Shown here: positions 1 to 64,000 of the stretch, in pieces
Position numbering within the stretch: the first letter of the stretch is position 1
Layout: every line of letters begins with the position of its first letter
Source of the DNA: Lucinisca nassula
Taxonomy: Eukaryota; Mollusca; Bivalvia; Lucinida; Lucinidae
DNA: 64,000 nt
Assembly: GCA_963580285.1 (NCBI GenBank)
Contig: OY757026.1
Coordinates: forward strand, 81,819,817 to 81,883,816
Reading direction: 5' to 3'
Made by a program: the position numbers and the translations under genes
The notes under the pieces: model-generated
Told to the model about the DNA's origin: nothing
The model's input: only the letters and a program-made list of their open reading frames with translations
Databases searched by the model: none

Positions 1-637
1 AGGGTGAACAGGTTAAGTTTTTTCAACGTTTTAATGTAAAATACATGCATTCTGGTGATACTCGCACGCACGTGCATTTTCCCGCCTTTTGAAGACGATC
101 GCGCGTTCCGTTATGTGTTACAAAAACTGGCCAAATCCTTACTTTTTCTCACTTACGCACCCACCAAAATTTCAGCAAATATTTCATGCGGGTAATACAA
201 CAGAATAACAGTTTTTCCCCAGATTTTGGCTAAAAAAGGGGGGTGCGGGTAGTATGCAAATGCGGGTAGTACACACCCGAATACGGTATATATAAAAAAA
301 AAAAAATGAAGAAAATTGCATTGACATAGATTAAAATTATGAAGAAAATGTCATAATGTGTGTTAAAAGTCAAGTGAAATGTGCATAGTATTACGTGACT
401 GGTCCCTTTAAATTCAGTAGTGTGTGTGCTGAGCACATCAAGTATTATAGTGTGTGCGCTGAACACATCAAGTATTAGAGGCGTGTGAATTTTGTTCCAA
501 ATCACTGGTGAAAGGGAGTGAGTGAATGAAAAATGCACAGTGAAGCACAAAACACAATATCAACTTATTTCTGTAATATCAAAAGTAAAACATCTTGTAC
601 ATGATTCCAATCTTCACAAATGAAGAACAGCTAATTA
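1..637. other. Intergenic or intronic, possible element end
   Basis: No gene is seen. The stretch near 240-290 (GTGCGGGTAGTA repeated, then ACACCCGAATACGGTA) looks like the end of a repeat whose other end is outside the window. The stretch 350-550 is otherwise plain. Confidence 0.4.
421..480. repeat. 30-bp tandem duplication
   Basis: Two adjacent 30-bp units beginning TGTGTGTGCTGAGCACATCA and TGTGTGCGCTGAACACATCA; they differ at only a few positions. Confidence 0.8.
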
Positions 638-918
638 CATCATGAAAACACGCCTATATAATTTTGACCCCCTTGAAACCCACTTTTATGCAGCAAAACT
701 GGGGTTTACTGGGGTAAACCTTATTTTTCTTATTTCTAGTCTAAAGTGTAGATTGTGGGTACTCGTTAGAACTGCCTCAATGAGGCGGTTCTAACGACTA
801 CCCACAATCTATATTTAGAGCAGAAATAAGAAAAATATCACAATTTTTCATCTAAAACATTTTGATATCTCGTCGGTAAAGTTTACAATGTATTTGTATA
901 GGCCTGTTTTCTGATGTA
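638..918 (+). mobile_element. C1 hairpin MITE
   Basis: Ends CATCATGAAAACACGCCTATA and TATAGGCCTGTTTTCTGATG form terminal inverted repeats. The centre is the palindrome GTACTCGTTAGAACTGCCTC / GAGGCGGTTCTAACGACTAC. Non-coding. Flanking TTATTTTTCTTATTTCT and AGAAATAAGAAAAAT extend the stem. Confidence 0.85.
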
Positions 919-1106
919 TGACTGCTAAAAATTTATCTTTTCCCCTAAATTGTGATGTCTTGAAATAACTCCTTAACATGCTTTTTTAAAAGTTAAAATA
1001 AACAGGATTCTGGAAACGGGGTGGGAGACTGCAAATGAATGTGACAAGCAAAAACTGTTTCAGTCATGTGTGTTCAGTTAAGTCTCAATCAGCCTGTGTA
1101 CCAACT

Positions 1107-1407
1107 GAACCCTTATCCTGCTGAATAAATTAATTTAGCTGCACCCATCTCTGACTAACAGTCAATCAAATCACTTGATATAATGTATTTTTTTAATCCA
1201 TAAACTACATGACAAACAGTATGTGTGAGTGTTTGAGTTTTACGTCCCACCAACAGCTAAGGTCATACGGAGACAGGACCTCAGTTTAAAGACTCATCCG
1301 AAAGTTTAACAGTGTAGATCCTGATCAGATGGCCTCTTCTTCAGAAGCTCATTTATCTGGATCTATGGGGTTTGCAAAGGAGGGGGCTGGCAGGATAAGG
1401 GTTAACA
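1107..1407. mobile_element. B-type TTAA MITE interrupted by a SINE-T4 fragment
   Basis: Left end AACCCTTATCCTGCTGAATA and right end GCAGGATAAGGGTTAA match other B copies. At 1221-1306 the T4-like segment GTTTTACGTCCCACC...AAAGACTCATCCGAAAG is inserted, with AACAGT on both sides. The hairpin arms with GATCAGATGGC are partly eroded. Confidence 0.75.
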
Positions 1408-1440
1408 ATGAACATCCCTGCAATCTCAACTTCATGAAGA

Positions 1441-1481
1441 GAATAAGATGTGTTTGTGAAACAGGAACATGTCCCCAAGCC
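1441..1481 (+). mobile_element. Fragment of pearl-like element end
   Basis: AGATGTGTTTGTGAAACAGG followed by AACATGTCCCC is nearly the same as the left end of the large pearl-like element at 28278. Only this end is present. Confidence 0.55.
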
Positions 1482-1732
1482 AGATCACTTACTGTAAAAC
1501 ACTTATATTTGGTGGTCATTTAATTTTGGTGCTATTGGCGGTCAAAGAAATAACTGCCAAAATTAAAACTGGCCAATAAAGTTAAAAATAATAACAAACT
1601 AGCAGAAATTTATTTTCAATACACATCGCAAGTATGATACAGGGCGATACATTTTATCAAGGCTTTCTCTTTGCTTAACTTGTTAAATATTAAGCCATTT
1701 AGTATCCCCAACAAAATAGAAGTGGAGGCAAT

Positions 1733-2228
1733 GATCAGGAATCGATACAATCAACCCACAGTTCCCATCAGAGACACCAAAGGGAAAGAAACACAAACAT
1801 GAAAGAACAGACCTAATGGAAACATCAATAGCGGAAAGCCAAAGACAGTTACTTTCCCACAAAATGGCCAAAAGGCTATATCCAAAATAAAATAATATAA
1901 GCGACACAAACAAACAAAGACAAACCATAACAAAAATAAACCGCATCAGAAGGGTCAACCAAAACGAATTCCAGTGGGGGACTTAAAATCTATTTTACGT
2001 GGCCACAATCCTCGCCCTTACTTCCGTCGCGATTTAGACAAATAATTTGTTCAGTCCACATGAAGGCCTCCTAACTCATTAGTGCAACATCACCATGAAC
2101 ACAAATAATCAAACAACCACAGAGATGAAACAACGGTGAGGACTCGACAGCAAGAAACCACTGAAATGCTGGAGTAAAAGAAAACCAACAGTTAAGACTG
2201 ATGGGCCCGACCAGAGATAGAGCATCTG
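1733..2228 (+). repeat. Interspersed repeat R, copy 1
   Basis: Aligns over about 500 bp with 51604-52088, sharing blocks such as AAAATGGCCAAAAGGCTAT, GGAAAGCCA, GAGATGAAACAAC and GAGGACTCGACAGCA. Its first 220 bp also match the reverse of 33135-33352. No terminal repeats or clear coding potential; class unknown. Confidence 0.7.
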
Positions 2229-2357
2229 GCACCAACCAACATTACCTTGAATTAAATCTCTCTAATTGGAGATATGAAAGAATGCACCATGTCACACTGA
2301 TGTGCTATCTCCATGATATAGACTTTACTGTCTCCATTAAGGAACTTGGGTATTTGT

Positions 2358-2610
2358 CATTATAATAACATACCCCTGAGATAAAGTGCATTCTTTCATA
2401 CCTTTGCTATGTTTTTTCTTATTTATACTCAAAACATAGGCTGTGTGTGGTTGTTAGGCAATTCTAATGAGTGCCCACAACTGCCTCGTTGGGGCAGTTC
2501 TAACAACTACCTATAACCTATGTCTTAGAGCAGAAATAAGAAAAGTAATGTAAACCCCTGTAACCCTGTTTTCTCTATATAAAGTGGGGACAGACTTGTA
2601 TTTTGTGTCC
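2358..2610 (+). mobile_element. C2 hairpin MITE, diverged
   Basis: Keeps ATTATAATAACATACCCCTG, the TTATTTATACTCAAAACATAGG stem, a diverged core (GTTCTAACAACTACC), and the AACCCTGTTTTCTCTATATAAAGTGGG side typical of C2. Confidence 0.7.
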
Positions 2611-3554
2611 ATAGGTACTTGTATGGTGCAGAGCAAAGATTCTGGTCAGACTGTGCAGATGCACAGGTTGATCTGAGTCTTTACTGTAGACACGTCTGAA
2701 GACATGACTTTGCTTGAAACAGTGAAAATAATATGGGTTTATTACAGAAGCAAGTGGGCTGCAAGGGATGCCAAAAACATTGTTAAAAATAACTTAGAAA
2801 ATACAGGGGAAATGGGTAATTTTTCAAGCATAATTCCAAAACTAATGCACAGAATGCAAAATCTGATAGCATTTATACATGAACATAAACACAACAAAGG
2901 ATAACATTTCACTGGGCACTTTAAATAGTACGGGGCTTAAAAGACAGCCTTGCAGGACAGCACAGAGTCATACCTTCAGCTAACAAAATATGGAAATGAT
3001 AAATGCCTCCACTATGTCTGTATTTTTTACTTTCTGTGTGTCTGTGCACATTTGAGGTGTGCATGCATGTTTACATGTGTTGTTGCTGTTGTTGTTGCTT
3101 AATTATTTTAGTTTATTTTGTTTGTTTTGATGTTTAACTTTCATCTTGATGTTTTTTCAGCACTGAGCAAAATTATAAATTTAATAAGTATTTTATTGAT
3201 TTCAAAATCATCATAAAAATCATGTCTAATGTCACTGGATCGAAATTCCAAAAACTGCAGTTTGTCATTTTTTTAAACTAGCTCCAGAGCTACATCTACT
3301 TAATAAATGAGCTATCAATCAAGCCACTCATAGATATCATATACTTTTCCACAATTCATGCAATTTTATATTCAACTCACTCATGCTATAACTGTCATTA
3401 GCTAGCCAAGAATATGTACCTTTTCCCAGTGGCAATACAGTAGTTGTTCTAAGAAAACAATATTGATCCTGTACCTCAGGCAACTGCAACATCTTTTATA
3501 TCAGGGGATACCCAGACCCAACATTAGGATAAGACACCCATGTGAAATTATGCT
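2611..3554. other. No feature recognised
   Basis: AT-rich sequence with a short TGT/TTG-rich patch near 3060-3130. No exon-like, tRNA-like or terminal-repeat structure was seen on either strand. Confidence 0.4.
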
Positions 3555-3772
3555 TTCTTTCATTTTTCTAACATGGGTCTTCTGTCTGATGAAAACTTGT
3601 GTTTGCATATTTCTGTAACAAACAGATTTTTGAGTGCTTGTAGCAAGTTCCCACAATCTATGTTTCTGAGCAAAAATAGGAAAAATAACACATCTACCCT
3701 TGTAAATGTGATTTTTCTCTATAATAAGTCGGCTTTACAAAGGTTTCATTACACAGACTTTTTAATGTGATG
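3555..3772 (+). mobile_element. Degenerate C2 remnant
   Basis: Recognisable pieces are CTGATGAAAACTTGTG, GAGTGCTTGTAGCAAGTTCCC, ACAATCTATGTTTCTGAGCA and TTTTTCTCTATAATAAGTCGG. The core palindrome is lost. Confidence 0.5.
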
Positions 3773-4642
3773 AGCAAACTGCATTCACTATTAATTAGAT
3801 TTTTCTCCAAGAGAAATCTGATCAGTGTCTGCTCTGTTTACAATATCACCAAAAGATTCTTTCTTCAAATTTTCATACAGGGTATCCCCAAAATTTAAGA
3901 ATTTTAGAGTAAACTAATAAACTTATGCAAAAGTAATTATTGCCCTTAAAATATAAGAAGTACCAATCAAGTTAGAACCATATTAAAGAGAAATTATTGT
4001 TTAAAACATAGTACATTTAAAAAATTGTAGATTAGTCACAAAAAGCTGGGACACCAAAATGAAGATGTAACATTATTAAAGTTGAAACAAAAGCAGTTAC
4101 AGTTTCAACAGACACCAATACAACAAAATTAAGTCACCAATCAGTAATTTCACAAAGCAAACTGAACATTTATGTTAAATGTGTTAACCATATACTTTAC
4201 ATAACAATCCATTCTCACCTACTGTTTCTATCATCTAGATATCTTCTTTGAAAGCCAAGGATGGAATCATTAATTTTACTCAGAATTGCACTAATATAAA
4301 CTCTATTATTTTGCTGTCTTCCTATTAATGAATATATATGTACATTCAGTCAAACTTAAATCGCGTGAACAACTTCGAGGCAATGAAAATTTGTTAGAGA
4401 CAGGGATCGTTCAAGCCACCGGGGGTTGATCAACGTGCATGGTCAGGAGGCATAACGGGTAACAAGAATGTCTTTATATCTTCTACAAATAAAGGTACCA
4501 GTATATTGTGTGTACTTAATAGAATCATCCCATTGAGGTATTTCTGAGTACATACAAACTATTCAAGACAGAACAAGACAAAAAACTCCCTAAACCACAC
4601 CTAAATTTAGGATGTTATTGTAAGTTATGAGAAAAATTTCTA
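3773..4642. other. No gene recognised
   Basis: AT-rich. The phrase GGGTATCCCCAAAATTTAAG near 3883 resembles a transposon end, but no partner end was found. Confidence 0.35.
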
Positions 4643-4862
4643 GGCAATATGAAAACACATATAATTCTGACCCCCTTGAACCCAACTTTTTTAAAGTGAA
4701 ACTATGATTTACAAGGGTAATATTTGTCTTATTTCTGCTCGAAAATATAGATTGTGGGTGCTCATTAGAACTGGTTCAATATTTTGAGCAGAAATAAGAA
4801 AAAAAATCACAATTTTTCATCTTAAAATTTTCGTTTTAAATTTATAATGTATTTGTTTGGAC
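4643..4862 (+). mobile_element. C1 MITE with lost right hairpin arm
   Basis: Left half and right half of C1 are present, but the core breaks at ATTAGAACTGG and resumes at TTCAATATTTTGAGCAG, so it can no longer fold. Lies about 440 bp downstream of the alternative exon at 5299 in gene direction. Confidence 0.75.
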
Positions 4863-5298
4863 TCGGCCATGGTATACAAGCCATTGGTTTTAGAGTAATT
4901 TATACCTATAACTACATGTAGCACTGTCATGAATTCAAAGGGCCTGCTAAAGTCAAATTTGTTGCTCTAATGAACAACTTGAACCATCTGTCTCTAACAA
5001 TTTCAAATAATATACATGAACATCAAATCAATAAAAGCCATAGTTTGGACACATTGCTTTTTTTTTGCCTGTCCTATGGTAAGCTTTGTAAAAGTTTCAA
5101 GCTGAGATTCTAAGATCTGAAGTAAACACTTACTGAAAGTATATTTAGAGGTTTATATGGAACTGTCTATTATTAAGCTAATTTTAATAAATGCTATCCC
5201 TTTACAAATATTTTTTGTTCATTTTGTGTATAATGAGGGAGCCTTTTTTTCCCCCTTTCTCTTTACATATTTTTCTTGATTATTTTCTTTTCACTTAC
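4863..5298. other. Intron, nothing recognised
   Basis: Sequence just downstream of the last alternative exon. A cysteine-rich exon was looked for on the minus strand between 1 and 5298 and not found. Confidence 0.4.
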
Positions 5299-5501
5299 CA
5301 CATATTTTTGGATCTCCATTTGTGAAATGCTCAAACTTTTGTGTAGGACTTGAGAACAGGCTTGTCAAGTTTAGTGTTTCAATGAAACACAGCCGAGGAT
5401 TGTGTGCAATCAACACTTTTCCTATGCCCACTTGCTGCAATGAGGTCAGGCCAAGCCACTCTATTTCCATTTTTAGAACTGAGAGGGCAGCGGAGGCATA
5501 T
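5299..5501 (-). CDS. EGFR: EGFR alternative exon, version 2: last third of L domain 2
   Basis: 203 bases, 67 codons plus one base at each side, so the same entry phase (needs two upstream bases) and exit phase (one base) as 11148-11347. Reads YASAALSVLKMEIEWLGL, TSLQQVGIGKVLI, RLCFIETLNLTSLF and PKICG. Acceptor TTGCTTTAG, donor G|GTAAGTG, a strong consensus. The conserved LC cysteine, the NLT glycosylation site and the final cysteine are kept, so it is not a decayed copy. If spliced after version 1 the frame shifts and TAA is met at the tenth codon. It could also be a constitutive exon with version 1 the minor form; the sequence cannot tell usage. Confidence 0.93.
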
Positions 5502-5756
5502 CTAAAGCAATACATAAATCAAATGCCATGACATAATAATAATAAGCAACTAAGTCAATAAGTAGCAAAATCGCATACCATCTAATAACTGCACAGAAAA
5601 AATTCATCTATACTTTTTTTTATATATTTTTTTGTACACATTAGACAAAATTTACAGCAATGTCTCTTGCTTCAAGTATGTTTTCGGGACCCTGAGGTTC
5701 TAAAAAAAAAAAAAACTGAACTCGTTTTGTAAGAAATTTGCAATGCTCATTATTAT

Positions 5757-5968
5757 TAACCCTTGTCCTGCTGAGCCCGGATGTGCCTTATCTTTGAAAC
5801 AATGTAGATCCAGATCAGATGGCTTCTGAAGAAGCCATCTGATCAGAATCTTCATTGTTTGCCATCCAGCTAATGAATTTGTATCAATAATTTGCATCAA
5901 GTAATCTGATTGGCTAATAATCAGTAGTGGGTGTGACATATTTAAATATTCAGCAGGACAAGGGTTAA
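5757..5968. mobile_element. B-type TTAA MITE
   Basis: TTAACCCTTGTCCTGCTGAG at one end and CAGCAGGACAAGGGTTAA at the other; TTAA flanks suggest piggyBac-like mobilisation. The centre is a palindrome around GATGGCTTCTGAAGAAGCCATC. Confidence 0.85.
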
Positions 5969-6536
5969 GAAACTTCCTGCTTAGATCAATGGAGATTGTC
6001 ATTTGTCCAGCTCATAAATTTTAAAATGCCAACAGTTGTTGCCATTTTAAAATTTTATGAGGTGGACAAATTTAATGCTAATAAAAGACAACAGAGTATA
6101 AAAGAGTTTTATAACCGCAAGGCCAGGTTAAAAAGCTTTTTCTCAAGTGCCAGTTTTAGAAGCATAACCAAATAGGGCGGTGCTATAAACAGCAGGTTTA
6201 CAAGCAAATAGTTTCTAAAGCCAAAGGACTTTCCAGAGATTTTGAGTTTTAAAATTTTCTGCAAAATTACTACACAGAAAAACAAATAATCCAAAGAGTC
6301 ACTGTATGAAAATAAGAGCATTCTGATAATATAATAAGAGTTTACTGACGCGGATTTCTGTGAAAACCAAAGCAATTCATTCAAATGCTATGCATCATGA
6401 CTATTTAAGTTACTTCAAATGAAAACAGACTAAAGTTTAGGCTCTGTTTCTTAAATAATTACATGAGTCACGGTCAAAAGTAAAGACTTAGATTTAAAGC
6501 CTGCCAATCAGACCAGTCAGTATCTTTGCTGCAAGG
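5969..6536. other. Intron between the two alternative exons, no gene
   Basis: A short inverted repeat (TTTGTCCAGCTCATAAATTTT at 6003 against AAAATTTTATGAGGTGGACAAA at 6049) forms a remnant hairpin. The rest is unassigned. Confidence 0.4.
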
Positions 6537-6554
6537 TTTATGGTTATTTATTTT

Positions 6555-6851
6555 GTATTGGAGTTTTACGGCCCAGTCAACACTTTTTAGGTCATTTTTG
6601 AGCCAGTCAGTTTACCTATCAACACTTTCCTGGGCAGGCTTATACGTAAGCGGTTAACCAGTACAGTGCACATTCTTTCGCCAGAAACTGACAACTGCCC
6701 TTCTTGAATCAGCGGAAGGGAGAGAATGACCACAGAAAAGACTTCATGATCAATCTCCACACAAGAATGTTGCCGACCCCGGCGGGAGTCGAACCCGCGT
6801 CCTCCTGATCACCAGTCAGACGCGCATCCGACTGAGCCACTGAGGCCGGCC
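6555..6851 (-). mobile_element. SINE-T1, full length with target duplication
   Basis: Read on the minus strand it starts GGCCGGCCTCAGTGGCTCAG, with tRNA-like A box (GTGGCTCAGTCGG) and B box (GGGTTCGACTCCC). A central domain follows, then a tail ending AAAACTCCAATACAAAA. The 18-bp sequence TTTATGGTTAYTTATTTT flanks both sides (6537-6554 and 6852-6869), a retrotransposition hallmark. It is not a functional tRNA gene. Confidence 0.92.
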
Positions 6852-6959
6852 TTTATGGTTACTTATTTTTGCTGAAAAGTGAAAAAAAAAATACTTCAAA
6901 CATGCCATCTGCTAAACATGCTCAGCGCTTGACAGGGTTATTGAAGTTTTTAGATTTAA

Positions 6960-7110
6960 CACAGCTTAAAGATGGAACAAAAAAATGCACAGAGGATCGA
7001 CACTCATCTGTATCATCTATACATTTTGTTTGATATAACACAGTTTTTTTTAATGAACATGGTTCATGTTTTGAATGCCGACAATAATGTTATAAAGAGG
7101 CTGTGGTGGA
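6960..7110. repeat. Remnant of a TATAAC-type palindromic MITE
   Basis: Shares AAGATGG, CATCTATACATTTT.GTTT and GATATAACA with the element around 7400-7560; arms are eroded. Confidence 0.5.
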
Positions 7111-7394
7111 ATTGCTCTTTTAACTACCAATATTGTAATTCAGAATGCTCCACTTTTAGTTTTTTATTCATTTGTTTGTGTTTTTTTTTTCACATAAAGT
7201 GATCATTAAATCATTTCACTGTAATTAATAAGAAAAAAAAACAGCAAAAATAGAAAAAAAACCATCACATATATGTGATTGACTAACTGCACAATTCTGG
7301 TGCCAGATGTCCAAAACAAACAAAATGTCATTTACTGCATCTTTAACTGATAATTTAAAATGGCAAATATGCTAATGTTTTTACTGAAAAAAGT

Positions 7395-7570
7395 AAGTAG
7401 ACTACAACTTCATTATAACATGATTTGTTATAACACGGTTTTGGATATAACACTATTTCAAGATGGATCCCAAAAATGTATAGATTATATAGAAAAATGA
7501 CCATAAATGGTCATTTTTCTATATAATCTATACATTTTTGTTTCGATATAACATGACTGTTACACTGCTT
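7395..7570. repeat. Palindromic MITE with perfect 32-bp arms
   Basis: Arms at 7472-7503 and 7508-7539 are exact reverse complements (TGTATAGATTATATAGAAAA...), separated by four bases. The outer parts also mirror each other (TTATAACATGATTTG against GATATAACATGAC). A truncated relative is at 35795-35850. Confidence 0.85.
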
Positions 7571-8081
7571 AATTCTTTTCAGCAAAAATTCTGCTGTATT
7601 AAATATTATACATGTTCTCGCTACCATTGATTATGCTTTGAAATCTAATGAACAATGCTAAGCTTTAAATGCTTTGAACAACTCCGTCCAGAAAGGCAAT
7701 AAAATATGTTCAATTTATTGCAAACTCAATGTTTTGGCTTTTTTTATTTTATTTTACTGATCTTAAGAGAGGTAGGGTGTGCCTGCTGTGATTGTTACAA
7801 TGGATGTGCAGTTATTAGGTGGTTTACGGTATACACAGGTTAAAAACAAACAAATCACCAGCTATGTATCAGTGGCATTCAAATAATATTACACCATTCC
7901 AGAGCTTCTTGAACTAAACATTTTATTTTTCATTTCTTTAAATTCATAAAAGGTGCCTAAATCCTATGCATGATTTTCCTTATCAAAAAGTAAAGAAAAC
8001 AAAATAAAAAAAACACTCAAAACTAGCTAGGAATGACAGACAGAATCTGTCGTAAAAAAATATCCTCAATCTAGGTTTAGC
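7571..8081. other. Intron, nothing recognised
   Basis: AT-rich intron sequence without a repeat family or coding block that I can name. Confidence 0.35.
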
Positions 8082-8362
8082 TTGTTTGATTGATTAGAGG
8101 TTTAACGTCCATGTTAACACTGTAAAGGTCATTTTGGAGACGTTGCTTCCAATTTTGTGTGACTTTTACCCGGCATCTCTCCCTGCCGCCCAATGAAACC
8201 AATAGGTTTTAGAAGCATGGACAGTCCGACACTTGCATCGCTTTGCCTGGGCAGGCTTAGATCCTCTAAGCAGTTTACCAGTACTTGTGTGCGGGTCGGT
8301 TTCAGCTCTGCGTGGAAGCATCATACAGCTCATCTATTTCTTCAATCACTGATGGGCGGGGG
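8082..8362 (-). mobile_element. SINE-A
   Basis: Tail side GATTAGAGGTTTAACGTCC, then ACACTGTAAAGGTCATTTTG and TTGCTTCCAATTTTGTG, to the head with CAGCTCTGCGTGGAAGCATC. Element transcribed right to left. A short internal stretch of the ...GAGATGAAATGACAT... block is missing. Confidence 0.85.
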
Positions 8363-8912
8363 CTGCATACTATGACAGACAAGCTGAATAGTGCATCAGA
8401 ATTTCTTAATGGTTTTTATGTCTCCAGCATCTGATCAGGGTTTTCAACAGTTTTGCAAATGTCTCAATAGTTTCACATAATATAAGACGGTCTTCTTATT
8501 AGTAAATTTAAAAAATTCTCAAATACAAAAGCCCAGAAAATACAAACCTGTGTTTTAATAATCCAAAACATATCTCCCATTCACATAATGATCAAAAATG
8601 TTTTCCAGCCAAACCAAAATAAATGGATGTGTACAAATTTATAAGAAATCGAGATAAAGTAAAAATTTTAGAAAACAATGTGGTACCAAAAGTATCACCT
8701 TGCCATATTCCTCTTGTAGGCTTCTAAATATTCCAAGGCCGATTTGTTCAAAACTAATGATGTCCGTAATTAACATATTATGAAACTGTCATCATTTTTT
8801 ATACATATTTTTTTTTTGCTGAAAAAAGTGAGTAGATTTTGCATAAAGCTACTCCCATTTTTCCAGCAACTAAACCAGGGTACAAGTGTATTAGATAATG
8901 TACTTGCTAAAC
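8363..8912. other. Intron with a hairpin remnant
   Basis: Around 8805-8870, GCTGAAAAAAGTGAGTAGAT and its approximate mirror TACTCCCATTTTTCCAGC form a decayed copy of the palindrome at 25248-25306. No gene. Confidence 0.45.
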
Positions 8913-9194
8913 ACATTACGAAAACACGCCTATACAAATACAATGGAAACTTTACCGCCGAAAAAACGAACATTTTAAGATGAAAAATTGCGATATTTTT
9001 CTTATTTCTGCTCAAAATATAGATTGGGGGTACTTGTTAGAACCGCCTCGTCGAGGTGGTTCTCACGAGTACCCACAATCTATATTTTAGAGCAGAAATA
9101 AGGAAAATAAGGCTTACCCCTGTAAACCCCAGATTTACTATATGAAAGAGGGGTTCAAGGGGGTCAAAATTATATAGGCGTGTTTTCGTGATGT
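8913..9194 (-). mobile_element. C1 hairpin MITE
   Basis: Ends CATTACGAAAACACGCCTATA and TATAGGCGTGTTTTCGTGATG; core ...TTAGAACCGCCTCGTCGAGG... Orientation opposite to the copy at 4643, so the two lie inverted on either side of exon 5299-5501. Confidence 0.88.
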
Positions 9195-9197
9195 ATT

Positions 9198-9330
9198 CTG
9201 CTGAACACAACAAGACCTATCTATACAAACAGTGTAAATCCAGGTCAAATGGCTTCTGACAAAACCATCTGATCAGAATCAACACTGTCGTAAAGTTTGT
9301 TAATTTGAATAAATACATTATATCATGTGC
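9198..9330. mobile_element. B MITE, truncated
   Basis: Contains CTGCTGAACACAACAAGACC and a hairpin AAACAGTGTAAATCCAGGTC / GATCAGAATCAACACTG; one end is missing where it meets the next element. Confidence 0.65.
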
Positions 9331-9452
9331 CTACAATCTATATTTTGAGCAGAAATAAGAAAAATATCACCATTTTTCATCATGAAATTTTCATTATTTC
9401 GCCGATAAAGGCGGCAATGTATTTGTATAGGCGTGTTTGCGTAATGTTTAAC
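9331..9452 (+). mobile_element. C1 right half
   Basis: Starts inside the stem (CTACAATCTATATTTTGAGC) and runs to GTATAGGCGTGTTTGCGTAATG. The left half is absent. Confidence 0.75.
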
Positions 9453-9639
9453 TCCATTTTTCTGAAAGTCATTAGGCATTTGTAATTGGTTTGGTGATCT
9501 GAAAATGATTGTCTCTGGAATGGTGTATATACCGAACCTAGAAAGCCTTTTAAACCAAAAGAAGCCTGAAAACGGAATTCTTAAAACACCAACCTGAATT
9601 CAAGAGTAGATGACATCATAATTTTTATCTCATTTTTCT

Positions 9640-9790
9640 TCATTATTTTTCAGAGCAGAAGGAGATTTGACATTTCAGGCAAATTGTCTGCCTAAAATAA
9701 GGATGACATTCCTAGCAGACAATTCACATGAAATGTCAAGCCTTATTCTGGTGAAAAGGCTATCTGCTTTGGTTGTGATTGGCATTTTAA
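9640..9790. repeat. Inverted-repeat element remnant
   Basis: GACATTTCAGGCAAATTGTCTGC pairs with GCAGACAATTCACATGAAATGTC a few tens of bases later. A related fragment occurs at 59440-59520. Confidence 0.6.
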
Positions 9791-10108
9791 GAGTCAACAC
9801 ATCAACCCTAAATAAACATTAGTGATGGCACAGTAAAGTCACAACAACCACCAATTATCTAGAATCAAGTCAATTAGAGCAAAATTCATGCAAATGTCAT
9901 TGATGTTAAAACATATATAAAACAATATACATGAATATCAGGCCTTCTTTCTACTTAAACAAGCTTAGATTTAGGCAAAGTTAAATGCCACGAAATACAA
10001 AAAGCCGGATATGACTGGATTAAGCATTTTTTTCTTATATCTATGAGCATGTGTGAGCCACATATACTCACAACAGTCTGTGCATATCCTATCAGTCCGA
10101 ACTTATAT

Positions 10109-10323
10109 TTAACCCCTATCTTGCTGAATATTCATTTTTAAGCCGCACCCATTTCTGTCTATCAACCAATCAAATTACTTGATGCAATTTATTGCTATAA
10201 ATTAATGAAGTGAATGCCAAACAGTGTAGATCCTGATCAGATGGCTTCTTCAGAAGCCATCTGATCTGGATCTACACTGTTTGAAAAGATAGGGGTTGTC
10301 ATGAACAGCAAGATAAGGGTTAA
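10109..10323. mobile_element. B-type TTAA MITE
   Basis: Runs from TTAACCCCTATCTTGCTGAA to CAGCAAGATAAGGGTTAA with the core palindrome GATGGCTTCTTCAGAAGCCATC flanked by AACAGTGTAGATCC and GGATCTACACTGTT. Confidence 0.85.
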
Positions 10324-11147
10324 AGTCAATTTTTTTATCTTTTTTGCCACGTTTTTTGTGATAACTTCATTACTTTTTTTTTGAGCAACACATCCAGCGG
10401 GAAAGTTGTAGAGAAGCTCCGCCAACTTCTCAAAAAGGTTTCATGCCTCAAAGATAAAGGAGCAGAGCTGTAATCATAAGGAGATTTCTGTGATTTCAAG
10501 TTTGTACGAAATTTTCTGTTTCCACAAGTCCCGCCTTCATGGTGTGGTTTGAAGATTTGTTGTCTGCTTAGTGCTTGACTGAAGGATAATATTGTGGGCC
10601 ATTCCAATATTCCTGCATGTTATTCTAGGGAGAAACAAAATCACAATGACTGGTCTGGTATTTTAAATTTTTCAGCTGTGTTGGTCTTTTCTAATGGTTT
10701 GCCTACTAAAACCGTGTTTGTCATGTTTTTGACTGTCTACACTTTAATGCTTTGTATAACGTCCCTTTAGTTGGACGCTTCGTTGGCTGCACGGGATTTA
10801 CAGAATGCGGAGTTTGATCCGGGCGGCATTGTTTTTCAAATGTCCCTTTTGTGAGTTTTCCAATGAATATTGGTAAACAGTGAAACAGAAGATAAAGTAT
10901 ATGCCCAGGGCTTACAACACAGGGAGACATCATTTTCAGTCTTAACAACACAGGGAGATATCATTAGTTGAAATTTACAGAACTCATGCCTAATCCAGTC
11001 AAAAGGTCAGATTTTTATGCATAAAACAGCAACCAAACAATCACACACACACAAGGAAAACTGGTTGTTAAGTGCATGCACTCCTGTCATCATGATCAAA
11101 TTTATGCATGCATCACAGTGACCATGAACAGGAAGTATGATACTAAC
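10324..11147. other. Intron downstream of alternative exon version 1
   Basis: No exon recognised. The segment 10811-10866 (GATCCGGGCGGCATTGTTTT, CAAATGTCCCTTTTGTG) is the reverse of 29588-29640, so it is another dispersed repeat of unknown class. Confidence 0.5.
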
Positions 11148-11347
11148 CACACTCCTCTGGTGCCATATTCAATACAGCTTTTTTCCGTTGTGTCTTGTGT
11201 TCAAATAATCTGGTTAGATTGAGCTCTTTGATATAACAAAGATCAAGATTCATAAGAATCAATGCATGGCCGTTGCTGATCTTTTTAAGTGATGTTAGTC
11301 CAAGGTATCGTAACCCTAGTTTAACAAGGGCGAAGGAATTCCCGTCA
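11148..11347 (-). CDS. EGFR: EGFR alternative exon, version 1: last third of L domain 2
   Basis: 200 bases, 66 codons plus one base at each side. After S (split codon) it reads DGNSFALVKLGLRYLGLTSL, then KKISNGHALI, LDLCYIKELNLTRLF and ends at PEECG. It corresponds to the final beta-helix rungs of domain III, which contact the ligand in human EGFR. Acceptor TTTTCTACAG, donor G|GTTAGT, a weaker donor than that of its partner. It shares LGLTSL, a G.xLI..N core, LC.I, LNLT.LF, TQ and the terminal CG with the exon at 5299-5501; about 24 of 52 positions from LGLTSL onward are identical. The matching phases and the frameshift if both are used together support mutual exclusion. Confidence 0.94.
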
Positions 11348-11394
11348 CTGTAGAAAACACACAGCATATCAACTTTACAACTGTTAAATGAACA

Positions 11395-11632
11395 TTACAA
11401 CTGTTAAATGAACACATTATGTATTAAATGGAATCTTCTGGATTACATAAAGCAGGAGTCCATTCTAAAATGTAGGAGTGTCAGGCTGCAATCTCGTATT
11501 TTAGAAAATGGCTGAACTTTTTGCAAAAAGAGCATGCCCTGATCAGATGTCGCATTTTGCAGGTGTCTGATCTGGGCTTAAATAGTTTGCCATGGTTCCC
11601 CTTTTGGGTTTCCTGTTTAAAATGGGTTAAAC
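11395..11632. mobile_element. H-type MITE, diverged
   Basis: Similar to 35941-36170 in order: AAATGGAAT, AGCAGGAGTCCATT, GGCTGAACTTTT, a hairpin around CCCTGATCAGATGTCGCATT / GGTGTCTGATCTGGGC, and AAATGGGTTAA. Confidence 0.7.
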
Positions 11633-11650
11633 CCACTCATCCATCATGTT

Positions 11651-11830
11651 AACAAGTCCATATAATGAACACTCCTCTAAACCCCACTTTATATAGAGGA
11701 AATTGGAGTTTACAGGGATCTACATTACTTTTCTTTTTTCTGCGCTAAGCAATAGGTTGTGGGTACTTGTTAGAACCGCCTCATTGAGGCGGTTCTAACG
11801 AGCACCCACAACCTTTATTTGAAGTACAAA
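11651..11830 (-). mobile_element. C2 MITE, partial
   Basis: Has AACCCCACTTTATATAGAGGA and the full core GTACTTGTTAGAACCGCCTC / GAGGCGGTTCTAACGAGCAC but no outer right end. Confidence 0.8.
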
Positions 11831-12529
11831 TTCACTTTTTGACTAAAATCTGTATCAATTTAACACACTGTTTTTAAATATCATTATGTCAACAAGTCTT
11901 TGTAATTGCCACTTTAAATACAAAGATAAAAGTTGGGTGTACATGGGTATATATTAATTTTTGTTTTTCCTTTTTTTCTGAAATAAAAAAAAAAACATGA
12001 ATTACAGGTAAACAATAGGAACAACAGATGAACAAAGATCCCAAAATCTCCCAACAAACATTTCATAATAAACTTTTAAGTTTTAGTGGCATGTAAGAAA
12101 GCATGATCTCGCATGGGTGTGTGATAATAGCAACTGAAAACAATCATTGCCTTCATAAAATTGTACGCTTTTATCTTCCTTAGAAGATTTCAGAACCGGT
12201 ATGGATCAGTTTCTGAATTGCTGTAATGTAATTCAATGTTTGTTATACGATCTATGAAAACTTATGTTTGCCACTTGCAAATTACAAAGGAGTAGATCAG
12301 ACTGTGCAGATGCGCAGTGAGCTGCAACTTTGTTGTTTGATGCTTGGATGGTGAAAATACCTCGATTTTTGACTGTACTGAAAAATTGAAATTCCTGCCA
12401 ATCTGTGGAGGTCGGCAAGCTTGTTTGTGTTGTACTTGGTCGTAAACCACGAAAATGGGTTTTCTGGTGACCGGGCGGACGGGTATATGACTACGATACC
12501 AGCAGCATCATAATGACATCATATAATGT
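11831..12529. other. Intron, nothing firm
   Basis: A weak C2 scrap lies at 11885-11965 (CAACAAGTC, GGGTGTACATGGGTATATATT). Otherwise no recognised repeat or exon. Confidence 0.4.
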
Positions 12530-13087
12530 CCATATGTTTGTTTGGAGTTAAACGGCCTTTAGGTCATATACATGCAGCCAGATCGTTTACCTAACCACAC
12601 GTTTCCTAGCAGGCTTATACCTAAGCCGTTAACCAGTGAGAACAGTGCAAATTCTTTCCCCAGAAACTAACAGCTACCCTTCTTGAATCAGCAGAATGGG
12701 GAGAATGATCGCAGAAGAGATTACATGATCAATCTCCCAGAAAGAATGTTGCCGACCCAACAAGTATATAACCTGTGACCTCCTTTGTTTGTTTGTTTGA
12801 TTTGAGGTTTAACATCCTCGTCAACACTGTAAAGGTCATTTTGGAGACATTGCTTCCAATTTTGTGGGACTTTTACCCGACCTTGAGATGAAATGAAAAT
12901 AACAGGGTTTATAAGTATGGACGGGCCGACTGGCACCCCTTTGCCTGGGCAGGCTTATATCCTCTAATCGGTTTACCAGTACTTGTGTGCGGGTCGGTTT
13001 CAGCTCAGCGTGGAAGCAGCATGCAGCCCACCTATGACCTCCTGATCACCAGTCAGACACTCACCTGACTGAAATACTGGGGCCGGC
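12530..13087 (-). mobile_element. SINE-T1 split by a SINE-A
   Basis: Tail and body at 12530-12784 (TTAAACGGCCTTTAGG, GGCTTATACCTAAGCCGTTAACC, TCAATCTC), tRNA-like head at 13035-13087. The host is older and more diverged than its insert. Confidence 0.85.
12785..13034 (-). mobile_element. SINE-A nested in SINE-T1
   Basis: Complete from TTTGTTTGTTTGATTTGAGG to GCATGCAGCCCACC. The target duplication TGACCTCCT is present at 12776-12784 and 13035-13043. Confidence 0.9.
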
Positions 13088-13196
13088 TCTCCGTATACAA
13101 TCTGTGATACCACATACATGTACAAAGAAATGGCACAACCATAATATGATCAGTTCAGTTCATTTGCTAGATTTTCAACATGTGGTTTGGCATTTT

Positions 13197-13408
13197 AACC
13201 CTTGTCCTGCTGAACCCGGATATGTCTTAGCTTTCAAACAATGTAGATCCAGATCAGATGGCTTCTGAAGAAGCCATCTGATCAGGATCTTCATTGTTAA
13301 TCATTCAGTTTATGAATTTGTTGCAATGATTTGCATCAAGAAATCTGATTGGTTGACAATCAGTGGTGGGTGTGGCATATTTAAATATTCAGCAGGTCAA
13401 GGGTTAAA
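13197..13408. mobile_element. B-type TTAA MITE
   Basis: TTAACCCTTGTCCTGCTGAAC to CAGCAGGTCAAGGGTTAA with intact hairpin core. A 40-bp end fragment of another B copy is at 13455-13493, followed by a decayed tRNA-headed SINE scrap near 13560-13660. Confidence 0.85.
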
Positions 13409-13684
13409 TGATACCCATACCAAGAGGGAGATAACATTTCATGCTGCATGATTTTAACCCGTGATCTGCTGGATATTTAAATATGCCACACCTGGCGGCC
13501 TCATGTTCAAACAGCTTCTTTGGGGGGACCCGGTGAATGTTGAGGCATGAAAAACCATGGTTGATCGCTATAATCACACATGTGCGAGGTTCAAACCCAC
13601 AGTGATGAAAGACCTAACATTTAAGAGTCACTGCTTTGTTGACTAGGCCATAGAGGCAAATAAATAAATGATTTATTCTTCTTT

Positions 13685-14054
13685 ATCATATGACGTCACG
13701 TCTGCGTGTGTAATAACGCGATGTAATATTTTCGATAATCCACTAGTGGATTAAGTATGCAAATTAGCTAGATACGTCCCGTAACGTTACATGTACGACG
13801 TCCTTAACGACGTCGCATTTACTAATGGCGGAATATTGATATTTCTGTAAACAATCCTGAATAAAAATGCGTTTTAAATGTCATATGATAAATAGAATCT
13901 TTCATTCGTGCTCATGTATTATTGAATTTATTAAACTCGTCGAGGAAAAAGGGATAAAATGCTCGGCAAAGCCTCACATTTTATCCCTTATTACTTTTCC
14001 TCAACTCGTTTAATAAATTCAATAATACATGAACACTCATGTAAGATCCTCTAT
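13685..14054 (+). mobile_element. D-family MITE (about 370 bp)
   Basis: Begins TCATATGACGTCACGTCTGC, contains CCACTAGTGGATTAA, TAACGTTACATGTACGACGTC, and ends in a long hairpin whose arms read TGTATTATTGAATTTATTAA and GGGATAAAATGCTCGGC. The same layout recurs at 22618, 25569 and 30894. It ends 41 bp from the donor of exon 14096-14257. Confidence 0.88.
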
Positions 14055-14095
14055 TTCTAGCTGTAACATTAATCCACATAACAAAGAAAACTTAC

Positions 14096-14257
14096 GATAG
14101 GTGTCGGCCCCTGATGATTTCCAGTTTATTCAAGAAAGCCAGGTCAGAGATCTCTGATGGAGCCTCCTGTATGTTAAGGTAGCCAGTTATTTCTTTGATG
14201 GAATTTAACAGCTTGAGGTCGTCCAGTTTAATACCTTCTATGCCTTCATGGCTATCT
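14096..14257 (-). CDS. EGFR: EGFR exon: middle of L domain 2
   Basis: 162 bases, entering after one base carried over (GG+A) and leaving in phase 2. Motifs: LKLLNSIKEITGYLNIQ and LNKLEIIRGRHL, diagnostic of the ErbB L2 beta-helix (IKEITGYL..., LE.I.GR). The exon is squeezed between two MITEs: D ends at 14054 and C1 begins about 8 bp beyond the exon at 14265. The acceptor pyrimidine tract and branch region are therefore largely C1 sequence. Its phase-2 end is compatible with both exons below. Confidence 0.95.
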
Positions 14258-14264
14258 CTGAAAC

Positions 14265-14555
14265 ACATTATGCAAACACGCCTATATAAATACATTGCCA
14301 CCTTTATCGCCGAAAAAATGAAAATTTTATGATGAAAATTTTTGATATTTTTCTAATTTCTGCTCAAAATATAGATTGTGGACACTCGTTAGAACTGCCT
14401 CATCAACTGCCTCATCGAGGCGGTTCTAACGAGTACCCACAATCTATATTTAAGAGCAGAAATAAGAAAAATAAGGTATACCCCGGAAACCCCAGTTTTA
14501 CTATATAAAAGTGGGGTTCAAGGGGTCAAAATTATATAGGAGTGTTTTCGTGATG
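14265..14555 (-). mobile_element. C1 hairpin MITE abutting an exon
   Basis: From CATTATGCAAACACGCCTATA to TATAGGAGTGTTTTCGTGATG. A short duplication inside the core repeats CTGCCTCATCAACTGCCTC. Its left tip lies within the splice acceptor of exon 14096-14257. Confidence 0.88.
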
Positions 14556-14607
14556 AATCAAGGGCCAGTTGTTCAAAGCATTGTTAGCTTTTAAAAACAA
14601 GCTTGTT

Positions 14608-14874
14608 AACATCAGTGCAACATACTGTATTTTTTACATCTCCAAAATGGCTACTTTTCTGATAAAAATTTGGAATATTTTTCTTATTTATACAGCAAAC
14701 ATAGGTTGTGGATACTCGTTAGAACGGCCTCATTGAAGCGGTTCTAACAAGTACCCACATGCTATGTCTTGAAGCCGAAATAAGAAACAGAATGTATACC
14801 CCCGTAAACCCCAGTTTTCTCTGCATAAAGTGGGCTTTAGGGGGTGTTCATTTCACGGACTTGTTCATGTGATG
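14608..14874 (+). mobile_element. C2 hairpin MITE
   Basis: ACATCTCCAAAATGGCTACTT, TTATTTATACAGCAAACATAGG, core GATACTCGTTAGAACGGCC, CCCCAGTTTTCTCTGCATAAAG and the end TTTCACGGACTTGTTCATGTG. Confidence 0.85.
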
Positions 14875-14883
14875 GTTCATAAC

Positions 14884-15163
14884 ACATTACGCAAACATGC
14901 CTATACAAATACATTGTTACCTTTATCGCCGAAAAATTGAAATTTTTAGATGAAAAATTCTGATATTTTTCTTATTTCTGCTCAAAATAAAGAATGTGGG
15001 TACTCATTAGAACCACTTCAGCGAGGCGATTCTAACGAGTACCCACAGTCTATATTTTGGAGCAGAAATAAGAAAAATACGGTTTACCCCTGCAGACCCC
15101 AATTTTACTATATAAAAGTGGGATTCGAGGGGGTCAGAATTATACAGGTGTTTTTTCATGATG
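14884..15163 (-). mobile_element. C1 hairpin MITE
   Basis: CATTACGCAAACATGCCTATA to ATACAGGTGTTTTTTCATGATG. It lies only 10 bp from the C2 copy before it, with a diverged C2 core scrap following at 15175-15303. Confidence 0.85.
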
Positions 15164-15394
15164 TTCTCAAAACAACTTAAGGGTGCTCTTTAGAACTGCA
15201 TCATTGAGCATTGAACAATGAGTACCCACAAAATGTCATTATGGCAGTTCTAACAAGTGCCCACAATCTTTGTTTTTGAGCAACAATTAGGAAAATAATG
15301 TATAGAATAGCAGGCAGTATCCATATTCATACGCGTCTAGAGGTCAAATTGGATTAAAAATAGAACTTTTTAGCGTCATTATTCTGAAATGGAT

Positions 15395-15640
15395 TAACCC
15401 ATTGTATACTAGTGGACTCTTCCATTGCTATATGTTGGACAAGTCTATATGTCATGAGGGATGGTAGGCATATACTTTCGTTTTCATTCTATTTTTGATG
15501 GAAAATTCTGTTAGCAAATAGTGCAGGCCCTGATAAAGACGCCACATTCTTGCACACCAGACAAGGAAATCCGTGATGTTACCCTGGGATAGAAATTTAT
15601 GTTCTGACCCTGGTGTTCCGACCCTGGCAACTAACATAAA
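15395..15640. mobile_element. H MITE fragment joined to an E-element end
   Basis: 15395-15545 starts TTAACCCATTGTATACTAGTGG and stops within the hairpin core. It then switches to TTCTTGCACACCAGACAAGG...CTGGTGTTCCGACCC, the terminal part of E. The join is abrupt. Confidence 0.65.
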
Positions 15641-15737
15641 TGGGCTTCAATTCTATTCAACTGCCGGAACTACTTCCTCACTACTTTTATTTTGTAAACA
15701 ATATACATGTGCGAGCTGTCAAAACTAACAGGAGGTG

Positions 15738-15908
15738 TTGTGCAAGAAAAAGAATCCAATATGGGGTTCTGTTGTAGATGGCCGTTTCCAACCCTCGGGA
15801 TGACCGTGCTGAGCGGAACCTCGGCGTAGCCTCGGTTCAGCTCAGCACGGTCATCCCTCGGGTTGGAAAAGCTCATCTACAACAGAACCCCATATCAGAT
15901 TCTTATAT
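15738..15908. repeat. E2 long palindrome
   Basis: GGGGTTCTGTTGTAGATGGC...CCAACCCTCGGGATGACCGTGCTGAGC mirrors GCTCAGCACGGTCATCCCTC...ATCTACAACAGAACCCC. A copy split by a C1 MITE is at 55876-56280. Confidence 0.85.
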
Positions 15909-16026
15909 TCTGCCCTGCACTGTTTGCCAAGGTATCCCTTCAGGGGTTTCCTACATACAATGGGTTAATTTCATCAAAGCTTTTTTATTTTTGTAAGTGT
16001 AAGTTTTCATTTTGCTTTTGGTTATA

Positions 16027-16376
16027 CAGTAGAACTTCGATGGCTCGAACACCGATGGCTCGTTTACCATGGCTGAGTCTAACCCGTTCTTGAGTCCCTA
16101 GGGAATTTCTGTACGGAAGAAATAGGGAGAGTAAAAATTAGGATATTTTTGTCTTTTATCTTGAAAATGTATGCTGTGTGTACTCATTAGAATCGCCTCA
16201 ATGAGGCGATTCTAACGAGTACACACAGCATACATTTTTCATTATAGAACACAGAAAAAAATGTCCTAAAGTATGTCGTTATGCCTCCTGGCATTAGCCC
16301 TCCGTGGCTCGAACTACCCCTGTCTCGAACAGATTTTCATGGTCCCAAAGGTGTTCGAGCCATTGAAGTTCGACTG
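16027..16376. mobile_element. TA-flanked (Tc1/mariner-like) MITE with the C core hairpin
   Basis: 27-bp terminal inverted repeats CAGTAGAACTTCGATGGCTC... and its mirror, ending ...TTCGACTG, with TA on each side (16025-16026, 16377-16378). Inside lies GTACTCATTAGAATCGCCTC / GAGGCGATTCTAACGAGTAC, the same core as C1 and C2, although the termini are unrelated. Confidence 0.88.
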
Positions 16377-16378
16377 TA

Positions 16379-16991
16379 CTTTAAACTTGTAACTAATGTT
16401 ACTATCACCGTCTTATTGTTTATAACAAAAGAAAACACACACCTATTGACGTACACGTTCTTCAGACATTGGGTAAGCAGTCTAAATTGGCTATTGGATA
16501 AATATAGATGGATCCAATGTTTTGACATGTGACCTTGTTTACTTGTCACTGTGCATGCAGAAAACTACTTTTCCTTTTGATAATGATCTTTCGTGGTTGG
16601 CAAAAAGCCACTGGTTCCATATAAACACATTGTAAATAGGTTTAATATTACGGACATATTTTAGTTGACTACTTTAGACTTCATTCCTGCATCTTCCACA
16701 TTTTTAGTCATTCGTATTGCGCATTTTTATTTCAAATAATTAAGACCATCTCGCCTCGTTACCTGCCTAATTGTAACAGGTAATTATCATCAAAACATCC
16801 TCAAATATTCTAGAAACCATTAATAACTAGCTAATACATATCTGTTTTAAAAGTTTAAAGGTTAATTTTGTCGTTTAGATTTCAAACAAAATACAAGTTT
16901 ACAGAAAATAACATCGCATTTACAATGGGAACAAACCGGCAAAGATGTTTTTTGCCCACCACCGGTAAGTCCTGACAAATGGTATTATTGG
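16379..16991. other. Intron, no feature
   Basis: Nothing recognised beyond ordinary AT-rich sequence; no exon of the receptor falls here. Confidence 0.4.
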
Positions 16992-16999
16992 GTGATGAC

Positions 17000-17389
17000 T
17001 AGGGCTGGCTAATTGGAGCTGAAAAGATAATCGATTATCAGTCATGCCATTGTGATCGATAATCGATTAGTAATCACTAAGGTTTGTGTCATAATTTTAC
17101 CTGTCTGGCTTTCTGTCTGAGCATGACTCTTACCATATGTTGCCAATTACCATAAGTATATTTGAACAGAGGCCTGAGCAAACAATGTAGACCCAGATGA
17201 GACGCCACAGAATGCGGCGTCTCATCAGGGTCTGCACTGTTTGCCACTAATCCCTCTATTTTAGGCATAACTTTGGGTAGTAAATTGTACCTATAAAGTA
17301 ATCGATTAAAAGCAAATCAGAAATGATAATCATTTTTGTGGAACTTATCGATTGATTAATCAATTATATGATTTATCGGGTCAGCCTTA
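17000..17389. mobile_element. hAT-type MITE with 8-bp target duplication
   Basis: Ends TAGGGCTGGC and GTCAGCCTTA; GTGATGAC is duplicated at 16992-16999 and 17390-17397, the 8-bp length usual for hAT. Inside, 17180-17245 is a hairpin AAACAATGTAGACCCAGATG / CATCAGGGTCTGCACTGTTT, related to the B-MITE core. Confidence 0.9.
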
Positions 17390-17412
17390 GTGATGACACA
17401 GTGTTTTGATGT

Positions 17413-17880
17413 GTCTATTGGATTATAAGTACCGTAATGTTCCTAAGTATTGGGACAGACAGGCCTAAGCAAACAGTGTAAACCCAGATTAGACTTCTCC
17501 TGAAGAGCAGCCTGATCAGGGTCTACACTGTCTGCTATTCCGTTTCCATTTTTTGGACTCCTTGCCGGATCACGAAACAAACCCGTTAAAACTGAGCCCC
17601 GCCAAGCGAATTTGTGTCTTCGAGCATTCCTTCATGACAAATTTAACTACGCATGCCCAGCCATTCAAAGGGGCAAGGGACATGGCTTTCTGTCTGAAAG
17701 TTCCTCTTGATTCACTGCTTGTATGAGATAGCAGCGAAGGTTCTGGCGAGACTGCGTGGATGCGCAGGCTCGCCTGAACCTTTGCTGCTCGCATAGGCAA
17801 TAAGTACCAAAATCGTTTGACGGGGCCCAATTTAAGGAGAATTACAGCAAGTCCTCAAGGTGTACTAATGTTTTAAGCAT
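17413..17880. mobile_element. Hairpin element (I type) split by an F element
   Basis: GGGACAGACAGGCCTAAGCA, hairpin AAACAGTGTAAACCCAGATT / GATCAGGGTCTACACTGTCTG, CGGATCACGAAACAAA, then the remainder after 17829 (AAGGAGAATTACAGCAAGTCC). The same order appears uninterrupted at 44685-44880. Confidence 0.75.
17593..17829 (-). mobile_element. F element (about 240 bp)
   Basis: Terminal repeats GAGCCCCGCCAAGCGAATTTG and CAAAATCGTTTGACGGGGCCC are inverted. Interior GCGCATGCCCAGCCATTCA type block and the inner mirror GCAGCGAAGG / CCTTTGCTGC. Copies at 33352, 34552 and 56282. Confidence 0.85.
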
Positions 17881-17965
17881 TTATTAGGGTAGTATGAATG
17901 GTGGGGGTTAATAAAAACAGCATGTGCCAACTGAAACCAACCATATGGAAAAACCAATGATAATA

Positions 17966-18400
17966 TAAGAATCTTATATGGGTGTGAGGGGTGGATGGAA
18001 AAATCCGTCCCGAGGGACACTGTCCGGCATCACGAGGCTTGCCGAGTGATGCGGGACAGTGATACCGAGGGATGGATTTTTCTATCCACCCCTCACACCC
18101 ATATTGGATTCTTCTTCTTGCATACCTTCCATTTCTTAGCGCGAATTTTTAATGCTGCAGTCACTTCGGTTACCAACGTCCGCCATATTGTGTTGACACT
18201 GGAGGAATGTTTAGTGACGTCACGTCACGTGATGTGACGTCAACCTTAACGACGGCGCATATGAGGTCGTAATCAACCAGTGCATTTATCAAACAGGCGA
18301 TTATATTCGAATTTGGGTCGGAACACCAGGGTCAGAACATAAATTTCTATCCCTGGGTAAAATCACGGATTCCCTTGTCTGGTGTGCAAGAATATAAGTT
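17966..18400 (+). mobile_element. E element with long palindrome
   Basis: Palindrome TATGGGTGTGAGGGGTGGAT...GGGACAGTG...ATCCACCCCTCACACCCATA, then CGCCATATTGTGTTGACACT and the end TCGGAACACCAGGGTCAGAA...CTTGTCTGGTGTGCAAGAA. Copies at 20305 and 31350. Confidence 0.85.
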
Positions 18401-18494
18401 CAGGACCTTTGTTCCTAGTGACGCCCTCTAGTGATACACAAGAAAGGGTAACTCACTACATGTATGATTTACCATAGCATCCATTTACACTCAC

Positions 18495-18609
18495 CCTGCA
18501 AAAGTGACCTTTAGTATCTTCAAATTTCCCTCCACCACTGTACAGTTTTCAAATCGATGTATGTTCCCAGAATGCAGAAACCTCTCTGCGTCAGAAATAC
18601 CTTTGCAAT
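18495..18609 (-). CDS. EGFR: EGFR exon: start of L domain 2
   Basis: 115 bases, ending in phase 2. Reads NCKGISDAERFLHSGNIHRF, then ENCTVVEGNLKIL and VTFAG, the first rungs of L2 (compare the ErbB pattern GNI..F.NCT...GNI.IL...F.G). A likely N-glycosylation site is NCT. Acceptor CTTTTAG and donor CAGG|GTGAGT are good. Confidence 0.94.
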
Positions 18610-18788
18610 CTAAAAGAGAAGAATCCAGGAAGAGAGTTTATAACACTTTCTGTATGCTCAACACAACTGAGAATAAAATTTGAAATGCTCAAAATATTAA
18701 TATACATGTACAAATAACTGAGGCTATTTTCCATCTCCTTTCAGCCGAGAATGTTATTTCTCCTGCTCACAATTTTAAAATTTGTAAG

Positions 18789-18936
18789 CACATCACGAAA
18801 ACATGCCTATATAATTTTGACCCCATTGAATCCCACATTTAGATAGTAAAACTAGGGATTCCGGAGATATACCTTATTTTTCTTATTTCTGCTCTACAAT
18901 ATAGATTGTGGGTACTAGTTAGAACCACCTCGATGC
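18789..18936 (+). mobile_element. C1 left half
   Basis: CATCACGAAAACATGCCTATA to TTAGAACCACCTCGATG; truncated exactly in the core loop. Confidence 0.8.
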
Positions 18937-19003
18937 GTTTTGTTGTTTGAGCACAGCTTTTGGTCCATTTGACAACAGCTTCAAACAGCCATTGGCATAG
19001 CTA

Positions 19004-19208
19004 CAGTGAAATTCTGCTATTAAGACCACCTAAAATTAAGACTAGTTCTGCTTTTTAAAGCTTATTTAGTAGGCTGCACTTAATTTTTTTTGTGTTTTCT
19101 GCCCATAGTGTCCCCTGGTCAGGGACCACCTTTGGGACTGTTCAAAAGTGGTCTTAAAGACCACTTTTGAACAGTCCCAAAGGTGGTCTTAATATAGGAA
19201 TTTTACTG
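19004..19208. mobile_element. TA-flanked MITE, AAGACCACC type
   Basis: Ends CAGTGAAATTCTGCTATTAA and TTAATATAGGAATTTTACTG with TA on each side (19002-19003, 19209-19210). Right-hand palindrome CCACCTTTGGGACTGTTCAA / mirrored. Half copy at 57990-58045. Confidence 0.88.
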
Positions 19209-19354
19209 TATTTATGCAAGAATAACTGTTCACTACACAGACACCACCTAATGTGATCATTCTCCTTAAAAGTGATGTGCTACTTGGTGCACGCTAATCT
19301 GAGTCTTCAAACGGTGTATTACAAGTTCTGAAGTGAGCTGGGATTGACTATTGT

Positions 19355-19500
19355 TTGTTTTTGTTTGTATTGAAGTTTAATGGCCCAGTCAACACTATTT
19401 TAGGTCATTTTTGAGCCCGTCAGTTTACCTATCCACATTTTTCCTGCGAAGGCTTATACGTTAAGCTGTTAACCAGTACAGTGCACATTCTTTCGTCAGA
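19355..19500 (-). mobile_element. SINE-T1 tail fragment
   Basis: TTTAATGGCCCAGTCAACAC to CACATTCTTTCGTCAGAAAC; the tRNA-like head is missing. Confidence 0.75.
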
Positions 19501-19876
19501 AACTTATTGTAACAATGCCAATCCATTTGTTAAACCTGTGGAAACAAAACTGTTCAAACTCCTATGAAATAACTTTCAATGTATCTCTTTGCATCAAGTT
19601 AGTTTGACAAGCAAATGTCATTCATCAAAGAATTCTAAAAACTAGATCAAGCAATTGATTGGTCTCATTTTGGCAAACACTTTCTGATTGACATTTGAGA
19701 TGTATTTTGATTGGACAGTGCAGGAGTCAGCAATGAAATGTACACCATCTTGTGTTTTGAATTTATTTCTGTCTTGCAGTTGACTGATAGGATGTTAGGA
19801 ATTCAAGTCAAAATGAAATGAAATTCATCAAAGTTTGAACGGTTTTGTGTCCACAATAGTGCTGAGCAATACTCAC
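19501..19876. other. Intron flank, no feature
   Basis: Unassigned intron sequence up to the donor of exon 19877-19996. Confidence 0.4.
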
Positions 19877-19996
19877 TTTTGGGGCATGGTCCGGTGCAGG
19901 CTGACTCTTCAGGTACACAGACATTATTGTCTAGGTCAGAGCGTGTTCCAGGTGGACAGGCAATGACACAGGCGCCTTGGTTCTTTAACATGTAAG
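19877..19996 (-). CDS. EGFR: EGFR exon: end of cysteine-rich 1
   Basis: 120 bases, entering after two bases and leaving in phase 1. Reads SYMLKNQGACVIACPPG then a linker and ACTGPCPK, which corresponds to the ...NGACVRSCP...CNGPCPK block that closes cysteine-rich domain 1 before L2. Donor GTGAGT, acceptor TTTTCAG. The exon is short but the alignment of cysteines with the family is continuous across both junctions. Confidence 0.94.
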
Positions 19997-20066
19997 CTGA
20001 AAAGACACAAGAGTGCAGTGTACTTCTGCTTTAAGACAGGCTAAAATTAAAAACTTATTCTGTTTT

Positions 20067-20274
20067 TAACCCTCATTCCGCTGAACAAACATCCTAACTT
20101 TGCAAACTTTGCAAACAGTGTAGATCCAGATTCTGAAGAAGCCATCTGATCAGGATCTACACTATTCGTCATTCAGTTTGTAAATGTAAATAAATATATT
20201 ATATCGAGTGATTTGATTGGTTGATAGTCAGAAATGGGTGTGGCCAAGTTAGTTATTCAGCAGGATAAGGATTA
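20067..20274. mobile_element. B-type TTAA MITE, core partly deleted
   Basis: TTAACCCTCATTCCGCTGAAC to CAGCAGGATAAGGATTAA. The left hairpin arm lacks the GATCAGATGGC segment, so the hairpin is asymmetric. Confidence 0.75.
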
Positions 20275-20304
20275 AAGTGTCAGCCAATCAATCTCAGTCT
20301 TTTC

Positions 20305-20726
20305 TTGCACACCAGACAAGGAAATCTGTGATTCAACCCTGGGATAGAAATTTATGTTCTGACCCTGGTGTTCCGACCCAAAATCGAATATAATCACGTG
20401 TTTGATAAATGCACTGGTTGATTACCACCTTGTGTGCGCCGTCGTTAAGGTTGACGTCATACACGATTCGTGATGTCACTTTACATTCCTGCAGTGTCAA
20501 CACAATATGGCGGAAGTTGGTAACCGAAGTGACTGCAGCATTAAAAATCCGCGCTAAAAATGGAAGGTATGCAAGAAAAAGAATCCTATATGGGTGTGAG
20601 GGGCGGATACAAAAATCCGTCCCTCGGGATCACTATCCGGCATCACTCGGCAAGCCTAGTGATGCCAGACAGTGACCCTTGGGATGGATTTTTCTATCCA
20701 CCCCTCACACCCATATAAGATTTTTA
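20305..20726 (-). mobile_element. E element, interrupted by G
   Basis: CTTGCACACCAGACAAGGAA...CGCCGTCGTTAAGG...palindrome GTGTGAGGGGCGGAT...CACCCCTCACACCC. Its right edge (TATTCTTGCACACCAGACAC) continues after the G element at 22014. Confidence 0.8.
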
Positions 20727-22013
20727 TCCCCACGCTTTTCGAAGAAAAAGTGGGGATATTGTAATGGTCTTCGTCGTCCCTACGTCCGTCCGTCCGTCTT
20801 ACCGGATAACTCCTCCTAGACGGTTATAGATAGAAACTTTAAACTTTGGGAACTGATAGATCTTTGGTCTGGGGAGTGCATGACACTTTCAGAATTTTGA
20901 TCACACCCCTACGGGTGGGCCCAGGGGGTGGGGCCCGCGGGGGTCAAAAATAAAAATTTCCAGAACATGGTCGTGTAATATATCAATGCGAACGGCATGA
21001 TGAGTAGAAATCATTACAACCAAAATTTGACCTCTGGGGTCAATTTTGAGGTCACCAGAGGTCAAAACTGATTTTGACCCCTTTACCGGATAACTCCTCC
21101 TAGACGGTTATAGATAGAAACTTGAAACTTTGGGAACTCATAGATCTTTGGTCTAGGGAGTGCATGACACTTTCGGAATTTTGATCAAACCCCCTACGGT
21201 TGGGCCCAGGGGGTGGGGCCTGCGGGGGTCAAAAATCAAAATTTCCAGAACATGGTTGTGTAATATATCAAAGCGAACGGCATGATGAGTAGAAAACATT
21301 ACAACCAAAATTTGACCCCTGGGGTCAATTTTGAGGTCACCAGAGGTCTAAAACTGATTTTGACCCCTTTACCGGATAACTCCTCCCAGACGGTTATAGA
21401 TAGAAACTCGAAACTTTGGGAACTGATAGATCTTTGGTCTGGGGAGTGCATGACACTTTCGGAATTTTGATCACACCCCAATGGGTGGGCCCAGGGGGTG
21501 GGGCCCGTGGGGGTCAAAAATAAAAATTTCCAGAACATGGTCGTGTAATATATCAAAGCGAACGGCATGATGAGTACCAAACATTACAACCACAATTTGA
21601 CTCCTGGGGTCAATTTTGAGGTCACCAGAGGTCAAAAACTGATTTTTACCCCTTTACCCCCATACATTACTGTTGCCGGATAACTCCTCCTAGACAGTTA
21701 TAGATAGAAACTTGAAACTTTGGGAACTGATGAAACTTTGGTCTGGGGAGTGCACAACACTTTCGGAATTTTAATCCTACCCCTGGGAGTGGGGCCAGGG
21801 GTGGGGCACCTTGGGTATAAAAAATCAAAGTTTTCAGAACATGGTCCTGTAGCATATTAAATCGAACGGCATGATGAGTAGAATACATCACAATCAAAAT
21901 TTTACCCCTCGGGTCAAACACCCCTAGGGGATGGCCCAGGGGGTGGGGCCCGCGGGGAAGCGTGGGGATATGCGATGGCTTGCCATCGACAGCGCGATTC
22001 TAGTTATATTCTT
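20727..22013 (-). mobile_element. G tandem-core element, copy 1
   Basis: Hairpin end ATCCCCACGCTTTTCGAAGA...GTGGGGAT, a GTCC microsatellite (20787-20798), then four units of 284-305 bp each beginning CCGGATAACTCCTCC (20801, 21084, 21371, 21676), and the end GCGTGGGGATATGCGATGGC...CGATTCTAG. Non-coding. The order of hairpin, microsatellite and tandem core resembles the pearl/Helentron-associated class known in bivalves; that class name is inference. A second copy is inverted at 47709-48992. Confidence 0.85.
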
Positions 22014-22048
22014 GCACACCAGACACGGAAATCGAGCTGATCCTTAAT

Positions 22049-22332
22049 CACATTACGAAAACACTCCTATATAATTTTGACACCCTTGAACCCCATTTTT
22101 ATATAGCAAAACTGGGGTTTCCGGGGGTATACCTTATTTTTCTTATTTCTGCTCTAAAATATAGATTGTGGGTACTCGTTAGAACCGCCTCGATGAGGCG
22201 GTTCTAACGAGTGCCCACAATCTATATTTTGAGCACAAAAAAAAAAAAAATTTCAGAATTTTTCATCATAAAATTTTCATTTTTTCGGCGATAAAGATGG
22301 CAATGTATTTGTATAGGCGTGTTTGTGTAATG
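22049..22332 (+). mobile_element. C1 hairpin MITE
   Basis: CATTACGAAAACACTCCTATA to GTATAGGCGTGTTTGTGTAATG; perfect core arms ACTCGTTAGAACCGCCTCG / mirrored; an A run at 22237-22250 replaces part of the right stem. Confidence 0.88.
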
Positions 22333-22465
22333 AGGTGGGCAAAAAAAAAACAGAGTACCCAGAGGAAAACTACCTGACCTTCCATTGCAGAACTTGGCGG
22401 CAGTGGTGAGAGACCTAATGATTAGAGTCAGCACTCTTATCCACTAGGCCATGCAGGCCCGGTAG
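22333..22465 (-). mobile_element. SINE-T3 fragment
   Basis: GAGGTGGGC, CCAGAGGAAAACTACCTGAC, GGTGAGAGACCTAATGATTA and CCACTAGGCCATGCAGGCCC; the last part is the tRNA-like head on the minus strand. Confidence 0.75.
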
Positions 22466-22617
22466 ATTTTGAACATAATGAGCTACAGTCACAAGGACAA
22501 ATGCAGGCCGTATGCCTCTGGAGTATAAAAAAAAGCTTTAGTCGATTTACTGATTAAATGACCCCAAAGCAAATACATAACGATAACACATCCGTGTAAT
22601 ATAGTGGACAAAACAGA

Positions 22618-22975
22618 TCTTACATGAGTGTTCATGTATTATTGAATTTATTCAATGAGTTGAGAAAAAGGTATAAAATGCGAGGCTTTGCCGAGCATTT
22701 TATCCCTTTTCTTCAATGAGTTTAATAAATTCAATAATACATGAGCACGAATGCAAGATTCTATTTATCATATGACATTCAACATGCATTTTATTCACGA
22801 TTGTTTAACAAAAATGTCAATATTCTGCCATTAGTAAACATGACGTAGTTAAGAACGTCGTACATGTAACGTTACGGGAAGTATCTAACTAATTTGCATA
22901 TTTAATCCACTAGTGGATTATCAAATTTATTGCATGATGTTATTGCACTCTCAGATGCGACGTCATATGACAAAA
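22618..22975 (-). mobile_element. D-family MITE
   Basis: Reverse orientation of 13685-14054: hairpin TGTATTATTGAATTTATT first, CCACTAGTGGATTAT later, end GATGCGACGTCATATGA. Confidence 0.88.
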
Positions 22976-23149
22976 AAAAACAGAGTTAATTGCTGATGAA
23001 AATCTGTTATTTTTCTTATTTTTAACCCAAACATAGGTTGTTGGTGCTCATTAGAATGGTCTCAGTGAGGCGGCTCTAACAGGTACCCACAACCAATGTC
23101 TTGGAGCAGAAATAAGCAAGATAATAACCCTGTAACCCCAGTTTTCTCT

Positions 23150-23702
23150 TGGCCACCTCCCGTCGGGGCTTGAAGAAATCGATGGGCTGCATGATGCTTC
23201 CAAGCAGAGCTGAAACTGACCGCACATGAGTGCTGGTAAACTGCTTAGAGGATCCAAGCCTGCCCAGGCAAAGCAGTGCGTGTCGGACCGTCTATGTGGT
23301 TTCATTGGGTGACAGGGATTGAGATGTCATTTCATCGCAATGTCGGGTGTGTGTGTGTGTGTGAATTCGGGTTTAACGTCGCTTTCAACAATTTTTCAGT
23401 CATATCACGAGGGTGTCTGGTTGCGACAGGGAGCTCAATGCTCACGTTTGTAGTGCTGTCTCACTGAAGTATCATGTCCCAGACACATTACATGATACCA
23501 CACCCAGTCACATTATCCTGACACTGGATCGACCAGTCCTAGCTCTACCCCGTAAATCTGAGTGCCAAGCGAGGAGCAGCTAGTACCATTTTTAACGACT
23601 TTCGCAATGTCGGGTAAAAGTCCCGCAAAATTGGAAGCAACGTCTCCAAAATGACATATATAGTGTTGATGGGGACGTTAAACCTAAAATCAACCAACCA
23701 AC
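23150..23702 (+). mobile_element. SINE-A inserted in C2, itself interrupted
   Basis: Head GGCCACCTCCCGTCGGGGCT to tail GGGGACGTTAAACC...CAACCAACCAA. Target duplication CCCAGYTTTCTCT at 23137-23149 and 23703-23715. Confidence 0.9.
23349..23601 (-). mobile_element. SINE-K inserted in SINE-A
   Basis: GTGTGTGAATTCGGGTTTAACG, AATTTTTCAGTCATATCACG, GAAGTATCATGTCCC...; no tRNA-like head seen. A perfect 14-bp duplication TCGCAATGTCGGGT flanks it (23335-23348, 23602-23615). Confidence 0.88.
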
Positions 23703-23836
23703 CCCAGCTTTCTCTATATAAAGTGGGGTTTGGAGGGGTTTATAACTTGGGTTTAGAGGGGTGTTCATTATATGGACTTGTAAACATGAGTTACATGAGG
23801 TAACATGAGGTCACGTATTTTACAGGCATCACTTAC

Positions 23837-23978
23837 ATGGACAATCTTTGACACAGAGGGTTCCAAATGAATAACGTCCCTTCGGATTTGCCACCCACTT
23901 CATGTTTTTCTTATCATACACCTGCATCTGAGGACAGAAGTTGTCACACTGACCCTCGTTGTAGAAATGTCGACAAGC
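23837..23978 (-). CDS. EGFR: EGFR exon: dimerisation-arm region of cysteine-rich 1
   Basis: 142 bases, phase 0 in and phase 1 out. Begins ACRHFYNEGQCDNFCPQM, then a hydrophilic stretch VYDKKNMKWVANPKG, RYSFGTLCVKDCP. In structurally known ErbBs the segment between ...CP and G.Y.FG..CV..CP forms the dimerisation arm that reaches across the receptor pair. The arm carries aromatic tips (Y in QVYDKK, W in MKWVAN, Y in GRYSFG), as in known family members. Splice sites are TTTCAG and CAT|GTAAGT. Confidence 0.95.
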
Positions 23979-24062
23979 CTGAAACCAAGACAAACATTAG
24001 TATAAACATATGACTTATTCTTTTCTTTCATGGCTCCAAAAATGACATTCTTTCCATCTTAA

Positions 24063-24275
24063 GGGTAATGGGAACACCAACAGGGGAGGCCACTCCTGCA
24101 AAAGTATTTTTGTCTCCCATGTCAAAAGGGGTCAACTCTTAAAAAAATATATTTGCTCCTGAGGAGCAAATTCTTTCCTTTAAGAGAAGACTCATTTTTC
24201 AGTGGGACAGGGCTTATAGAAAAGCGTACAGGAAGTTACGAAAGTTATCTCCCTTTGAATAAAAGCGTCGCTAAC
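24063..24275. repeat. Dispersed repeat L, copy 1
   Basis: AAAGTATTTTTGTCTCCCATG, GGGGTCAACTCTTAAA, GAGCAAATTCTTTCCTTTAA, CAGTGGGAC; the same blocks occur at 34258-34440. The unit holds an internal inverted repeat, TTTGCTCCTGAGGAGCAAA. Confidence 0.7.
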
Positions 24276-24360
24276 ACTGCATGATACCCCACCACTGCAG
24301 GCCTATATGGTTCGATCCATGACCACAATAGGCTTCTTTAAGTGTTCTGGCGGCAGACGC

Positions 24361-24480
24361 AAACAGGATCCGCACCAAAAACAATATGTCCCCCTCCGGT
24401 GGGGGGACATAACTTTAACCAAAATTTTAACTGACGGACGGACGGATGGACGGACGGAAGGATGGACATTCTCACGAATG
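24361..24480 (+). mobile_element. Pearl-like 3' end with GGAC microsatellite
   Basis: CAAAAACAATATGTCCCCCT then GGTGGGGGGACATAAC forms a short terminal hairpin like that at 29470-29505, followed by GACGGACGGACGGATGGACGG. Isolated end. Confidence 0.6.
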
Positions 24481-24716
24481 GATACTTAGGTGGCTAGGTG
24501 TCGGCATATTGACTACTTAAGCAGCAAATTCTCTTAAGTGGAAAGCCACATAAGAGCCAATGTTTGCCACTTAAGTACCAAAATTACGTAATAAATATGG
24601 ATGGACTTAAGAATAACTACTTAAGTATCAAAATGACCAACTTTTTTGCCCCCTATATGTCATTTCGTTAGTGTGGAAGGACGGACGGAACGACGGACAC
24701 ACGGACTTCGTATGCC

Positions 24717-24900
24717 AAGGGGTATAAAAATGAATAAAGCCTGGTTCAGCATAGTAAGGGTTAAAGCTGTATCTATAAAGGACTGGGGCCAGTTGTTCAA
24801 AACTAACTAAGGGGTATAAAAATGAATTAAGCCTGGTTCAGCATAGTTAGGGTTAAAGCTGTCTCAATAAAGGACTGGGGCCAGTTGTTCAAAACTAACT
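24717..24900. repeat. 92-bp direct tandem duplication
   Basis: Units 24717-24808 and 24809-24900 begin AAGGGGTATAAAAATGAAT and end CAGTTGTTCAAAACTAACT. They differ at only a handful of bases and abut exactly, so the duplication is recent. Confidence 0.92.
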
Positions 24901-24928
24901 ATGTCGTTAGTTAACATATCTTTAAAAC

Positions 24929-25204
24929 ATTATGATAACATGCCCGTATGGCAGTGCATTTTTTCACATCTCCAAAATGGCTACTTTTCTGTTGAAAATC
25001 TGTGATATTTTTTTTATGAATACTACAAACATAGGTTGTGGGTGCTCGTTAGAATCGCCTCATTGAGGCGGTTCTAACGAGTACCCACAACCTATGTCTT
25101 GGAGTAAAAACAAGAAAAATAATGTTTACCCCTTAAACCCCAGTTTTCTCTATATAAAGTGGGGTTTAGGGGGGGTGTTCATTTCACGGACTTGTTCTCG
25201 TGAT
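24929..25204 (+). mobile_element. C2 hairpin MITE
   Basis: ATTATGATAACATGCCCGTA to TTTCACGGACTTGTTCTCGTGATG; core TGCTCGTTAGAATCGCCTC / GAGGCGGTTCTAACGAGTAC. Confidence 0.87.
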
Positions 25205-25247
25205 GAACTTTGATCATTCCATAAGGCAAATATGCTAATATTTCTGC

Positions 25248-25306
25248 TGAAAAAAATGTGAGCAGCTTTTGCATATATGCAAAAGCTGCTCTCATTTTTT
25301 CAGCAA
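25248..25306. repeat. Near-perfect palindrome
   Basis: GAAAAAAATGTGAGCAGCTTTTGC and its mirror GCAAAAGCTGCTCTCATTTTTTC. Decayed relatives occur at 7370 and 8805-8870. Confidence 0.75.
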
Positions 25307-25421
25307 AATGCCAAAAGTTTAGCCATTGTACTCGCTAGAACAGTTAACAAAATGACAACTAATGAGCTCATTAAGCTAACGAGGCTTTGAACAACTGGGC
25401 CCTGGTGTGTATTGCACATAC

Positions 25422-25546
25422 GTAACACTGAGTCTTTCTCGGGCCATCACATCCTGCAGCACATTCTGGATGACAGCACTCATTCTGTTGGTCACCAAAG
25501 CAACGGCCATCACAGGTCTCATGACACACCTCTTTCACGTGGTTCA
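25422..25546 (-). CDS. EGFR: EGFR exon: furin-like cysteine-rich 1, part 2
   Basis: 125 bases, entering after one base carried from the previous exon and leaving in phase 0. Contains EVCHETCDGRCFG followed by ECCHPECAAGCDGP, the most recognisable signature of the ErbB furin-like region, and stops after TQCY. The donor is GTATGT and the acceptor TTTCAG. In ErbBs this part carries the disulfide modules leading to the dimerisation arm. A D-family MITE begins about 20 bp upstream of the exon on the plus map (25569). Confidence 0.95.
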
Positions 25547-25568
25547 CTGAAATGAACACACACTATGT

Positions 25569-25935
25569 ATCATATGACGTCGCGTCTGAGAATGTAATAA
25601 CGCCATGTAATATTCTCGATAATCAACTAGCGGATTAAATATGCAAATAGCTAGATACGTCCCGTAACGTTACATGTACGACGTCCGTAAGGACATCGCG
25701 TTTACTTAAGTCTGAATATTGACATTTTTGTAAACAATCGTGAATAAAATGCGTTTCAAATGTCATATGATAAATAGAATCTTGCATTCGTGCTCATGTA
25801 TTATTGAATTTATTAAACTCATTGAGGAAAAGGGATAAAATGCTCGGCATGGCCTGGCCTCGCATTTTATCCCTTTTCCTCAGCTTGTTTAATAAATTCA
25901 ATAATACATGAACACTCATGTAAGATCCTCTATAT
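25569..25935 (+). mobile_element. D-family MITE
   Basis: ATCATATGACGTCGCGTCTG start, TAACGTTACATGTACGACGTCC, terminal long hairpin ending CATGAACACTCATGTAAGATCC. The core loop carries a GGCCTGGCCT insertion. Confidence 0.87.
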
Positions 25936-25991
25936 AAGTTATTTTGATTCTTGATTGGGAACATCAGATCACATTCCCCACCTGAGAGCGA

Positions 25992-26273
25992 TACATTACG
26001 CAAACACGCCTATACAAATACATTGCCACCTTTATCGCCGAAAACATGAACATTTTATGATGAAAAATTGTAGTATTTTTCTTATTTCTGCTCCAAATAT
26101 AGATTGTGGGCACTCGTTAGAACCGCCTTGATGAGGCGGTTCTAAAGAGTACCCATAATCTATATTTTAGAGCAGAAATAAGAAAAATAAGGTAAACCCC
26201 CGGAAACCCCAGTTTTACTATATAAAGTGGGGTTCAAAGGGGTCAAAATTTTTTAGGTGTGTTTTCGTGATGA
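25992..26273 (-). mobile_element. C1 hairpin MITE with 16-bp flanking repeat
   Basis: CATTACGCAAACACGCCTATA to GGTGTGTTTTCGTGATG. CCACCTGAGAGCRATA flanks both sides (25978-25993 and 26274-26289). Confidence 0.87.
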
Positions 26274-26417
26274 CCACCTGAGAGCAATATTAGCCCCAGC
26301 CACATGCACTACAATGATCACGGTGCTCAGTGAAAAAAGGTTTACGGCAAGTTAGAAAGAAAGTTTTATAATGAAAAACAATAAATAAAAGCACGGAATG
26401 ATGTGAAAACAATGATT

Positions 26418-26629
26418 TAACTCTTATCATGATGTTCACGACAGTCCCTATCTTTGCAAACAGTGTAGATCCAGATCAGATGGCTTCTGAAGAAGCCATC
26501 TGATCAGGATCTACACTGTTTGACATTCAATTTATGAATTTGCAGGAATAAATTACATCAAGTAATCTGATTGGTTCAAAATCAGAAATGGGTGTTTCTA
26601 AACTGAATATTCAGCAAGAGAAGGGTTAA
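26418..26629. mobile_element. B-type TTAA MITE
   Basis: TTAACTCTTATCATGATGTTC to CAGCAAGAGAAGGGTTAA, with a complete hairpin AACAGTGTAGATCCAGATCA / TGATCAGGATCTACACTGTT. Confidence 0.85.
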
Positions 26630-26787
26630 AAGTAATTTATTTATTCATTTATCAGCTGAAAATTATTGTGGTGCATGAAGTTATTTTCTTTTCATTTCTC
26701 ACCAACTATGCAGTGAATCGAAGATGGGGGACAATGCAATTCAGCAAAGGCGAATACGGGCGGGTAATAATTTTTGCTCACTTTGTC

Positions 26788-27321
26788 CATGCTTATAAAC
26801 CCTATTGGTTTCAATGGGTGACAGGGCTTGAGATGTCATTTCATCTCAATATTGGGTAAACAGGGGAAACAACATATGTCAGAGCAGTGATGTCGTAACC
26901 ATTACTGAAATCTGTCTCAGAAATGTGGCTCTTTCTTTAAATAACTCGACACAAGTTGTTTTTTTTTGTTTTGTTTTTTTGCATTGATGTCAGAACTACC
27001 ATTGTTTAGAGCGCCAAATCAAATCTTGTGGCAAAGCAATCAAATCCTTTTCAATGTTTCTATGTAAAATAAGCTCACTGATGGGATGCAAATATTGTTC
27101 GCTACCACTTTCTGAAAACTCGTAATATACATATCTAGTTTGAATCATTTTATCTACTCTAGTTACACCAATATGGCCACTACAGAAATGGGTATGACAT
27201 CTCTGCTAAGACGTAGATTGTCACCCTTGGTAAAAGACCCACAAAATTGGAAGCAACATCTCCAAAATGACCTATATAGTGTTGACGGGGACATAAACCT
27301 CAAATCAAACAAACAAACAAT
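26788..27321 (+). mobile_element. SINE-A in two pieces
   Basis: 26788-26867 (CATGCTTATAAACCCTATTG...CTCAATATTGGGTAAA) and 27218-27321 (TTGGTAAAAGACCCACAAAA...CAAATCAAACAAACAAAC) are adjacent halves of one SINE separated by about 350 bp of unassigned sequence. Confidence 0.75.
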
Positions 27322-27384
27322 ATCAGCCCTAGTAAATTAGTGAATAAAAAATCACAGTTTGTCAGTCAGGTGTAAATACACAAA

Positions 27385-27737
27385 TCGGGCTGGCTAATCA
27401 ATTATCAGTCATGCCATTGTGATCGATAATCCATTAGTAATCGTTAAGGTGTTTGTCATAATTTTACCTGTCTGGCTTGCTTCTAAGCATGAGTCTTACC
27501 ATATGTTGCACTTTATCATATGTATATTTGAACAGAAAGGCCTGAGCAAACACTGTAGACCCAGACTAGACGCTGCATTCTGCACTGTTTGCCACTCATC
27601 CAGATATTTTAGGCATAACTTTGGGTAGTACATTGTACCTATCAAGTAATCGACTAAATGCAAATCAGCAATGATAATCATTTTTGTGGAATTAATCGAT
27701 CGATTAATCGATTATACGATTAATCGTGTCAGCCTCA
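27385..27737. mobile_element. hAT-type MITE with 8-bp target duplication
   Basis: Ends TCGGGCTGGC and GTCAGCCTCA; TACACAAA at 27377-27384 and 27738-27745. Same family as 17000-17389. The internal hairpin has lost its right arm start (AAACACTGTAGACCCAGACT then CTGCACTGTTTGCC). Confidence 0.88.
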
Positions 27738-27863
27738 TACACAAATCACTAACACTACTCACTTGTGATTTGGTTGACTTTACAACTGACCTCCAACCCG
27801 TGATTTATTATTTAACAATTCACTGCTTGAGACAATCAGAATCTAATCACAAAAACACGCCTA

Positions 27864-28122
27864 CAGGGATTTTCCTAGTGCAACTTTGGGGCCGATAATC
27901 GGCCCCCTATTTTTTCCCAATTTAGAGACAGATATTCCCAAATGTTAAAACAAATTTCCCAATTTCTGATGTTGTGCCACATTTTGATAAAAATTTCATG
28001 AAAATTGAACCAAAACTGACAAAGTTACAGCTGATTTAAATTCCCATCTAGATATTTGCGAGGTGTTTTTCCCAAACCAAGCGGCACCTGGACCCTGATT
28101 CTGAAGCGTAGGAAAATCCCTG
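27864..28122. mobile_element. CAGGGATTTTCCTA-type MITE nested in C1
   Basis: Perfect 14-bp inverted ends CAGGGATTTTCCTA and TAGGAAAATCCCTG; GCCTA occurs on both sides. It contains GGGGCCGATAATCGGCCCC, a short palindrome. Confidence 0.85.
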
Positions 28123-28277
28123 GCCTATATAATTCTGACCCCCTTGAACCCCAATTTTATATAGTAAACCTGGGGTTTACTGGGGTAAATGTTATTTTTC
28201 TTATTTCTGCTCTAAAATATAGATTGCGGGTACTCATAACGTGTACCCACAATCTATATTTTGCGTAGAAATAAGAA

Positions 28278-29505
28278 CAAGATGTGTTTGTGAAACACGA
28301 ATATGTCCCCGGCCATGGTCATTTTTTTTTTCAAAGTTGGTCACAGTTCAAAGTCAAGGTCACAGGTCAAGATTTTTAGTTTGTGTGGGAAGCCCTTACC
28401 ACAAGGAACTTACATGCCAAATATGAAGGCTCTATCTTAAACGGTTCAAAAGTTATGAACAATAATATTTTTTTCTTTAAAGTAGGTCATAGGTCAAGGT
28501 CACAGGTCAAAAAATTCTGCAGCTCTTGTCAAAAGGAACCTACATGCCAAATATGAAGGCTCTATCTTAAACGATTCAAAAGTTATGAACAATTTTATTT
28601 GCTCTTTTAAGTAGGTCAAAGGTCAATGTCAAGCTCTTATCATAAGAAACCTACATGTCAAATACGAAGGCCCTATCCCAAACGGTTTGAAAGTTATGAC
28701 CAAAATGTTATTTTTTTTCTTTTAAGTAGGTCAAAGGTCAAGGACATTCATGCTAAATTTTTTGCATGAATGTAAAGCTCTTGTTACAAGGAACCTACAT
28801 GCCAATTATGAAGGCTGTATCTCAATGGTTCAAAAGTTATGACCAATTTTAACTTTTTCTTTTATGTAGGTCAAAGGTCAAGGTCACAGGTCAAAATGTT
28901 TGTGTGAATGTAAAGCTCTTGTCACAAGAAACCTACATGCAAAATATGAAGGCTGTATCTCAAGCAGTTCAAAAGTTATGACCAATGTTATTTTTTTCTT
29001 TAAAGTAGGTCAAAGGTCAAGGTAAAGGTCACGGGTCAAATTTGTTTGCGTGAATGTAAAGCTCTTGTCACAAGGAACCTACATGCAAAATATGAAGGCT
29101 GTATCACAAGTGATTCAAAAGTTATGACCAAAATGTTATTCTTTTATTTTAAGTAGGTCAAAGGTCAAGGTCAAGGTCACAGGTCAAAATTTTTTGCATG
29201 AATGTAAAGCGTTTGTCACAAGAAACATACATGCCAAATATGAGGGCTGTATCTCAAGCGGTTCAAAAGTTATGAGCAGTGTTATTTTTTTCTGTAAAGT
29301 AGGTCAAAGGTCAAGGTCAAGGTCACAGGTCAAATTTTTTTGCATGAATGTGAAGCTCTTGTCACAAGGAACCTTCATGCCAAATATGAATACTCTATCT
29401 CCAACGGTTCAAAAGTTATGGCCAACGTTAAAGTTGTCCACGTACAAACCAACAAACAGACAGGGCAAAAACAATATGTCCCCGCTATCGCTATCGGGGA
29501 CATAA
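28278..29505 (+). mobile_element. Pearl-like tandem-core element
   Basis: Left end CAAGATGTGTTTGTGAAACA...ATGTCCCC; eight or so units of 115-147 bp, each with GTAGGTCAAAGGTCAAGGTC, CTCTTGTCACAAGGAACCTA and GGTTCAAAAGTTATGACCAA; right end CAATATGTCCCCGCTATCGC...GGGGACATAA, a short hairpin. No coding capacity. The architecture resembles bivalve pearl/Helentron-associated elements; the autonomous partner is not in the window. Confidence 0.82.
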
Positions 29506-29587
29506 AAAATCACAATTTTTTGTCATAAAATTTTAGTTTTTTCGGTGGTAAAGTTTACAACATATTTGTATAGGCGTGTTTTTGTAA

Positions 29588-29705
29588 TGTTTCATTGGAA
29601 AACCCACAAAAGGGACACATTTGAAAAACAATGCCGCCCGGATCAAACACCACATTCTGTGGTGTCTGATCAGGGCCTTTGTTATTTGCATTGCTATATG
29701 AAATA
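29588..29705. repeat. Dispersed repeat with hairpin, class unknown
   Basis: TTCATTGGAAAACCCACAAA, AACAATGCCGCCCGGATCAA, CACCACATTCTGTGGTG and GATCAGGGCC; the first half recurs inverted at 10811-10866. The hairpin is a distant relative of the B core. Confidence 0.6.
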
Positions 29706-29730
29706 TAAATTACTAAATTTAAATCTCATA

Positions 29731-29991
29731 TTTGTTTGTTTGATTTGAGGTTTAACGTCCCTGTCAACACTGTAAAGGTCATTTTGGAGACGTTGCTTCC
29801 AATTTTGTGGGACTTTTACCCGACATTGAGATGAAATGACATTTCAAGCCCTGTCGCCCAATGAAACCAATAGGGTTTATTAGCATGGACAGTCCGCCTC
29901 GCACCGCGGTTCCTGGACAGGCTTAGAGGTTCACCAGTACTAGTGTGCGGGTCGGATTCAGCTCTGTGTGGAAGCATCATGCAGCCCAATC
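29731..29991 (-). mobile_element. SINE-A
   Basis: TTTGTTTGTTTGATTTGAGG to GTGTGGAAGCATCATGCAGCC. Target duplication TAAATCTCATA at 29720-29730 and 29992-30002. Confidence 0.9.
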
Positions 29992-30103
29992 TAAATCTCA
30001 TAGAATTCGAAATGGACTCTGTCAAGGCAAAACACACCCCAGGTATGAAATACCTTAATGATCCTAAGTAATGACTAAATTTTCTTAGACAAAGCAAACT
30101 TAC

Positions 30104-30325
30104 GCTTTTGGCACATATCAGGACCACTACCCCAGCAATGGTAGTCGCCCGTATGACTATTATAGCAGTCCATGTGGCATGGACCACACTGTCGTCGGAA
30201 ATTGGGAGAGTTAAAGATGAGTTTGACCGGCGGTATACTGGATGGATTGATGTCCTCCCATTTAATTGAGTCGCTGTGACACATTAGGTTGTTGTTTTGG
30301 AAGTATACTTGTCCCTGCACAATTT
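30104..30325 (-). CDS. EGFR: EGFR exon: end of L1 and start of cysteine-rich 1
   Basis: 222 bases. It begins EIVQGQVYFQNNNLMCHSDS, matching the last L1 rung (residues like EI.G.V.F..N..LC...I.W in ErbBs). It passes through IKWEDI and then into the first cysteine-rich knot, CGPCHMDCYNSHTGDYHCWG, ending at MCQK. In EGFR this is where L1 meets the furin-like domain. Acceptor TTTCAG and donor GTAAGT are good. The upstream intron edge is unusual: the AAAACACAAAATTGCAT minisatellite reaches to within about ten bases of the exon and supplies its pyrimidine tract. Confidence 0.94.
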
Positions 30326-30332
30326 CTGAAAG

Positions 30333-30760
30333 CGAAAACACAAAATTGCATTAAAAGGAAAACACAAAATTGCATCAAAAGGAAAACACAAAATTGGAAA
30401 ACACAAAATTGCATAAAGAGGAAAACACAAAATTGCATCAAAAGGAAAACACAAAATTGGAAAACACAAAATTGCATTTAAAAGGAAAACACAAAATTGG
30501 AAAACAAAAAACTGCATTAAAAGGAAAACATAAAATTGGAAAACACAAAATTGCATTAGAAGGAAAACATAAAATTGGAAAACACAAAATTGCATTGAAA
30601 GGAAAACACAAAATTGGAAAACATAAAATTGCATCAAAAGGAAAACATAAAATTTGAAAACACAAAATTGCATTAAAAGGAAAACACAAAATTGGAAAAC
30701 ACAAAATTGCATTTAAAGGAAACACAAAATTGCATTAAAAGGAAAACAAAATTGCTCCAG
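30333..30760. repeat. Minisatellite (GGAAAACACAAAATTGCATTAAAA)n
   Basis: Alternating blocks GGAAAACACAAAATTGCAT.AAA (about 24 bp) and GGAAAACACAAAATT (15 bp), so a 39-bp higher-order unit. Open reading frames across it on both strands follow from the lack of stops in the repeat and are not genes. It lies against the acceptor of exon 30104-30325. Confidence 0.92.
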
Positions 30761-30893
30761 GTAAGGGGTGTGACAAGGATAATTGAGGGGTAAATTTGAT
30801 AGCTCCAGATAAGGCACTTTTTTCATCTGAAAAGTTTTGATATTTTTCTTATTTCTTCATGAAAACAATTTTGTGGGTATTCATTTGATAGCG

Positions 30894-31250
30894 GATCTTA
30901 CAAGAGTGCTCATGTACTATTGAATTTATTACACGAGTTGAGGAAAAGGGATAAAATGCGAGGCTGTGCCGAGCATTTTATCCCTTTTTCTCAACAAGTT
31001 TAATAAATTCAATAATACATGAGCACGAATGCAAGATTCTATTTATCATATGACATTTAAAATGCATTTTATTCACGACTGTTTACAAAAATGTCAAAAT
31101 TCCACCATTAGTAAACGCGACGTCGTTAAGGATGATCGTACATGTAACGTTACGGGACATATCTGCCTACTTTGCATATTTAATCCACTAGTGGATTATT
31201 GAAAATATTACATGGCGTTATTACACACTCAGATGCGACGTCATATGATA
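30894..31250 (-). mobile_element. D-family MITE
   Basis: GATCTTACAAGAGTGCTCATG, hairpin, ATGTAACGTTACGGGACATAT, CCACTAGTGGATTATT, GATGCGACGTCATATGA. Confidence 0.87.
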
Positions 31251-31349
31251 AAAACGCTTCTAATGAATACACGCAACGTATGTTTTTGTGCAGAAATAGG
31301 AAACCTTATATGTGGATACCCCCTCTTATCTGGGGCTTTGGGTTACCGT

Positions 31350-31765
31350 AATATTATTAGAATCTTACATGGGTGTGAGGGGTGGAATGAAAAATCTGTC
31401 CCAAGGGTCACTGTCTGGCATCACAAGGCCTACCCAGAGATGCCGGACAGTGATCCTGAGAGACAGATTTTTCTGTCTTTCCAAACAACCATGTATGATT
31501 CTTTTTCTTGCATACCTTTCATTTCTGAGATATTTTTTATAATGCAGTCACTTTGACTGTTAACATCCGCCATATTTTGATAACAATAATGCTGCCTTTT
31601 TGACGTTGACGTCAAACTCAACAATGGCTTATGTGACCTTCTTTTCAGCCAGTGTACACCAAACACATGAAAATTCTTATTTTTTTTTCCTGTCCCAGGG
31701 TAGATAAGAAATTTATCCCAGGGTCAAGTCCAGGATTTCCTTATCTTGTCTGCTAGAATATGCAG
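31350..31765 (+). mobile_element. E element, diverged
   Basis: Palindrome TTACATGGGTGTGAGGGGTG then TGCCGGACAGTGATCC, CCGCCATATTTTGATAACA and the CCCAGGGTAGATAAG...TTATCTTGTCTGC end. The right palindrome arm is worn (CTTTCCAAACAACCATG). Confidence 0.75.
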
Positions 31766-31767
31766 TA

Positions 31768-31862
31768 CCCTTCAGAAACCGATGTTGTGGGTACTTGTTT
31801 GAATCACCTAACTGAGGTGATTCTATGAGGCGATTCATAGTGATACAAGTACCCACAATACC
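31768..31862. repeat. Isolated C-type core hairpin
   Basis: TGTGGGTACTTGTTTGAATCACC and GGTGATTC...ACAAGTACCCACA. The core is present without C1 or C2 ends. Confidence 0.65.
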
Positions 31863-31871
31863 GGAATACTG

Positions 31872-32145
31872 AGGGCTCTGGCCATTGGGGCTTGAAGAAA
31901 TAGATTGGGCTGCATGATGCTTCAGTGCATAGCTGAAACCCACTGCACACAAGTACATACTGGTAAACTGCTCAGCAAGGGAATGTGGTGCGAGTGGGAC
32001 CTTCCATGCATGTTTCATTGGGCGGCAGCGCATGAGATGTAATTTCATCTCAATGTCGGGTAAAAGTCCAACAAAATTGGAAGCAAAGTATCCAAAATGA
32101 CCTTAATAGTGTTGACAGTGACATTAAACCTCCATTCAAACAAAA
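31872..32145 (+). mobile_element. SINE-A
   Basis: Head GGCCATTGGGGCTTGAAGAA to tail GTGTTGACAGTGACATTAAAC...CAAACAAAAATC. More diverged than the next copy. Confidence 0.85.
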
Positions 32146-32256
32146 ATCAATAATACTATTTTCCAAGAATCCTTATATCATCCAAGTTACTCCCCTTTAG
32201 ATGCAGCAAAACATGATAATGTAATACAGAAATCTTGGGCAATTCAAATATTTCCT

Positions 32257-32560
32257 TGGCCCCCGCCCATCGGAGCTTGAAGAAATAGATCATGATGGGC
32301 TGCATGATGCTTCCACGCAGAGCTGAAACCGACCCGCACACGACTACTGGTAAACAGCTTAAAGAATCTAAGCCTGCCCAGGCAAAGCAGTGTGAGTCGA
32401 TCCGTCCATGCTTATAAACCCCATTGGTTTCATTGGGCGGCAGGGACTGAGATGACATTTCATCTTTGTGTTGGGTTAAAGTCCCACAAAATTGGAAGCA
32501 ACGTCTCCAAAATAACCTTTACAGTGTTCACGGGGAGGTTAAACCTCAAATCAAACAAAA
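32257..32560 (+). mobile_element. SINE-A
   Basis: Complete; target duplication TCAAATATTTCCT at 32244-32256 and 32561-32573. Confidence 0.92.
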
Positions 32561-32582
32561 TCAAATATTTCCTGTTATCAAT

Positions 32583-32898
32583 TACAAAAACATGCTTATA
32601 CAAATATATTGGAAATTTTACTGCCAAAAAAAGGAAAAGTTCAAGATGAAAAACCCTGATATTTTTCTGATATAATTCTGTTCTAAATATAGATTGTGGG
32701 TACATGTTAGAACCGCCTCATCGAGGCGGTTCTAACGAGTACCCACAATCTATATTTAGGCGGTTCTAACAAGTATACCGACAATCTATATTTAAGAGCA
32801 GAAACAAGAAAAATAAGGTTTACCCCTGTAAACCCCAGTTTTACAATATAAAAGTGGGGTTCAAGGGGAGAGAATTATAAAGCTGTGCTTTCGGGATG
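32583..32898 (-). mobile_element. C1 MITE with duplicated hairpin arm
   Basis: ATTACAAAAACATGCTTATAC to the GGCTGTGCTTTCGGGATG end. The right core arm and stem (GGCGGTTCTAACAAGTATAC...CAATCTATATTTA) are repeated once. Confidence 0.82.
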
Positions 32899-32999
32899 AC
32901 TACTACTATAGGCGCAGATGTGGTATAATGTATTTACTTTATGTGACCTACATTTTCTTAGCATGCCTTTAAAACATACGAGTAATATGGATAGCTGTT

Positions 33000-33125
33000 A
33001 GAAAATCTAACAAGTACCCACTGAGGAAAAATACCCCCTAACCCTTATCCTGCTGAGAACCCACAGTCTATGCTTTTGAGCAATATTTATAGGATAATAA
33101 CGAATATTTGAAAACCCCAATTTTC
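33000..33125 (+). mobile_element. C2 remnant
   Basis: TAACAAGTACCCACTGAGG, CCCACAGTCTATGCTTTTGAG, AAACCCCAATTTTCTCTAAAT; no hairpin is left. Confidence 0.5.
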
Positions 33126-33134
33126 TCTAAATAA

Positions 33135-33352
33135 AGTGGATTTCTGTCGCGGTTTATTTTTGTAATGGTTTGTCTTTGGGTGTTTGTGTCGCTTATATTA
33201 TTTTATTTTGGCTAGCATATTGGCCATTTTGTGGGAAAGTAACTGTCCTTTTGGCTTTCCGCTGTTGATGTTTCCACTGGGGTCTGTTGTTTCATGTTTG
33301 TGTTTCTTTCCCTTTGGTCTTCGCTGGTTGCACAGTGTAACTGAAGATAATT
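33135..33352 (-). repeat. Interspersed repeat R, copy 2 (partial)
   Basis: Reverse of about 1735-1950 (GGCCATTTTGTGGGAAAGTAAC, GGCTTTCCGCTGTTGATGTT). It stops where the F element starts. Confidence 0.7.
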
Positions 33353-33594
33353 GGGCCCCGTCAAGCGATTTTGGTACTTATCGCCTATGCGAGCAGCGAA
33401 GGTTCAGGCAAGCCTGCGCATCCGCGCAGTCTCGCCAGAACGTTCGCTGCTCGCTCATACAAGCAGTGAATCAAGAGGAACCTTAAGACAGAAAGCTATA
33501 TCCCTGGCCCCTCTGAATGGCTGGGCATGCGCAGTTGAAATTTGTCATGACGGAATGCTTGAAGACACAAATTCGCTTGGCGGGGCTCAATTTA
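33352..33594 (+). mobile_element. F element
   Basis: GGGCCCCGTCAAGCGATTTTG to CAAATTCGCTTGGCGGGGCTC, 20-bp-class inverted ends, interior GCGAGCAGCGAAGGTTCAGGC. Confidence 0.87.
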
Positions 33595-33613
33595 TGTTGT
33601 GTGCCGGTTCTAT

Positions 33614-33828
33614 TTTAACCCTTATCTTGCTGTCCACGACAACCCCTATCTTTGCAAACAGTGAAGATCCAGATCAGATGGCTTCTGAAGAAGCCATCTG
33701 ATCAGGATCTACACTGTTTGGCATTCAGTTTATGAATTTGTAGCAATAAATTACATCAAGTAATTTGATTGGTTGATAGACAGAAATGGGTGTGGCTTAA
33801 ATGAATATTCAGCAAGATAAGGGTTAAG
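33614..33828. mobile_element. B-type TTAA MITE
   Basis: TTAACCCTTATCTTGCTGTCC to CAGCAAGATAAGGGTTAA, hairpin intact. It ends about 65 bp from the donor of the L1 exon. Confidence 0.86.
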
Positions 33829-33893
33829 GGGTGTTCATTACAAAAACTTGTTATTGAGAAAGAAAGAAAGAAAGAAATGTCTACAACACTTAC

Positions 33894-34235
33894 CTGATAA
33901 AGACACAAACTGTAATTCGAATATTCCTTGAGAATCGTTATACGGATTATGGTTCAACGCAACATATAAACTGTAATTACTGTCGTATAATGTCTCTCCT
34001 CGAATAATCCGTAAGTTCTTCAAATGCAAATAATTTGAAAATACATTAACTATTAAAACGTATCCCATCACTTCCTCGATGTCTTTTAAGAATGAGAGAT
34101 CAAAGTTTCCTTCTAAATTTGTAATTTCCAAGTTTTCGTCCACAAAGGTGCAGTTCGTGTATCTCTGTTTGTAGAGATCGTATTGGTGCTGAAATGATCC
34201 GTGCCTCACCAGTTTTTCTGATGAACCCCGACATA
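33894..34235 (-). CDS. EGFR: EGFR exon: receptor L domain 1
   Basis: 342 bases, 114 codons, entering after two bases and leaving in phase 1. It opens with ICRGSSEKLVRHGS, the ErbB start of L1, followed by YTNCTFVDENLEITNLEG, DLSFLKDIEEVMGYVLI and LRIIRGETLY, the classic right-handed beta-helix repeats of the receptor L domain. Possible N-glycosylation sites are NCT, NYS and NDS. The acceptor is preceded by a pure T tract and the donor is CAG|GTAAGT. The domain contacts the ligand with L2 in ErbB receptors. It is one long exon here. No duplicate of it is visible in the window. Confidence 0.95.
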
Positions 34236-34257
34236 CTGAAAAAAAAAAAAACATACA

Positions 34258-34440
34258 TAATTTAAGGCAACTCCCCCAAAAGTATTTTTGTCTCCCATGT
34301 CGCTAGGGGTCAACTCTTAAAGAGGAGCAAATTCTTTCCTTTAAGAGTAGACCCCTTCTTCAGTGGGACGTTCCGAAAGTTGTTTCCCTATGAAAAAAAA
34401 AGCAAAAAAAACTGCCAGGTGTTCCCATTCTCTTTAAAGA
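34258..34440. repeat. Dispersed repeat L, copy 2
   Basis: CCAAAAGTATTTTTGTCTCCC, GTCAACTCTTAAAGAGGAGC, AATTCTTTCCTTTAAGAGTA, AGTGGGACG. It begins about 20 bp upstream of the L1 exon acceptor. Confidence 0.7.
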
Positions 34441-34479
34441 CCAGATACACCTTCTGTAAGTTCAAGGATGGCATCGTTT

Positions 34480-34885
34480 TCAGTCCTTATCATGCTGAAT
34501 ACATTAATTTAGCCACACCCATTTCTGACTATAAACCTATCAAACTTGAATTGAGCCCCGCCAAGCGAATTTGTGTCTTCGAGCATTCCGTCATGACAAA
34601 TTTTAACTGCGCATGCCCAGTCATTCAGAGGGGCCAGGGATGTGGCTTTCTGTCAGAAGGTTCCTCTTGATTCACTGCTTGCATGAGCGAGCAGCGAAGG
34701 TTCTGGCGAGACTGCGCGGATGCACAGGCTCGCCTGAACCTTCACTGCTCCCATAGGTGTTAAGTACCAAAATCGCTTGACAGGGCCCATAAAATTATAA
34801 TCTTCCATATAAATTCTCAAATTGCATAACAAACAGTGTAGATCCTGATCAGAAGCCATCTGATCTGGATCTACACCGTTTGCTT
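34480..34885. mobile_element. B MITE split by an F element
   Basis: Left part CAGTCCTTATCATGCTGAAT...CAAACTTGAAT; right part from 34790 with AACAAACAGTGTAGATCC and a shortened hairpin. Confidence 0.75.
34552..34789 (-). mobile_element. F element nested in B
   Basis: GAGCCCCGCCAAGCGAATTTG to CAAAATCGCTTGACAGGGCCC. Confidence 0.87.
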
Positions 34886-34892
34886 AGTAATA

Positions 34893-35155
34893 GGTTAGTT
34901 TATACTAATTTATTTTAGTTTGATTGCGATGGAAGCTTCAAGCTTATTTAATTGCTCTCGAACACTTATTCCGGATGTTTTCACACGCGCACGAGAGAGG
35001 CAGTGACTATTACACTTTACACCTGGGTTGAGTGAGGCAGTGTCATCACGTGTCTTGCCCAAGGACACACCTTGATACCGGGTGCCGGATTCGGCCGCAA
35101 AACCTCTCGATCATGAGTCGAACGTGTTAACCACTGCGCTATCGAGGCTGACGTT
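34893..35155 (-). mobile_element. SINE-T2 (tRNA-like head), copy 1
   Basis: Minus-strand head GCCTCGATAGCGCAGTGGTTA (A box) with B box GACTCATGATCGAGAGG...; central GTGTCCTTGGGCAAGACACG, as in many tRNA-derived SINEs; the tail side ends TAGTATAAACTA. Inverted relative to copy 2, 375 bp away. Confidence 0.85.
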
Positions 35156-35295
35156 ATAGGTTGTACTGGTTTGCTAAAATTACCCAACCATTTTATATCA
35201 CAGTTTATGGGTTTATGGGGTCCAGGGCTCAAGGTTTTGATGAACACCACAACCTTTTAGTAACATTGTACATTATTTGTCATTAACATTTTTTT

Positions 35296-35517
35296 TGTGT
35301 GTGTGTGTGTGGGGGGGGGGGGGGATGGCCCTTTCAAGATTATTTCACTTATTTCGAGCAGATCGTTAATCAGAGGTGGGCAAAAACTGAAGTAACTCGA
35401 GGGGAAAAACCACCTGACTTTCCGTTGCAGAACTTTGCGTCTTACAACCAGCCAGAGGCGAACCACAGCAGTGAGAGACCTAATGATTGAGAGTCAGCGC
35501 CATGGAGGCCCGTTAAC
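35296..35517 (-). mobile_element. SINE-T3, with G/GT run
   Basis: CCCTTTCAAGATTATTTCAC, AGAGGTGGGCAAAAACTG, CAGTGAGAGACCTAATGATTG, CCATGGAGGCCCGTTA. Preceded by (GT)n and a 17-base G run at 35297-35324. Confidence 0.78.
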
Positions 35518-35530
35518 ACAGTTTAAGTCA

Positions 35531-35805
35531 GCCTCGATAGCGCAGTGGTTAGCGCGTTCGACTGACGATCGAGAGGTTGTGCGTTCGAATCCGGCCACCG
35601 GTATCGAGGTGTGTCCTTGGGCAAGCACGTAATGACACTGCCCCACTTCACCCAGGTGTAAATGGGTAGCAGTGGTGTAAAAGCCACTACCTCTCTCTCT
35701 CTCGCGCGCGTGAAAACACCCGGAATGATTGTTCGAGAGCGATTCAATAAGCTTGAAGCTTTCATCGCAATCGAACTAAAATAAATTAGTATAAACTAAG
35801 ATGGA
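35531..35805 (+). mobile_element. SINE-T2, copy 2
   Basis: GCCTCGATAGCGCAGTGGTT, GCGTTCGAATCCGGCCACC (B box), GTGTCCTTGGGCAAGCACG, CTCTCTCTCGCGCGCGTG, and the tail AACTAAAATAAATTAGTATA. Not a true tRNA gene. Confidence 0.87.
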
Positions 35806-35940
35806 TCCAAAATATATGTAGATTATATCATAAAATGGTCATTTTTTTTTTTCTGTACGCTTTTATATATCCCCAATCTTTTTCAAAGAAAAATGGGAAT
35901 ATTGTTATGGCCTCCATCCCTCTGTCGGGCTGTCTCCTCA

Positions 35941-36170
35941 TTAACCCTTTTTGTACCAAATGGAATATTCCTCCTTATATATAGCAGGAGTCCATTTCAA
36001 AATTTAGGGGTGTCAGGTTGTGTTTTCATCAATTTTTTTTTTTGAAAATGACTGAACCTTTAGCAAACAGTGGAGGCCCTGATCAGATGCCGTGTTCTGC
36101 GGCGTCTGATCTGGGCCTGCACTGTTTGCCAGGGTACCCGTTTAGGGGTTTCTGGTCTGAAATGGGTTAA
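35941..36170. mobile_element. H-type TTAA MITE
   Basis: TTAACCCTTTTTGTACCAAAT to CTGAAATGGGTTAA. Hairpin AAACAGTGGAGGCCCTGATC / GATCTGGGCCTGCACTGTTT is of the same design as the B core. Confidence 0.85.
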
Positions 36171-39100
36171 CGGTTAGTTGGACTCCAAAGAAGTTAGGTG
36201 TGATGGTTGCTTACATCAGTGGGGTGTGCAACAGCATACAATGTTTTGGTACAGCTTCCAGGGCCCCTCGAGAGGGGTCAAAAGGGCAAATATCAATAAA
36301 ATTCAATAACATTTTAGTCAATTTCTTAGATTTTGATACCAAGCTTGGCACATGTTTTTAGTAATGAAAGATGTAAATCATACTGGGATTTGGGTTGTGA
36401 TGGATGTTTAGAAATGGTTGTGATTGAACCCGTAGGGGGTGAGGTGTGATTGAACCCTAAGGAGGCATGGCATGATTGAACACTGAGGAGGCATGGCGTG
36501 ATTGAACCCTTAGGAGGCGTGGCGTGATTGAACCCTAGGAGGCATGGTGTGATTGAACCCTTAGGAGGTGTGGTGTGATTGAACCCTTAGAGGGTGTGGC
36601 ATGATTGAACCCTTAGGAGGCATGGTGCAATTGGACCCGTAGGAGCGTGGTGTGATTGAACCCTTAAGAGATGCGGCATGATTGAACCCTTAGGAGGCGT
36701 GGAGTGATTGAACCCTTAGGAGGCATGGCGTGATTGAACCCTTAGGAGGCATGGTGTGATTGAACCCTCAGGAGGCATGGTGTGATTGAACCCTTAGGAG
36801 GCATGGTGTGATTGTGATTGAACCCTCAGGAGGCATGGCCTGATTGAACACTTAAGAGGAGTGGTGTGATTGAACCCTTAAGAGGCATGGTGTGATTGAA
36901 CCCTTAGGAGGCATGGTGTGATTGTGATTGAACCCTCAGGAGGCATGGTGTGATTGAACCCTTAGGAGGCATGGTGTGATTGTGATTGAACCCTCAGGAG
37001 GCATGGCCTGATTGAACACTTAAGAGGAGTGGTGTGATTGAACCCTTAAGAGGCATGGCGTGATTGAACCCTTAGGAGGCTTGGCGTGATTGAACCCTAG
37101 GAGGCATGGTGTGATTACATCATGAAGAGGCCTGGAATGATTGAACCCTTAGAGGGTGTGGCATGATTGAACCCTAGGAGGCATGGTGTGATTGGACCCT
37201 TAGGCGGCATGGCATGATTGAACCCTTAGGAGGCATGGCGTGATTGAATCCTTAGGAGGCGTGGCATGATTGAACCCTAGGAGGTGTGGTGTGATTGAAC
37301 CCTTAGGAGGCGTGGCATGATTGAACCCTAGGAGGCATGGTGTGATTGAACCCTTAGAGGGTGTGGCATGATTGAACCTTTAGGAGGCATGGTGTGAGTG
37401 GACCCTTAGGAGCGTGGTGTGATAAACCCTTAGGAGGTGTGGCATAATTGAACCCTTAGGAGACATGGTGTGATTGGACCCGTAGGAGGCATGGTCTGAT
37501 TGAACCCTTAGGAGACGTGGCATGATTGAACCCCTAGGAGGCATGGTGCGATTGAACCCTTAGGAGGCGTGGTGTGATTGAACCCTAAGGAGGCATGGTG
37601 CGATTGAACCCTTAAGAGGCATGGTGTGATTGGACCCCTAGGAGGAGTGGTGTGATTGAACCCTTAGAAGGCATGGCGTGATTGAACCTTAGGAGGCGTG
37701 GCATAATTCAACCCTTAGGAGGCGTGGTCTGATTGAACCCTTAGGAGGTGTGGCGTGATTGAACCCTTAGGAGGCATGGTGTGATTGAACCCTCAGGAGG
37801 TGAGGCATTATTGAACTTTTAGGAGGCGTGGCATGACTGAATCCTTAGGAGACATGGGGTGATTGAACCCTTAGGAGGCATGGTGTGATTGAACCCTTAG
37901 GAGGCCTGGTGTGGTTGAACCCTTAAGAGGCGTGGTGTGATAGAACCCCTAGGAGGCATGCTGTGATTGGACCCCTAGGAGGCGAGGTGTGACTGAACCC
38001 TGAGGAGGCGTGGCATGATTGAACCCTTAGAAGGCAGTGTGAGATTGAACCCTGAGGAGGTGTGGCGTGATTGAACCCTTAGGAGGCAGAGCGAGATTGA
38101 ACCCTGAGGAGGTGTGGCGTGATTGAACCCTTAGGAGGCAGAGCGAGATTGAACCCTAAGGAGGTGTGGCGTGATTGAAACCTTAGGACCCCTGGTGTGA
38201 TTGAACCCTAAGGAGGCCTGGTGTGATTGAACCCTTAGGAGGCATGGTGTGATTGAACCCTGAGGAAGCGTGGCGTGATTGAACATTTAGGAGGCCTGGT
38301 GTGATTGAACCCCTAGTAGGAGTCGCTTGATTGAACCCCTAGGACGCGTGGTGTGATTAAACCCTGAGGAGACGTGGGGTGATAGAACCCTGAGGAGACG
38401 TGGGGTGATTGAACCCTTAGGAGGCATGGTGTGATTGAATCCCGAGGAGGCCTGTCCTGATTGAACCCTTAGGAGGTGTGGTGTGATAGAACCCTTAGGA
38501 GGAGAGGTGTGATTGAACCCTGAGGAGCCCTGGCATGATTGAACCCTTAGGAGGAGTTGTGTGATTGATCCCTTAGTGAACCCTGAGGAGACCTGGCGTG
38601 ATTGAACCCATAGGAGGAGAGGTGTGATTGAACCCTGAGGAACCCTTGCATGATTGAACCCTTAGGAGGAGTGGTGTGATTGAACCCTTATGCGGCAAGG
38701 CGTTTGAACCCATAGGAGGCATGGTGTGATTGAACCCTGAGGAGGCCTGGCGTGATTGAATCCTGAGGAAGCATGGTGTGATTGAACCCTCAGGAGGCAT
38801 GGTGGGACTGAACCCTTAGGAGGCATGGCGTGATTGAACCTTTAGGAGGAGTGGTGTGATTGAACCCTTAAGAGGCATGGGGAGATTGAACCCTTAGGAG
38901 GAGTGGTGTGATTGAACCCTGAGGAGGCCTGTCCTGATTGCCTGTCCTGATTGAACCCTTAGGGGGAGTGGTGTGATTGAACCCTTAGGAGGCATGGCCT
39001 GATTGAACCCTTAGGAGGAATGGTGTGATTGAACCTTAGGAGGCAGGCGTGATTGAATCCTTAGGTGGCATGGTGTGATTGAACCCTGAGGAGGCCTGAC

Positions 39101-39627
39101 ATAATTGAACCCTTAGGAGGCATGGCATGATTGAACCCTTAGGAGGCATGGCGTGATTGAACCCTTAAGAGGACTGGTATGATTGAACCCTATGGAGGCA
39201 TGGCGTGATTGAATCCTTAGGAGGCATGGCTAATTGAACCCCTAGGTGTGATTGAACCCCTAGGAGGCGTGGTGTGATTGAACCCTAAGGAGGAGCTGTG
39301 TGGTTGAACCCTTAGGGGGCATGGCGCGATTGAACCCTTAGGAGGCATGGCAGGATTGAACCCTTAGGAGCCATGGTGTGATTGAACCCTTAGGAGGCAT
39401 GGCATAATTGAACCCTTAGGAGGAGTGGTGTGATTGAACCCTTAGGAGGCATGGCGTGATTGAATCCCAAGGAGATGTTGTGTGATTGAACCCTGAGGAG
39501 GCCTGGTGTGATTGAACCCTTAGGAAGCGTGGTGTGATTGAAGCCTGAGGAGGCCTGGTGTGATTTAACCCTTAGGAGGCATGGCGTGATTGAAACCTTA
39601 GGAGGCATGGCGTGATTGAACCCTGAT

Positions 39628-40170
39628 ATTTGTTTGATTTGAGGTTTAACATCCCCGTCAACACTGTAAAGGTCATTTTGTAGACGTTAATACCAATTTT
39701 GTGTGAATTTTACCCGCCATTGAGATAAAATGACATCTCAAGCCCTGTCGCCTAATGAAACCAATAGGGTTTATAAGCATGGACGGTCCAACTCGCACCG
39801 CTTTACCTGGGCAGGTTTTGTTTGTTTGTTTGTTTGTTTGATTTGAGGTTTAACGTCCCCGTCAACACTGTAAAGGTCATTTTGGAGACGTTGCTTCCAA
39901 TTTTGTGGGACTTTTACCAGACATTGAGATGAAATGACATCTCAAGCCCTGTCGCCCAATGAAACCAATAGCCTCTAAGCGGTTTACCAGTACTAGTGTG
40001 CGGGCCGGATTCAGCTCTGCGTGGAAGCATCGTGCAGCCCATATATTTCTTCAAGCCCCTATGGGCGGGGGCGGCTGGGCAGGTTTACCAGTACTTGTGT
40101 GCGGGTCAGATTCAGCTCTGCGTGGAAGCATCATGCAGCCCATATATTTCTTCAAGCCCCTATAGGCAGG
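39628..40170 (-). mobile_element. SINE-A in the minisatellite, first copy, with a nested SINE-A
   Basis: Outer copy 39628-39818 plus 40087-40170. The junction with array sequence on the left is TGATTGAACCCTGATATTTG and on the right AGCCGTATTGAAACCTGAGG. Confidence 0.88.
39819..40074 (-). mobile_element. SINE-A nested in SINE-A
   Basis: Target duplication CTGGGCAGGTTT at 39807-39818 and 40075-40086. The insert has an internal deletion: AATGAAACCAATAG joins directly to CCTCTAAGCGG. Confidence 0.9.
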
Positions 40171-40835
40171 AGCCGTATTGAAACCTGAGGTGGCATAGTG
40201 TGATTGAACCCTAAGGAGGAGTGGTGTGACTGAACCCTTAGGAAGCCTGGTGTGATTGAACCCTTAGGTGGCATGGTGTGATTGAACCCTGAGGAGGAGT
40301 GGTGTGATTGAACCCTTAGGAGGCCTGGTGTGAATGAACCCTTAGGTGGCATGGTGTCATTGAAGCCTTAGGAGGCATGGCGTGATTGAACCCTGAGGAG
40401 GAGTGGAGTGACTGAACCCTTAGGAGGCCTGGTGTAATTGAACCCTTAGGAGGCATGGTGTGATTGAACCCTGAGGAGTGGTGTGCCTGAACCCTTAGGA
40501 GGCCTGGTGTGATTGAACCCTTAGAAGGAGTGGTATGATTGAAACCTTAGGAGGCATTGACTGATTGAACACTGAGGAGGCATGGTGTGACTGAACCCTT
40601 AGGAGGCGTGGCGTGATTGAACCCTTAGGAGGCATGGCATCATTAAACCCTTAGAAGGAGTGGTGTGATTGAACCCTTAGGAGGCATGGCGTGATTGAAA
40701 CCCAAGGAGATGTTGTATGACTGAACCCTTAGGAGGCGTGGTGATTGAAACCTGAGGAGGCCTGGTGTGATAGAACCCTTAGGAGGCATGGCGTGATTGA
40801 AACCTTAGGAGGCATGGCGTGATTGAACCCTGATT

Positions 40836-41115
40836 TTTGTTTGATTTGTGGTTTAACATCCCCGTCAACAATCTTGAAAGGGTCATTTTGTAGACGCTGC
40901 TTCCAATTTTGTGAGAATTTTACCCGCCATTGAGATGAAATGACATCTCAAGCCCTGCCGCCCAATGAAACCAATAGGGTTTATAAGCATGGACAGTCCA
41001 ACTCACACCGCTTTACCTGGGCAGGCTTAGATACTCTAAGCGGTTTACCAGTACTTGTGTGCGGGTCAGATTTAGTTCTGCGTGGAAGCATCATGCAGCC
41101 CATGTATGTGGGAGC
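40836..41115 (-). mobile_element. SINE-A in the minisatellite, duplicated copy
   Basis: Same array junctions as 39628 (left GATTGAACCCTGATTTTTG, right GGAGCCGTATTGAAACCTGAG), so it arose by duplication of the array and not by independent insertion. It lacks the nested SINE. Confidence 0.88.
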
Positions 41116-42317
41116 CGTATTGAAACCTGAGGTGGCATGGTGTGATTGAACCCTGAGGAGGAGTGGTGTGACTGAACCCTTAGGAGGCCTGGTGTGATTG
41201 AACCCTTAGGCGGCATGGTGTGATTGAACCCTGAGGAGGAGTGGTGTGCCTGAACCCTTAGGAGGCCTGGTGTGAATGAACCCTAAGAAGGAGTGGTGTG
41301 ATTGAAACCTTAGGAGGCCTGGTGTGATTGAACCCTTAGAAGGAGTGGTGTGATTGAAACCTTAGGAGGCACTGACTGATTGAACACTGAGGAGGCATGG
41401 TGTGACTGAACCCTTAGGAGGCGTGGCGTGATTGAACCCTTAGGAGGCCTGGTGTGATTGAACCCTAAGAAGGAGTGGTGTGATTGAAACCTTAGGAGGC
41501 ATTGACTGATTGAACACTGAGGAGGCACGGTGTGACTGAACCCTTAGGAGGCATGGTGTAATTGAACCCTTAGGCGGCATGGTGTGACTGAACCCTGAGG
41601 AGGAGTGGAGTGACTGAACCCTTAGGCGGCCTGGTGTAATTGAACCCTTAGGAGGCATGGTGTGATTGAACCCTGAGGAGGAGTGGTGTGACTGAACCCT
41701 TAGGAGGCCTGGTGTGATTGAACCCTGAGGAGTGGTGTGCCTGAACCCTTAGGAGGCCTGGTTTGATTGAACCCTTAGAAGGAGTGGTATGATTGAAACC
41801 TTAGGAGGCATTGACTGATTGAACACTGAGGAGGCATGGTGTGACTGAACCCATAGGAGGCGTGGCGTGATTGAACCCTTAGGAGGCGTGGCGTGATTGA
41901 ACCCTTAGGAGGCATGGCCTGATTGAACCCTAAGAAGGAGTGGTGTGATTGAAACCTTAGGAGGCATTGACTGATTGAACACTGAGGAGGCATGGTGTGA
42001 TTGAACCCTTAGGAGGCGTGGCGTGATTGAACCCTTAGGAGGCGTGGCGTGATTGAACCCTTAGGAGGCATGGCGTGATTGAACCCTTAGGAGGCATGGC
42101 GTGATTGAACCCAGAGGAGGTATGGCGTGATTGAACCCTTTGGAGGTGTGGCGTGATTGAACCCTGAGAAGGCATGATGTGATAACACCCTGAGGAGGCA
42201 TGGCATGATTGAACCCTGAGGAGGCCTGGTGTGACTGTAACCTTAGGAGGCGTGGATTGAAAATAAAAAAAATGAAACATTACAAATAATGTGAGTTCAT
42301 AGAGTTCTGATACTTAC

Positions 42318-42440
42318 TCTTTCGACAGGCCTGTTTATTATTATCGTAGATATAAGAGTTTCGGCAGCTACATTTCTTGTACAAGCAGATAAACCCTAGC
42401 TGACAATCACTGTTCACTGTACATTTAGAGCCATATAAAC
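42318..42440 (-). CDS. EGFR: EGFR exon: N-terminal six-cysteine (EB/EGF-like) module
   Basis: About 41 codons between a TTTCAG acceptor and a GTAAGT donor. It contains six cysteines with spacing C-x5-C-x5-C-x4-C-x-C-x12-C and short motifs such as NSDCQLGFIC and KKCSC, which resemble a small EB or EGF-like disulfide module. The exon ends with one base of a codon that is completed exactly by the first two bases of the L1 exon at 34235, giving CRKICRGSS, so it belongs to the same reading frame. Fly and human ErbB proteins, as I recall them, have no such module before L1, so this would be an N-terminal addition. It needs an upstream exon ending in phase 1, which was not found. The 26-bp minisatellite begins about 60 bp beyond its donor. 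Confidence 0.8.
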
Positions 42441-42461
42441 CTGAAACGAGAAAATAAACAA

Positions 42462-42896
42462 TTAACCCTTAAATTGCTGAATATTCAGTTTAGCCACACC
42501 TATTTCTGACTTCCAACCAATCACATTACTTGAAGAGTGAGTGAGTGTTTGAGTCCCACCAACAATCACACCATGCCGCCTAAGGGTTCAATCACACCAG
42601 TCATACGGAGATGGGACCTCGGTTTAAAGACTCATCCGAAAGCCTGGAGATGAGCCCAGGATCGATCCTGCAATCCATGGTTTACAAGGCGAGTAAGGTA
42701 ACCACTGCACCACAGAGGCTTCTAACAGATTACTTGATGTAATTTATTCTTACAAAGCCATAAACTTAATGTCAAGCAGTGTAGATCCTGATCAGATGGC
42801 TTCTTCAGATGCCCTGACTTCTTCAGAAGCCATCTGATCTCAATCTATACTGTTTCCAAAGATAGGGGTTTTCGTGAAAAGCATGATAGAAGTTAA
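42462..42896. mobile_element. B-type TTAA MITE split by SINE-T4
   Basis: TTAACCCTTAAATTGCTGAAT to GCATGATAGAAGTTAA. The hairpin core carries an extra GCCCTGACTTCTTCA. Confidence 0.8.
42544..42728 (-). mobile_element. SINE-T4 with a captured minisatellite unit
   Basis: On the minus strand: AGCCTCTGTGGTGCAGTGGTT (A box), GGATCGATCCTGGG (B box), CTTTCGGATGAGTCTTTAAA. Target duplication ATTACTTGA at 42535-42543 and 42729-42737. Positions 42564-42599 hold ATCACACCATGCCGCCTAAG..., an inverted unit of the 26-bp minisatellite. Confidence 0.85.
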
Positions 42897-42914
42897 CTAA
42901 ATGTTTTTATTTGT

Positions 42915-43135
42915 TTGATCCTTTTGAGTTTGAGTTTAACATCCCAGTCAACACTATTTCGGGATGTTTACCTAACCACACTGCCTGGGCAGGCTAAAGC
43001 AGTTAACCAGTACAGTGCTTACTGCCCAGGCTTAGACCCTCTATGTGGCTTACCAGTGCCATGTGCGGCCAATTTTAGCTCTGCATGCAGGCAGCCCAAC
43101 CTATTTCTCCAAGCCCTCGATGGCGGGGGGCTGTT
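42915..43135 (-). mobile_element. Chimeric SINE (T1 tail, SINE-A head)
   Basis: TTTAACATCCCAGTCAACAC...GTTAACCAGTACAGTGC matches SINE-T1; then GGCTTAGACCCTCTATGTGG...AGCTCTGCATGCAGGCAGCC matches the SINE-A head. Confidence 0.65.
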
Positions 43136-43161
43136 TTTTTTTTTGTGGTAAAATTTTCAAA

Positions 43162-43461
43162 ACATCACGTGAACAAGTCTGTGAAATGGAGACCCCTAAA
43201 CCCCACTTTATATAGGGAATACTGGGGTTTACGGGGATATACATTATTTTAATTATCTCGGCTTCAAGACATTGTTTGTGGATATTTGTTAGAACTGCCT
43301 CATTGAGGCAGTTGTAAAATGAGGCAGTTGTAACAAGCACCCACAACCTATGTTTTGAGTATAGATAAGAAAATCCATCAGAAAAGTAGATATTTTGGAG
43401 ATTTAAAAAATGCCATTTGTCGCATGGGTGTCCATTTGTCGCATGGGTGTGTTATCGTAAT
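43162..43461 (-). mobile_element. C2 hairpin MITE
   Basis: CATCACGTGAACAAGTCTGTG to GTGTGTTATCGTAATG; a 20-bp end segment (CATTTGTCGCATGGGTGTC) is tandemly repeated. Confidence 0.85.
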
Positions 43462-43714
43462 GTATTTGAATAGTCATATTTTTGTAATGTATACATTTTA
43501 TTGTTATATCAATGTGGGCCAACTGATAAACATTCAACAAACATTTAATATAGATTAAAGATACCAGAAATTTTGTCAAACTTCAATATCTAAATAAATA
43601 GTTAAATAAGAAACCTCATTTATTCAGACTCCAATAATGCAAAATAGTCGACAACTGAAAAGTCACAATCATATAATTCTGTATCAATAATCCAAAACAC
43701 AATTACTGACATTT

Positions 43715-44231
43715 TAACCTTTAGCATGCTGTAGGCGCATTCGTGCGCCCGTGAAAATGTAATGGCGCCACGCTGTAGGCGCATTCGTGCGCCGAAATTG
43801 ACTGGTGTGCTTGGTGCGACTCATAGAAAAGGAGGAACTCTCGTTTTTCGGTGTGGTTTGGCATTTCGGTATCAAATAACATCCGGGCATCGATGAAAAA
43901 AAAAACTTGCCATTTCGATGTTTTTGGATGGATTTTCTTCGGGTTTTCTGGGTAAGGATGCAATTTTTTTTAGGAAATCGCTACTTTTTGACGAACTTGA
44001 TCTAATCGAGCCCAAAATACGCTCTGAAAGGGTGTTTTAAACGATTTTTCGACTCAGTCAGCTGAGTGACAGTAGGCTACTTTCGTTTTCCATATGCTTT
44101 GAATGGTGGAGAAATCAAGAAAAATACGGGTTTTTGTGTGTTAAAAGTTGCTGAAAATGGTAGTATTTGATAAAAACAATTCAGTGGGACGGAGTATCAA
44201 TAAAAAAATTAATTCAGCAGGGTAAAGGTTA
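43715..44231. mobile_element. TTAA-flanked element of about 515 bp
   Basis: TTAACCTTTAGCATGCTGTAG to CAGCAGGGTAAAGGTTAA. Contains GCTGTAGGCGCATTCGTGCG twice. Ends resemble B, interior does not. Confidence 0.7.
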
Positions 44232-44276
44232 AATAAATAAATAAATAAATACATTCTTAATAAATTCAAACAAATA

Positions 44277-44622
44277 ACATCGCGAAAATGTGCCTATATA
44301 TAATTATATTCTGCCCCCTTGAACCCCACTTTTATATAGTAAAACTGGGGCTTGGAGGGGCAAACCTTGATTTTTTTATTTCTGCTCAAATATATAGATT
44401 GTGGGTGCTTGTTAGAACTGCCTTGGCGAGGCAGTTCTAACGAGTTACCATATAGATTGTGGGTGCTTGTTAGAACTGCCTCGGCGAGGCAGTTCTAACG
44501 AGTTACCACAATATATATTTTGGGCAGAAATAAGTCAAATATCACAATTTCTCATCAAAAAGTTTTCATATTTTCGACAGTAAAATGGACAATGTATTTG
44601 TATAAGCATGTTTTCGTAATGA
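44277..44622 (+). mobile_element. C1 MITE with a duplicated core hairpin
   Basis: ACATCGCGAAAATGTGCCTATA to GTATAAGCATGTTTTCGTAATG. The hairpin ATAGATTGTGGGTGCTTGTT...GTTCTAACGAGTTACCA is present twice in tandem. Confidence 0.86.
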
Positions 44623-44684
44623 TAAATAAGGTCTGACCTTGTTCAGCAAGCACCAATGGGCCAATCAAAATGTGCTGGTGCCTA

Positions 44685-44880
44685 CTATCCTAAATTAATG
44701 GGACAGACAGGCTTAGGCAAACAGTTTAGACCCAGCTCAAACTGCTCCTGAAGGAGGAGCCCTCTGATTAGGTTTTAACTGTTTGCCATTCTGTCTGCAC
44801 TTTTCCCATTCCTTACTGGATCAAGAAACAAATTTGTTAAATTTTAGGAGCATTACTGCAAATATGTTCTGAAAAAGGGT
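44685..44880. mobile_element. I-type hairpin element, uninterrupted
   Basis: ATGGGACAGACAGGCTTAGG, AAACAGTTTAGACCCAGCTC, CTCCTGAAGGAGGAG, CTGTTTGCCATTCTGTCTG, GGATCAAGAAACAAATTTG. Confidence 0.72.
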
Positions 44881-45017
44881 CATTCTTTGGAAGCAAAGAA
44901 TACACCAGAGAACTTACAAGTACGGAGCATACAGTTCTCTGGGACAGACTAGCTTGTTTAAGCCAATTAGACCTCATCAATAACTCTCAAGTAGTTTCAA
45001 GTCCTGAAGGTGTCTGA

Positions 45018-45235
45018 ATTTTAACTCTTATCATGCTGTTCACGACAACCCCTATCTTTGGAAACAGTGTAGATCCAGATCAGATGGCTTCTGAAGAAGC
45101 CATCTGATCAGGATCTACACTGTTTGACATTAAGTTTATGACTTTGTAAGAATAAATTACATCAAGTAATCTGATTGGTTCAAAGTCAGAAATGGGTGTG
45201 GCTTAAATGAATATTCAGCAAGATAAGGGTTAAGG
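45018..45235. mobile_element. B-type TTAA MITE
   Basis: TTAACTCTTATCATGCTGTTC to CAGCAAGATAAGGGTTAA with intact hairpin. Confidence 0.86.
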
Positions 45236-45484
45236 ATTTTTATTGTAGCTTAATTTTTCAAACATTTGCCTTTTTTGGGAACTGAAGGCAAGCTTGCCCC
45301 AAATAGGTTGCTTGCTTAACAGATGTGGCGACTGGAACAGATTTTACTGTAAATAAAATAAATAACCAAGTAGACAACAGAAGGCCAAAGAACCTTAACT
45401 ACAATCATCAAAGAAGCAACAGACTAGTGAAGTAGCCTCCCTTAGATCTGTTATGTACCACAGTGCTCAATTCAGCATATTATA

Positions 45485-45640
45485 GAGAAATTTGGGGTTT
45501 ACAAAGTTATGCATTATTTCTTTAGTTTTGCTTAAAAACATTGATTGTGGATACTGGCTTGAGGTGGTTCTATCAAGTACCCACAATCTAAGCTGGCAGC
45601 AGAAATAGACAAAATATTACAAGTTTTCATCTTAGGTCAG
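45485..45640 (-). mobile_element. C2 remnant
   Basis: TTTGGGGTTTACAAAGTTATG, GATTGTGGATACTGG, GGTTCTATCAAGTACCCAC. Just before it, 45250-45350 is a piece of the 61657-61834 element (GGGAACTGAAGGC, GGTTGCTTGCTTAAC). Confidence 0.6.
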
Positions 45641-45674
45641 CTATGAAAGCATTTACCATCTCACCTATTGACAA

Positions 45675-46660
45675 GACATCACCAGATAGATACTTTGTCC
45701 AGTAACACCAGATACTTTGTCCAGAATCACCAGATACTTTGTCCAGTATCACCAGATACTTTCTCCAGTATCACCAGATACTTTCTCCAGTATCACCAGA
45801 TACTTTGTCCAGTGTCACCAGATACTTTGTCCAGTGTCACCAGATATTTTGTCCAGTGTCACCAGATACTTTGTCCAGTGTCACCAGATACTTTGTCCAG
45901 TATCACCAGATACTTTGTCCAGTGTCACCAGATACATTGTCCAGTGTCACCAGATACTTTGTCCAGTATCACCAGATACTTTGTCCAGTGTCACTAGATA
46001 CTTTGTCCAGTGTCACTAGATACTTTGTCCAGTGTCACCAGATACTTTGTCCAGTGTCACCAGATACTTTGTCCAGTGTCACCAGATACTTTGTCCAGTG
46101 TCAGCAGATACTTTGTCCAGTATCACCAGATACTTTGTCCAGAATCACCAGATACTTTGTCCAGTATCACCAGATACTTTGTCCAGTGTCACCAGATACT
46201 TTGTCCAGTAACACTAGATACTTTGTCCAGTGTCACCAGATACTTTGTCCAGAATCACCAGATACTTTGTCCAGTGTCACCAAATACTATGTCCAGTATC
46301 ACCAGATACTTTGTCCAGTATCACCAGATACTTTGTCTAGTATCACCAGGTACTTTGTCCAGTGTCACCAGATACTTTGTCCAGTATCACCAGATACTTT
46401 GTCCAGTGTCACCAGATACTTTGTCCAGAATCACCACATATTTTGTCCAGTATCACCAGATACTTTGTCCAGTGTCACCAGATACTATGTCCAGTATCAC
46501 CAGATACTTTGTCCAGTATCACCACATACTATGTCCAGTATCACCAGATACTATGTCCAGTATCACCACATACTTTGTCCAGTATCACCAGATACTTTGT
46601 CCAGTATTACCAGATACTATGTCCAGTATCACAAGATACTTTGTCCCATCAATATCACAA
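45675..46660. repeat. 22-bp minisatellite, about 44 units
   Basis: Unit CCAGTATCACCAGATACTTTGT, with a common AGTGTC variant. 66 bp equals 22 codons, which explains open frames of up to 313 codons on the plus strand; these have no other sign of coding. Each AGTATC-type unit contains AGTATC...GATACT, a small hairpin. Confidence 0.95.
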
Positions 46661-46670
46661 GAATTACAAA

Positions 46671-46935
46671 CACCATGTGAACACGTCCGTGAAATGAAGA
46701 CCCCCCTATACCCCACTTTATACAGAGAAAACTGGTGTTTATTTGGGTAAACGTTATTTTTCTTATTTCTGCTCCAAGACATAGGTTGTGGGTACTCGTT
46801 AGAGGCGGTTCTAACGAGCACCCACAACCTATGTTTGCAGTATAACTAAGAAAAATATCAAGGATTTTCATCAGAAAAGTAGCCAGTTTGGAATGTGAAA
46901 AAATGCACTATGTTGCACGGGTGTGTTATCATAAT
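46671..46935 (-). mobile_element. C2 MITE inside the 22-bp minisatellite
   Basis: CACCATGTGAACACGTCCGTG to GGGTGTGTTATCATAATG. The left core arm is short: ACTCGTTAGAGGCGGTTC. Confidence 0.85.
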
Positions 46936-46974
46936 GGTCAATTAATGTCAGGGCCATTAAAATCAGTTACTTTG

Positions 46975-47415
46975 ACCAGTATCACAAGATACTTTTCCAG
47001 TATCACCAGAAACTTTGTCCAGTATTACTAGATATCTTTACAGTTTTTCTGGAATTTCCAGATGCTTTACAGAATCACCAGATACTTTGTTCAGTATCAC
47101 TAGATATCTTTACAGTTTTTTTTCAGATGCTTTTACAGAATCACCAAATGCTTTAACCAGTGTCACCATTTTCACTTAATTGGTACTGTCCAGTTTCATG
47201 TGATACAATGTACTTTGTTCAGTATGACTGAATACATTTTCCAGTATCACTGGATACTTTGTTCAGTATCAATGATTACATTGCCCTGTATCAATACATA
47301 ACTTGTCCAGTATAGCCAGATACTTTGCCCTGTATCTCACAAGATACTTTCTCCAGTTTCACAAGATACTTTGTCCAGTATCATTAGATACAATGTCCAG
47401 TATCACATATTAGAA
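46975..47415. repeat. Degenerate part of the 22-bp minisatellite
   Basis: CCAGTATCACAAGATACTTT and similar units with many substitutions; decay increases away from the C2 insert. Confidence 0.8.
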
Positions 47416-47537
47416 TTAAAGTTCAACAACATGAGTTAGGGATTTGACCCTATCTGCATTTTCAAAGCACATGTTACACCATATATCGACCCATTCTGAT
47501 AAAAAAATTTGAACCAGACAACAGCCTTTAGACTGAA

Positions 47538-49036
47538 TTAACCCTTGTCCTGCAAATCCCAGTTATGCCTTATCTTTGAAACAATGTAGATCCAGATCAA
47601 ATGGCTTCTGACGAAGCCATCTGATCAGGATCTACATTGTTTGCCATTCAGATTGTGAATTTGTTGAAATAATTTGCATCAAGTAATCTGATGGGTTGAT
47701 AATCGGTACTAGAATCGCGCAGTCGATGGCAAGCCATCGCATATCCCCACGCTTTCCCGCGGGCCCCACCCCCTGGGCCATCCCCTGGGGGTGTTTGACC
47801 CAAGGGGTAAAATTTTGATTGTGATGTATTCTACTCATCATGCCGTTCGATTTAATATGCTACACGACCATGTTCTGAAAACTTTGATTCTTTATCCCCA
47901 AGGTGCCCCACCCCTGGCCCCACTCCCAGGGGTAGGATCAAAATTCCGAAAGTGTTATGCACTCCCCAGACCAAAGTTTTATCAGTTCCCAAAGTTTCAA
48001 GTTTCTATCTATAACGGTCTAGGAGGAGTTATCCGATAACAGTAATGTATGGGGGTAAAGGGGTCAAAATCCGTTTTTGACCTCTGGTGACCTCAAAATT
48101 GACCCCAGGAGTCAAATTGTGGTTGTAATGTTTGGTACTCATCATGCCATTCGCTTTGATATATTACACGACCATGTTCTGGAAATTTTTATTTTTGACC
48201 CCCACGGGCCCCACCCCCTGGGCCCACCCGTAGGGGTGTGATCAAAATTCCGAAAGTGTCATGCACTCCCCAGACCAAAGATCTATCAGTTCCCAAAGTT
48301 TGGAGTTTCTATCTATAACTGTCTAGGAGGAGTTATCCGGTAAAGGGGTCAAAATCAGTTTTTGACCTCTGGTGACCTCAAAATTGACCCCAGGGGTCAA
48401 ATTTTGGTTGTAATGTTTTCTACTCATCATGCCGTTCGCTCCGATATATTACACGACCATGTTCTGGAAATTTTGATTTTTGACCCCCGCAGGCCCCACC
48501 CCCTGGGCCCACCCGTAGGGGGTGTGATCAAAATTCCGAAAGTGTCATGCACTCCCCAGACCAAAGATCTATCAGTTCCCAAAGTTTCAAGTTTCTATCT
48601 ATAACCGTCTAGGAGGAGTTATCCGGTAAAGGGGTCAAAATCAGTTTTGACCTCTGGTGACCCCAAAATTGACCCCAGGGGTCAAATTTTGGTTGTAATG
48701 TTTTCTACTCATCATGCCGTTCGCTTTGATATATTACACGACCATGTTCTGGAAATTTTTATTTTTGACCCCCACGGGCCCCACCCCCTGGGCCCACCCG
48801 TAGGGGTAAGATCAAAATTCCGAAAGTGTCATGCACTCCCCAGACCAAAGATCTATCAGTTCCCAAAGTTTCAAGTTTCTATCTATAACCGTCTAGGAGG
48901 AGTTATCCGGTAAGACGGACGGACGGACGGACGTACGGACGACGAAGACCATTACAATATCCCCACTTTTTCTTCGAAAAGCGTGGGGATAATAATGGGT
49001 GTGGCATATATAAATATTCAGCAGGACAAGGGTTAA
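47538..49036. mobile_element. B-type TTAA MITE split by G
   Basis: TTAACCCTTGTCCTGCAAATC before and CAGCAGGACAAGGGTTAA after the G element; removing G restores one B copy. Confidence 0.83.
47709..48992 (+). mobile_element. G tandem-core element, copy 2
   Basis: Inverted relative to 20727-22013, with CTAGAATCGCGCAGTCGATG at the left, four units ending GGAGGAGTTATCCGGTAA, (GGAC)n at 48916-48942, and the terminal hairpin TCCCCACTTTTTCTTCGAAA...GTGGGGA. The two copies are close in sequence, suggesting recent spread. Confidence 0.87.
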
Positions 49037-49107
49037 GCAGACAGTGTAGAACACAACAAGGCAAATCATGCTGCTCTGCAAAAAGCAGTTAAAGAAGCAA
49101 CAGTTTT

Positions 49108-49340
49108 GATAACCTATTGTATACTAGTGGACTCTTCCACTGCTTTATGTTGGATAAGTCCATCCGTCATATAGGGGGTTTCAGGCCTATTTTTTCGCTT
49201 AAATTAATCTGTTTTGAAGGAAAATTCTGTAAGCAAATATTGCAAGCCCTGTTCAGACGCCACGCTCTGCGGCTTCTGTTCTTGGCCTGAACTGTTTGCC
49301 AAGGTACCCCTTTAGGGATTTCCTGCCTACAGTGGGTCAA
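49108..49340. mobile_element. H-type MITE, diverged
   Basis: TATTGTATACTAGTGGACTC, GGAAAATTCTGTAAGCAAAT, hairpin CCCTGTTCAGACGCC / GGCTTCTGTTCTTGG, CTGTTTGCCAAGGTACCCC. Confidence 0.72.
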
Positions 49341-49436
49341 ATGTCTGATATCGCATCTTTAGGTGAATTAGGTAAATCAATAAATGGTTTATCAAATTTT
49401 AGTAACTACGGTAATACAGGTTTTGGTATGGTACAT

Positions 49437-49649
49437 TTAACCCTTATCTTGCTGAATATTCATTTAAGCCTAACCCATTTCTGTCTGTCAACCAATCAAA
49501 TTACTTGATGTAATTTATTGCTACAAATTCATAAACTGAATGCCAAACAGTGTAGATCCTGATCAGATGGCTTCTTCAGAAGCCATCTGATCTGGATCTA
49601 CACTGTTTCCAAAGATAGGGGTTGTCGTGAACAGCATGATAAGAGTTAA
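49437..49649. mobile_element. B-type TTAA MITE
   Basis: TTAACCCTTATCTTGCTGAAT to GCATGATAAGAGTTAA; both TTAA copies and the full hairpin are present. Confidence 0.88.
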
Positions 49650-50908
49650 CAGAATGAATGTCGTGTGACAGATGCATATATATCCAGACAGATGCATGAA
49701 TGAATAACAGCGAACAAGAACCATGTGCGTAGTGTAGTGATGCTTATGCACACTTATGCATGAACAAGAATTCATCAGGAAGGCTATGTCACGCCTGTGG
49801 GGTTGGCAGCACAAATTCACCAACCATGTAATCTAGGCCAAGGTCAAACATGGATGCTTGCATAAAAAATTGCCATTTCCTAGATGCAAACTTGTACCAA
49901 GTATCATGAGAAATGAGAACATTTAGTCCGGGATTTGAGACCAGATTTCGAAAAATTTAATGCACCCAAAATTCTCACGCTTTATCTGTGCCGTTTCATT
50001 GAGATAGAAGCCTAACCTATATGACAAGTGATTATTTAGCACATCTGGTGGGGAAAAGGGGTTGGAAATTCCATGAGTTTACACCCACCCCCATGCGGAT
50101 GGTATAGTTTGATTAAGTTTAGTTATGTGTAGCTTGCGCTTACAAATGAATGTTGATTAATTGCATCAACAACAATATTTGTCAATGCTCGAAGACACCA
50201 AAATTCATGATACGACGTAACTACATCCGGTGTTACCATAAATTTTGACCATTGAAATTTGACCCCACAAATTTGGTAAATTTTACACTATTTTCGCGCT
50301 AAATGATTTTTAGTACTTTTTGAAACAATTTCTTTTTCGTCAGTATGCAGGACGGTTACTTTTGCACGTATATGTGAAACTTGATGACTCTGTTTCAATC
50401 TGAGCATGAACAAGGGACTTCGATACCAATGGACCCTTTTATCGCTTTTTCCTGTTGTGTCACAGATCGTGATAAAAATCCATATTAAAACAAACATAAT
50501 ATAAATAATTTTACTGGCTGGTCATAGATGTATCATGACAGGGACCAATAGATATGTTTTTGAAAATTTACTGATGGCCATTTCCTTCCGATTTATATTT
50601 AGTAAGGGAAATATACATCACCAACCATATTTGTCAGCAGGTGAACTATCAAGCGATTCTCTAAACTGGTGAGTTGAATCAATCAACAATTAATGAATAC
50701 AGTGTATATTTCAAGAATCATTATCCAAAGTTTCCGGTTTGTCGGTTTGTGCTGAAGGCTCCCCAAGTGACATGGACATTATTATATTTCAAACACGCAA
50801 ATGTTACTGGCCAATACAAGGTCTCTATTGAAATCTTACTGGGTACCTTATTTTCTGTTAAGTCGCACGACTAAAAATAAATAGTACCTGAGCTTTAATG
50901 TAACGTAA
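49650..50908. other. No firm feature; low-repeat stretch
   Basis: The longest stretch with few recognised repeats. A minus-strand ATG at 50497 opens a hydrophobic start MFVLIWIFITICDTTG that could be a signal peptide. However, no donor in the phase needed by the 42.4-kb exon was found, so it is not called an exon. Confidence 0.35.
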
Positions 50909-51303
50909 AGCCACCCGTTAAACATTATTCTATCTTCCCTTTTCCCAGAGTTGTGGTATAACCTGTAAACGTGCATCTTAAGATGTCACCTGCACTTCGT
51001 ACTTTCTACCATTTCGTTGGGCAACCTGCCTTCGATAACCTTGTCCCTCCATTCACTATTAGCTCTTAATTATTCTGTGCTCTTGTCACACACTGATTAA
51101 TCTGGTCTTCATCTCCTTCTTTTACTACTTCCTTTTACAGATATTTGTCCCATATATTGATTGTTTGGGGTTTAAAGGCACGTCAACCCTTGTTGGTCAT
51201 TTTGTGTCCTCTCCACAGAGAAAAGGAGAAAAACGTTAGATATTATATTTTAACTCTGGGAAAAGGGAAGATAGAAGAATGTTTAATGGGTGGCTTTACG
51301 TTA
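50909..51303. repeat. Fold-back element with 53-bp inverted ends
   Basis: GTAACGTAAAGCCACCCGTT... at 50909-50961 is the reverse complement of 51251-51303 (...GTGGCTTTACGTTAC) with about two mismatches. Interior of about 290 bp with no recognised content except a SINE-like piece near 51160-51220 (TTTGGGGTTTAAAGGCACGTC). Confidence 0.85.
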
Positions 51304-51603
51304 CAAGATAGTTGAGCAGATGAAAGTTAGGCATAGAGGAGAAAGGGGAAAAATGGAAAAAGCAGAAACAGAAGAAATAACAGTATTCCCCCTCTACCCA
51401 TACCTGCTGCAAGAACAGCAGGTCTTGTCCAGCTGTAAGCCAATATCAGTTGGACGCCCTATTGACGAAAGGTACACGTCACCTTTGCCGCACCCAACCA
51501 GCCCAATTAAGGCAATTATCCCATACAGATTGTCCAATTGTCCAAAAAGGCCTTATATGACAAGCCATCAGGAGTTATCACGTTTGAAAAACAGCGTGTA
51601 GCA

Positions 51604-52088
51604 ATGATCAGGAATCTATACAAAATATCTCGCATCTCCCATTCAAAACACCAAAATGAAAACGTCACGAATGGAAAGCCAGAACGACAGTTATCTCCCC
51701 ACATGGCCAAACGGCTATCCAAAATAAAACAGGCATTATTAATACATTCATCTTAAGGACTAACTATGAAAATAATAAACCACAAAAAAGGACCGCCTTG
51801 GAACGGTGTCAGTAAGAAGTTTTACGGGGGTTGTGGTGGGGGTGGACACTTGGATTGATTTAAGGTGGCCACAATACTCGCCCTTGATTGTCTTGGTTAA
51901 AACCAATAAGTTGTTCACTCTGCATGATGGAGTTCTAGCTCATCAGTGCAATATCTCCGAGAACAGGAAATCAAACGAATAAAGAGATGAAACAACTATG
52001 AGGACTCGACAGCATGAAATAGCTAGAATGCTGCAGCAAAGGAAACCAAACAGTTAGGCTCCGGTTAACCCTACCAGAGACAGAGCAT
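51604..52088 (+). repeat. Interspersed repeat R, copy 3
   Basis: ATGATCAGGAATCTATAC, CATGGCCAAACGGCTATCC, GGTGGCCACAATACTCGCCC, GAGGACTCGACAGCA, GAGACAGAGCATAAG, collinear with 1733-2228. Confidence 0.7.
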
Positions 52089-54106
52089 AAGATACCCACC
52101 TTCAGGCGTTCTGGTGGAAATGCGTTCGTACATATGAAAGGAACTAGGCGGGTGGGTTAATTTACTTGAGGTTGAAACCTGATATGTCAGATATATTGAA
52201 CAGTGAACAGGGACGATGTTTGGCATAATAAATGTTACGATTCCTACGTAAATCAAGCTTCTTCCCTACACCTTTGTCAAGAAGGGTGGGAACATCGGGT
52301 TCAACACAGACTCTCGTCTGCCCTTTTCTGCATATTCATGTAGCTTGGTGACCTCAATTTGCGCATGTTTGTCAACGATCGACCAAAACCAGTGCCATTC
52401 AATCAGCAAATAAGCTGGAGTATATCAAACCCGCAGCTGGAGAATTAGATGCTGATATTTTTTTTTTTTTTTCTGCAGCAAATTAATGGTAAAAACCAAA
52501 CCAATAAACCTCTAAAACATTTAACTAAAGTTGTTCCACCAAATACTTACTATATACTGTTACTTTTTTGTTTGCAGTAACATTTCGCAGACCTTCAGTC
52601 AAAAGTAGGCAGGATTGTTCAGAGGCGTAAACGCGTTTAAATACGTCTTTCCTTCAATTATGAAATACTGGACAAAAATCTGCCAACCCTTTGAAAAAAG
52701 ACTGAAATAGGGCCGTGTTGTTTTCTTTATTGAACATTGTCGTCTTTCAGAGGTATTGCTGTCATGGTTACTTCATACCAAACTACAACTGGTCATCAAT
52801 TATTTATTTGTGAAGGCTGGAAAATGTAGCTAAGCAACAAAAGATAACCAAACAAGCGCAATAAGTAAAGCAGAACACTGTGGCTGCTGTATCATGACTT
52901 ACAATGCCAATTAAATATGGTTTACGCTTGCCATCAAGCTTACGCTTACTTTTAATATATGCGCTGAACACAAAATTATAAACAAACGGCCCATGGAAAA
53001 CTACGCTCACCAGAGCTTAAGTGGGCATAAATCGCCCCCACCCCTGGTGGCCATTTATTTTAACAGACCATAATGGTTTAGTAGAGGCCAATCCCAGGAC
53101 CATTGCTGCCAAATTATTTTGAAACCAACCATTGTGTATTTGTTGATGATGATGTTGTTGTTGTTGTTGTTGTTGTTTTGTTGTTGTTTTTTGCCGTCGC
53201 ATACATTACGGTCAGCTTTGAACAATCTTAGCAGGGCTAGAGTCCAAAATGCTGCATACCAATGACTTGTATTTGTTGAGATGCAGAATTTAAAATCACT
53301 TTAGGCCACATATTGGTGTGACGATCGCACAAATGCCGCTAATAAACTTTGATTTCTCGACCACACTGATGCAGTATATGTAATTTGGTATCAGTTAGCC
53401 CAGCAGTTTTAGAAAAATTTAAAAAAAATAATCTTATGGCCCCAGGATGATAAATCTGATTGCAAATATCAACTATGATGTCATAAGCTGCAACAGAACC
53501 AGAAAATCCTGTCTTTTCCATACAAAATCCTAAGTGACCGAATGTGACCTTGTCGAACGACAAGGTCAACGAAATGTCCCCAATATTGTATACCAAGTTT
53601 CAAGGTCATTGGTCGATTGGTTCCTGAGAAGGCGATTTTCAAAGTTTTTTACCATATATGGGCATGGTGGACATTTTGGTCATGTGACCCATACATTGTC
53701 CTTCCACCCAATGGCGGCTTCACATATAATTTGGTTCCAACTGGCCTTGTAGTTTCAGAGGAGATGTCGTTTGGAATTATTTGGATGCTTAAATGAGAAA
53801 AGAGGGTAGGGACATTTATCTCCCCTTTTTATGTCTTTTTCCCCACTTTTTTGATTTTCTGACTCCATTTTCAAGATGCTGAGATACCTCTAAATAAATT
53901 CATATCATAGTTAAGTGTGAGAAAGAAAGGTGCATTAAACTCCTTAAATATGGGTGCTACGAATTTCAAATCCCCGACTAATTAGGGTGAACACTAGGGT
54001 AGTTCACTATTTAATAGTCAGTGAACCATGGAATGTAGGTTAAGGTCAAATATTGATGCTTCCATTATAGTTGTCATTCCTAGACCCAAGTTTGCAACAG
54101 TTATCA
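52089..54106. other. Mostly unassigned, with simple repeats
   Basis: T run at 52459-52472 and (GTT)n at 53150-53190. From 53540, a block with GACCTTGTCGAACGACAAGG (a short palindrome) and CAAGGTCATTGGTCGATTGG looks like a dispersed repeat unit. No exon of the receptor and no other gene recognised. Confidence 0.4.
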
Positions 54107-54642
54107 TTAACCCTTGTCCTACTGAGCCCGGATATGTCAGATCTTTCAAATAATGCAGATCCAGATCAGATGGCTGCTGCCATCTGATCAGGATCTTCAT
54201 TGTTTGCCATTCAGTTTATGAATTTGTTGCAATGATTTGCATCAATAAATCTGATTCAAGTGATTGGTTGATAATCAGTAGTGGGTGTGGCATATACTGT
54301 TTGTTTGTTTGATTTGAGGTTTAACGTCCCCGTCAACAACATAAAGGTCATTTTGGAGACGTTGCCTCAAACTTTGTGGGACTTTTACCCAACAATGAGA
54401 TGAAATGACATCTCAAGCCCTGTCGCCCAATGAAACCAATAGGGTTTATTAGCATGGACTGTCCGCCTCGCACCGCGGTTCCTGGACAGGCTTAGATCCG
54501 CTAAGCAGTTTACCAGTACTAGTGTGCGGGCCAGATTCAGCTCTGCGTGGAAGCATCATGCAACCCATATATTTCTTCAAGCCCCTATGGGTGGGGGCAT
54601 GGGTGTGGCATATATAAATATTCAGCAGGTCAAGGGTTAAGA
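54107..54642. mobile_element. B-type TTAA MITE split by SINE-A
   Basis: TTAACCCTTGTCCTACTGAG to CAGCAGGTCAAGGGTTAA; the core is short (GATGGCTGCTGCCATC). Confidence 0.85.
54297..54600 (-). mobile_element. SINE-A nested in B
   Basis: Target duplication GGGTGTGGCATATA at 54283-54296 and 54601-54614. Full length. Confidence 0.93.
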
Positions 54643-54814
54643 AGCTCTTATACTTTTTGAGAAACGTGAAGCCGTAAATTAGGCCTTGAGTGCTAGTTTT
54701 GATGCATTAGTTCAGAAAGTCAGTGAACCATGAAAGGTAGGTCAAGGTACCCAGAGAAAAAAACCCTGACCTTCTGTTGCAGAACTTGGCTTCTCAGCTG
54801 TGACCAAAGCGACT

Positions 54815-55023
54815 TTAACCCTTGTCATGCTGAGTCCGGATATGTCTTATCTTTCAAACAATGCAGATCCAGATCAGATGGCTTCTGAAGAAGCCATCTG
54901 ATCATGAGGATCTACATTATTTGTCATTCAGATTGTGAATTTGTTGCAATAATTTGCATCAAGTAATCTGATTGGCTGATAATCGGTAGTGAGTGTGGCA
55001 CATTAAAATATTCAGCAGGACAT
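54815..55023. mobile_element. B-type TTAA MITE
   Basis: TTAACCCTTGTCATGCTGAG to CAGCAGGACATAA; the right end is slightly damaged. It follows a SINE-T3 scrap at 54750-54800. Confidence 0.8.
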
Positions 55024-55050
55024 AATTTGTGGTCAGTTCTCTTACCCGTT

Positions 55051-55267
55051 TAACCCTCGACCTGCTGAATATTTAAATATGCCACACCCACTACTGAATA
55101 TCAACCAATCAGATTACTTGATGCAAATTATTGCAACAAATTCAGAAACTGAATGACAAACAATGAAGATCCTGATCTGATGGCTTCTTTAAGACAGAAG
55201 CCATCTGATCTGGATCAGCATTGTTTGAAAGGTAAGACATATCCGGGCTCAGCAGGACAAGGGTTAA
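55051..55267. mobile_element. B-type TTAA MITE, opposite orientation
   Basis: TTAACCCTCGACCTGCTGAAT to CAGCAGGACAAGGGTTAA; lies head to head with the previous copy. Confidence 0.85.
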
Positions 55268-55334
55268 GATCGTGTAGACCCATCTGTTAAGCCTTATGTT
55301 TTCTTTCAGTGTAATTATATATTTTTTGTTTTGG

Positions 55335-55547
55335 TTTTAAGGCCCTTTCAAGATTATTTCACTCATATCCAGCCAATCGTTATTCAGAGGTGGGCAAAAA
55401 CTGGAGTACCCAGAGAAAAACCACCTGACCTTCGTTGCAGAACTTGGCATCTCACATGTGACCTGAGCGAGGCTCCATCCACAGCGGTGAGAGACCTAAT
55501 GATCAAGAGTCGGCGCTCTTAACCACTAGGCCACGGAGGCCCGTTAG
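55335..55547 (-). mobile_element. SINE-T3, best copy
   Basis: On the minus strand: GGGCCTCCGTGGCCTAGTGGTTAAG (A box), GGTCTCTCACCGCTGTGG, CCAAGTTCTGCAACGAAGG, CCACCTCTGAATAACG. Confidence 0.8.
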
Positions 55548-55596
55548 TATAATTATATTACGAGAATATAGTAATCTAATATAGGGTTATGTTGTA

Positions 55597-55876
55597 CTTT
55601 ACGATAACACACCCATGCGACATAGTGCATTTTTTTCATCTCCAAAATGACTACTTTTCTGATGAAAATCCGTGGTAATTTTCTTATATATAATGCCAAC
55701 ATAATGTCATGGGTGCTCATTAGAACATCCTCATTGAGAAGGTTCTAACGAGTACCCACAACCTATGTCTTCGAGTAAAATTATGAAAAATAATGTATAC
55801 CCCAGTAACCCCAAGTTTTCTAAATATAAAGGGGGTATAGAGGGGTCTTCATTTCACAGACTAGTTCACGTGATGT
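55597..55876 (+). mobile_element. C2 hairpin MITE
   Basis: TACGATAACACACCCATGCG to TTTCACAGACTAGTTCACGTGATG. Confidence 0.86.
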
Positions 55877-55906
55877 AGATGGGCGTTTCAAACCCTTGGG
55901 ATGACC

Positions 55907-56187
55907 GCATTACGAAAACACGTCTATACAAATACATTGCGAGTTTTACCGCCTGAAAAATGAAAATTTTAAGATGAAAAATTATGATATTTTTCTTATT
56001 ACTGCTCAGAGTATAGATTATGGGTACTCGTTAGAACCGCCTCATCGAGGGGGTTCTAACCAGTGCCCACAATCTATATTTTAGGGCAGAAATAAGAAAA
56101 TAAGCTTTACCCCTGTAAACCCCAGTTTTACTATATAAAAGTGGGGTTAAAGAGGGTCAAAATTATATAGGCGTGTTTTCGTGACCG
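55907..56187 (-). mobile_element. C1 MITE inserted in an E2 palindrome
   Basis: CATTACGAAAACACGTCTATA to ATATAGGCGTGTTTTCGTGA. GACCG is on both sides. The E2 halves are 55876-55906 and 56188-56280. Confidence 0.86.
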
Positions 56188-56281
56188 TGCTGAGCTGAAC
56201 CTCAGCTACAACGCCAAGGTTTTGCTCAGACAGGTCATCCCGAGGGTCGAAAAAGCCCAACTACAACAGAACACCATATTA

Positions 56282-56500
56282 TATGAGCCGCGCCAAGCGA
56301 ATTTGGGTCTTCGAGCATTCCCCTCATGACAAATTTTAACTGCGCATGCCCAGCCATTCAGAGAAGCCAGGGATATGGCTTTCTGTCTGAAGGTTCCTCT
56401 TGATTCACTGCTTGTATGAGCGAGCGGAATGCGCAGGCTCGCCTGAACCTTCGCTGCTCGCATAGGCAATAAGTACCAAAATCGCTTGACGGGGCCCATA
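56282..56500 (-). mobile_element. F element
   Basis: GAGCCGCGCCAAGCGAATTTG to CAAAATCGCTTGACGGGGCCC; an internal deletion removes one arm of the inner mirror. Confidence 0.85.
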
Positions 56501-56731
56501 TATTCTTTTTTCTTGCACAACACCAAAGAAAATTGTCATTTTACTTTATTAACCTTTTTATTTCTCATGCACTACATTTATGTAGTTTGCCCAAGGGTCA
56601 CAGAGAACAGCATTTCTTTCCCAGGCTAAAGCCCTGGTATGCAAGAAAGTTCATTCTTTTAGGGAAACCCTAATTTTTTAGAACAAAGAACTTTCTAAAT
56701 CCAGCTAATGGTACCTGTTTTATTTAATATG

Positions 56732-57038
56732 TTTTTTTTGTTTGATTTGAGGTTTAACGTCCCCGTCAACACTGTAAAGGTCATTTTGGAGACGTTGCTT
56801 CCAATTTTGTGGGACTTTTACCCGACTTAGAGATGAAATGACATCTCAAGCCCTGTCGCCAATGAAACCAATAGGGCTTATTAGCATGGACGGTCCACCT
56901 CGCACCGCGGTTCCTGGACAGGCTTAGATCCTCTAAGCGGTTTACCTGTACTAGTGTGCTGGCGGGATTCAGCTCTGCGTGGAAACATCGTGCAGCCCAT
57001 ATATTTCTTCAAGCCCCTATGGGCGGGTGGGGGGGCGG
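56732..57038 (-). mobile_element. SINE-A
   Basis: Target duplication TTATTTAATATG at 56720-56731 and 57039-57050. Full length, head ending CCCCTATGGGCGGGTGGGG. Confidence 0.93.
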
Positions 57039-57050
57039 TTATTTAATATG

Positions 57051-57362
57051 GTAATATATCATGAAAAGGAGGGAAAAAATCTAAATTCCTGGACTGGTTT
57101 TTGGACCAGTATCAAAGCAATATGAACCCTGACTGGTTCAAGATTTAAATTCTGCTAATTGGCTGTCATGGCTGAAAGTGCTGCCAATAACAGGGCAGCA
57201 AAAACAAATAAAACCCTATAATTAATGATGAATCTGTCTGCTGTTGATAATTTAGCAGTCATTCTATGGAAATCCACCTGAACAAGACATTATATCCAGT
57301 GGCGTAGCCAATACCTACAACATAAACACAATGAAAATCTGTAGAAGTTCTTCTTTCTACTC
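57051..57362. other. No feature recognised
   Basis: Unassigned AT-rich sequence. Confidence 0.4.
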
Positions 57363-57575
57363 TTAACCCTTGTCCTGCTGAATATTCATATATGCCACAC
57401 CCACTACTGATTATCAACCAATCAGATTACTTGATGCAAATTATTGCAACAAATTCACAATCTGAATGGCAAACAATGTAGATCCTGATCAGATGGCTTC
57501 ATCAGAAGCCATCTGATCTGGATCTACATTGTTTCAAAGATAAGGCATATCTGGGATTAGCAGGACAAGGGTTAA
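57363..57575. mobile_element. B-type TTAA MITE
   Basis: TTAACCCTTGTCCTGCTGAAT to TAGCAGGACAAGGGTTAA; both TTAA copies intact. Confidence 0.88.
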
Positions 57576-57581
57576 AGTTAG

Positions 57582-57893
57582 TGGGGCCGGCCTCGGAATC
57601 TCAGTCGGATGCGCGTCTGATTTATGATCAGGAGGAGGTGGGTTCAATATCTGCCCGGGTCCACAACATTCTTTCGTGGAGATTGATCATGAAATCTTTT
57701 CTATGGTCATTCTCTCCCTTCCGCTGATTCAAGAAGGGCAGTTGTCAGTTTCTGACAAAAGAATGTGCACTGTACTGGTTAAGCGCTAGCATATTATAAG
57801 CTTGCCCAGGAAAAGTGTGGACAGGTAAACTGACTGACTCAAAACGACCTTAATAGTGTTGACTGGGTTGTAAAACTCCAATACAAACAAATA
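57582..57893 (+). mobile_element. SINE-T1, full length
   Basis: GGGGCCGGCCTCGGAATCTCAG, GGTGGGTTCAATATCTGCCC (B box), GATTGATCATGAAATCTTTT, TTAATAGTGTTGACTGGGTTG and the tail AATACAAACAAATAAA. TTAAAGT is on both sides. Confidence 0.87.
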
Positions 57894-57904
57894 AAGCTTA
57901 AAGT

Positions 57905-58045
57905 GGAGAATTCTTCAGAAGCCATCTGATCTGGATCGACACTGTTTGCAAAGATAGGGATTGTTGTGAACAGCAAGATAACGGTTAAAGACCACTTTTC
58001 AACAGTCCCAAAGGTGGTCTTAATATAGGAATTTTTTCTGTATTT
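57905..58045. mobile_element. B half joined to a TA-type MITE half
   Basis: 57905-57989: ATTCTTCAGAAGCCATCTGA...CAGCAAGATAACGGTTAA. 57990-58045: AGACCACTTTTCAACAGTCC...AATATAGGAATTTTTTCTG, as in 19004-19208. Confidence 0.75.
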
Positions 58046-58886
58046 AGGGTAAATACGGTATACAGTTGAGCTTCAGAAACCTGTCTTCTAGTTTAGCATG
58101 ATAAAAAGATAAACAATTAGTGCATTTCAACAGGCAAGTCATCTCTTATTTTCAGGAATGCCATTCAGAGCCAATGATGCATTTTTTTTTTTTTTTTAAT
58201 AAAAATACCATATTAATCATAATTATTGCACAATGATCTTATATAAGTGCAAACCAATGATTTTTTTTTCCAATAATATATTTGACAGCAAAATTTTAAT
58301 GAGGAAGCAACATTCCAAAGTCTATCAGTCTGTTTACACGACTGCGCAGCAGCATCGCTTTTGTTTGCAGCGCTTCAAGGGAAAGCGATATAAACTGTCC
58401 ACACGAGCATATTTTCCTTTGAATTTTATATAAGTTCAATACATTAATGTTAATGAAATTTCGCGGTAAAACTGAAAAGCATTGTCATAATGGCTCCAAG
58501 AAACAATGCATGTATATGTTATCCTTATCACTATTATTACCATTATTACGGAAGCAGAAAAAATCAGGGACTACTGAAAAGTCGTGATTTCAGTTGGGAA
58601 AAGCTCCAAAGAATTCAGTGGACTCAGAGACTTGTTTTCATGTCTTTAATTTCATTAATGGTCAATTCTTTATTGTCGGATTATCAAAATCAAAGCGAAA
58701 GGCTTCTTTACACACGTTAGTGTAATGAGTCTGTTCTAATTATAACTTTATTCCGCTTCTGATGCGCTGCTCTGTTATGGAGAATTTAAAGCGAAGGAAA
58801 ATTTAATGCGAATCTGCTACTAGGTCTTCAGATGGATTAAGTTGCAGCAATACAAAAATTTCCATCGAATTAATGAGGTTTGTGTA
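58046..58886. other. No gene recognised
   Basis: A plus-strand open frame 58490-58720 (76 codons, tyrosine-rich start) has no family resemblance or splice support. GCGAAGGAAAATTTAATGCG and AAAGCGATATAAACTGTCCACACG suggest an old element. Confidence 0.35.
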
Positions 58887-58897
58887 AACAGATAATG

Positions 58898-59185
58898 CTG
58901 GCCCCCGTGCATTGAGGCTTGAGGAAATAGATGGGCTGCAAGATGCTTCCACGCAGAGCTGAAACTGACCCGCACACGAGTACTGGTAAACCGCTTAGGG
59001 GATCTAAGCCTGCCCAGGCAAAGCGGTGCGAGTCGGCCCGTCCATGCTTATAAACCCTATTGGTTTCATTGGGCGTCAGGGCTTGAGATGTCATTTCATC
59101 TCAATGTCGGGTAAAAGTCCCACAAAATTGAAAGCAACATCTCCAAAAAGACCTTTATTGTGTTGACGGGGACGTTAACAAACAA
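58898..59185 (+). mobile_element. SINE-A
   Basis: Target duplication AACAGATAATG at 58887-58897 and 59186-59196; the tail is short (GTTAACAAACAAA). Confidence 0.92.
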
Positions 59186-59523
59186 AACAGATAATGCACA
59201 TCTACTTCCCGGCTAATGCGAATTAAAAGACTGTCATCTAAACAGATATTTGTATTAAAATTGAAATATCACACTATGACTTCCATACATGTTCAGAGTC
59301 TATATATATTATATACCGGTAAGCCTCACTCAGGGCAGTGACTGTGGTCCTTGCTTTAACCCTTATCCTGCTGAACACAACAACCCCTACCGTGTGCCTT
59401 AATTAATTTATGCAGCAAGAGTTGATGGAACTGGAGCCAAATCAGCAGACAATTCACATAAAATGTCAAGCCTTATTTTCCCTGCAAAAAAAAATAGAAA
59501 ACATCTGCTATGTTTCCTGGCTT

Positions 59524-60140
59524 GCCCCCGCCCATCCAGGCTTGGTTGGTTGGTTGATTTGTGGTTTAACGTCCCCGTCAACACTGTAAAGGTCATTTTG
59601 GAGACGTCGCTTCCAATTTTGTGGGACTTTTACCCGACTTTGAGATGAAATGACATCTCAAGCCCTGTCGCCCAATGAAACCAATAGTGTTTATTAGCAT
59701 GGACGGTCCGCCTCGCACCGCGGTTCCTGGACAGGCTTAGATCCTCTAAGCGGTTTACCAGTACTAGTGTGCGGGCCGGATTCAGCTCTGCGTGGAAGCA
59801 TCATGCAGCCCATATATTTCTTCAAGCCCCTATGGGCGGGGGCCAAACCATCCAGGCTTGGAGAAATAGATTGGGCTGCATAATGTTTGCAAGCAGAGCT
59901 GAAACCTACCACACGAGTACTGGTAAACTGCTCAGGTCTAAACCTGCCCAGGCAAAGTGGTGCGAGTCGGCCCCATCCATGCATATAGACCCTATTGGCT
60001 TTATTGGGTGGCAGGGATTCAGATGTCATTTCGTCTCAATGTCGGGTAAGAGTCCCTATAAAACTGGAAGCAATGTCTCCAAAATTACATATATAGTGTT
60101 GACAGGGACGTTAAACCTCAAACAAACAAACAAACAAAAG
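59524..60140 (+). mobile_element. SINE-A (outer) split by an inverted SINE-A
   Basis: GCCCCCGCCCATCCAGGCTT, then from 59848 GGAGAAATAGATTGGGCTGC...GACGTTAAACCTCAAACAAA. Confidence 0.88.
59546..59847 (-). mobile_element. SINE-A (inner)
   Basis: Inserted in the head of the outer copy; perfect duplication CCATCCAGGCTTGG at 59532-59545 and 59848-59861. Confidence 0.93.
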
Positions 60141-60169
60141 CTATGTTTTCTGACTGATACTTCGACAGT

Positions 60170-60382
60170 TTAACCCTTGTCCTGCTGAGCCCGGATAGGC
60201 CTTATTTTCCAAACAATGAAGATCCAGATCAGATGGCTTCTGACGAAGCCATCTGATCAGGATCTACATTGTTTGCCATTCAGATTGCGAATTTGTTGAA
60301 ATAATTTGCATCAAGTAATCCGATTGGTTGATAATCGGTAGTGGGTGTGGCATATATGAATATTCAGCAGGACAAGTGTTAA
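60170..60382. mobile_element. B-type TTAA MITE
   Basis: TTAACCCTTGTCCTGCTGAGC to CAGCAGGACAAGTGTTAA. Confidence 0.87.
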
Positions 60383-60392
60383 GAGGTTCATA

Positions 60393-60606
60393 CTTAACTC
60401 TTATCATGCTGTTCAAGACAACCCCTATCTTTGGAAACAGTGTAGATCCAGATCAGATGGCTTCTGAAGAAGCCATCTGATCAGGTTCTACACTGTTTGA
60501 CATTAAGTTTATGGCTTTGTAAGAATAAATTACATCAAGTAATCTGATTGGTTCAAAGTCGGAAATGGGTGTGGTTAAAATGAATATTCAGCAAGAGAAG
60601 GGTTAT
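60393..60606. mobile_element. B-type TTAA MITE
   Basis: TTAACTCTTATCATGCTGTTC to CAGCAAGAGAAGGGTTA; only 10 bp from the previous copy, and of a different subfamily. Confidence 0.85.
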
Positions 60607-60951
60607 AATATACCTGGAGAGAGAACCAACCTTCCACTGCATGTGATTATCGTACCACTGCAAGACTTAGTGATTATTGTTAAATTATCAGAAAATTATC
60701 CGGAATGTCTCCAGTTCTCTCTAAGCCATGAAAACTCAATTAGGAAGACATTCCTTCCCTTTTGTACTAATTGCTTTGGCAGTTTATTTGTTAGGTCTGA
60801 TTATGAGTTCATTACATACAAGTCTTCTACAGAATCACCTGGGGATTGTTCCTATAAACACTGGACTGAATGGTGTTAACCAGAACTCAATAATTCATAC
60901 TGCATTGATTAGAGCATAGGGGCTTGAATCATGAAAAAAAAAAATGAAAAA

Positions 60952-60988
<37 letters not shown>

Positions 60989-61656
60989 TTGGGTACTATA
61001 TTAGAGACAAGGGGGGAAACTTCGGCTCAATTTTTTGGGGGTTACCTCATTTTACCCAGTGTATCTTTTTCGCAAATGCAGTTTTTTACCTGCTTATTAT
61101 GAATCATACAAGTTAAATAAGTCCACTTTGCAAAAATAATCCGCCACTGTCTGCCACTTGCACCACTTGCAGGAAACATGCTTTTCTCGCATGGATTAAC
61201 TCAGCAAAGCAAAATTCGGCATAAACGTGTGACAAAAATTTTCAGGTTTTCATCAATCACAACCGAACTAGTGATACGGGGGGAACTTGTTTCACTTTCA
61301 CCCGTTGTCTTTCATTTAACTTTAGCTCGCTTTGCCAATTTGAAGCCAAAAAGATGTACTCGCAGCTCTAAATATAGATTTTTCCAACTTTTGCTTCGCT
61401 TTCGCAGTGTTCTGTCAATGATCGGTACAGAAACCCGGGCGCTTGCCATAATCGTCGTGTTTAAAAGGCGGGACGTGCAGGACAGATATAATCCGGAACT
61501 TCTGAAACTACGTTCCGGCAGTGGAGTTGTTACTGTTAAAATGAGTGTGATAGCCTTGATTTCTCCTTTAATTTATTTTGTCAATGTAACATATTCTGCT
61601 AGGACTACGTATACACGTATTACGCAGCTAAGATAACTGGATGGTGTTTCTACGTA
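60607..61656. other. No firm gene; A/T palindrome and one open frame
   Basis: 60930-60990 is an A run followed by a T run (fold-back). The plus-strand frame 61178-61636 (152 codons) is the longest non-repeat frame here but shows no family motif, and its codon use looks random. Confidence 0.4.
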
Positions 61657-61834
61657 CAGTTCAACCTGTATTAAGCAAGTACCTAAGGGATAGTCAAAAT
61701 ATGCTTGCTTAAGACAGGTTCTTGCTTAATACAGGTGAAATTTAACACATCTGCCTTTCTTGGGAACTGAATGCCTGCTTGCTTAAGACAGGTTGCTTGC
61801 TTAATAGAGGTGGCCACTAAGACAGGTTTTACTG
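61657..61834. mobile_element. TA-flanked MITE, AACCTGTATTAAGC type
   Basis: Ends CAGTTCAACCTGTATTAAGC and ...AGACAGGTTTTACTG with TA on each side (61655-61656, 61835-61836); internal repeats of TTGCTTAAGACAGGTT. Confidence 0.82.
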
Positions 61835-61904
61835 TATAATGGGCTGTGCTCTGGGAATTTTGTATTGCATCGCTTCCAGTCAGCCGCTGTAACTTTTTTG
61901 ACAC

Positions 61905-62150
61905 ATGCGCAGAAAAGGAAATAAAATGTTTACTAAAAAGCAGAAGACGGCCTTTGATCTGATTAAAAAAACAAGGCCCAACTGCCTTGTTTATGTACAG
62001 GCTGGGACGGGCACAACCCAAGTTATCGAGGAGATTGCTAGAGAGCTCCGTATTGAAGGGGAAATGTTTGTCAGTTTCTTGCACAACGGCTATCGTATAA
62101 AATCTATGTGTTTTTGGCAGAGTGCTAAAGAACATGTGTACATGACGTTT
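61905..62150 (+). pseudogene. Possible helicase-like (P-loop) fragment
   Basis: An open frame reads FTKKQKTAFDLIKK...LVYVQAGTGTTQVIEEIARE. The arrangement Q..AF..I, then a beta strand and AGTGTT, resembles the Q-motif and Walker A of Pif1/superfamily-1 helicases, but the invariant lysine of GKT/S is T here. The frame is ended by a SINE-A insertion at 62150. It could be a relic of a Helitron-type transposon helicase or chance; no downstream motifs are present. Confidence 0.3.
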
Positions 62151-62445
62151 GAATGTTTGTTTGATTTGAGGCTTAACGTCCCCGTCAACACTGTAAAGGT
62201 CATTTTGGAGACGTTGCTTCCAATTTTTACCCGACATTGAGATGACATGACATCTCAAGCCCTGTCGCCCAATGAAACCAATAGGGTTTATTAGCATGGA
62301 CGGTCCGCCTCGCACTGCGGTTCTTGGACAGGCTTAGATCCTCTAAGCGGTTCACCAGTACTAGTGGGGGACCAGATTCAGCTCTGCGGTTGAAGCATCA
62401 TGCAGCCCATATATTTCTTCAAGCCCCTTTGGGCGGGGGCCGCTA
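62150..62445 (-). mobile_element. SINE-A
   Basis: TGAATGTTTGTTTGATTTGAGG to CCTTTGGGCGGGGGCCGC; target duplication TGTACAYGACRT at 62138-62149 and 62446-62457. Confidence 0.9.
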
Positions 62446-62780
62446 TGTACACGACATCGTCACCTTATGTTTAAACGCTCGTTCCCGGTACACGGCGACG
62501 GTTAGCTAAGCAAAAAAATAAATAAAAATGCAGCAGTGTTAAGCCAAACGGTTCAGAATTTTAGTTAAAAGAGATACGGCTAGAAATAACTTGAAATTGT
62601 TTTACAAATTTGAATTCATAGTGGTCGGAAAGACTGACGACTTTAAGCGTGTGTTCTAATATTATTACCTAAATAACAAAGGCTGTTTTGGTGCCAATAG
62701 GCCTGTAGAAATTTTCGTCCTTTTTTTTTTCTTTGTGATATTTTTCTTTGTGATAAGTGGAAACCAGGGAAAAGCGTTTC

Positions 62781-64000
<1,220 letters not shown>

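Follow-up and report, generated by a model that had tools for sequence, protein, structure and literature searches.

A candidate pair of tandem-duplicated, mutually exclusive exons in domain III of the EGFR gene of the bivalve Lucinisca nassula

We analyzed a 64-kb stretch of the Lucinisca nassula genome (64,000 nucleotides, hereafter the window), together with the remainder of the EGFR gene that crosses it, which was taken from the same assembly. The gene lies on a single 102 Mb contig, and the 204 kb used contain 0 N. The assembled locus represents one EGFR gene, colinear with the protein P0001, which bears PF01030, PF00757, PF14843 and PF07714, and the architecture of an EGFR/ErbB receptor was found in full: L1, cysteine-rich, L2, cysteine-rich, membrane span (identified by eye only) and kinase. 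All exons in the window are on the minus strand. An N-terminal coding exon (42319..42444, the extent of a tblastn match whose splice sites are not fixed; 86% to P0001 across 42 residues) precedes domain I and is followed by exons L1a (33894..34235, domain I), L1b (30104..30325, the end of domain I and the start of domain II), CR1 (25422..25546) and CR2 (23837..23978) of domain II, CR3 (19877..19996, the end of cysteine-rich domain II), L2a (18495..18609, the start of domain III) and L2b (14096..14257), which ends in phase 2 within a codon TC/N. Two exons, A (L2c-A, 11148..11347, 200 nt) and B (L2c-B, 5299..5501, 203 nt), are placed between the sole L2b exon of the gene and its sole first domain IV exon, D4a, also on the minus strand (window coordinates -5391 to -5599, corresponding to C20:81814217-81814425). 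Positions 1..5298 (minus strand) belong to the 10.7 kb intron that separates B from D4a and cover its beginning. The downstream EGFR exons (window coordinates -5391 to -89078) lie beyond the low end of the window and fit the gene model.

Exons A and B each encode the last third of EGFR domain III, in two different versions, and L2b is the upstream partner common to both. The borders of A are CTACAG/TGACGG and TGTG/GTTAGT, and those of B are GCTTTAG/ATATGC and TGTG/GTAAGT (the slash marks the border); GT-AG sites flank both exons, and both frames are open, entered in phase 2 and left in phase 1. Rechecking the borders and frames confirmed the coordinates, splice sites and phases that had been assigned to the pair in the first-pass annotation. 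The two exons are identical at 25 of 63 residues over the whole alignment, with a Smith-Waterman score of 120 (best of 2000 shuffles, 50), and tblastn recovers the resemblance inside the 64-kb window at E 5e-12; the identity of 24 of 52 residues given earlier corresponds to the best 52-column stretch of this alignment. The NLT sequon, the LC and the terminal Cys that had been described as common to the two exons are indeed found in both. Among solved structures, the best match of A was EGFR (E 3e-10) and that of B was ErbB-2 (E 5e-14), in each case at the end of domain III.

Codons and residues of the spliced frames were counted from exon L1a, with the N-terminal exon left out. In the whole-gene assembly, the frame with A alone was open for 1406 codons up to the stop, and that with B alone for 1407 codons. 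Inclusion of both exons led to an early stop in either order, at residue 484 for A followed by B and at residue 486 for B followed by A, with 16 junctions downstream in each case, and skipping of both led to a stop at residue 429, with 15 junctions downstream. The earlier statement that joining A to B shifts the frame and yields TAA at the tenth codon holds, the junction reading D-M-P-P-L-P-S-Q-F-stop. A reading of A and B as cassette exons was rejected, since the frame is broken both when the two are included and when the two are omitted. Such breakage on joint inclusion is described for many, but not all, mutually exclusive pairs (PMC5740500).

Mutually exclusive exons have been recognized by their length, splice-site type and frame, homology, and position as internal exons outside tandem gene duplicates (PMC3228551). 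The lengths of A and B lie within the default difference of 20 aa or less, their sites and phases agree with each other and fit L2b and D4a, their homology exceeds the shuffled maximum as given above, and both are internal and outside tandem gene duplicates. In contrast, the arrangement expected when exclusion is enforced by crowding of the branch point (donor to branch point <50 nt) or by incompatible mixed site types was not found at this pair. Because the intron between A and B is ~5.6 kb long and every site is GT-AG, exclusivity has to depend on regulation, on decay or on both.

We searched 24 exon peptides of the gene against the 204 contiguous kb. Besides the exons themselves, the extra matches comprised B, decayed copies of CT2, a tail exon, and the resemblance of the cysteine-rich exons to one another, and no intact extra copy of any other tested EGFR exon was found. 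CT2 has nine partial extra copies, of which two contain a stop, and the tyrosine of DDYLQP is lost in all nine. In genome-wide searches, B matched itself, A, an insulin-receptor-like locus (E 0.008) and two further places (E >5), and A matched itself, B and two further places (E >2); A and B were thus the sole L2c matches below E 1e-5, and a third copy was not found genome-wide. A putative third L2c copy joined to D4a (P0001 residues 482-593) turned out to be an alignment run-on into the intron.

Both versions were also found outside this genome. Three protein records of other origin (P0001, P0121 and P0124) contain A-type exons, and one (P0122) contains a B-type exon; the source tag 'lgn' was taken to denote Logan assemblies. 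P0001, the single close transcript-like record (a one-member cluster among the 120 listed of 692 matched proteins), is identical to A at 47 of 67 residues and to B at 27 of 64, and it documents, in a relative, an A-type exon connected to the exons on either side. P0121 and P0124 are identical to A at 47 of 61 and 40 of 67 residues, respectively, and P0122 is identical to B at 46 of 67 residues and to A at 22 of 53. The open reading frames of P0121 and P0124 appear to start at YS/D and end at CG, as in A, and that of P0122 appears to start at FR/Y and end at CGK, as in B; by our reading of these edges, the splice contexts are probably kept in A-type and B-type relatives alike. Co-occurrence of A and B in one genome was observed in this genome only. 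No transcript-like protein with a B of the window type was among the matches listed (120 of 692), so the use of B in mRNA is something we infer, as is mutual exclusivity.

A tree of 29 rows, comprising 22 aligned proteins chosen from the 120 listed of 692 matched together with A, B, P0040 and P0121-P0124, contained an A group (100/99) and a B group (99/98). Seven clade tests on a 67-column tree of the same rows minus P0031 gave p-AU values from 0.07 to 0.38, none of them <0.05. The lowest value, 0.07, concerned Mercenaria with Ruditapes, and a lineage-specific origin of the A/B duplication was not rejected (p-AU 0.188).

The intron flank immediately before B (5502..5545, minus strand, 44 nt) is a candidate splicing control element. 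Compared with the intron-derived residues of P0122, it gave a score of 61 (best of 500 shuffles, 38) with 12 codon-length matches (36 nt), seen through translation only, and at least 36 nt of the intron before B thus look conserved. The intron before A matched P0124 weakly (7 of 500 shuffles were equally good), and it showed no match with P0121 (446 of 500). The three introns searched yielded no RNA partner for the 44-nt flank of B, with 2, 5 and 5 of 20 shuffles being equally strong.

Overall, A and B very probably form a pair of mutually exclusive exons that arose by tandem duplication within the L. nassula EGFR gene, and this is the best reading of the data. The mutually exclusive splicing proposed in the first-pass annotation is accordingly supported, as its chief rivals are excluded or made unlikely. 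Among these, B might be a duplicated exon that has fallen out of use, all mRNAs containing A only. The presence of A in the sole close transcript-like protein among the matches listed, which include no transcript carrying a window-type B, agrees with such a silent relic; however, the frame of B is open, its donor is GTAAGT and its phases match, and P0122 keeps a B-type exon whose apparent splice contexts are the same and whose intron flank also matches. Moreover, decay in the same gene looks different, as illustrated by the stops and lost tyrosines of the CT2 copies. We consider a silent relic improbable. The stop that follows when B is included after A, 16 junctions before the end, could also mean that B serves mainly as a poison exon that lowers the receptor level, B alone never being made. 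This is very improbable, as a poison exon need not preserve an L-domain sequence in a frame that is read only without A, which both B and P0122 do.

The in-frame stop met almost immediately upon read-through past B (ICGK-stop) raises the idea that the coding sequence of a short secreted receptor ends in B, followed by a poly(A) site. However, the donor of B is GTAAGT, the exon leaves in a phase compatible with domain IV, and read-through past the donor of A stops immediately as well, so that we regard this alternative as highly unlikely. Bivalve EGFR paralogues do exist, and two Mercenaria records differ in the kinase and lie on contigs of unequal size; A and B could then belong to two genes produced by tandem or partial gene duplication, or by an assembly error. 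The tandem-gene, assembly-error and third-copy ideas were nevertheless rejected: one colinear gene lies on one contig free of N, with no second exon set and no further L2c copy genome-wide, which leaves two genes an exceedingly small probability.

For the mutually exclusive pair, we propose that the spliceosome would join L2b to one exon, A or B, and that exon to domain IV, that nonsense-mediated decay would clear wrongly spliced products, and that a regulator would choose the exon, perhaps via the sequence directly upstream of B. Two receptors would result, identical in domain III up to its last third, which would differ. In human EGFR, the domain III surface is bound by EGF and, close to its C-terminal portion, by cetuximab, and Asp355, Gln384, His409 and Lys465 form critical hydrogen bonds with EGF (PMC5819829). 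In alignments to the EGFR and ErbB-2 structures, the contact positions 409 and 465 appear to fall in the exchanged exon, where they would be Ser and Lys in A and Tyr and Glu in B. The different last thirds may alter part of the ligand-binding face, and consequently the switch might tune the choice of EGF-like ligand or the strength of its binding.

Through the A/B switch, part of a ligand-binding face would be naturally exchanged, letting one EGFR gene yield two receptors with different faces. ErbB4 has alternative extracellular juxtamembrane exons, JM-a and JM-b, which alter the stalk and its cleavage and are not known to be homologous duplicates. They resemble A and B in offering a choice of exons for the ectodomain of an ErbB receptor, although they change the stalk and cleavage whereas domain III is concerned here. 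In FGFR, the choice between IIIb and IIIc changes ligand preference. The IIIb/IIIc exons of FGFR1-3 also belong to a receptor tyrosine kinase and encode alternative C-terminal parts of a ligand-binding domain; in contrast to A and B, this is an immunoglobulin domain rather than an L domain, the origin is separate, and the ligand switch in A/B is putative. FGFR1-3 are named among genes with mutually exclusive exons (PMC5740500). Tandem-duplicated mutually exclusive exons are known as a class (PMC3228551, PMC5740500), to which A and B would add a different gene and site, domain III of EGFR; the main texts of these two papers mention EGFR 0 times. Among the titles and abstract openings listed from the open-licence literature, outside which most subscription journals fall, none describes an ErbB receptor with alternative exons for domain III. 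According to a 2006 survey, only one ErbB receptor was identified in invertebrates, with several ligands in Drosophila (PMC1618406). A domain III splice switch, if true, would be another route to diversify ErbB signalling without gene duplication.

We compared exon identities in 14 chosen pairs of relatives, in addition to A and B each against P0001. Other bivalve EGFRs (P0003 of Mercenaria, P0004 of Ruditapes, P0027 of Ostrea, P0029 of Saccostrea and others) concern the same gene and exon position. Ostrea and Saccostrea were 28% identical at L2c and 87% and 89% in the adjoining exons (26%, 87% and 93% in another alignment), and the switch may thus be old or recurrent; the oyster records hold two versions of the exon that resemble each other little. 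L2c is fast-evolving in general, its identity being low relative to the adjoining exons in Saccostrea and C. virginica (54% vs 81% and 80%), Mya and Dreissena (43% vs 75% and 59%) and Argonauta and Octopus (55% vs 60% and 74%). The case of Mercenaria and Ruditapes (46% vs 85% and 78%) is weakened by this. We put at somewhat below even chance the broader idea of an old or repeatedly evolved bivalve splice switch, present in oysters and venerids too and convergent with FGFR IIIb/IIIc, that exchanges the last third of domain III and confers different ligand preferences. Because the protein records are clustered at 90% identity, isoforms are masked, and a pair of versions belonging to a single oyster or venerid species would not show up; isoforms of this kind may already exist among the automatically built gene models of other bivalves.

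On its minus strand, the window contains the 5' portion of an EGFR gene. The exons placed there, each bounded by an AG acceptor and a GT donor, encode domain I (L1a, 34235-33894; L1b, 30325-30104, which runs on into domain II), the cysteine-rich domain II (CR1, 25546-25422; CR2, 23978-23837; CR3, 19996-19877) and domain III (L2a, 18609-18495; L2b, 14257-14096; A, 11347-11148; B, 5501-5299), and L1a to L2b, completed by either A or B, form a single open frame. The same strand has a cysteine-rich N-terminal coding exon before domain I (near 42444-42319, GLYGSKCTVNSDCQLGFICLYKKCSC), with matches in the protein P0001 and in the Mercenaria and Mactra EGFRs; such an exon is not known as a usual part of vertebrate EGFR. 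The assembly comprises 2.93 Gb in 696 contigs (the window being C20:81819817-81883816), and 140 kb past the low end of the window were added to the analysis. P0001, the receptor of a relative, aligned colinearly with the L. nassula gene, placing domain IV, the membrane region, the kinase and the tail in exons at window coordinates -5391 to -89078 (negative values lie beyond the low end). Since P0001 (1453 aa) is encoded on a contig of 5.7 kb, while the gene here spans more than 130 kb, we regard it as transcript-like. Among the best 120 of 692 protein matches considered in the ectodomain search, the nearest named receptors were those of Mercenaria, Ruditapes, Mya, Sinonovacula and other clams. 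By eye, a repeat with units like CCTTTTGATGCAATTTTGTGTTTT (30326-30734) reaches the acceptor of L1b.

A and B each code for the last third of domain III, and their best solved-structure matches (EGFR for A and ErbB-2 for B) both lie at the end of that domain. The first-pass annotation had put their identity at roughly 24 of 52 residues; we found exactly 24 in the best 52 columns and 25 of 63 aligned residues overall, with an alignment score of 120 (2000 shuffles scored at most 50). Both exons provide phase 1, which is accepted by D4a, the first domain IV exon, and the frame counted from L1a stays open for 1406 codons if A is included and for 1407 if B is. Joint inclusion, previously described as self-defeating, indeed introduces a stop, at residue 484 for A+B and 486 for B+A (16 exon junctions downstream in each case), and omission of both gives a stop at residue 429 with 15 junctions downstream. 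An mRNA with a premature stop and many downstream junctions is expected to decay, and such decay is thus expected for all three products. Placement, frame and homology accordingly bear out the original observation of the pair.

Because the intron between A and B is about 5.6 kb long and every splice site is GT-AG, the choice could not be enforced by crowding or by splice-site incompatibility. Duplication of the gene as the source of the pair was likewise rejected, as neither a second exon set in 204 kb nor a further genome-wide copy was found. When 24 exon peptides were searched against the 204 kb (E up to 0.001), 17, including those of tail exons CT1 and CT3, matched only their own exon; L1b, CR1 and the domain IV exons D4a, D4b and D4d had additional weak matches (34-57%) to repeated cysteine-rich exons, and the additional match of A was B. 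Genome-wide, with scoring confined to the best candidates (5 for B and 6 for A), B matched itself, A (1e-6), an insulin-receptor-like domain (0.008) and two sequences with E >5, and A matched itself, B (1e-6) and two sequences with E >2. Numerous short dispersed repeats, probably derived from transposons, lie in the introns of 4500-15000: direct repeats form 18 families (copies 61-95% like their reference), and 29 pairs are inverted.

Both types were kept in relatives. The P0001 exon is A-type (47/67 residues identical to A versus 27/64 to B), and two short-fragment searches, with 3 of 31 and 3 of 202 candidates scored, yielded four distinct ORFs of 78-169 aa, which are probably genomic because reading continues past the exon. 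P0121 and P0124 are A-type, P0122 is B-type and P0123 is closest to the Mercenaria form. The ORF edge is CG in A-type sequences, as given by TGTG|GTTAG, and CGK in B-type sequences, as given by TGTG|GTAAGTGA, which we read as retention of the respective splice contexts. In a 29-row tree, support was 100/99 for the A-type group and 99/98 for the B-type group; clade tests of its deeper forks did not distinguish a duplication older than the sampled families from a lineage-confined one. B is probably not a relic.

Listed EGFR records, which are clusters that hide isoforms, were compared exon by exon in 14 chosen pairs (percent identities of the upstream, A/B-position and downstream exons). The exon was far below its neighbours in Ostrea-Saccostrea (87, 28, 89), Ostrea-C. 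virginica (80, 25, 83) and P0040-Saccostrea (83, 30, 76; P0040 being another listed EGFR record), but not in Ostrea-P0040 (79, 83, 74). Among these records it thus comes in two dissimilar forms within a gene that otherwise matches, a difference seen between records rather than within one oyster gene. The fall in Mercenaria-Ruditapes (85, 46, 78) is less telling, since the exon is below its neighbours also in Saccostrea-C. virginica (81, 54, 80), Mya-Dreissena (75, 43, 59) and Mercenaria-Mactra (64, 42, 59). No marked fall was seen in Argopecten-Pecten (94, 88, 87), two Mercenaria records (85, 87, 86), two Mytilus records (81, 78, 88), Ruditapes-Mactra (66, 58, 61), Sinanodonta-Potamilus (75, 65, 78) or Argonauta-Octopus (60, 55, 74).

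The P0122 ORF extends into the intron ahead of its B exon, and these residues, LLIIMSWHLIYV, share 12 codon-length matching positions with the L. nassula intron directly before B (5502-5545; score 61, maximum 38 in 500 base shuffles). Weak flank matches were found for P0124 before A (7/500 shuffles) and P0121 before B (4/500), and five other intron-flank comparisons showed no excess over shuffles (151 to 446 of 500). Intron sequence conserved beside an alternatively spliced exon is a characteristic feature of regulated splicing; a search for an RNA partner of the flank before B found none. From this arrangement we infer that L2b would be spliced to either A or B, that wrong products would be degraded and that a regulator near B may decide between them. 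The pair would work like FGFR IIIb/IIIc, to which it is not related. By the sequence criteria of PMC3228551 and PMC5740500, A and B qualify as candidate mutually exclusive exons, and this reading is very probably correct; no report of a comparable pair in an ErbB ectodomain was found in the literature searched.

The exchange might plausibly alter ligand preference. According to PMC5819829, Asp355, Gln384, His409 and Lys465 of EGFR domain III form critical hydrogen bonds with EGF. With structure alignments taken as gapless, positions 409 and 465 map to the exchanged exon (Ser and Lys in A, Tyr and Glu in B), and 355 and 384 map to the constant exon L2b. Compared by eye with the EGFR sequence, L2b presumably retains Asp (355) and Gln (384).

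Elsewhere on the contig, L003 (C20:58840465-58840761) is a second EGFR-like domain I exon, which may belong to a kinase-less relative like the 'uncharacterized' Dreissena and Mya proteins P0041 and P0056, which have L and furin-like domains without a kinase domain. In the 204 kb, the peptide of tail exon CT2 (DDYLQPKSSNPKAYLELENN) also matched nine partial decayed copies in a row beside it, at window coordinates of about -86790 to -88091 (C20 near 81.7317-81.7330 Mb). Two of the nine contain a stop, and in every one the DDYLQP tyrosine is replaced by a different residue; together they make up a tandem array, now in decay, of an exon that may carry a signalling motif.
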